Origin: Candidatus Pacearchaeota archaeon
Lineage (GTDB): Archaea; Nanobdellota; Nanobdellia; Pacearchaeales; GW2011-AR1
Assembly (NCBI GenBank): GCA_018304145.1
Contig: JAGVWU010000005.1
Location: forward strand, 1-34,937
Direction: 5' to 3'
DNA: 34,937 bases
The notes under the pieces were generated by a model. It searched no databases. It was not told the DNA's origin and saw only the letters and a program-made list of their open reading frames with translations. Position 1 is the stretch's first letter; each line of letters starts with the position of its first letter. Position numbers and translations under genes: made by a program. Below, in pieces: positions 1-34,937 of this stretch.

Positions 1-78
1 TTTTACAGAATAGTAATTTTCAAACAGTGAGAGAGGCTATGGATAGAATTTCAAACTATTTTGAAAAGGAGGGATGTA

Positions 79-552
79 TTATGACGTAGTGTACTTAACA
101 GCCTCACCAGAGTATTTCTTCTTAATAGTAAACCAAATCCTATTTGATTCTTTATCAAAAAATGGAGTTGGATAAAAATCGGGCTTAACATAAAGGTCTT
201 TGATTGTCCTATCTATTTTTCTTAGTCTCCTAATTAATCTAAGTGAATAAGATTTTAAACTTTCGATATTAAAATCATCTAATTTTATTTCCGAGAATTG
301 TGGGTCTTTAATTTTTCTCTCAAGATGCTTTAGAAATATATCTAAGAAAAAAGACTTCTCTTTTAGAGATTTGTTTTTTAGAATACTAATTATTTTACTT
401 TTATCTTTCGATGCTGATGGGATAGCCAAATTAATCTCTTTAGAGTATTTGCTATAGAAATTTTCGATATTTGCATCCAAATCATTAGAAGGTTTTATTC
501 CCAACTCTTTCCAAAAGCCCTTGCCATTTAAGTCAATAATATCCATAACCAA
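79..552 (-). CDS. hypothetical protein, last gene of the MoxR/VWA operon
   Basis: ORF of 157 aa, co-directional and 32 bp downstream of the 180-aa gene. Confidence 0.6.
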   Translation of the reverse strand: MVMDIIDLNGKGFWKELGIKPSNDLDANIENFYSKYSKEINLAIPSASKDKSKIISILKNKSLKEKSFFLDIFLKHLERKIKDPQFSEIKLDDFNIESLKSYSLRLIRRLRKIDRTIKDLYVKPDFYPTPFFDKESNRIWFTIKKKYSGEAVKYTTS

Positions 553-584
553 CCAATAAAACCCTCGTATAAAGAATTAACGCT

Positions 585-1127
585 TTATCTTAAAAACTCA
601 AAAACATAATCTTGATTCTCAATTCGTTTAGCAAGTGATAAACCTAATCCTTTTAGAGCTACTTCAGTGCCTTCGCTACCACTTCTTCCAAATACAACAC
701 TGGCTAAACTATTGTCTTTCCCGAAGCAGAAGATATGAGAAAGTTGCGATTTATCTCCTAAACTATATGCATGATCCAAGCCCATTTCTATTAATTTGCT
801 ATATCTTTCTGAAGTGAGATCTTTAACATCATATCTCCTAAATGGAATTTTTTCTCCATTTTCGGTATATGTTCCTTCTCGATCTATCACAACAACATCT
901 TTCCCACCAAATCTAACTACAATTAAATCATCTTTTCTGTATAATCTAACCTGTCCGATAGACTTACTTGTTTCTGGATCAACAATTTCTTCTTTAGTTA
1001 TATCTCTAGTACCAGGTCTTAAAATAAAATCAGTGTAAATCAATCCAATTCTTTCTACAGGATTTCCTAACTTTAGGATTTGAGTTTTATTCTCTTCTCT
1101 ATCAGTTCTGATTAAGTATCTGTTCAT
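585..1127 (-). CDS. hypothetical 180-aa protein resembling the N-terminal domain of the operon's AAA+ protein
   Basis: ORF 2 bp from the VWA gene; GLDHAYSL...FCFGKDNSLASVVFGRSGS aligns by eye with GFSHGYKL...SFYERDGGQRAVLVTGDSP of the AAA+ N-domain. Confidence 0.7.
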   Translation of the reverse strand: MNRYLIRTDREENKTQILKLGNPVERIGLIYTDFILRPGTRDITKEEIVDPETSKSIGQVRLYRKDDLIVVRFGGKDVVVIDREGTYTENGEKIPFRRYDVKDLTSERYSKLIEMGLDHAYSLGDKSQLSHIFCFGKDNSLASVVFGRSGSEGTEVALKGLGLSLAKRIENQDYVFEFLR

Positions 1128-1129
1128 TT

Positions 1130-2926
1130 TTATTTTGCTATTCCATATGTTTTAAATAATCTAAACATTTCTCCAGGGAGTTCATGTAATTTGTCTCTTT
1201 CCACAATCACATAATGATCATTACCAATATCTCCAGTAAGATGTTTTGCGTATTTTTCAAACTCTTTACCTAACACAATTAAGAATGGATGAATTTTTCT
1301 TTTGTATAACTCTTGTATAACTGGTCTTGGATCTCCTCCAAGATTAGCATCACCATCGGTAATTATTGTTATTCCTTTTGGTTGTTCTAGTTGTCGATCC
1401 AATAAACCTGCAACAACCTCTAAGCTTGGAGCAAGAGCAGTTCCATCATGACTTCTTCTCACAGATAAGATTTTTCTAGCAACAGATTCACTATATTTCT
1501 CCGTAAAATCTTTTAGTACATATAAATCTCCTGAAAAAGCAAATAATCCAAAAGGATAATCTGAGTCACCCAAAGCTTCTCCTTGAATAAGCAGACTTGA
1601 TTTAATTCCGTCTATAATATTAAAGTACTCAGGGTCTGTTGAAGGACTTATATCTGCCAATACTGCCCAAGCAGGTCTTTGTTGGTTTTGAGTGTCTTTG
1701 ATAAAAACTCTTCTTTCTCTTCTTACGCCAGTAACTTTAGATTCTAGTTCTCCCTGCATAAATTCTTCATAATCTAATTCTGCCCCTTCAAAATCTCTTT
1801 TAACACCATAATGTCTTAATTTTAGTTGCCTAAATATTCTACGCGTACTTTCTATTTCTCCAGCATATTGCAATTTCCTTTTCTGTAAAAGTTCTTGTAT
1901 TTTTTTATCGGTACAATTTGCAACTGGGCAAATATCTATTCCATGTTTTTCAGTGAGATCAGTGTAAAGAGCATTTCTGTCTCTTTTGTATAACTCTTCC
2001 TTTCCCCGTTCATCTAAAGTAGATTCTTCGTTTTCATCTTTCCCACTACCTTTTTTATCTTTAGAGTCTTTGTCTGGTTCATATAATTTTTTTCCATCAC
2101 GAGCTTTTTCAGATAGTTGTTTTGGTTTTTTATCATTAGGATCTCTCCCTTCTCTTGGTTGAGTTTGACCTTGATAGCCTTGTTGTGGACTACCTTGAGT
2201 TCTTGAATTATCTCCCGTATTATATCTCGGAGGCAATCTACTTATTTTTTGAGTTATGTCGAAATTGTCCTTTAATCTTCTATATATTTGTTTAACTACT
2301 TCGGGGTCCATTTGTATTGAACCGGATGATTTAGCAAGTCTAACAGCTTCTTCTAGCAATTCTTTTTTCTCTTTAGGAACTGATTCCACAGTTTCGCCGA
2401 TTAATGTTTGTTGTAAAAATTGTTCTCTGAAAGCATCTAGTTCAGACATTCTCACAATACTCGGTCTAAGATATTTTGTTGCAGGATTAAGAGTTTCCTT
2501 ATAAAATCTGTCTACACCCGATAACTGTCTTCTTCGAGAATCAATTCTATGGTCTTTTACAACATTATCAATCCAGCCAGCCAAAGCAGGATTTTCTGTT
2601 AGCTCCGCGTAATTTCTTTGATGATATTCTTGAACAGCATTTGAACCAGTTTCTGCAAAAGAACTTGGATCTTTTTCAAAATACTCACCATATTCTACAA
2701 TGTGATCAGACTCGTGAGCAGTAAAGTTAGCTAATGCTAATTCATTGTCTCTTTCAGAACCAAAAATACTTTCTTCTTCTGGTAAAAAAACTGAATGTCC
2801 ATCTGTTGCAGGAGTCATTCCTTTTTTTGCAACTATCGGATGTCTGGTTAATGCTTCCTCACCAACACGAAAATCTATAATCTGTTCCAATTTTCTAGAA
2901 ACAGATTCTGTTTTTACAGATGTCAT
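1130..2926 (-). CDS. VWA-domain protein, NorD/CobT-like, with N-terminal HExxH and a central charged linker
   Basis: MIDAS-like ADISPSTD; TDGDAN; HESDH (HExxH); ENPALAGWIDNVVKDHRID as in NorD/CobT relatives. Confidence 0.8.
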   Translation of the reverse strand: MTSVKTESVSRKLEQIIDFRVGEEALTRHPIVAKKGMTPATDGHSVFLPEEESIFGSERDNELALANFTAHESDHIVEYGEYFEKDPSSFAETGSNAVQEYHQRNYAELTENPALAGWIDNVVKDHRIDSRRRQLSGVDRFYKETLNPATKYLRPSIVRMSELDAFREQFLQQTLIGETVESVPKEKKELLEEAVRLAKSSGSIQMDPEVVKQIYRRLKDNFDITQKISRLPPRYNTGDNSRTQGSPQQGYQGQTQPREGRDPNDKKPKQLSEKARDGKKLYEPDKDSKDKKGSGKDENEESTLDERGKEELYKRDRNALYTDLTEKHGIDICPVANCTDKKIQELLQKRKLQYAGEIESTRRIFRQLKLRHYGVKRDFEGAELDYEEFMQGELESKVTGVRRERRVFIKDTQNQQRPAWAVLADISPSTDPEYFNIIDGIKSSLLIQGEALGDSDYPFGLFAFSGDLYVLKDFTEKYSESVARKILSVRRSHDGTALAPSLEVVAGLLDRQLEQPKGITIITDGDANLGGDPRPVIQELYKRKIHPFLIVLGKEFEKYAKHLTGDIGNDHYVIVERDKLHELPGEMFRLFKTYGIAK

Positions 2927-4033
2927 TTACTTACCTCCTTCTTTGCCCCTTATATCAATTGACCACGGATCAATAAAATCTGTTGGTAAGTCTGGAACTT
3001 CTTGAGATTTTTCTTTTGGTTTTTCTTTTATGGATTTTTTTTCTTCCTCTGATGACTTCTCTTCAGTAGGATTATCCTTACTATAATCTCTCCTTCCAAA
3101 TAACCATTGACCTGCTTCATAAATTGCAGGTAATCCTAACCTAACAGGATAGACAAGAGGATGCAAACTGTCAAGAATAATGAATCCTGGTAATGAATTC
3201 AAAAAAAATCTTCCTGCCATTGTAGCACCAACTGCATCTTCATCAATTTTCTTTCCTCTTTTATGTCGTCTTATAAGACTTGAAGCACCTAATAGTTGAG
3301 GAATTATAGCCCCCCCTAAAAGTCCTAACCAATAATTAAATTTAGTCTGTGTTGGAAACTCATCTGATAATTTTAAAACTTCAATTTTATGATTTGTCGG
3401 GTTAACATAAATTGATTTTCTAAATTCATCTTCTGGTGAATTAATTACATCATCTATGCCCAATTCATTTTCATCAACATTTCTATCCGCAGCCCCATTA
3501 TTAGTTCTACCGCCATAAAAACCTAAACCAGTTCCATAATTCCAAAAATCCCCTTTAGCAGCATATCCTGATAACCATTCCTCTTTTAAACGAAGATGTT
3601 TTTGGAATAATTTTAAATCAGAATTCATAGATTCATAAGCCCGAAGAAATTTCACCATAGATTCGTCTATCGCAGGTTTTTTTAATTTTCCATTGTTATC
3701 CAATAACTTTGCATCAATTTCTTTGACTGTTTGTCCCAATATTTTTTCTAACTCTGCAACATCTTTACTATCTATTCTTCCATCACGAGCTAGGGTTATA
3801 TAAGTTCTTTGATAAGCATTATATTCTTTTACTGCGTCTTTATAAAAATCATCTCCTTGTTGTGTTAGCTTTTCTGACATTGTCGCAACAGCTTCTGATT
3901 TTTTAAGAGGAGAAGTCATTTCTTGAGAATAAGCTGATTCAGTTAATCCAATACTACCTGCATAAATCGCAGTTGATACTAATCCCACAGCAATTCCTTT
4001 CTTAGCTTTTCTAACTAAATTCGATAAACTCAT
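2927..4033 (-). CDS. membrane protein with signal peptide, ectodomain, TM segments and cytoplasmic tail ending DFIDPWSIDIRGKEGGK
   Basis: Hydrophobic N-terminus GIAVGLVSTAIYAGSIGL...AYSQE; hydrophobic C-terminal third; charged K/E tail. Confidence 0.7.
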   Translation of the reverse strand: MSLSNLVRKAKKGIAVGLVSTAIYAGSIGLTESAYSQEMTSPLKKSEAVATMSEKLTQQGDDFYKDAVKEYNAYQRTYITLARDGRIDSKDVAELEKILGQTVKEIDAKLLDNNGKLKKPAIDESMVKFLRAYESMNSDLKLFQKHLRLKEEWLSGYAAKGDFWNYGTGLGFYGGRTNNGAADRNVDENELGIDDVINSPEDEFRKSIYVNPTNHKIEVLKLSDEFPTQTKFNYWLGLLGGAIIPQLLGASSLIRRHKRGKKIDEDAVGATMAGRFFLNSLPGFIILDSLHPLVYPVRLGLPAIYEAGQWLFGRRDYSKDNPTEEKSSEEEKKSIKEKPKEKSQEVPDLPTDFIDPWSIDIRGKEGGK

Positions 4034-5088
4034 TATCTTTTCCCTCCCGAATTTAAATTATTAACGTTAATATCCCAAGGATTAATTATTTCTTGTTCAG
4101 GATCAGGTTCATTTATAACTTGTTTTGGTGCCTCATCTTTCTTTTTTTCCTGCTCCTTCTTTTTATCTGCCTTATCAACACGATACATAATGTATCCTAT
4201 GCCAGAGCCAGCCACCGCCAGAATTGCAGCCATTGTTAATCCAATCTCCCATCCATCTCCAACTCCGGGATGGACAAATTCATCTATTCTCTCACCAAAT
4301 CCAGACCAAGGAACATATCTTCTAGTCTTGAGTTCTTGCTGAACTTCTTTTTTTATTACATCATCTAATTCTTCAAGAGCTTTTGTTAATGGTTTTCCAA
4401 CTTCTCCGTTATAAGGATTTGTGTTATATCCTGATTTCGACTCTCCTTCCAATTGGTTTTTTTTAGCAAATTCTGCAAAATCAGCAAACATTTTTCCTGG
4501 ATAAGGTACTCTTTCTTTGGTATCTGTATCTACTAATTCTTCTCTTACATCTGAAGCAAAAAAATCAACATCTCTCTTAAATCTGGAGCCATTGTTATAA
4601 TGCAAATTTCCGTACATTGCCTGCAAATATTCATAATCTTTTATTGCTTCAACTAAAGATGTTTTTGCTTCCTTAGCTCTCTCTGGAGATAAATATCCTC
4701 TTTGTAATTCAGACTCAAGAACAGAAACTCCCTTTACTATATTATCCTGACTACCTTTCATGTAATTAGCCATAGTTGAAACATACTCGGATAAATTTTT
4801 AACTTCTATAGAACCATATTTCGGATGAGTTATTACAAATGCTCCATTATTTTCCCTTCGGGTAAGAACTTTTCCTTGTTTTTTCGCTTCTTCTATGTCT
4901 GCCTTTAATCTCTCATTAGTATCATATTTTTGTGGGTTTGCTGCCCTATCTTGAGAGGGAGTATTACTTTCTTGAGCGTAAGATTGATTGATTCCTCCAA
5001 AAACAGATAATCCCAAAGCTCCAGCTACTAAAATATTTCTGACTGTTTTTCCAACTGAGTTTTTTTTTGATTTCATTTTAAACTCCAT
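4033..5088 (-). CDS. membrane protein with signal peptide, ectodomain, single TM and cytoplasmic tail ending EIINPWDINVNNLNSGGKR
   Basis: Signal NILVAGALGLSVFGGINQSYAQE; TM IGLTMAAILAVAGSGIGYIMY; KKKEQEKKKDE tail. Confidence 0.7.
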   Translation of the reverse strand: MEFKMKSKKNSVGKTVRNILVAGALGLSVFGGINQSYAQESNTPSQDRAANPQKYDTNERLKADIEEAKKQGKVLTRRENNGAFVITHPKYGSIEVKNLSEYVSTMANYMKGSQDNIVKGVSVLESELQRGYLSPERAKEAKTSLVEAIKDYEYLQAMYGNLHYNNGSRFKRDVDFFASDVREELVDTDTKERVPYPGKMFADFAEFAKKNQLEGESKSGYNTNPYNGEVGKPLTKALEELDDVIKKEVQQELKTRRYVPWSGFGERIDEFVHPGVGDGWEIGLTMAAILAVAGSGIGYIMYRVDKADKKKEQEKKKDEAPKQVINEPDPEQEIINPWDINVNNLNSGGKR

Positions 5089-6511
5089 ATTTGTCTAATA
5101 TTTTCATAAGTTTACTATGAAGTCTCCCATTACCAGAGTCTACATCATTTTCATAAGTAGTTATCGGATTAACAACACTTTCCTCGAAAAGACTTCTTAA
5201 TGGAATTTCCGTTCCACTCATTATTCTTTGTGCTACTTCTACAGGTCCCTTGAGACCCAAATCTTTTGAAAAACTTCTTGATTCATCCCTCATTTCAGCA
5301 GTAACTTTTGTAATCAATTCAGCAGTTTCATAATCTAAACCTGGTGCACGAGCAAGTAAAATATCTGTAGTATTTTCTCTTGTAGGATAACCCATTTTTA
5401 TTTGAGAAAATCTTTGCAAAAGAGCATCATTGAGTTCATTAGTCGTATATGCACTATGGAAATTTCCAGTAGATACTAACCTAAAGTTAGGATGAGCAGT
5501 TAGAGTTTCGTGACCGAATTGAGTAATTAATGGTAGCTCTCCTGTTTCTAAAAACATATTTAATCCAGTAAGCTCATCTTGAGGAATCGGAGGCATTTCT
5601 TCTAAAACATATAAACCCCCATGAATCGCAGCTAATGTTAATGAGCCTGGTGAAAAAGTAGGTCCCTCTGCTGCTGGAACGAATTTACCAATCGCTGTGC
5701 TCAGTCTGAAAGATGAACTCCCAGTATCAAAGTAATATGGCAAACCTCTCGCATTTGCATAATCTCTTGCTAAAACAGTTTTACCATTACCTGTAGGTCC
5801 ATTAAGAATGACTGGTCTTAAACCACTATCAAGATATTCAAATAATCTGTCTTTTTCTCCATTCTGATCTTGATAAGCAAAAACTTTTTGTAGCATTCTT
5901 GGTTTAAATCTTTCTTTAACAAATCTAGCAAATGCTCCTTGCTCTTCAACAACTTTTGTTGTGATTAAAGCTTCCCTTTGAGGTATAGCTTTTTTTACTG
6001 TTTTTCCTTCCAGATCCTTATTTATCTTATCAAAAAGAGCAACAGGAAGAAAAGGCATAAAAGGAGAATCGCCTGTTACCAGCACTGCTCTTTGACCTCC
6101 ATCTCTTTCATAGAAACTTAATGAGCCTGTTTCTTCAGGACTTCTTAATTTGTATCCATGAGAGAATCCAGATTCTTTTTGTTTTTCAGCTTCTCCAACA
6201 GCCAAATCTTCTAATCCAACTCTTCCTATGTCATACTGTCTGGTTCCTGTTTTTAATCTAAGTCTGTTATTACCCTCTATAACTAAATTTACCGTTGAAC
6301 CATTGTGCGATAACATAACTCTATTTCGTTCAGGTAAATATGAACTAATCATTCCAGCTAAACCATTTCCATCTGTAACAATTTTATAACGAATAGGAAT
6401 TGTAACTTCATCTGCTAATTCAGGGTATTGTATTTCAGCTTGTGGTTTTCTGCTATCTAGGTCTATAACAACTGCTTTCTTATCCTGAAAGTCAACCATA
6501 TATTTAGCCAT
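5078..6511 (-). CDS. AAA+ ATPase of the MoxR/CbbQ/NorQ type with a ~200-aa N-terminal extension
   Basis: Walker A GPTGNGKT, Walker B GGLYVLEEMPP, sensor-like RLVSTGNFHSAY, arginine-finger region LLQRFSQI. Confidence 0.87.
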   Translation of the reverse strand: MAKYMVDFQDKKAVVIDLDSRKPQAEIQYPELADEVTIPIRYKIVTDGNGLAGMISSYLPERNRVMLSHNGSTVNLVIEGNNRLRLKTGTRQYDIGRVGLEDLAVGEAEKQKESGFSHGYKLRSPEETGSLSFYERDGGQRAVLVTGDSPFMPFLPVALFDKINKDLEGKTVKKAIPQREALITTKVVEEQGAFARFVKERFKPRMLQKVFAYQDQNGEKDRLFEYLDSGLRPVILNGPTGNGKTVLARDYANARGLPYYFDTGSSSFRLSTAIGKFVPAAEGPTFSPGSLTLAAIHGGLYVLEEMPPIPQDELTGLNMFLETGELPLITQFGHETLTAHPNFRLVSTGNFHSAYTTNELNDALLQRFSQIKMGYPTRENTTDILLARAPGLDYETAELITKVTAEMRDESRSFSKDLGLKGPVEVAQRIMSGTEIPLRSLFEESVVNPITTYENDVDSGNGRLHSKLMKILDKYGV

Positions 6512-6512
6512 T

Positions 6513-6659
6513 TTATTCAGCTTCCTCCAAAACCTTAATATTAATTTCTACAATCGTACTGGGTCTTAATTCGTCTCTTAATAGCTTTGGAATAACAATT
6601 ATAGAATTCTCTCCATGTTTTGCAATTCTTTTTCTTATCGTATATTCTTTCTGTTTCAT
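6513..6659 (-). CDS. 48-aa AbrB/SpoVT-like swapped-hairpin DNA-binding protein (not in the ORF track)
   Basis: Manual translation MKQKEYTIRKRIAKHGENSIIVIPKLLRDELRPSTIVEINIKVLEEAE; stop lies 1 bp from the AAA+ start. Confidence 0.6.
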   Translation of the reverse strand: MKQKEYTIRKRIAKHGENSIIVIPKLLRDELRPSTIVEINIKVLEEAE

Positions 6660-6739
6660 TTCAAGTTTATTACAATTTTTATCTAAGAAAATTGTGGAAA
6701 TGGACTATTTAAACCTTTCTACTTGTAACTACTTAATAA

Positions 6740-6919
6740 TTACACTAATAGCTGTAAACTTGTTCCGTCAGGATAAATTTTACATTTTCCTTCCCGTACT
6801 CCTTTGAGCTTTTTGTTAATCAAATCTCCAACCATTAAAACAGCATCAACAGTTTTATCAATTTCTTTCTTAGTAGAATTTAAACCTTTTTCTGTCTTAA
6901 CTGTAATAATTATTTTCAT
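6740..6919 (-). CDS. small hypothetical protein (start reassigned to internal Met: MKIIITVKTEKG)
   Basis: ORF 6740..6934 in track; internal Met looks a better start. Confidence 0.4.
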   Translation of the reverse strand: MKIIITVKTEKGLNSTKKEIDKTVDAVLMVGDLINKKLKGVREGKCKIYPDGTSLQLLV

Positions 6920-6961
6920 AACAATAAAAATCAATTCTAATATTTAAAGATTGCACGAGTT

Positions 6962-7567
6962 TTACCAAATAGTCATTCCGTCTTCAATCTCTTCATTATT
7001 ATTATTTTCTTCAGAGTTATCTTCTTCTTTGTCCCTATAGTCTTCCATTTCACATAACTGACCAACTCTCGGAGTATTAATTAAATAGGGACTAGGTCCG
7101 CGTCTATTTTGTGTTAATCCTTTCTCTCTGTCTTGTTCTTCGGCATAATTTAATTCCTGCTGATAAAACTTCCTATCTTCATCTGTTGTTGCTAATCTTA
7201 GATTCCTTAAAATGTTTTTATGAATCCTAGGAACAAACTTCCTTTTTCTTTTCTTGTAGCTGGTATAAGTTGGTTCTATTTTATAGTATCTATCATCACA
7301 TATGAACTTTAGAAACAAAAAGAAATGAGGTGATGTTGGAGTTCTGCCAAGACACATGTAATGTCCTTGCCCAAAATTTTCATGAATAAAATATACAAAT
7401 TCAGAGGTAGTTCTTATTGGTCCATTACCTACTGTTTCAAATATCTTTCTGCTGTCTTCTTTCTGAATCTCATGCAAGGTTTTCCAGTCTATTCTTATTT
7501 CATGATTTCTTTGATACTTAGTAGGGACCTCCGTCTTTCTTTTTATCTGAATCCATATTTCATTCAT
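6962..7567 (-). CDS. hypothetical protein
   Basis: 201-aa ORF overlapping the upstream 104-aa ORF by 8 bp. Confidence 0.55.
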   Translation of the reverse strand: MNEIWIQIKRKTEVPTKYQRNHEIRIDWKTLHEIQKEDSRKIFETVGNGPIRTTSEFVYFIHENFGQGHYMCLGRTPTSPHFFLFLKFICDDRYYKIEPTYTSYKKRKRKFVPRIHKNILRNLRLATTDEDRKFYQQELNYAEEQDREKGLTQNRRGPSPYLINTPRVGQLCEMEDYRDKEEDNSEENNNNEEIEDGMTIW

Positions 7568-7874
7568 CTCTTACTCTCCCGAACTCTTTAGCTCTTTCGA
7601 ATAATTCATTAGTCTTTCTTATCTTATTATCGTATCCTTTGATAGTTGCCAATTCCAACAACTCTTTAGCATATTGTTTTAGTTTTTCATTCTTAGACTT
7701 TTTGATTACATAGTCTATTATTAATAATCTAATAGAAGTAGAAAACCTTCCAAGATTATGTGTACAATGAATTTCTATGTCCCTGTCTTTTAGAATAAGC
7801 TGTTTGAATTCTTCGATTATTGGAAAGAACTTGTCGTTATATATTATGTGGTCTATTTCATGTCCTTGTGGCAT
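7560..7874 (-). CDS. hypothetical protein
   Basis: 104-aa ORF translationally coupled to 6962..7567. Confidence 0.5.
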   Translation of the reverse strand: MPQGHEIDHIIYNDKFFPIIEEFKQLILKDRDIEIHCTHNLGRFSTSIRLLIIDYVIKKSKNEKLKQYAKELLELATIKGYDNKIRKTNELFERAKEFGRVRDE

Positions 7875-8028
7875 TTTATTTAATTTTCTGTTTTATCGTC
7901 GGTTTAATTAAAATACTAACCTTACTATTCTTAATAAAGGTTGTCCGTCGAGAATTGTAATTAATAAGTTATCACAAGTAACCTATTACCTCCGATAGCT
8001 TTTTAACCACTTATTACATAATCTTATT

Positions 8029-8298
8029 ATGAAAAAATCAGATAGGGCAGATAATTATGTTTCTGAACTTGACTTAGAGATTTTAAAAGCCTTAGATAAG
8101 AAAAGTGGTTATGGTGTAGTTGAAATAAGAGAAAAGCTTAAAGTTAATCCTCGTACAGCAAGAAGACATCTCATCAGATTACAAAAATTAAAACTAATAG
8201 AACGAAAAAGAGTTGATAAAACAAACAGAGCAGAACTTAGCATTACAGATTATGGTAAACAATTGTTAGAGCTATTTAATAAAATCTTAAAGAATTAA
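8029..8298 (+). CDS. winged-helix transcriptional regulator (MarR/ArsR-like)
   Basis: LDLEILKALDKKSGYGVVEIREKLKVNPRTARRHLIRLQKLKLIERKRV. Confidence 0.75.
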   Translation: MKKSDRADNYVSELDLEILKALDKKSGYGVVEIREKLKVNPRTARRHLIRLQKLKLIERKRVDKTNRAELSITDYGKQLLELFNKILKN

Positions 8299-9497
8299 TT
8301 TTTCTCAACTTTTACTATTTTAGCTATATCTTGCACCTGTTGCATTTCTATCATATTGGATTTTATAATATTCGCAAGTTCGGCTATCTTTTTCTCAAGC
8401 TCTTTATTTTTTATATCACTGGCAAGTTTTATAGTTTCAATTTCATGTTTCAGTCCGCCCATCTCATTCTGCTCCACTTCCTTATCTAACTCCTCACTTA
8501 AATCTCTACGCCTAGCATATCTCCGAATCATTGGACTTCCGAATTGCCAGCCGTAGCGATACGAAAATTGGTGGTCATTCTTTATGATGTAAATATAATG
8601 ACTACAAGATGCATGCCTTAAAGCATGATAATGAATACTTCTTCCGATTGTTCTTTTTCCTAATCTGTGGAGAAACTTTCTCATAAGAGGATAACCTTTT
8701 GTAAATACAGGGTCAGTTGGTTTTGCTCCTTCTCTTAACCTTTCATTATAAAATTCTGTTATAATCTTGGTGCTATGTTTCCAGTAGCAGCTTATAATTC
8801 TTCCTTTAGTTTTTGAATACTCTTCTCGCACTCTCATCTTAATAAAATTTTCATCTTTCTTAGGAAAAATTACATCTTCCATTCTAATGTTATGAAATTC
8901 CTCAGCTCTACATCCGGTATCAAATAAAACATCAACAAAGTATCTTTCTTCGTTAGTTTTACAACCATCCAATATTTTTTCTACTTCATTTTCCTGAGGA
9001 GCATATACCTCTTTTACCTTCCCGCCCATTTTGATTTTTAATATCTTAATGAATTTGTATGCTTTCTCATCTAACTTCCAGTTCAAATAAAGTATCAAAG
9101 TATTCCTAATTGAGATTTTCTTGTTCTTAGCATAAGGTCTTTTGCACTTTACTGTGGTTATTATTTCTTCTCCATTAACTGTTTTTTCTTCCCTCTTTAG
9201 CCTAGAGTATCCAAGTTCATCTTTTACCATTGCTTCATGCAATCTCCTAATATCCTCTTCCTTTAGTTTTGACACTGGTTTTTTAAAAAATTCCAGAGCT
9301 ATTTTCATATCGCTTAAATAAACTGATAAACCCCCATCCTGAACGACATTGCCTGTTAATTCTCCCATTTGTAATGCCCTCATCCAGTCTTCCTGTATAT
9401 CTTTCTTGTCTTTTGCATCAATCTTCCATTTAGAAACCGCAGCTATCTTTTTCTTCATATTTATTATTCTAAGCGGTATTTTATCTGTTTCTGACAT
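8295..9497 (-). CDS. tyrosine recombinase/integrase with C-terminal coiled coil
   Basis: FDTGCRAEEFHNIR (catalytic R), HYHALRHASCSHYI (HxxR box), GWQFGSPMIRRYARR (catalytic Y region). Confidence 0.85.
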   Translation of the reverse strand: MSETDKIPLRIINMKKKIAAVSKWKIDAKDKKDIQEDWMRALQMGELTGNVVQDGGLSVYLSDMKIALEFFKKPVSKLKEEDIRRLHEAMVKDELGYSRLKREEKTVNGEEIITTVKCKRPYAKNKKISIRNTLILYLNWKLDEKAYKFIKILKIKMGGKVKEVYAPQENEVEKILDGCKTNEERYFVDVLFDTGCRAEEFHNIRMEDVIFPKKDENFIKMRVREEYSKTKGRIISCYWKHSTKIITEFYNERLREGAKPTDPVFTKGYPLMRKFLHRLGKRTIGRSIHYHALRHASCSHYIYIIKNDHQFSYRYGWQFGSPMIRRYARRRDLSEELDKEVEQNEMGGLKHEIETIKLASDIKNKELEKKIAELANIIKSNMIEMQQVQDIAKIVKVEKN

Positions 9498-9500
9498 TTT

Positions 9501-9532
9501 AAGTAATAGGTATATTAGGTATCCTATTACTT
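9501..9532. repeat. perfect inverted repeat AAGTAATAGG-N12-CCTATTACTT directly upstream of the integrase
   Basis: Read directly; 10-bp arms, 12-bp spacer. Confidence 0.85.
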
Positions 9533-9545
9533 AATGTACATTAAG
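9530..9545. repeat. perfect 16-bp palindrome CTTAATGTACATTAAG
   Basis: Read directly; abuts the 9501-9532 inverted repeat. Confidence 0.8.
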
Positions 9546-9578
9546 GTATTTATAAGCTTTTCTACGTTAGAATAAATT

Positions 9579-9929
9579 ATGGGACAGTTTTGGGCTCGAA
9601 TTTATAAAATTTATTTTGAGCAAATATTATTAATGATTGATAAAATAGAAAGTTTCACTAACAACACTAGTTATGAAGATTTTTCAAAGGATGTGAATCT
9701 TATTGATGCAACTATAATGCGTTTGCAGGTTATTGGTGAAAATATGTCAAATATCCCTTACTCATTAAGAAAACAACATAAATCAATACGCTGGAAAACT
9801 TTTCTTAATATGCGAAACTTTTTTTCACACAAGTATTCGGCAATAAACCATGAATTGCTCTGGCAGATTGTTAAAAATAGAATACCTGTTTTAAAAGAAG
9901 AAATAACAAAGATTATGCAAACAATTTAA
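9579..9929 (+). CDS. HepT-like (DUF86) HEPN-domain protein, no MNT partner adjacent
   Basis: RNFFSHKY matches the HEPN RX4HXY motif; VDATIMRLQVIGENMSNIP-like HepT core. Confidence 0.8.
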   Translation: MGQFWARIYKIYFEQILLMIDKIESFTNNTSYEDFSKDVNLIDATIMRLQVIGENMSNIPYSLRKQHKSIRWKTFLNMRNFFSHKYSAINHELLWQIVKNRIPVLKEEITKIMQTI

Positions 9930-10020
9930 GATACTGAAAATCCTTTTGCTCGTCGAACCTTCAGGTTCAAATTCCTGAGACATTATTAAATGAATATTCG
10001 CTTTGGGAGAATATTTTAAT

Positions 10021-10092
10021 AGCCCCGCCAGGATTCGAACCTGGGTTACAAGCTCCAGAAGCTCGTAGACTTGACCGCTATCTTACAGGGCT
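10021..10092 (-). tRNA. tRNA-Gln(CTG), 72 nt, no intron
   Basis: Acceptor AGCCCTG/CGGGGCT, T-arm CCAGG-TTCGAAT-CCTGG, anticodon loop TTCTGGA closed by CGAGC/GCTTG. Confidence 0.88.
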
Positions 10093-10220
10093 GTTTTTTC
10101 ATCAATGAACTTACTATTTAATATATCAAAAATAACTTCAAATCATTTATAAAATTATCCTATTGTTGCTTAAACGCACATCATACAAATTCTTAAAAAC
10201 CAGTTATTTTTATTTAAACT

Positions 10221-10925
10221 ATGACCAGCATCATTGGAATTAAATGTGAAAAAGGTCTTGAAGGAGTGGTTGTTGTTTCAGATTTTAGTGGTACTCAAAC
10301 TAGGCTAATTAATGATGGAATTGATACTGCTCACTATGAAAGAAGAAGAACAGCATCAAAAAAATTATATGTAGACCCAAAAAGAGAAGTTGTAATAGGA
10401 ACTTCTGGACAGACTAATCTTCATGGATATTCTAATTTTTTATCAAAAATACTAAAAGATAGTTCTTTAATAAGAAAGGCAATAAGAAGAACTGTTAAAA
10501 CTCATCATCTCAAAGAACTTAAGAAATTAAATATGCAAATAGCTCGATCAAACCAAGACTCTAATCCTCCGTTAATAAGAATTCTTATTGCAACAAGATA
10601 CAATAATGATTCAAGATTATTTCAATCTGATGAAAATGGTTATCTTTTAGAAGTTCCTTATGTTCTTTTAGGCTCAGGTGCAGGTTTAATGTATGAGTAT
10701 ATGTCCAGAAATCACAAAGTAATTCCAAGTGAAACTTCAATAACTGAAGGAATAGATTTAGGATTTAGATGTTTGCACGAAGCTTTTAGAGATCCTTTTA
10801 CAGGAGGCAGAGATTTAGTTGTTGTAACAAAAACAAGAATTGATGAATTAGGAAAAGAAATTAGGGGTGCTATAAATTATGCGAGAAGAATTGCAATTCA
10901 AGAAGCTATCAATCGTTATAAATAA
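10221..10925 (+). CDS. proteasome beta-subunit/HslV-like Ntn hydrolase without propeptide
   Basis: M-TSIIGIKCEKG...VVSD...ASKKLY...LLGSGAGLMYEYM...GRDLVVVTK follows the proteasome beta T1/D17/K33 layout. Confidence 0.78.
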   Translation: MTSIIGIKCEKGLEGVVVVSDFSGTQTRLINDGIDTAHYERRRTASKKLYVDPKREVVIGTSGQTNLHGYSNFLSKILKDSSLIRKAIRRTVKTHHLKELKKLNMQIARSNQDSNPPLIRILIATRYNNDSRLFQSDENGYLLEVPYVLLGSGAGLMYEYMSRNHKVIPSETSITEGIDLGFRCLHEAFRDPFTGGRDLVVVTKTRIDELGKEIRGAINYARRIAIQEAINRYK

Positions 10926-11018
10926 TTAAAATTACAAATATACAATCAATAACTTTATATATTTATAAGTTTTATATTATAAATGTTAAAATTCCCTTAA
11001 TTGGGAAAGAATTTCAAC

Positions 11019-11069
11019 ATGGAAGGTAGAAAGAATTTTTATAAAATTCTTAGAACCATTCCATTTTAA
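11019..11069 (+). other. possible 16-aa leader ORF MEGRKNFYKILRTIPF
   Basis: ATG...TAA ending 13 bp before the 11083 ATG. Confidence 0.3.
11031..11051 (+). promoter_or_regulatory. perfect inverted repeat AAGAATTTT-TAT-AAAATTCTT in the leader of the EF-like gene
   Basis: Read directly; 9-bp arms. Confidence 0.6.
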
Positions 11070-11082
11070 ACCAAAACAAAAA

Positions 11083-11334
11083 ATGGAAGGCAAACAAATA
11101 GGTGTAATTTTTAATTTTTTTGAAAAAGTCGGTGTAATTGCAATTGAACTTACAGACAAATTAAAAGTCGGAGAGACTATAAGGATTGTTGGAGGAGACA
11201 AAGATTTTACAGAAATTGTTGACAGTATGCAGATTGATGGAAAAAACGTATCATCTGCAAAAAAAGGCGACCAAGTCGGAATAAAAATCAGCGACAAAGT
11301 TCATAAAGGATATAGAGTTTTTAAGGTAAAATAA
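11083..11334 (+). CDS. stand-alone translation elongation factor-like (EF-Tu domain 2-like) protein
   Basis: GVIAIELTDKLKVGETIRIVGGDKDFTEIVDSMQIDGKNVSSAKKGDQVGIKI. Confidence 0.8.
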   Translation: MEGKQIGVIFNFFEKVGVIAIELTDKLKVGETIRIVGGDKDFTEIVDSMQIDGKNVSSAKKGDQVGIKISDKVHKGYRVFKVK

Positions 11335-11354
11335 TTCTAAATGTTCAATTAAAT

Positions 11355-11550
11355 TTTATGCCCTGACCGTGGGTGGAAATTCCCTTGATTTTATTCAAAT
11401 CCCATGTTGGGCATGGATTTGTGTTCGATGCCCCCAAGAGGGGTTGTGCATTGAACTATTCTTCAAGCTTTTTTTTCTTGTTTTTCCTCTTTTTGTTATT
11501 GTTAATGAATGTGAGCTGTTAAAGTTTATTTAGTTTTCTGTTTTTAAGAT
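11355..11550 (+). repeat. dispersed structured intergenic repeat, copy A
   Basis: About 190 bp, highly similar to 26855-27030; contains GTTCGATGC...GCATTGAAC stem and a T-rich tail. Confidence 0.85.
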
Positions 11551-11598
11551 GTTTAAAGCTATGAAAGATTTTATAAACTATAACCTCACGTCAATTAT

Positions 11599-12873
11599 AT
11601 GAGTAAGAAATTTGTCATATGTTTATCATTGATCGGTATCTTATTTTTTATTAATCTGGTAAACGCAGCAGAATTTGATGTTGAAATAGAATTGAATAAT
11701 TTTTATTATGGGGATGAAATCGAAGGTCTTGTAGAAATAACTGGAGATATAAGCGATATAGACTATATATCTTATCAATGGAATGTATGGTATACTGAAA
11801 GAGATGAACCACATATTTTTTATTGTCATCCTGAAGGGGATGACCAATGTGATTATATTTCTGATAATAAACTAAAACACACATTCAAAATAAATTCAAC
11901 TTATTTCACAGATTTAGGTGATGAAATTTTTGGAAGAGTTAAAATATTTACTAAATCTAGAAAGGAATTATTATTCTTAGGAGACTCAAGAACTCTTTCA
12001 AGTCGCCCATTAAAAATTGTTGAGTTAACTCTTGATGATAATAGTTACAAGCATGGAGCAACAATTAATCTTACTTCCGACAATTTTCAAAGGTATGGAT
12101 ATGTTGGAAGTTTAATAAAAAAGAAGAGTGTTCATCTACAATGCTGTGAGGGTCCTTACTGTTCTCCAGAGGATAATGATTTTTGTTCAGTTAGTAGTTT
12201 TGATAATGATAATCTTTCTTGTTCTGGAACTGCTTGGGGATACCTTGGAAAACAAATGATTGCTTGTAATCTTCGTGATTATAGTGGTTATTCCGAAACT
12301 AAAGAAATTTGGTTTGATATAGTTGAGGGAAAAATACCTTCTACCACTAATGAAGAAATCTCCCGTGAAGGAGTAAGATACGAAAAAGATTTGCTAAAAG
12401 CTCTTGAGGATAAAGATTTTGCAAAAAATCTTATGAAAGATGAAGACTTTATTGGTCTAGAAATTATAGATGGCAAAGTTTGGGCTAATGTTTTTATAAG
12501 ATTGAGAGATAAATCAAATATAGAGGATAATTATGAGGAAAACAATCTTTCTGGAGATGAGTGGTTTAGCTTAAAATCTGATGAAATTCTCTCTTCTCTT
12601 TCTAATGACGAATTTCTTTTTGTAGATAAACTTTCTAATGGATTTTCTGGAAAAATTTCTCTTGATGGATTTTTGAAGTTAAGAAAAAATGATGATATTA
12701 CTCTTATAAGTTGGCCCAAATGGAGATTAAAACTTCTTGATGGTTCGGGTCCCTTAGTAAGAAATGATTCTTATTATCTTGCTTACACTATTTCTATAAT
12801 TTTTATTATTGGATTCTTAATACTTATGATCTTTCTATTAAAATCAAAAAAGAAAAGGCACAAGAAAAAATAA
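11599..12873 (+). CDS. secreted/membrane-anchored protein with C-terminal TM
   Basis: Signal FVICLSLIGILFFINLVNAAE; C-terminal YTISIIFIIGFLILMIFLLKSKKKRHKKK. Confidence 0.75.
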   Translation: MSKKFVICLSLIGILFFINLVNAAEFDVEIELNNFYYGDEIEGLVEITGDISDIDYISYQWNVWYTERDEPHIFYCHPEGDDQCDYISDNKLKHTFKINSTYFTDLGDEIFGRVKIFTKSRKELLFLGDSRTLSSRPLKIVELTLDDNSYKHGATINLTSDNFQRYGYVGSLIKKKSVHLQCCEGPYCSPEDNDFCSVSSFDNDNLSCSGTAWGYLGKQMIACNLRDYSGYSETKEIWFDIVEGKIPSTTNEEISREGVRYEKDLLKALEDKDFAKNLMKDEDFIGLEIIDGKVWANVFIRLRDKSNIEDNYEENNLSGDEWFSLKSDEILSSLSNDEFLFVDKLSNGFSGKISLDGFLKLRKNDDITLISWPKWRLKLLDGSGPLVRNDSYYLAYTISIIFIIGFLILMIFLLKSKKKRHKKK

Positions 12874-12883
12874 ATTTTTCGCT

Positions 12884-13005
12884 TCTCCGTTGGGGATTTT
12901 CACATTCTCAAATTCACTGCTCCGCCCACGATTCGAATTTTTTATCTTCAAATCCCCAATGGGACATAGCACATTTTACGCATTTATGCCCCTACCGGGC
13001 AAGAA
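12884..13005 (+). repeat. second intergenic repeat module, copy D
   Basis: Shares CGTTGGGGATTT..ACA.TCTCAAATTCACTGC.CCGC with 32904-32941 and CACATTTA.CG..TTTATGCCCCT.CCGGG with copy B; TTGGGGATTT/AAATCCCCAA arms. Confidence 0.7.
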
Positions 13006-13134
13006 TACATTCTGTCCACTTTGATGGAACTCTGCCTTTTTATTTGATTATTAAGATAATAAAGTGGTGCTTGTATTTATATTTTTCTGAAATTTTTATA
13101 TGCCGTTTTTTATTGGTATATTATATAAAAAATC

Positions 13135-13986
13135 TTATAATTTAATAGATTTTTGGGAATCTATTATTAATCTTATAAATAAAAAAATCATCTTATTTGT
13201 CATCATTTTGGTTTGCTCTTTTCTCTTTTGTGAGTAAGCAGAATAAAACATCATCATAGACATATTCTTAAGCAGTTTTTCCACATAATTTTGAATTTCA
13301 GAGAAGGGAAAATAAATTCCTTCTAAAAATAGGAAGACTTTTCCATCTATTTCTCTAGAATTTTTCTTTAATGGAATTCCAATTCTTACCTCTGTTCTGT
13401 TATTATATTTTCCAATCCATTTAATTATGTTTTTTTGTTCTTCTTCTAATCTTTCTTTAGTTGCTCTAATTTTTCTCCTTCTTAATTGTTTTTTTATTTT
13501 ATTTAGATTTAACATATAATTATATTCTCCGGTGGAATATACTTCTAATTCTTGGAACATAATCATGATATCTGTTAATAATTGCTTATATTTGCTTGCT
13601 TCTTTTTCATTTCTAATCAATTTTAATAAGTTATAATGCACTTTTTTACTTCTCGGAGTATAAATATAATATCCCCTTACTCTAGTATCATATTTTATAC
13701 CAAAATTTTCTTTTATAAATCTTTTATTTTTAGGAGTTTTTCCTATAAAGAAAACTTTATAATTGTTTATTTTTTTTCTTAATTCTTTTTCAATTCCTTG
13801 CCATACAGTATTTTTTACCCCTACATTAATTAATTCTTTTTCTATCTCTTTTATTGTCCAAATATTCTGCATAAAAATAATCCCTTCTTTAAATTGTCCT
13901 CTTTTTTCCTTTTGTATTATTTCCTCAATTTGCCAATATTTGCCATTTTTAAGCCTAGATTCCTCATATTTTTTTATTATATCCAT
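13135..13986 (-). CDS. hypothetical protein
   Basis: 283-aa ORF, Lys/Ile rich, no recognised domain. Confidence 0.55.
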   Translation of the reverse strand: MDIIKKYEESRLKNGKYWQIEEIIQKEKRGQFKEGIIFMQNIWTIKEIEKELINVGVKNTVWQGIEKELRKKINNYKVFFIGKTPKNKRFIKENFGIKYDTRVRGYYIYTPRSKKVHYNLLKLIRNEKEASKYKQLLTDIMIMFQELEVYSTGEYNYMLNLNKIKKQLRRRKIRATKERLEEEQKNIIKWIGKYNNRTEVRIGIPLKKNSREIDGKVFLFLEGIYFPFSEIQNYVEKLLKNMSMMMFYSAYSQKRKEQTKMMTNKMIFLFIRLIIDSQKSIKL

Positions 13987-14045
13987 AAAATAGGTAACTA
14001 TATGCAGTTTAAAAAAGTTATCTATTACAAACTATTTAACGAGTT

Positions 14046-14159
14046 ATGGAATATCAAGATAATAAAGACATTGCCGAAGAAATAATCTCGAAACTCAAGG
14101 AACTTAATGAGATATTAGACAATTTAATCAGGAGGTCTAAAGAAAATGGGGATGACTAA
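14046..14159 (+). CDS. short coiled-coil-like protein (37 aa) overlapping the RHH gene
   Basis: Manual translation MEYQDNKDIAEEIISKLKELNEILDNLIRRSKENGDD; overlaps the next ATG by 14 bp. Confidence 0.4.
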   Translation: MEYQDNKDIAEEIISKLKELNEILDNLIRRSKENGDD

Positions 14160-14388
14160 GCAAGGACATTTTTATGCAACTGATAAAGAAAAGGAAATGC
14201 TCAAAAATAAAGCAAATGAAAGAAAAATGACTTTATCTGATTTTTGCAGAGAAAAGATATTTGAGGGCATAGAAATAGATAAGTTTTCTAAAGTAATGGA
14301 TGTTATTGCTGATAAATTCGTAGATAAAATTTCTGAGAGAATAATAAAAGAATTGATTAGGCAGATTAAGAAAGAATCTAAAAAATAA
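14146..14388 (+). CDS. ribbon-helix-helix, MobC/NikA-like accessory protein
   Basis: GHFYATDKEKEMLKNKANERKMTLSDFCREKIF. Confidence 0.6.
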   Translation: MGMTKQGHFYATDKEKEMLKNKANERKMTLSDFCREKIFEGIEIDKFSKVMDVIADKFVDKISERIIKELIRQIKKESKK

Positions 14389-14550
14389 GAAACATACAAG
14401 ATTTTTACAGATTGTTTTTAATGTGATTTTTCAATAATGATTTATGATAAAAAGATTTCATAAATATTCTATATTGCAAATAAGAAAAATTATCGAGATT
14501 TTTCAATCAGTTCCTCTTCTTATTTTTTCAAATAAACAAATGAAAGGAGT

Positions 14551-14585
14551 CGCGGATTTTGGTAAGCGTAGCTCCAAAATCCGCG
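14551..14585 (+). repeat. hairpin CGCGGATTTTGG-TAAGCGTAGCT-CCAAAATCCGCG
   Basis: Perfect 12-bp inverted repeat with 11-nt loop, 7 bp upstream of the Rep ATG. Confidence 0.9.
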
Positions 14586-14592
14586 TGTCAAC

Positions 14593-15618
14593 ATGAGTTC
14601 TATGCAATATACAAAACAAATGCTTATCGAGGAATATCCTCTAATTCAGCGAGAAGTGGAAAAGCTAAAATCCAAACTCTCTTTTTGCGGAACTCCAATA
14701 TTAATTAAAGTCGGATGCAGGAAATGTAAAAATGAGGGCATTGAGAACTTTCTTAAGACAATAAAAAAAGATTTTCATTGCTTAATTAGATTATGTTTTG
14801 AAACTAATTGTATCCTGGAAAGATTTGCCTCAACAATGGAACAATTAAGGAGTATTAAAAGGCTAAGTGGTCTAAGAAGGTTATGGCATTTTGCTATTGG
14901 TTTCTCATTACTTGATTTAGAAGAGTTTCAAAACAATTTTGCAATTCATAAAAAAAGATACGAGGTTACTATGAGAAATTATTTCTCTAAAGCAAGAAAA
15001 GAAAATGTTGTTGTAGAATACATTAGGGTTCTTGATTTTTCTTTTGATAAAATTGAAAATGGAAAGATTTATCCACATTATCATTATGGGGCAATTCCAT
15101 TAAAATCATCTGTTAGAAGAAGTTCAATGATTAAATTAAAGGCAATCGAGAAAAATATGAACAAAAGAATGAAACTTAATTATAACTTTCATTTACAATC
15201 ATTCGGCTATAAATCTAAAGAAGCAATATTTAATTATTTAGCAAAGCGTGCCTGTGGTTTATATAAATTTAATGAAGATAAAAATAAGGATTGGGCTAGT
15301 GGAAAAGGCAAGTTAAAAGAGGATATAGAAAATGGAAAATATTTTGGATTAAAGGATGTGATTAATGAAGAACAATATATTAATCACTTTTACAAAAAAA
15401 GGCATTATGTCACCTCCGCAGGCATCCCCCATGGTTCCATTCCTACGGATAATGAACAACACAAAGAAGGATGTATTTGTGAAAAACATGGCAAATTAAC
15501 ACCGAAAGATGTTTTTATTGTCAGGGAAATAGATTATACTCCACCACCACCAGATCCTAGACTAAAAATGGTAGAAAATGACGAGCCTTTTATAGTGAAG
15601 GTTATAAAAATAAATTGA
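14593..15618 (+). CDS. HUH-type rolling-circle replication initiator (Rep)
   Basis: KIYPHYHYGAIPL (HxH motif) followed by KEAIFNYLAKRACGLYKF (candidate catalytic Tyr helix). Confidence 0.7.
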   Translation: MSSMQYTKQMLIEEYPLIQREVEKLKSKLSFCGTPILIKVGCRKCKNEGIENFLKTIKKDFHCLIRLCFETNCILERFASTMEQLRSIKRLSGLRRLWHFAIGFSLLDLEEFQNNFAIHKKRYEVTMRNYFSKARKENVVVEYIRVLDFSFDKIENGKIYPHYHYGAIPLKSSVRRSSMIKLKAIEKNMNKRMKLNYNFHLQSFGYKSKEAIFNYLAKRACGLYKFNEDKNKDWASGKGKLKEDIENGKYFGLKDVINEEQYINHFYKKRHYVTSAGIPHGSIPTDNEQHKEGCICEKHGKLTPKDVFIVREIDYTPPPPDPRLKMVENDEPFIVKVIKIN

Positions 15619-15629
15619 AAAATGAGAAA

Positions 15630-15851
15630 ATGACAGAATTAAAATTTCCCTACGAGAGATGTGATAAATGTAAGAAGGTTGTTAATGTAGTTGAAGAAGG
15701 GTTATTTGATTTTATATCTCCAGAAAAAAATCATCTTAAAGGTGATTTTTGTGGGGATTGCATGCAAGAAATGGTTCCAGAATATAAAGAATTTGTTGAA
15801 GAATTTAGAGAATACAAAAGACAACAAAAAATTAATGGGAATAAAGCTTAG
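15630..15851 (+). CDS. small zinc-ribbon protein
   Basis: CDKCKK...FCGDCMQ; track start 15615 is TTG, ATG at 15630 preferred. Confidence 0.55.
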   Translation: MTELKFPYERCDKCKKVVNVVEEGLFDFISPEKNHLKGDFCGDCMQEMVPEYKEFVEEFREYKRQQKINGNKA

Positions 15852-15923
15852 TTTTAGATTCTTATAATGCCCTTAAAAATAGAGTATAGAAGAATATATA
15901 AAAAAAGAAATTCATTAAATTAA

Positions 15924-16490
15924 ATGCCACAATACTATTTAGATATTGAAACAACGGGTTTAAATCCTTTAGCAGATAAAATAGTTACTATTCAATATCA
16001 AGAATTAGATAGAACAACTGGAGAGGCTATAGGAGATTTAAATATCTTAAGAGCATGGGAATCTTCTGAGAAAGAAATTATTGAGCAATTTATTTTAGGC
16101 AGTAGGGTTTTGGATCCCTATCCTTTTAGTTTTGTTCCAATAGGATTTAACTTAAATTTTGAGCATAACTTCCTAAAAACTAGATCTGAAAAAAATGAAT
16201 TACCTTCAATTGATATTCTTAGTCATCCATTCTTAGATTTAAGGATAATCGGTGTTATAATGAACAAAGGTGAATTCAAGGGATCTGGATTAGATAAGCT
16301 CACTGGAAAAGAAAGGAATGGAAGTCAAATTCCTACATGGTATCAAAATAAAGAATTTGATAAAATTATAGAATATATTAAAATGGAAACCAGAGAATTT
16401 ATAAAATTTAATGCTTGGATATATAAGAGGCTTCCAAATCTATTAACGCAATTTAGAGAAGAAAACAATATAAATAAAAAAGAATTCTAA
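15924..16490 (+). CDS. DEDD-family 3'-5' exonuclease-like (DnaQ/PolB-exo-like)
   Basis: YYLDIETTGLNP, GFNLNFEHNFL, C-terminal conserved acidic region. Confidence 0.75.
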   Translation: MPQYYLDIETTGLNPLADKIVTIQYQELDRTTGEAIGDLNILRAWESSEKEIIEQFILGSRVLDPYPFSFVPIGFNLNFEHNFLKTRSEKNELPSIDILSHPFLDLRIIGVIMNKGEFKGSGLDKLTGKERNGSQIPTWYQNKEFDKIIEYIKMETREFIKFNAWIYKRLPNLLTQFREENNINKKEF

Positions 16491-16549
16491 ATAATATTAT
16501 AGATGATGTTTAAGGATAAGTTTTTATATATACTTATTTTATAATTTTT

Positions 16550-18451
16550 ATGCCTAATTCATTAATAGAAGAACTGCCAAAAATTATCGATAGAGGTAAG
16601 AAAGAAGCCCAAAAAATCTTAGATGGACTTTCTAAATCAAATAAAATAACTTTGCAGACTAATGAACTAGTTCTCCCAACAAAAGCTAAAGGTGGATTCT
16701 TTGGACAAGGGGTTAAAGAATTAGGAAAGAATGAATGGTTGAATAGAATGATTTATGGAGATAATCTTCTTACAATGCAGGCTCTTCTTGCAGGCGATCC
16801 TTTTTCAGGCCTGTCTTCAATGAGAGGAAAAATTGATTTGATTTATATTGATCCTCCATTTGATAGTAAGGCAGATTATAGAACAAAGATACATCTTCCA
16901 GGAGCAGATATTGAATCAAAACCAACAGTTATAGAGCAATTTGCATATTCAGACACTTGGAAAGATGGAACTGCATCATACTTACAGATGATTATTCCAA
17001 GATTAATTTTAATGAGAGAATTACTTTCAGAACAAGGCTCAATTTATGTTCATATTGATTGGCATGTTGGACATTATGTTAAAGTTATTCTTGATGAAAT
17101 TTTTGGGAAAGAGAATTTTAGAAATGAAATTGTTTGGTGGTATTATAATAAAATGCAAGGAAATATTGGTAGATTTGCATCAAACCATGATGTAATTTTT
17201 TCATATAAAAAAGGAGAAAAGCCATTTTTCAAAATGATAAAAGAGCTAAGAGAAAATCCAAAAAAACAACAAGTACGTTTTTGGGATCCTAAAACACAAA
17301 GTTTAAAAAATAAAAGGGATGAACAAGGGAAACCAATGTATTATGATGATACTCACAGAACAATTGATGATGTTTGGAGAATGTCTTATTTAGTTCCTGC
17401 AGATAAAAAAGAAAATTTAAAATTTGCAACCCAAAAGCCCGAAAAACTTCTTAACAGAATAATTGAATCTTCCTGTCCAGAAAATGGAATAGTAGCAGAC
17501 TTCTTTGCAGGCTCTGGAACAACAGGAGCAGTTGCAGAAAAATCAGGAAGAAAATGGATAATGTCAGATTTAGGAAAGCCTGCCTGCATGACCTCAAGAA
17601 AAAGATTAATTGATCAAGATGCAAAACCTTTTTTATATCAATCAATTGGAGATTATCAGAAAGAACAATTCGAAAAATCTCAATTTAGAACTATTGGAGA
17701 TTTAGCTCATGTTGTAATAAATCTTTATGGAGCTTTACCTTTTCCAATGCAGGAAGGAGTCCCAAATAATCTTGGTTATATAAAACAAGGCAAAACACTA
17801 GTGATTGTTGACTCCCCTTCAAAATTAACTGGATATAATACTCTAAAAAAAGCTCAAGAATTAAGAGGCTCTTTTATGGGTGGATGGGATAAGGTAGTTA
17901 TTCTAGGTTGGAATTTTGTAACAGACATAGGAAAAATAATTGAAAGCTTAAAAGATGATAAGTTAGAAGTTTTAGTTATTCCTCCGGATTTGCTTGATAA
18001 ACTTAAAACAAAAGCAAGTTATGAACAATTGATTAAATCAGGCAAAATTAGATTTTCCTCACTTCAATATTTAACTGTAAAATCTATTTCAAAAAAAGAA
18101 TATAACAAAGAACAAGATGAAATAACTATTGAATTAGATAATTATGTTCTGCTTTCTCCAGACGCCTTACCTTTAGATAAAGAAAATAAAGAAAAACTTG
18201 AGAAAGTCATAAAAGAACATCCTCTAAGTTTAATTGAATATTGGAGTATTGATCCTGAATATGATGGAGAAGTTTTTAGAAGCAAGTGGCAGGATTATCG
18301 AGAGAATCGTGATGGGGATGATACCAAAAAGTATAAGGTTCTGAAAACTGCAAAGTTGGTAGTTCCAAAAATAAAGGGAAAAAGAAATATTTGTATAAAA
18401 GCTGTTGATGTCTTTGGTTTTGAAAGTGCGGTAGTTAAAGAAATAAAATAA
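16550..18451 (+). CDS. mod: Type III restriction-modification adenine methyltransferase (Mod)
   Basis: IDLIYIDPPFDS, VADFFAGSGTTGAVAE, adjacent to Res. Confidence 0.88.
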   Translation: MPNSLIEELPKIIDRGKKEAQKILDGLSKSNKITLQTNELVLPTKAKGGFFGQGVKELGKNEWLNRMIYGDNLLTMQALLAGDPFSGLSSMRGKIDLIYIDPPFDSKADYRTKIHLPGADIESKPTVIEQFAYSDTWKDGTASYLQMIIPRLILMRELLSEQGSIYVHIDWHVGHYVKVILDEIFGKENFRNEIVWWYYNKMQGNIGRFASNHDVIFSYKKGEKPFFKMIKELRENPKKQQVRFWDPKTQSLKNKRDEQGKPMYYDDTHRTIDDVWRMSYLVPADKKENLKFATQKPEKLLNRIIESSCPENGIVADFFAGSGTTGAVAEKSGRKWIMSDLGKPACMTSRKRLIDQDAKPFLYQSIGDYQKEQFEKSQFRTIGDLAHVVINLYGALPFPMQEGVPNNLGYIKQGKTLVIVDSPSKLTGYNTLKKAQELRGSFMGGWDKVVILGWNFVTDIGKIIESLKDDKLEVLVIPPDLLDKLKTKASYEQLIKSGKIRFSSLQYLTVKSISKKEYNKEQDEITIELDNYVLLSPDALPLDKENKEKLEKVIKEHPLSLIEYWSIDPEYDGEVFRSKWQDYRENRDGDDTKKYKVLKTAKLVVPKIKGKRNICIKAVDVFGFESAVVKEIK

Positions 18452-18452
18452 A

Positions 18453-21392
18453 ATGGTAAATGCAAAATCTCTGGGAACAAGAAACATACCTCTTAAATTA
18501 GCTGAAATTATCACTAAAATGGTTAATAAAGAGTGGGAAGATGGGACATTTATGGAAAAAGTCTCTCTTATTACTAAAGACTTACTGCGATTTTGGGATC
18601 CAAATGGAAGTTTTGGAGATTTAAGAAATTTTAATTTTCATGAGGGACAATGGCAAGCAATTTTAAATACGATTTATATGCATGAAATATTAAAAGTAAA
18701 AAGTGTTCATGATATGTACATGGTCGCTCGCCCTGAATTGTTGCAAGAAATGGATTTGCTCGATTTAAAGAAAGATAAATATTCTCATCCAAAATATTGT
18801 ATTAAAATGGCAACAGGAACAGGTAAGACTTGGGTTTTATCAGCTATACTAATCTGGCAATACTTAAACGCAAAACATGAAGAAGAGTCAAATGGAAGGT
18901 TTTCAAAAAATTTCTTATTAGTTGCACCTGGAATAATTGTTTATGAAAGGTTGCTTGATGCTTATTTAGGTAAGAGGAAAGAGGATGGAAATAGAGAGTT
19001 TGATACCTCTGATTTTAAAAAATTTGAAGGATTATTTCTTCCGCCCGCATATAAAGAGGAGATATTTGGATTTATCCAAAGTTCTGTTGCTCAAAAAGAT
19101 GAGATTGGTAAAAAAATAACCGGGGAAGGTTTAATTGCTATAACTAATTGGCATTTATTGGCGAGTGAAGAAGTTGATGAAGATACTGAAACTGCTTTAG
19201 ATAGTCCTGAAAAAACAATAAAAAAGCTTCTACCAATTACTCCCGGAACATCAGCAGGTCATTCATTAGAAGAATTAGATAGCAATTATTTTAAAGGCAA
19301 GGAATTAGATTATCTTGCTAACTTAAGCGATTTAGTAGTATTTAATGACGAGGCACATCATCTTGGAGAGTGGAAAACTTCAGAAGAAGTTTTAGATAAA
19401 AAGTGGCAAAAAGCATTAGATGATATTTCAGAAAAAAAGAAGGGTAAATTTATACAAGTTGATTTTTCAGCAACACCTTACACTGTAACCGGAAGTGGAC
19501 AAAAAAGAACAAAGCATTTCTTTCCACATGTCATTATAAATTTTGAGTTACATACAGCAATAAAACTAGGTTTAGTTAAAATTGTAGCAATAGATCGGAG
19601 AAAAGAAATCGCTGCACTTCCCTTAAATCCACTAGAATTTAAGGCAGAAAGAGAAGGTAAAACAATTACAGATTTATCTGAAGGACAAAGAGTTATGCTT
19701 AGGGCAGGAATAACAAAATTAAGGATTTTAGAAGAAGGTTTTACAAACCTAGATAAAACAAAACTAGATAAAACAAAATATCCAAAAATGTTGGTTATTT
19801 GCGAAGATACTTTTGTTGTGCCACATGTTTTTAATTTCTTAAAAAGAGAAGGTTATTCAGAAGAAGAGATTATGGAGATACATTCAAATAAAAAGGGAGA
19901 GATAGGCGAAGAAGAATGGGGCAAAGTAAAACAAAAACTTTTTGATATGGATAAACATGATAAACCTAAAATTATTGTTTCTGTTTTAATGTTAAGAGAA
20001 GGATTTGATGTAAATAATATTTGTATTATAGTACCTCTTCGTTCAAGTTCTTCTCCGATCTTACTTGAACAAACAATAGGTAGAGGTTTAAGATTAATGT
20101 GGAGAGAACCCGAATACGAAGATAGCAAAAAAGAAAATCGTGAAAAATTGTTGATTAAGAAAGAAGAACCAAATAATTATATGGACATATTAAGCATAAT
20201 TGAGCATCCAGCATTTATTGAATTTTATGATAGAGAACTAGGAGATGTAATGGCTCAAGTCAAAGAATTGCCTAAGAAAGATAGAGTTGTGGGGGACATC
20301 ATAAGCATAGGCTTAAAGAGTAACTATAAAGATTATGATCTTTTCTGGCCATTAATAATTCATGATAAAGAAGAAGAATTAGCTCCAACAGAATTATCTA
20401 TGGAGGGTTTAGAAAAATTTCCGATTTCTCTTGAAGAACTAAAGCCCTTAATCAGTCAAAGGGGGGATGTTTTCAAAAGTGAAGAATTAACTGTTAAAAC
20501 CAAATTTGGAGAATATAATGTTACCGCAGATATTTTTACTGCTAAAAGTTACAACTCATTTATACAGAAAATAGTTAATGCAGTTTCAGAAGTTCGAGTT
20601 AAGGTTAGCAAAAAAACTGTTAAACCCTTTCCTTTAATGCAAATTAATTCATCGTTGATTGCCCGATTAATAGATGAATACATCCAACATAAACTATTTG
20701 GAGAAGATTTTGAACCTCTTAAGGATAATAATTGGAGGGTTTTATTATTAACTGAATCAAGAATTATTCAGCACATAGTGAAAAATGTTGCAAAAACAAT
20801 TTATGACTTGCAGAACAGTTTAAAAATAAATGAAGCAAAAATATTTAAAAGATATTTCTCAGAAATAACCGAAATGAAAATAAGAGAAACTTATCCTATT
20901 GATGTCGCAAAGACAATTTATCTTAAAATAGCATTTCCTTCGAATAAAGGAGGATTTGAAAAAGCATTTATTGAATTTATAGATGCTGATTCTAAGGTTA
21001 AGTCTTTTGTTAAAATAAATGAGCATATTCATGACTTTTCCAATATAATCTATATAAGAGATGATGGACTTTTAGCTCATTATTATCCTGATTTTATGGT
21101 TAAAATTGGTAATAAAATATATCTTGTAGAAACAAAAGCTGAGAGAGATTTAAATAATCAGAATGTTAAATCTAAAAGATTAGCAACTATCGACTGGACT
21201 GATAAGATTAATGAATTAAAACCTGAAGATAGAATGAATTGTAATTGGAGTTATGTCTTACTTGGAGAAAAGACATTTTATGGGATGAGTAAGAAGGATG
21301 CTTCAACCGAAGAGATACTAGAATATGCTAAATTAACTAAAGCTAAAGTTAAAGGAACATTAGGGGATTATCTAGGAATAAAAGAATATTAA
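18453..21392 (+). CDS. res: Type III restriction enzyme (Res): DEAD helicase plus C-terminal PD-(D/E)XK
   Basis: MATGTGKTWVLSA, FNDEAHH, DFSATPY, QTIGRGLRLMW, HYYPDFMVKIGNKIYLVETKAE. Confidence 0.88.
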   Translation: MVNAKSLGTRNIPLKLAEIITKMVNKEWEDGTFMEKVSLITKDLLRFWDPNGSFGDLRNFNFHEGQWQAILNTIYMHEILKVKSVHDMYMVARPELLQEMDLLDLKKDKYSHPKYCIKMATGTGKTWVLSAILIWQYLNAKHEEESNGRFSKNFLLVAPGIIVYERLLDAYLGKRKEDGNREFDTSDFKKFEGLFLPPAYKEEIFGFIQSSVAQKDEIGKKITGEGLIAITNWHLLASEEVDEDTETALDSPEKTIKKLLPITPGTSAGHSLEELDSNYFKGKELDYLANLSDLVVFNDEAHHLGEWKTSEEVLDKKWQKALDDISEKKKGKFIQVDFSATPYTVTGSGQKRTKHFFPHVIINFELHTAIKLGLVKIVAIDRRKEIAALPLNPLEFKAEREGKTITDLSEGQRVMLRAGITKLRILEEGFTNLDKTKLDKTKYPKMLVICEDTFVVPHVFNFLKREGYSEEEIMEIHSNKKGEIGEEEWGKVKQKLFDMDKHDKPKIIVSVLMLREGFDVNNICIIVPLRSSSSPILLEQTIGRGLRLMWREPEYEDSKKENREKLLIKKEEPNNYMDILSIIEHPAFIEFYDRELGDVMAQVKELPKKDRVVGDIISIGLKSNYKDYDLFWPLIIHDKEEELAPTELSMEGLEKFPISLEELKPLISQRGDVFKSEELTVKTKFGEYNVTADIFTAKSYNSFIQKIVNAVSEVRVKVSKKTVKPFPLMQINSSLIARLIDEYIQHKLFGEDFEPLKDNNWRVLLLTESRIIQHIVKNVAKTIYDLQNSLKINEAKIFKRYFSEITEMKIRETYPIDVAKTIYLKIAFPSNKGGFEKAFIEFIDADSKVKSFVKINEHIHDFSNIIYIRDDGLLAHYYPDFMVKIGNKIYLVETKAERDLNNQNVKSKRLATIDWTDKINELKPEDRMNCNWSYVLLGEKTFYGMSKKDASTEEILEYAKLTKAKVKGTLGDYLGIKEY

Positions 21393-21402
21393 CTTTAATG
21401 CA

Positions 21403-21618
21403 TTACTTTCTCAAAGAAAACAACCTTTCATCTCGTTCAGTCTTATCACCTTTTCTTTCTTTAACAACACCTAAAGAAGTCATTGTTTCAAGTGCTTTTT
21501 CTATTGTTCTCCATTGAGATTTAATTTTAAGAGAAATTTGTCTTATAGAAAGCTCACCTTCTTTTTCAAGAAGCTTTTTTATTTCCTCAATAATCTGTGT
21601 TATTGGCTTTCTTACCAT
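21403..21618 (-). CDS. winged-helix regulator, paralogue of 33918..34130
   Basis: IIEEIKKLLEKEGELSIRQISLKIKSQWRTIEKALETMTSLGVVKERKGDKTERDERLFSLRK. Confidence 0.75.
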   Translation of the reverse strand: MVRKPITQIIEEIKKLLEKEGELSIRQISLKIKSQWRTIEKALETMTSLGVVKERKGDKTERDERLFSLRK

Positions 21619-21675
21619 ATATGCATAATTGTACAGATATATTTTTATAGCACGTCTGCATAATTGTGCATATAC
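21619..21675. promoter_or_regulatory. divergent promoter/operator with repeated dyad TGCATAATTGTRCA
   Basis: TGCATAATTGT at 21622 and 21657, each extending to a near-palindrome, flanking an AT-rich ATATTTTTATAG box. Confidence 0.65.
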
Positions 21676-22286
21676 CTAAAATGAATGCAAATATTTGTCC
21701 AAAGTGCGGAAATCCTAAAAAACCATGGTTTGATATTTGTTTTAATTGTAATGAGAAAGAAAAACAAAAACCAATATGTGAAGTTTGTGGAATAGAAGTT
21801 CAAGAAGGGCATAATCTTTGTAAAATTCATTGGATTGAGAAACAAGAGGAAAAGAATAATCTTAAGAAAATTGAGTATGTTAAAGGCAAGAAACAGGAAG
21901 AATTTAAAGAGAAATTTGAAGGAAAGTATTATTATAATTCTCAAAAAATGAAATCCAAAAGTGAACTTTTAATATGCTATTTTCTTAGTGCAAATCAGGT
22001 TCAGTTCGCTTATGAACCTGCAATGACTATAAATGGCAAGGAAATAAGACCTGATTTTGTATTAGATGACGGAAGAGGAAATTCCATTATTATTGAGCAT
22101 TTTGGTTTAGATGACGAGGAATATAAAAAAAAGAAAAAAACAAAGACTGAGGCTTATAAGGAGCTATGCAAAAATGATTCACAATTTTATTTTGTAGATA
22201 CAACTGAAGAGGATATTTATAATCTAAAAGATAAGTTAGGAAAGAAACTTAACACTACCCCTTTAAAGAAAGTTATGTGGAAATAG
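21666..22286 (+). CDS. zinc-ribbon protein with PD-(D/E)XK nuclease-like domain
   Basis: CPKCG, CFNCN, CEVCG, CKIH; KSKSELLICYFL...YEP...RPDFVLDDGRGNSIIIEHFG. Confidence 0.7.
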   Translation: MHIPKMNANICPKCGNPKKPWFDICFNCNEKEKQKPICEVCGIEVQEGHNLCKIHWIEKQEEKNNLKKIEYVKGKKQEEFKEKFEGKYYYNSQKMKSKSELLICYFLSANQVQFAYEPAMTINGKEIRPDFVLDDGRGNSIIIEHFGLDDEEYKKKKKTKTEAYKELCKNDSQFYFVDTTEEDIYNLKDKLGKKLNTTPLKKVMWK

Positions 22287-22321
22287 GAAATAATAAAAAG
22301 CTTGAAATTACCTAAATTGAC

Positions 22322-23086
22322 ATGGTTGAACAAGATTTTAAAAAATTCTATGAATCATTAAATAAAGAACTTATTGCAGTAAAAGATAGAGTTAGGAGTC
22401 TGATAGGAAAAGCCCATTGGGGAGAAGATGGAAGGTATAGAGAAGCGGTATTAAAAAATGTTATCTCCAAATTTTTACCAAAAAGCTGTTCTATGGGTAC
22501 TGGTTTTGTTATTAATAAAGACAAAGAGATTACCAAACAAATAGATATTATCATCTATGACAGCTCTTCACCCGTCTTGTTTGCTGAAGGAGATTTTGTT
22601 ATTGTTTTAGCTAACACCGTAAAAGCGATAATTGAGGTTAAATCTTCCATTAAAAGTTGTAATGAACTTAAAAATATAATTAAAACTTGCGAAGAAAATG
22701 CCAAAAAAATTGAAACAGTTTTTTCAAGAAACCAAAGAATGTTTAACGGAGTTTTTTGTTATGAGTGCAAATTGTCTTTTGAAACATTAAAAGAAGCATT
22801 AGAGAATTATTTTAATATCACTGATTGTTCCCTATTTAGAAAAGTGAATAATATTTCATTAGGAAACAAAAAGTTTCTTCATTTGTGGGAGTACAAACCT
22901 TTTTCATTAAGAGGCTATGAACTAAGAGATTTAAGTTTTGCATATTTCATATCTAACCTTTTAGTTTCTCTTGATTCCTATCCTATAAAAACAGAGAATC
23001 AACATTTGTTTTTTCCCTTAGTATCCAAAGATCCATTTGAGAAGTTCAGAATAGATTCCGGTTCAGGTTTTGAAAGATATTTATAA
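22322..23086 (+). CDS. DUF6602-like nuclease-fold protein
   Basis: GRYREAVLKNVISKFLPKSCSMGTGFVIN...KQIDIIIYD...VKAIIEVKSSI. Confidence 0.7.
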   Translation: MVEQDFKKFYESLNKELIAVKDRVRSLIGKAHWGEDGRYREAVLKNVISKFLPKSCSMGTGFVINKDKEITKQIDIIIYDSSSPVLFAEGDFVIVLANTVKAIIEVKSSIKSCNELKNIIKTCEENAKKIETVFSRNQRMFNGVFCYECKLSFETLKEALENYFNITDCSLFRKVNNISLGNKKFLHLWEYKPFSLRGYELRDLSFAYFISNLLVSLDSYPIKTENQHLFFPLVSKDPFEKFRIDSGSGFERYL

Positions 23087-23158
23087 TAATCCTAAATAGA
23101 AAAATATAAATAATCTTGAAATATCTTTATTTCAATAAAAAGAGGGGTAATCGGGGAG

Positions 23159-23704
23159 ATGGTACCTCTCTGGTTGCTTCTTAAAAATATTAAATATAAT
23201 AAAATGATAAGAACATACATAAAAATTTTTTTATTTCTCAGTTCGTATAGCCCTTTATTTATAATTTTAGCAATAAAAAATTATTCATATTTATATTTAG
23301 TTTATTTTTTTATTGGTTTAGTTGCCATATCAAATCTTGTTTTATTTTTTATATTGTTTGAATCTAAAAAAATGAGTGGAGATTATTATAAAATAAATAA
23401 AATTGAAGATAAATCTGCTCAATTTTTGGAGTATATAATTGCATATATTATCCCCTTTTTAGGTTTTAACCTTTTACAAATAACGGACGTGCTTATATTA
23501 GGAATACTCTTTTTTATAATAGCATCAATATATATTAATTCAGATTTAGTTTATATGAATCCTCTCTTAAACTTATTCAGATATAAGTTATATAAGGTAA
23601 CAACTGATAACAAGGAGTATATGATTATCTCAAAAGAATATATGGAAAAAATAAAAAATAAAAAAATTTTCATTTTTTCTAATGGGGTAGGAAGGACTTG
23701 TTAA
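23159..23704 (+). CDS. multi-TM membrane protein, candidate Kiwa KwaA
   Basis: About 4 TM segments, 1 bp upstream of a KwaB/DUF4868-like gene. Confidence 0.55.
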   Translation: MVPLWLLLKNIKYNKMIRTYIKIFLFLSSYSPLFIILAIKNYSYLYLVYFFIGLVAISNLVLFFILFESKKMSGDYYKINKIEDKSAQFLEYIIAYIIPFLGFNLLQITDVLILGILFFIIASIYINSDLVYMNPLLNLFRYKLYKVTTDNKEYMIISKEYMEKIKNKKIFIFSNGVGRTC

Positions 23705-23705
23705 G

Positions 23706-24665
23706 ATGTTACAAGATAAAGTTAGTTATTGTAAAAATCTTATAAATTTTTTAGCTGAAAATGAGCTTTCAGTATGCATATTATTTATAACTAGAAATAA
23801 AGAAAACGATTCGTATAACGTTTTTAAGGGAAATCTATCTGATGAAGTAGGACAAACTCTCAAGGAGCTATGTTTTAAGTTATCTAATAAATCTTATAAA
23901 AAACCTGAGAAAAAAGTTTTTGAGAAATATGATCCTTCTAAAAAAGGCAATAAACACACGGAGTTTTTAGATGGAGTTGATTTAAAAGATATAAAACCTA
24001 TACTAGACCTTTTTGAATCTGAAATAATTGATTTAAAAAGAATAGATAAAAGTTTTTTAGAGAATTTATGGTTTTATGTAATCAGATTAGAATCCCAAAA
24101 TAATAAGGTACTATTTTTTAAGAAATATTCAAAAGGTATGGTTTTAACAAAAAGTTTTCCATTAGCCATGAGTTTTAAAGGTGGAGATTTTGATAAACTT
24201 AAACATGATATTTTTATGATTGCTAATAAAATCGATTGTATTTATTTTGGAGATAAATTAATAATAAGATGTAAAGGAAATTTTGAGAAAATATTTAATT
24301 TTTTTAAAAGAATAAAAAGTAATGCATTGTCAGCTATGAAAATTATTGAAGATTTACCTTTTAAAATTGATAATATTAACCAATTTAAAGAAACCTGTTT
24401 GAATCGTGAAATGATGATTCGTAAATTAAATAATATTTATTCAAGGGATACTATAGGGAAAATAAAACCAGACGGGATAGAGTCATTAATTAAAAAGGGA
24501 ATTATAAAAAATATAAGTTTTAGCAGAGATCAAGATGGAAAATTTATATTAAGTTCTCCTGATCCTTGGAAGATATTAAACATTTTAGATGACGACTATG
24601 TAAAATCTTTGCTTACCGATATTCCTTATGAAGCATCTGAAAAAAAAGAGATTAAACAGAATTAA
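23706..24665 (+). CDS. KwaB/DUF4868-like protein of a Kiwa defence system
   Basis: 319 aa; LWFYVIRLE...IDCIYFGDKLIIRCKGNFEKIFNF...NREMMIRKLNNI...DPWKILNILDDDYVKSLLTDIPYEASEKKE resembles DUF4868 layout. Confidence 0.65.
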   Translation: MLQDKVSYCKNLINFLAENELSVCILFITRNKENDSYNVFKGNLSDEVGQTLKELCFKLSNKSYKKPEKKVFEKYDPSKKGNKHTEFLDGVDLKDIKPILDLFESEIIDLKRIDKSFLENLWFYVIRLESQNNKVLFFKKYSKGMVLTKSFPLAMSFKGGDFDKLKHDIFMIANKIDCIYFGDKLIIRCKGNFEKIFNFFKRIKSNALSAMKIIEDLPFKIDNINQFKETCLNREMMIRKLNNIYSRDTIGKIKPDGIESLIKKGIIKNISFSRDQDGKFILSSPDPWKILNILDDDYVKSLLTDIPYEASEKKEIKQN

Positions 24666-24667
24666 TC

Positions 24668-25024
24668 TTACTTAATGTTTTTCCTTTCCCAAAAGCCATA
24701 TCCACCAACTCCAAAATCTTTTTCATTTGTTTTTTTATCTTTAGCTTGATAAAATAGCCATTCAAAAAATTCTGCAGGATTTTCTTTTTTTGCTATAACT
24801 TCTGCGTTTTTTACTCCAAATTTTTGAGCATAGTAATCTTTTTCATCTTCATCTAATTCTATAAAGAACCACCCTATTAATTTGTTCTTTATCTTATCAA
24901 AATATTGTAAATATCCAAAATATTCTTCCTGATCCTCAGAAAGTTTTCCCATACAACATTTCTTATATTTTTCACCTGAATTACATGGACATTCTCTGTT
25001 TAGGCTAACTTTTATTTTATTCAT
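24668..25024 (-). CDS. SEC-C motif protein
   Basis: NRECPCNSGEKYKKCCMGK; start reassigned to internal Met (ATGAATAA overlap with upstream stop). Confidence 0.75.
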   Translation of the reverse strand: MNKIKVSLNRECPCNSGEKYKKCCMGKLSEDQEEYFGYLQYFDKIKNKLIGWFFIELDEDEKDYYAQKFGVKNAEVIAKKENPAEFFEWLFYQAKDKKTNEKDFGVGGYGFWERKNIK

Positions 25025-25472
25025 CTTCATCAAAATCTTCGTATTGCTCCGGAGCTTTGCCAATTTGTTCTAAAATAACAGGATATTTAATCCCTTCTCT
25101 AGCTTGTGAAAAATCTTCAATTTTAATAGAGAACATATGATCATCTCCAAAATCAAACACAAAAAGAAATTTTTGTTTCTTTTTAAGGTTAAGTTCTTTT
25201 AATTTTGTATTTGTAGAGTTTGGTTTTCCTTCACCAAAAAAGTCCATTTCTCCTTCAGGGCTACAATGATATTCCATTTTTCTATTTTGAGAATAAGGCT
25301 TGTTATCCATATAGAAGGCATACATATGTGGATCATCCCATTTAAATGATTTGTAAATTATTGCTTCATGCAGATCATCAAGAGTTTGTTCTTCTAAAAG
25401 TTTAAGTTTTCTTGTTATTTTATCATCACTCCCTAAATATTCAACATTAAAAATAATTGTTTTTTTATTCAT
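25017..25472 (-). CDS. plasmid pRiA4b ORF-3-like protein
   Basis: LDDLHEAIIYKSFKWDDPHMYAFYMD...FLFVFDFGDDHMFSIKIE...PEQYEDFDE. Confidence 0.78.
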   Translation of the reverse strand: MNKKTIIFNVEYLGSDDKITRKLKLLEEQTLDDLHEAIIYKSFKWDDPHMYAFYMDNKPYSQNRKMEYHCSPEGEMDFFGEGKPNSTNTKLKELNLKKKQKFLFVFDFGDDHMFSIKIEDFSQAREGIKYPVILEQIGKAPEQYEDFDEDE

Positions 25473-25516
25473 CTATATTTTCTCCTTCATGCCAGTCATA
25501 TTCTACCTTAAAGAGA

Positions 25517-26737
25517 TTAAATCCCATTTTTTAATAGCCACTTCCAAACAGGAATAACTTTTATTATCTTGTCTTCTATTTTAAATTCATCCTCTTGATT
25601 ATAAGTTAGAATTAAGCCATGTTTAAGTTTAAATTCTTTTAAAGCTTCCAATAATCCATTTATCTCTCTGTCTTTTGTTTCTTCATTGAAATCAAAACAA
25701 ATCTGAATAGCTTGGGTAATTTTTTCTTTTTCTTTGATTACAAAGTCGCATTCTTTTTTCTCTTGGAAGTAAAATATATCCTTATATTTTCTCCTCAATG
25801 CCAAAAATGCTAAATTTTCAAGCATTTTTCCGTTATCTTTTGAAAATGATGCAGAGTTAATATTTGAAAATCCATTATCTATTGAGTAAGCTTTCTTTGG
25901 ATTTACCTGTTGTTGCTTAAAGGAATAGCTAAAACGAGGCACGCTAAAGATTAAATAAGCATCTTCAAAAAAAGAAACATAATCAATAACACTCTGAACT
26001 GATTTAATATCAAACATTTTTTTTATTGAGTTATAAGAAAACTCTTTTCCAACATTGCTAATCAAAAAAACCGCTATTTTGTTTAATATATTAGTATTTT
26101 TTATATTAAACCTAACTGCAATGTCTTTCATAACAATGTCTGATAACAATCTATTCAAAATTGTTGGATTTTCTTTTTTGAGAAACTCAGGAAATCCTCC
26201 CTTATAGAGATACTCTTTAAATGAATTTAAGGAGTCATTACTTTTTTTCATGCTAAGATACTCTTTAAAGGAAAATGGAAACATTTCTATTTGAATATAT
26301 CTTCCAGTCAATTTTGTGCCCATCTCTCGACTTAATAACGAAGCATTTGAGCCAGTTATGACTACTTTCTCTTTCTTGTCAATAATATATCTTACAAATT
26401 TCTCCCATTTAGGTATGTTCTGTATTTCATCAAAAAAATAAATCCCGCCTTCACCATAAAGTTCTTTCATAATAACTTCAATTTTATTAAAGTCTGTTAG
26501 ATCAAATCCTTCTAAACGAGGGTCTTCAAGATTAAGGTAATATGCTTTTTTCTGCTTTTTTATCAACTGATTCAAAAAAGTGCTTTTGCCACACCTTCTT
26601 ACTCCAGTGATTATTAAAGCAAAAGAGTCTAAAATAGTTACTTCATTTTCTTCTTCTCTTGGAGTTCCAGTTTCTAATTTATTTAGAGCTTCCCTTTGTA
26701 AGAGTATAACCTCTTTGAGTGTTTCTTTAGTTATCAT
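25517..26737 (-). CDS. AAA_14/DUF4143-type ATPase
   Basis: GVRRCGKSTFLNQL, YFFDEIQNIPKWEKFVRYI, VITGSNASLLS, FYFQEKKECDFVI. Confidence 0.85.
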   Translation of the reverse strand: MITKETLKEVILLQREALNKLETGTPREEENEVTILDSFALIITGVRRCGKSTFLNQLIKKQKKAYYLNLEDPRLEGFDLTDFNKIEVIMKELYGEGGIYFFDEIQNIPKWEKFVRYIIDKKEKVVITGSNASLLSREMGTKLTGRYIQIEMFPFSFKEYLSMKKSNDSLNSFKEYLYKGGFPEFLKKENPTILNRLLSDIVMKDIAVRFNIKNTNILNKIAVFLISNVGKEFSYNSIKKMFDIKSVQSVIDYVSFFEDAYLIFSVPRFSYSFKQQQVNPKKAYSIDNGFSNINSASFSKDNGKMLENLAFLALRRKYKDIFYFQEKKECDFVIKEKEKITQAIQICFDFNEETKDREINGLLEALKEFKLKHGLILTYNQEDEFKIEDKIIKVIPVWKWLLKNGI

Positions 26738-26769
26738 ATAAATCAGGGGATATTCTGATATTTAAATCT

Positions 26770-26804
26770 TTCTATTCACAATAGAAGCTAGTTTCTATTA
26801 GAAA
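26770..26804. promoter_or_regulatory. two palindromic dyads TTCTATT-CAC-AATAGAA and TTTCTA-T-TAGAAA upstream of the ATPase
   Basis: Read directly, 33 bp upstream of the 26737 start codon. Confidence 0.6.
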
Positions 26805-26810
26805 TATAAA

Positions 26811-27030
26811 CTGCCCCGCCAGGGCATCACACATTTACCGTGTTTATGCCCCTGCCGGGGGTGGAAATTCCCCTGATTTTATTCAAATCCCATGTTGGGC
26901 ATGGATTTGTGTTCAATGCCCCAAGAGAGGGTTGTGCATTGAACTATTCTTCAAGCTTTTCTTGTTTTTCCTCTTTTTGTGTTTGTTAATGAATGTAAGT
27001 TATTGAAGTTTAATTAATTTTCTGTTTTGC
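26811..27030 (+). repeat. dispersed structured intergenic repeat, copy B (longest)
   Basis: Highly similar to copy A; GTTCAATGC...GCATTGAAC stem at 26911-26944. Confidence 0.85.
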
Positions 27031-27071
27031 AAATTAAATAAATACTTAAAGTTGTAATCTCTACTTTTCTA

Positions 27072-27626
27072 ATGGATAAGAAAAAAGAGCGTGTTGTAAT
27101 ATTTGTTGATGGGAGAAATTTTTATCACAGTACGAAAAAGTTTAAGGAAGAGGGTTTTAAGATAAAGCTTCAAGACATTGTTTACGAATTGGTAGGAAAC
27201 AGAGAACTCATTACTGTTTATTATTATAACGCTTTGTTGGATGAAAAGCAAAACCAAGAAACATATAAAATGCACAATGAGTTTCTCGATATTCTAGGAA
27301 AGATTCCAAAGTTCAAGGTTATACTGTGTGATGTTAGAAAAATGGAAAATGAAGATGGAAGTTTTTCATACGAGGTAAAAGGCGATGATATTTATTTAGC
27401 TCACGACCTTCTAATTGGAGCATTTGACAACCTATATGACACTGCAATTATCATTAGTGGCGATGCAGATTTTATTCCAGTAATTAACACAGTAAGAAAT
27501 AGATTTAAGAAAAAAGTTGGGAATGGATTCTTTAGAAGAACATCATCATATAAGCTAAGGCAATCTTGTGATTTTTCTGTAAATCTTGGTAAAATGATCA
27601 GAAAGCTAAACGAAAGGCAGAAATAG
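27072..27626 (+). CDS. NYN/PIN-like (LabA-like) ribonuclease-domain protein
   Basis: VVIFVDGRNFYHS, KGDDIYLAHDLL, TAIIISGDADFIPVINTVR. Confidence 0.85.
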   Translation: MDKKKERVVIFVDGRNFYHSTKKFKEEGFKIKLQDIVYELVGNRELITVYYYNALLDEKQNQETYKMHNEFLDILGKIPKFKVILCDVRKMENEDGSFSYEVKGDDIYLAHDLLIGAFDNLYDTAIIISGDADFIPVINTVRNRFKKKVGNGFFRRTSSYKLRQSCDFSVNLGKMIRKLNERQK

Positions 27627-27635
27627 GAAGCGTCA

Positions 27636-27655
27636 GTGCCATCCGAGGACGGCAC
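27636..27655 (+). terminator. short hairpin after the NYN gene
   Basis: GTGCC-A-TCC-ga-GGA-C-GGCAC, one mismatch; no strong poly-T. Confidence 0.35.
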
Positions 27656-27837
27656 CTCGCAAGTATTAATATGATATATCCCTGCTATTATTTAAACATT
27701 TCGATACTTGGATTTTTGAAATTTAGCAAAATTCTATCCAAAATTATCGATTAAGAATATGATGGCTCTGCATTGCCTAAGACCATACAGAGCATATATC
27801 AATGATGACAATAATAGGAAGTTTATAAAACTTTCGT

Positions 27838-27950
27838 GAGAGGGTTGTGCATTGAACTATTCTTCAAGCTTTTTTCTTGTTTTTCCTCTTTTTGTATTCG
27901 TTAATGAATGTAAGTCGTCGGAGTTTATTTAGTTTTCTGTTTTGTTTATG
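27838..27950 (+). repeat. dispersed intergenic repeat, copy C (5'-truncated)
   Basis: AGGGTTGTGCATTGAACTATTCTTCAAGC...CTTGTTTTTCCTCTTTTTGT...GTTAATGAATGTAAG shared with A and B. Confidence 0.82.
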
Positions 27951-27968
27951 TTGTGTAGTTTATGTTGC

Positions 27969-28478
27969 TTACATATCATGCTTATTAAAAAAGCAATCAT
28001 TACATAATCCTTCATGCCAATATAGGTTATGCTTTCCTATTGGTTTGTTACAATTTTTACAATTAAGGTTTTTAATTTCATTAGGTTTTTCTTCAAAATA
28101 TTCCATTTTCTCTTGAAAATTGGGGTCATTAGTATTCAGTGTTTTTGCATATGCTCCTTCGTTCCATAAATTTTCTCCCATCTTTTCAGCAAAAGCCCTT
28201 TTAGTCAGCATTTGTTCAATTTTATCTTTGACCTTTTCTTGCATTTCTTCATCAAGTAAGGGTGTAATAATATCTAACCCAACTCTTATTCCATCAACAA
28301 ACATATTATAACCGATGTTTTCTTTAGTATCTTTTTTAATAAACTCTTCACTTTCTCTTAAAACAGAATCATAATAAGCATCTCCTAATTCTTCTGCCAA
28401 TCCTTCATTTTCTTTCCAAATTTCTTTAACCTTTGGGTCAAAATTATTAACTATCTTTCCATAATTTGCATTAATCAT
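27969..28478 (-). CDS. hypothetical protein with C-terminal zinc ribbon
   Basis: CKNCNKPIGKHNLYWHEGLCNDC; start moved to Met26 (28478), giving ATGATTAA overlap with upstream stop. Confidence 0.6.
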   Translation of the reverse strand: MINANYGKIVNNFDPKVKEIWKENEGLAEELGDAYYDSVLRESEEFIKKDTKENIGYNMFVDGIRVGLDIITPLLDEEMQEKVKDKIEQMLTKRAFAEKMGENLWNEGAYAKTLNTNDPNFQEKMEYFEEKPNEIKNLNCKNCNKPIGKHNLYWHEGLCNDCFFNKHDM

Positions 28479-29040
28479 ATCCCCCCATAAAAGATATATC
28501 TCTTGGTCTAAACTTCTCAATACAGTATTCAATTGTCTTTCTTCTTTTATCATTGACTGTTTTTCTTAAATTCAGTATTTTTTTGTATGTTTTTTCATAA
28601 TCTACTTTAGAAAGATCACTTTTCAAGTAATGTAATGTATTTGCAGCTGCAAATCTCAGACTCCCATTTTGATCTGTTAAAAATTTCAGACATTTGTTTA
28701 TTATATCCTTTAATTCGTCATAACTTACAGTTTCCTTATTCTTAACCTTTTTAGCACCAGACATTTTGAATATCTCTTCAAGTTGGTCTGATAAGGAAAA
28801 GCCACTTGTTCTGCTTATTACCTGTAAAGCGATTATCTTTTCTTTATCTGTTCCTTTTTCAAGGATTTCGGCTCCTTTTCTAATGATTTTTATGTTCTCT
28901 TTAGGCTCTCTCTTTTCATTTAACCAGAAATTTTCAAGTACCCTGGTCTTTTCTTTATTATTTTTAGAATTAATTAGCTTATAAAAAATATCTTTATCTT
29001 CTGATTCTGCGATATTATCTTTTGAGTTATCATTTACCAT
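28471..29040 (-). CDS. HEAT-like helical repeat protein
   Basis: Helical pairs such as KIIALQVISR and GSLRFAAANTLHYLKSD. Confidence 0.5.
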   Translation of the reverse strand: MVNDNSKDNIAESEDKDIFYKLINSKNNKEKTRVLENFWLNEKREPKENIKIIRKGAEILEKGTDKEKIIALQVISRTSGFSLSDQLEEIFKMSGAKKVKNKETVSYDELKDIINKCLKFLTDQNGSLRFAAANTLHYLKSDLSKVDYEKTYKKILNLRKTVNDKRRKTIEYCIEKFRPRDISFMGGYD

Positions 29041-29117
29041 TTTAATTGAAAAGATGTTGATAATTTAACTAACTTTCTATTTGCCAATATGGAGTTGTAA
29101 CAACATTTAAAAAGTTT

Positions 29118-29143
29118 CATTTGTTTGCATTTGTATTCATTTG
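29118..29143. promoter_or_regulatory. three CATTTG repeats at exact 10-bp spacing upstream of the RHH gene
   Basis: CATTTGTTTG CATTTGTATT CATTTG at 29118, 29128, 29138. Confidence 0.7.
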
Positions 29144-29150
29144 AAAAAAG

Positions 29151-29294
29151 ATGGCACAAAAAAATGTAACTTTGAGTTTAGATGAAAAGACCTATGAAGA
29201 CTATAAAGACTTTTGCAAAAAAAATGCAATAGCTTTATCAAGGAGTATAGAAGTATTTATGGAAGCGAAAATGAAAAAGGAGGAGAAAAGATGA
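29151..29294 (+). CDS. 47-aa ribbon-helix-helix protein (not in the ORF track), coupled to the methyltransferase
   Basis: MAQKNVTLSLDEKTYEDYKDFCKKNAIALSRSIEVFMEAKMKKEEKR; ATGA overlap with 29291. Confidence 0.75.
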   Translation: MAQKNVTLSLDEKTYEDYKDFCKKNAIALSRSIEVFMEAKMKKEEKR

Positions 29295-30895
29295 CACAAG
29301 AATTATTTTCTGTAAATGAAGCCTCTCAATGGGCATCAAAGTTTTTAGGTAGAATTGTAACACCATCAAATATAACTTATTTAGTTCAATACGCTAAAAT
29401 AAAGAGATATAATAATGGAAACGGAAATTTACAAGTTGATAAAGGCGAATTAAAAGATTATTATGACAAAAATGTATTAAGGAAACAAGAAGCCTGGAAG
29501 AGAAAGTTGGGAAACGACCTTAATTGGAGTTTATCTTTTGCTCATCTAAGAGAGTCAGACACTACAAAACATGTTCATAGATTGCACCCTTACAAAGGAA
29601 AATTTATTCCCCAACTTGTAGATTATTTCTTAAACTCGCATATTAACACTTTCAAAAAACAGATTTTCTTTAAGGAAGGGGATATAATTCTTGACCCTTT
29701 TATGGGAAGCGGAACAACATTAGTCCAATCATCAGAATTAGGGCTACATTCTATTGGAGTAGATGTTTCTGACTTTAATTGTTTGATATCGAAAGTTAAA
29801 ATAGGGAAATATGACTTAATCAAATTGGATAGAATTGCCAGAGATATATGTTTTAAAACAAGAGAGTTTAGCCAAAAAGCATTTGATGATTCTTTTGATA
29901 ACCAACTAAAAGAAAAACTAAATGAATTCAATAAGAGATACTTTCCAAATCCAGAATTTAAAAGAAATGTTTGGAAAGGAGTTATAAAAAATGAAAGACA
30001 ATACGGAGAAGAAAAGCTTAAACAATTCTTAGATAAGAATAAAGAATTTTTTGAGAAAAATGGCACAAGAGATGCTTCTGAACTATTAAATGAAAAAACC
30101 ATGAGCAGCTTTTTGTACAAGTGGTTTCCTAAAAGAGTGCGACAAGAACTTTTCTGTTATATTAAGCTTTTAGAAAAAGTTGAAGATGAAAAATTGAAAA
30201 ATGCTTTAATGATTATTTTAAGCAGAACCGCTCGTTCGTGTAGGGCAACAAAACACTCGGATTTGGCAACATTGACAGAACCACAAATAGAGCCATATTA
30301 TTGTCCAAAACATAAAAAAATATGTACCCCAATAAACTCCCTAGTTAAACATTTGATAAGATACACTTATGACACTATAAAGAGATTAAAAGAATTCTCC
30401 ACACTTAAAAAAAATGTCGATGCCGAAGTGATACATGGAGATTCGAGAGATGTTAATATATTTGAAGAAATTAAAAAACAAAATCCTGAATTTAGTAAAA
30501 TTCTCTTAAACAAAAAGATAGCTGGAGTTTTTACTTCCCCGCCATATGTTGGCCAAATAGATTATCATGAACAACATGCTTATTCCTATGAGTTATTTAA
30601 TATCTCAAGAAAGGATGATAAAGAAATAGGGCCATTATACAAAGGACAGGGAAAACAAGCAAAAGATGAATATGTTGAAGGAATTAGCCAAGTTTTAAGA
30701 AATATCAGCAGATTTGTAAAAGATGAGGGACATTTTTTCATTGTTGCAAATGATAAATATAATCTTTACCCTTTAATTGCTGAAAAGAGTGGTTTAAAGA
30801 TTATTGATAAATTTAAGAGACCTGTTTTAAATAGAACTGAAAAAGATAGACAACCTTATGCCGAGATTATTTTTCATATGAAAAGAGATGATTAA
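29291..30895 (+). CDS. Type II DNA methyltransferase, probable m4C class (TSPPY), with N-terminal DNA-binding-like domain
   Basis: ILDPFMGSGTTLVQSSELG, VFTSPPYVGQIDY; start moved from 29213. Confidence 0.83.
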   Translation: MTQELFSVNEASQWASKFLGRIVTPSNITYLVQYAKIKRYNNGNGNLQVDKGELKDYYDKNVLRKQEAWKRKLGNDLNWSLSFAHLRESDTTKHVHRLHPYKGKFIPQLVDYFLNSHINTFKKQIFFKEGDIILDPFMGSGTTLVQSSELGLHSIGVDVSDFNCLISKVKIGKYDLIKLDRIARDICFKTREFSQKAFDDSFDNQLKEKLNEFNKRYFPNPEFKRNVWKGVIKNERQYGEEKLKQFLDKNKEFFEKNGTRDASELLNEKTMSSFLYKWFPKRVRQELFCYIKLLEKVEDEKLKNALMIILSRTARSCRATKHSDLATLTEPQIEPYYCPKHKKICTPINSLVKHLIRYTYDTIKRLKEFSTLKKNVDAEVIHGDSRDVNIFEEIKKQNPEFSKILLNKKIAGVFTSPPYVGQIDYHEQHAYSYELFNISRKDDKEIGPLYKGQGKQAKDEYVEGISQVLRNISRFVKDEGHFFIVANDKYNLYPLIAEKSGLKIIDKFKRPVLNRTEKDRQPYAEIIFHMKRDD

Positions 30896-31665
30896 ACTTC
30901 CATCTTCTCTTTTGCAACTTCTTTAATTTTAGCTTGTATCTTTTCCTTAAATTCTTTTCCAACTTCGTCAAAAATATCTAATACTTCTTTATATGTACCT
31001 TTGCCTCCTAAGAGTTCCCAGAATTTCTCTGCAGCATATAATTCTTTTTCTTTATCAAGATAACCTTGCATGGTAAATCTGCTGTAAGGTTCTGGATGAT
31101 ACGGATTATAAGGAATTGCCAATATTGTGTTCACTTTCTTTTTTCTTAATGCTATCCATTCAAGTAGTTTTTGTTTAGATTTTACAAAAACATCAATATT
31201 TGGTTTCGCAGTTTTTATCTCAATATAATATTCTTCATTTCCTCTTTTCAAAAATAAATCTGCTCTTACTGTTATTTTTCTCCCGCCTTCAGAATTTGAC
31301 TTTAAGATTTCTTTGATCTCTTCTTCTTTATTTGCTTTTCTAGTCTTACTTTTTATTTCTTGTAATATCTGGGATATTATAGAGTTCTGTTCATTTGTGA
31401 TTTCTCCTTTTACATCATAACCTGTTTCTACTTCATCAAAATGAGGTTGGGCAATAATTTTCGCAACTTTTTCATAAACTGACTGACCGAGAATGGTAGC
31501 CAAAGAATGTATAAAAGAATAAGAAGCAACTTTTTCAGAGTCTTGCATTAGTTTAACCAAGAAAGGCATAGATGTTGTTTCTCTTACATAATTTGTTAGT
31601 TTTTCATTTATCTTTAATCTCAACAAATCCTTTATCTCTTTTACTTGCTGCTGATTTAAAACCAT
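30892..31665 (-). CDS. TdeIII-family-like Type II restriction endonuclease
   Basis: ITVRADLFLKRGNEEYYIEIKTAKPNIDVFVKSKQKLLEW; convergent with and overlapping the methyltransferase by 4 bp. Confidence 0.75.
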   Translation of the reverse strand: MVLNQQQVKEIKDLLRLKINEKLTNYVRETTSMPFLVKLMQDSEKVASYSFIHSLATILGQSVYEKVAKIIAQPHFDEVETGYDVKGEITNEQNSIISQILQEIKSKTRKANKEEEIKEILKSNSEGGRKITVRADLFLKRGNEEYYIEIKTAKPNIDVFVKSKQKLLEWIALRKKKVNTILAIPYNPYHPEPYSRFTMQGYLDKEKELYAAEKFWELLGGKGTYKEVLDIFDEVGKEFKEKIQAKIKEVAKEKMEV

Positions 31666-31757
31666 ATAATTGCTATGAATATGCCATTTAAAACCTTTAT
31701 TGTTATTTTAAAAAATTAAAAGGAAAATTCTAAATAGCAGGCATTTATTGATTTTTT

Positions 31758-32507
31758 ATGAATTATCCGAGTATCAAAAAATATTTAGGTGAAAACTGGT
31801 TAAAAAAGCAATTTGAAGAAATTGATAAAAAAGACTGGGTGAAAGAAGGCATTCCTAAAGATAAAGTTAGTAACGACATAGCATTCTCAGTCTTAGAAAA
31901 AATTGATGAAGTAATTGTTAAATTTGAAAATATCAAGAATTTTTCTAAATGGATAGAAGAAGCAAAAACAAGCAAAAATTTCGAGGATTGTTTATTTGAA
32001 TTGATGGCATTGGAAAACTTATTATTAAAATCAGATTTAGTTGAATTAAAGCCAGATAATTCTGTTAGTGGGTTTGTTCTAGAAGCGTTGGTTAAGAAAG
32101 GTGAGGTTAATTTCTTTTTAGAGATGACTAAGTTGAAATCTATGGAAGGATCTACCCAAAACAAAGTTGAGAAACTATTTGGAAAAGCTAGAAATAAATT
32201 TAGAGGATTGCAAGGAGTTCATTTTATCGGAGTGTTTAATTTTTTTGAATTTGAGGATGATATTATGAAACCCTTACCTAAATTTAATTTACTAAAAAGA
32301 ATGATAAATTCCCGTTTTGAAAGAGGTTCAAATTCATCTATCCTCGCATTTGTATTAGTAAATATTTATGTAGCTTATAATCCAAAGTTAAATAAAACCT
32401 TTGTCCAAAAAAGGTTTGATATAGTAAACAAACCTGAAAATAGAGGAGGTTTACCATTAAGTTTCTTTGAAAGCATCTTTGATGTTAATGAGTTTATTGA
32501 GGAATAA
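31758..32507 (+). CDS. hypothetical protein, weak PD-(D/E)XK-like pattern
   Basis: ELMALENLLLKSDLVELKPDNS...GEVNFFLEMTKLKS. Confidence 0.5.
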   Translation: MNYPSIKKYLGENWLKKQFEEIDKKDWVKEGIPKDKVSNDIAFSVLEKIDEVIVKFENIKNFSKWIEEAKTSKNFEDCLFELMALENLLLKSDLVELKPDNSVSGFVLEALVKKGEVNFFLEMTKLKSMEGSTQNKVEKLFGKARNKFRGLQGVHFIGVFNFFEFEDDIMKPLPKFNLLKRMINSRFERGSNSSILAFVLVNIYVAYNPKLNKTFVQKRFDIVNKPENRGGLPLSFFESIFDVNEFIEE

Positions 32508-32509
32508 AA

Positions 32510-32881
32510 ATGTTAGATGTTTATGATATAATTGATGAGGCAGTTGATTTTATGATAGATCATTGGAAGCCGATTTTAGTATTTGCATTTTTAGTTCTAA
32601 CAGGGATTGCAGCAATATTATATCAAACTATTAATGAATTAGAAGAAACAGAGCAACAAGTAAAAGATGAATCAACTAGGGGAATTGTTGAAACTTTCGC
32701 TGATGCAGGAGAGCAAACTTCCGAGTCAATTAGTGATCCTGGTGCAAAAGCAACTTATAAATTTCTATGGATTTTATTAGGAGTTTTGTTAGTCTTGATA
32801 ATAGTAATTATGATTGGTAAAGCATTTGAACCAATAATAACTACTCTAAATCCGGTAAATATAGCTAAAAGTTTTAGATAA
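32510..32881 (+). CDS. small membrane protein, two TM segments
   Basis: PILVFAFLVLTGIAAILYQ and FLWILLGVLLVLIIVIMIGKA; 2 bp after 32507. Confidence 0.6.
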   Translation: MLDVYDIIDEAVDFMIDHWKPILVFAFLVLTGIAAILYQTINELEETEQQVKDESTRGIVETFADAGEQTSESISDPGAKATYKFLWILLGVLLVLIIVIMIGKAFEPIITTLNPVNIAKSFR

Positions 32882-32894
32882 TTTCTTATTGACA

Positions 32895-32965
32895 GCAACC
32901 CCGCGTTGGGGATTTGAACACTCTCAAATTCACTGCCCCGCACGGGCTTAGCCCATTTTAGTACA
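32895..32965 (+). repeat. second intergenic repeat module, copy E
   Basis: CGTTGGGGATTTGAACACTCTCAAATTCACTGCCCCGC, followed by GGGCTTAGCCC. Confidence 0.65.
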
Positions 32966-32982
32966 TCTATTTAGGGAGAGAA

Positions 32983-33231
32983 TTAGTAATTAAATTCAAT
33001 AACTTCAGAAAGATATTTATTTCTAATTGCTTCTTTAATATCATTTTCATCTGTGCATCTTATCTTTCCACGATTAGAACCAAATCCTCCACCACTACCC
33101 AAAATACTAATATTTCCTTGTTTGCCTTCAGAAACTACTTCACATTTACCATTAGTTTTAACTATTCTCCCCTTGATGTTTCTTTCGCATGTAAATTCAC
33201 CAGTTTTATGATTTTTAATTTCACATTTCAT
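32983..33231 (-). CDS. small hypothetical protein
   Basis: 82-aa ORF with Gly-rich segment and 3 Cys. Confidence 0.45.
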   Translation of the reverse strand: MKCEIKNHKTGEFTCERNIKGRIVKTNGKCEVVSEGKQGNISILGSGGGFGSNRGKIRCTDENDIKEAIRNKYLSEVIEFNY

Positions 33232-33402
33232 TATAATATTAATAATATCAAACTATTTATGTTTTTCTATTTATAAGAAACAGAAATATATTTTTTAGTT
33301 TTTTCCTTTTTTCCCAAGAATCATGTTAATAGATCTCTCTATAGTTTCATCTAATAAATCTGGAAACAATTCTTTAATATTTTTCTCAATTTTATTAAAA
33401 TC

Positions 33403-33858
33403 CTAAAAATATCTCCAGCTATTTAATCCTGTCTGTTCTTTACGAAGCATATTTCTTTCTACATCTTTTAAATTAATTACAAAAAAATATGGGATATAAG
33501 GATGTACAACAATTAATTTTGTTTCTTTCCAATATTTTAAATATTCGTTTAAAAAATCAAATTGGTATTCAGATCTCCCAGAAACTTGTTTATTTATGAA
33601 TTTTCTATATTTAGCTTCTATAAAAAATGTTTCTCCCGTTTTTGTATTAAATGCTACAAAGTCAGGCATGGACTTGATTTTTCTTGTCACAGAATTTATT
33701 CTTTCCCTAACAGTTTTCTTTAAATCTTCTACATGATTTTCTACCCCAAATTTAATACATTCCCAATCAGGCATAGAATTAATCATGTACTCAACTATAT
33801 TTTCTGCGGAATTTCCTATGACTTTATTTTCATTAAAAGAGTTATTTATTTCACGCAT
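33403..33858 (-). CDS. PD-(D/E)XK nuclease-like protein
   Basis: MPDFVAFNTKTGETFFIEAKYRKF. Confidence 0.72.
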   Translation of the reverse strand: MREINNSFNENKVIGNSAENIVEYMINSMPDWECIKFGVENHVEDLKKTVRERINSVTRKIKSMPDFVAFNTKTGETFFIEAKYRKFINKQVSGRSEYQFDFLNEYLKYWKETKLIVVHPYIPYFFVINLKDVERNMLRKEQTGLNSWRYF

Positions 33859-33876
33859 TTTGCTATCTCCATAAAT

Positions 33877-33919
33877 ACACAGATGTGCTATAAAAAACTA
33901 TCTGTGTTTTTACACAGAT
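33877..33919. promoter_or_regulatory. divergent operator with perfect palindrome ATCTGTGT-TTTT-ACACAGAT plus an extra ACACAGAT
   Basis: 33900-33919 palindrome overlaps the wHTH start codon (33918); extra half-site at 33877. Confidence 0.75.
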
Positions 33920-34130
33920 GGGAAGAAGGAATATTCTTGATGTGATAGAAGACATTAAAAAAGTTCTTTCTAAAAATAAAGAACTATCTGTTAAAGCTAT
34001 TTCTGAAGAAATCAAATCTCAATGGGAAACTACAATTAAGGCATTAGAATTTATGAAAAAACAAGGGCTAGTTAATGAACGAGAAGGAAAAAAGACACAT
34101 AAGGTTGAGAGATTGTTTAGCTTGAAGTAG
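33918..34130 (+). CDS. winged-helix regulator, paralogue of 21403..21618
   Basis: VIEDIKKVLSKNKELSVKAISEEIKSQWETTIKALEFMKKQGLVNEREGKKTHKVERLFSLK. Confidence 0.78.
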   Translation: MGRRNILDVIEDIKKVLSKNKELSVKAISEEIKSQWETTIKALEFMKKQGLVNEREGKKTHKVERLFSLK

Positions 34131-34338
34131 ACTTTAAGATTTTCTATTTAGGACGAGCCTTTGAAAGAACCCTTAGGGCTTTAGCCCTTTGACTGAATTT
34201 CAAATTTAAAAAGGCGAGTCAATTGTTTGTAATCTTTGTCGCACAAGTGACAGCCAAAGATTTCTTTTTTCTTTGGTAAGTGTAATATTTATCAGCGAGT
34301 TATGTAGGTAAGTATTTATTTCTTTATTGAATATAAAA

Positions 34339-34362
34339 CAGTGAGCTTGGCGTAGCTCACTG
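34339..34362 (+). promoter_or_regulatory. 5'-UTR hairpin CAGTGAGCT-TGGCGT-AGCTCACTG of the IS200-like element
   Basis: Perfect 9-bp stem, 6-nt loop, upstream of tnpA. Confidence 0.75.
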
Positions 34363-34411
34363 CACGAATTCAGTTAGCTATAGCTAGGCTTCTAATTAAA
34401 CTTAACGGGAG

Positions 34412-34894
34412 GTGAATAAAATGGAGATGAAACTGGTGAAGTCTAGAAATGCTATAGGTGAAAGTAACTTTCATATACAACTGACTCCTGCATTTAGGCA
34501 AGATATATTTCGGGATAAAGAAATTGCTGAATTGACTTTTGCTTATATTTTGGAAAAATTGCAGAAACTGAAAGTGGCTATTCTTGGTTATGGTTTTGGA
34601 CCTGACCATTTACATTTATTTGTTTCAAATGTAAGATTTGTAAGTGAGATAGAGCTGGTAAGACAAATAAAAGGTTATAGTTCTTTTATGATGCGAAAGA
34701 ATTTTAGCTATCTTTTCAAGACAAAGTTATGGGGAAACAAATTTTGGAGTGGTGGACATTTTTACAGAAGTGTTGGTGCTGTTAATGCTGAAACAATGAA
34801 GCATTATGTTGAAGATAGTCAAGAAAAGCATTGGGAAATAATTTCTATAGAAGATGTCAAACCAATTTTACAGAAGAGAATAGGTGATTTTTAA
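34412..34894 (+). CDS. tnpA: IS200/IS605-family Y1 transposase
   Basis: GFGPDHLHLFV (HUH), FWSGGHFYRSVG, MKHYVEDSQEKHW (catalytic Tyr). Confidence 0.9.
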   Translation: MNKMEMKLVKSRNAIGESNFHIQLTPAFRQDIFRDKEIAELTFAYILEKLQKLKVAILGYGFGPDHLHLFVSNVRFVSEIELVRQIKGYSSFMMRKNFSYLFKTKLWGNKFWSGGHFYRSVGAVNAETMKHYVEDSQEKHWEIISIEDVKPILQKRIGDF

Positions 34895-34937
34895 TTTGTT
34901 GTTAAAACCCGTTGGGCTTTAGCCCAACGTAGTTTAG

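Follow-up and report, generated by a model that had tools for sequence, protein, structure and literature searches.

A candidate archaeal AAA+/VWA remodelling machine with unrelated operon partners that mostly share a C-terminal tag

The window, that is, the whole stretch of DNA analysed here, is one entire contig (34,937 bp) of a MAG of 1.15 Mb in 70 contigs, so the left end of the operon may be cut. Seven ORFs lie tightly packed on the minus strand between positions 79 and 6659, and all features of this cluster given below are on that strand. In the order of transcription they encode an AbrB-like peptide, an AAA+ ATPase, two partner proteins, a VWA protein, an accessory protein and a 157-aa product, with junctions of 1, −11, −1, 0, 2 and 32 bp. 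The preliminary description of this DNA had listed seven packed minus-strand genes, and all of these ORFs were found, with gaps from −11 to 32 bp. A putative TATA-box-like stretch, AAAGGTTTAAATAG, was recognised by eye ahead of the operon (6705..6718). The first gene (6513..6659) encodes a 48-aa peptide, possibly a regulator, whose assignment as AbrB/MazE-like is weak (PF04014, E = 0.008, below the cut-off). The last ORF (79..552), an orphan with a TTG start, follows the 32-bp gap and has no counterpart in the two related loci described next; its membership of the operon is doubtful. The contig also carries a type III restriction system, Kiwa genes, a further methyltransferase and a tyrosine integrase (8295-9497) near a tRNA-Gln gene (10020-10092).

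The genes for the AAA+ ATPase, the VWA protein and the 180-aa accessory protein occur in the same order in two further DPANN MAGs, G447 (JACOYJ010000022.1, a Candidatus Pacearchaeota MAG) and G571. G447 was found by a family-wide search and G571 by a class-wide search with a VWA profile, while the relatives of the window's MAG that were searched first had yielded generic AAA+ proteins alone. The AAA+, VWA and accessory proteins of the window are 65, 51 and 47% identical to those of G447, and 32, 27 and 25% identical to those of G571. The G447 locus (L027) consists of a partner gene (6633-7313), the AAA+ gene (7310-8737), a second partner gene (8746-9573), the VWA gene (9576-11354), a third partner gene (to 11808) and the accessory gene (11810-12352); it sits among housekeeping genes and no integrase lies beside it. 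In G571 (L037, minus strand) two partner genes (4164-5669 and 3764-4204) precede the AAA+ (2269-3777), VWA (602-2269) and accessory (47-595) genes. In 1,984 genome searches within the phylum, made with varied queries and covering many genomes repeatedly, the system was seen in G447, G571 and the window genome only, and the three known members are all in draft MAGs. Their AAA+ proteins form one clade (support 99/98), apart from ordinary NorQ/NorD-like or MoxR proteins. Most other matches were such ordinary pairs, with neither the extra N-terminal domain described below nor tagged neighbours; G109, G077, G367, G173, G432 and G119 were set aside as ordinary NorQ/NorD-like or MoxR pairs having no tagged partners, and G012 as a lone GvpN-like ATPase. 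Between the window and G447, dN/dS was 0.13 for the AAA+, 0.27 for the VWA and 0.42 for the accessory gene, with dS near saturation; judged by these ratios, the three core genes are under purifying selection. The set of genes for which a neighbourhood survey had been suggested holds together across genomes, though the partner bodies are exchanged.

The AAA+ ATPase (477 aa; 5078..6511) is of the MoxR/midasin type (Pfam AAA_5, E = 2e-11). With a profile of the three members, the closest solved AAA+ domains by sequence were those of midasin (6e-37); NorQ (5e-16) and CbbQ structures were also matched. A GvpN identity was rejected at 57.4 bits against an equivalog cut-off of 266.8. Walker A, GPTGNGKT (5777..5800), is invariant in the three members except for T/S, and N350 and R367 are invariant, which provides the Walker A, sensor 1 and Arg finger of a MoxR-like protein. 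The Walker B region (5597..5605) reads LEE in 3/3 members, Glu replacing Asp, and aligns with LDE of midasin. About 200 residues stand ahead of the AAA+ module in all three proteins, unlike NorQ, which is a single module with no extra N-domain. In the window, residues 1-175 (5987..6511) form this family-specific domain, which is not present in the ordinary NorQ-type proteins of relatives. A profile-profile comparison with hhalign (87%, E = 4e-6) showed the domain to be homologous to the accessory protein (585..1127), and the earlier designation of the 180-aa product as "AAA-N-like" is thereby supported.

The VWA protein (598 aa; 1130..2926; PF00092, E = 1e-8) has no signal-like or transmembrane (TM) segment in its sequence. 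Its three-member profile matched NorD (3e-12) over NorD residues 394-577, which span the finger region and the MIDAS, and, as in NorD, the pore finger precedes the VWA domain. The stretch matching the NorD region with the pore-inserted finger (NorD residues 403-448; PMC13036017) lies at 1703..1852. The MIDAS residues DISPS...T...D, from D425 to D524 (1355..1654), are kept in 3/3 members, with DxTxS in G447, so the AAA+ gene has the adjacent VWA partner with the DxSxS/T/D residues that marks MoxR-type pairs. In the N-terminal region an HExxH-like HESDH (2702..2716) is HEADH in G447 and missing in G571. When the AAA+ and VWA proteins were modelled with AlphaFold2 from two-row alignments, the pLDDT was about 31, too low for the models to be of use. 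The cluster belongs to the broad MoxR/VWA kind; the pairing proposed in the preliminary description stands, the AAA+ matching midasin and NorQ and the VWA protein matching NorD including its pore-finger region.

The two genes between the AAA+ and VWA genes encode partner 1 (351 aa; 4033..5088) and partner 2 (368 aa; 2927..4033). Both have a signal-like N-terminus, a predicted extracytoplasmic body and a charged tail with the tag. Partner 1 has a C-terminal TM segment (residues 282-300; 4189..4245; hydropathy 1.82), and partner 2 has one or more hydrophobic segments, including a TM segment at residues 236-254 (3272..3328; hydropathy 1.66). According to the positive-inside rule the charged tails of both are predicted to be cytosolic, and the topology parity of partner 2 is less sure because of a second hydrophobic stretch. 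These features agree with the earlier identification of two signal-peptide membrane proteins; of the gene identities proposed there along with the AAA+ and VWA genes, the AbrB-like one is the weak call. Neither window partner received a name from any family library searched, and no meaningful solved-structure match was obtained for these two or for the 275-aa partner of G447. In the latter, a nucleotidyltransferase-like GS...RDLDL motif was noticed by eye alone.

When compared pairwise, the window partners had a stretch in common at the extreme C-terminus, IINPWDINV in partner 1 and FIDPWSIDI in partner 2. The tag is PWDINV within INPWDINVNNLNSGGKR (4063..4080) in the former and PWSIDI within IDPWSIDIRGKEGGK (2951..2968) in the latter, and its consensus is [IVL]-[NDE]-P-W-x-[IV]-x-[IV]. 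Two G447 partners end in FINPWDIKIPRLEGKRK, which is listed as a tag peptide together with FIDPWSIDIRGKEGGK, and in FVDPWKVQIPRIDKDG; the third has a weaker RIWSIDIPKIPERK. The 146-aa partner of G571 ends in LENPWKDHKKIYYGGKKNGKI, and the 501-aa partner has NIWDL alone. [NDE]PW was present in the last 45 residues of 5/8 partner genes and of 1/187 other ORFs (p = 1.5e-7), and with the window pair, the source of the motif, left out, in 3/5 against 1/187 (p = 3e-5). Shuffle tests were strong for the tails of the window pair and of two G447 proteins, moderate for the third G447 protein and the G571 146-aa protein, and not significant for the G571 501-aa protein. After the last 30 residues were removed, no relationship was detected between the partner bodies, which belong to membrane proteins in the window and in G571 and to soluble ones in G447. 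In the whole G447 genome the strict pattern matched just the two operon genes; in the window genome it matched the two operon genes and two internal, non-C-terminal sites, in ScpA and in a glycosyltransferase. The ScpA site, LNPWDIDI, was judged to be chance or convergence. As a C-terminal tail the strict tag is thus confined to the operon in both genomes and looks private to it. The doubtful 157-aa ORF has a possible further tag, RIWFTIKKK, which was left out of the tag counts. That otherwise unrelated partners mostly end in the same tag suggests that the machine recognises exchangeable clients by it.

Like NorQ/NorD, the window system combines an AAA+ protein with a VWA protein that has a MIDAS and a pore-finger region; unlike NorQ/NorD, it has an extra AAA+ N-domain, a stand-alone homologue of that domain and tagged operon partners. 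At the three loci, none of the operon or partner proteins matched the client genes norB/norC, and because of this and the extra N-domain the cluster is not NorQD proper. CbbQ/CbbO, the Rubisco activase, is of the same AAA+/VWA kind, but the window cluster has no Rubisco, and we know of no tagged partners of CbbQ/CbbO. Midasin (Rea1/Mdn1), too, works by means of a VWA/MIDAS domain that bears a finger (PMC13036017), but it is a single giant chain with several AAA domains and acts on pre-60S ribosomes. The MoxR-vWA ternary conflict systems (PMC7159879) share with the cluster an AAA+/vWA pair and variable associated proteins, but there the variable effectors form fusion proteins with the vWA or with the third component. 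No VMAP, iSTAND, FtsH or beta-propeller was found in the window system with Pfam and PADLOC, a scan that did not include the VMAP-C profile itself; because no third component was recognised, the cluster is not such a ternary system as published. Its partner bodies vary, but none was recognised as an effector. The ATV proteins p618/p892 form an archaeal MoxR/VWA pair to which several structural proteins bind, but the available part of that report (PMC4124505) does not mention a common C-terminal tag, and the window has no evidence of a virus. The secretion-like arCOG01314 loci (PMC5898192) unite within a single operon a MoxR ATPase (MoxR/GvpN), a vWA protein and surface proteins of the membrane, but their own vWA/Ig proteins are secreted, whereas the window VWA protein has no signal-like or TM segment, and the surface proteins of the window are unrelated orphans. 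No named system matched the cluster in full. In the literature searched, which covered few subscription journals, no such tag pattern was described for MoxR/VWA pairs.

Cryo-EM of NorQD shows the VWA finger inserted into the pore of the AAA+ protein, while the C-terminus of NorD lies on the post-sensor-1 loop (PMC13036017). The MIDAS residues of NorQD are required for the client but not for the binding of NorQ, and the acidic client residues D220/E222 are implicated (PMC9976466). By homology to NorQD, the AAA+ ring would carry the VWA protein on top, with its finger in the pore. Partners from the same operon would dock through their short common C-terminal tag, probably on the VWA/MIDAS face or on the fold shared by the AAA+ N-domain and the accessory protein; the D, N or E before PW of the tag could serve the MIDAS. 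ATP hydrolysis would then remodel or assemble the docked partners. In the window the clients would be the two membrane-anchored partners, whose tagged tails are predicted to lie in the cytosol and whose bodies would be extracytoplasmic. A motor in the cytosol could thereby work on two surface proteins or be held in place by them.

We give a probability of roughly 0.55 to this reading, in which an AAA+/VWA remodelling complex like NorQD has its own exchangeable clients, and these may dock by a private C-terminal tag. Its wider form, a modular archaeal machine in which unrelated clients have been swapped between lineages and one private C-terminal tag kept, we consider an even bet. The points seen are the conserved core, the unrelated partner bodies, the operon-confined tag and the NorD-type finger region with its MIDAS; from these, physical binding, recognition of the tag and remodelling of clients are what we infer. 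Against the reading stand the small number of members, three from draft MAGs, the moderate tag of the G571 146-aa partner, the weak one of the third G447 partner and the one that is not significant in the G571 501-aa partner. The Walker B Asp to Glu change in all three members also counts against it, as it makes the strength of the ATPase uncertain. The preliminary description had taken the membrane proteins as possible clients or anchors, and this idea is strengthened, though indirectly, because the tag is common to the window pair and to non-homologous partners in a second genome. Its membrane-linked, cell-surface or secretion part is not general, because the tagged partners of G447 are soluble.

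The exchange of partner bodies around a fixed core also resembles that of effectors in the ternary systems (PMC7159879), and the restriction, Kiwa and methyltransferase genes lie on the same contig; in a MoxR-vWA-type conflict (defence) system, the tagged partners would be effectors or sensors restrained by the AAA+/VWA pair and freed on infection. We regard this as unlikely, as the VMAP, iSTAND, FtsH or beta-propeller third components were not recognised, none of the partners could be assigned to a known family of effectors or defence proteins, and the G447 locus sits among housekeeping genes. It is quite improbable that the partners are anchors or scaffolds, with the tag binding the core or joining the accessory protein, and that the real NorQD-like client is encoded elsewhere. 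The AAA+ N-domain and the accessory protein, being one fold family, could be the tag receptor in such a case, and what known MoxR/VWA pairs act upon are not tagged proteins but large enzymes, NOR for example (PMC9976466); however, no candidate metalloenzyme client was recognised in the three loci, and the soluble G447 partners would make poor membrane anchors.

Very unlikely, in our estimate, is that the cluster serves as assembly chaperone for a mobile element or a virus, integrated next to the tRNA-Gln gene, with the tagged partners as virion or envelope proteins. The tyrosine integrase does lie near tRNA-Gln, and ATV p618 (MoxR) and p892 (VWA) act in tail development (PMC4124505). However, several queries found no relatives in IMG/VR, by scans that rely on short conserved peptides and miss distant relatives, and the operon proteins had no virion-family match. 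No second attachment site was found for the window, and no integrase adjoins the G447 cluster. The end of tRNA-Gln was rejected as an attachment site, its other exact copy being a second tRNA-Gln gene. Phage records gave generic CobS/NorQ-like AAA matches only and no VWA.

Client choice by MoxR/VWA pairs is still poorly understood; in the well-known cases each pair serves a single large, dedicated client (NOR, Rubisco). A plug-in client system has not, in the papers searched, been described for such pairs. If the tag-dependent remodelling complex is real, a short tag on unrelated partners would allow client recognition to be tested using a peptide some 15 residues long, and the tag would be a sequence signature for finding further clients. 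It would also be a first point of entry to the hypothetical surface proteins that DPANN archaea encode.

Two of the loci examined in the search for relatives carry ordinary DPANN NorQ/NorD-like operons, at L016 11305-13473 (minus strand) and L038 8148-9065 (plus strand). Each has a separate HExxH protein (HEAAH, HEAGH) placed between the AAA+ and VWA proteins, which recalls the HESDH motif in the N-terminal region of the window's VWA protein. The ScpA-like proteins of L026 (a further locus; 4196-5170, minus strand) and L038 (6519-7283, minus strand) contain NPWDIDI/DPWDIDI, which resembles the C-terminal tag of the operon; the position is internal, and the likeness is probably due to chance or convergence. 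At L027, the G447 locus with a related core, an SRP54-like GTPase (13689-16820, minus strand) is apparently interrupted at its P-loop by an intein, the split read by eye as GLYGAGK|CVHG...VHN|TTTIGKL.

The window also encodes a tyrosine integrase (8295-9497, minus strand), by score not the chromosomal XerA, and a HepT-like gene sits between it and a tRNA-Gln (10020-10092, minus strand). This stretch is a candidate integrated element with its second end beyond the contig. A divergent proteasome-subunit-like protein (10221-10925, plus strand) scored 28 bits against a 224-bit cut-off for the archaeal beta subunit. The 341-aa orphan with the HxH motif PHYHYG (14593-15618, plus strand), which had no match in Pfam or NCBIfam, could be a rolling-circle replication initiator.

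A Kiwa-like pair, KwaA then KwaB, occupies 23159-24665 (plus strand); KwaA falls below its cut-off (74 versus 100 bits), and KwaB, at 91 bits, passes the cut-off of the Pfam KwaB profile. The host of this pair is an archaeal MAG. Type III restriction-modification genes, along with an additional methyltransferase of type II, lie at 16550-21392 and 29213-30895 (plus strand); Kiwa and these genes make up a defence island on the contig.
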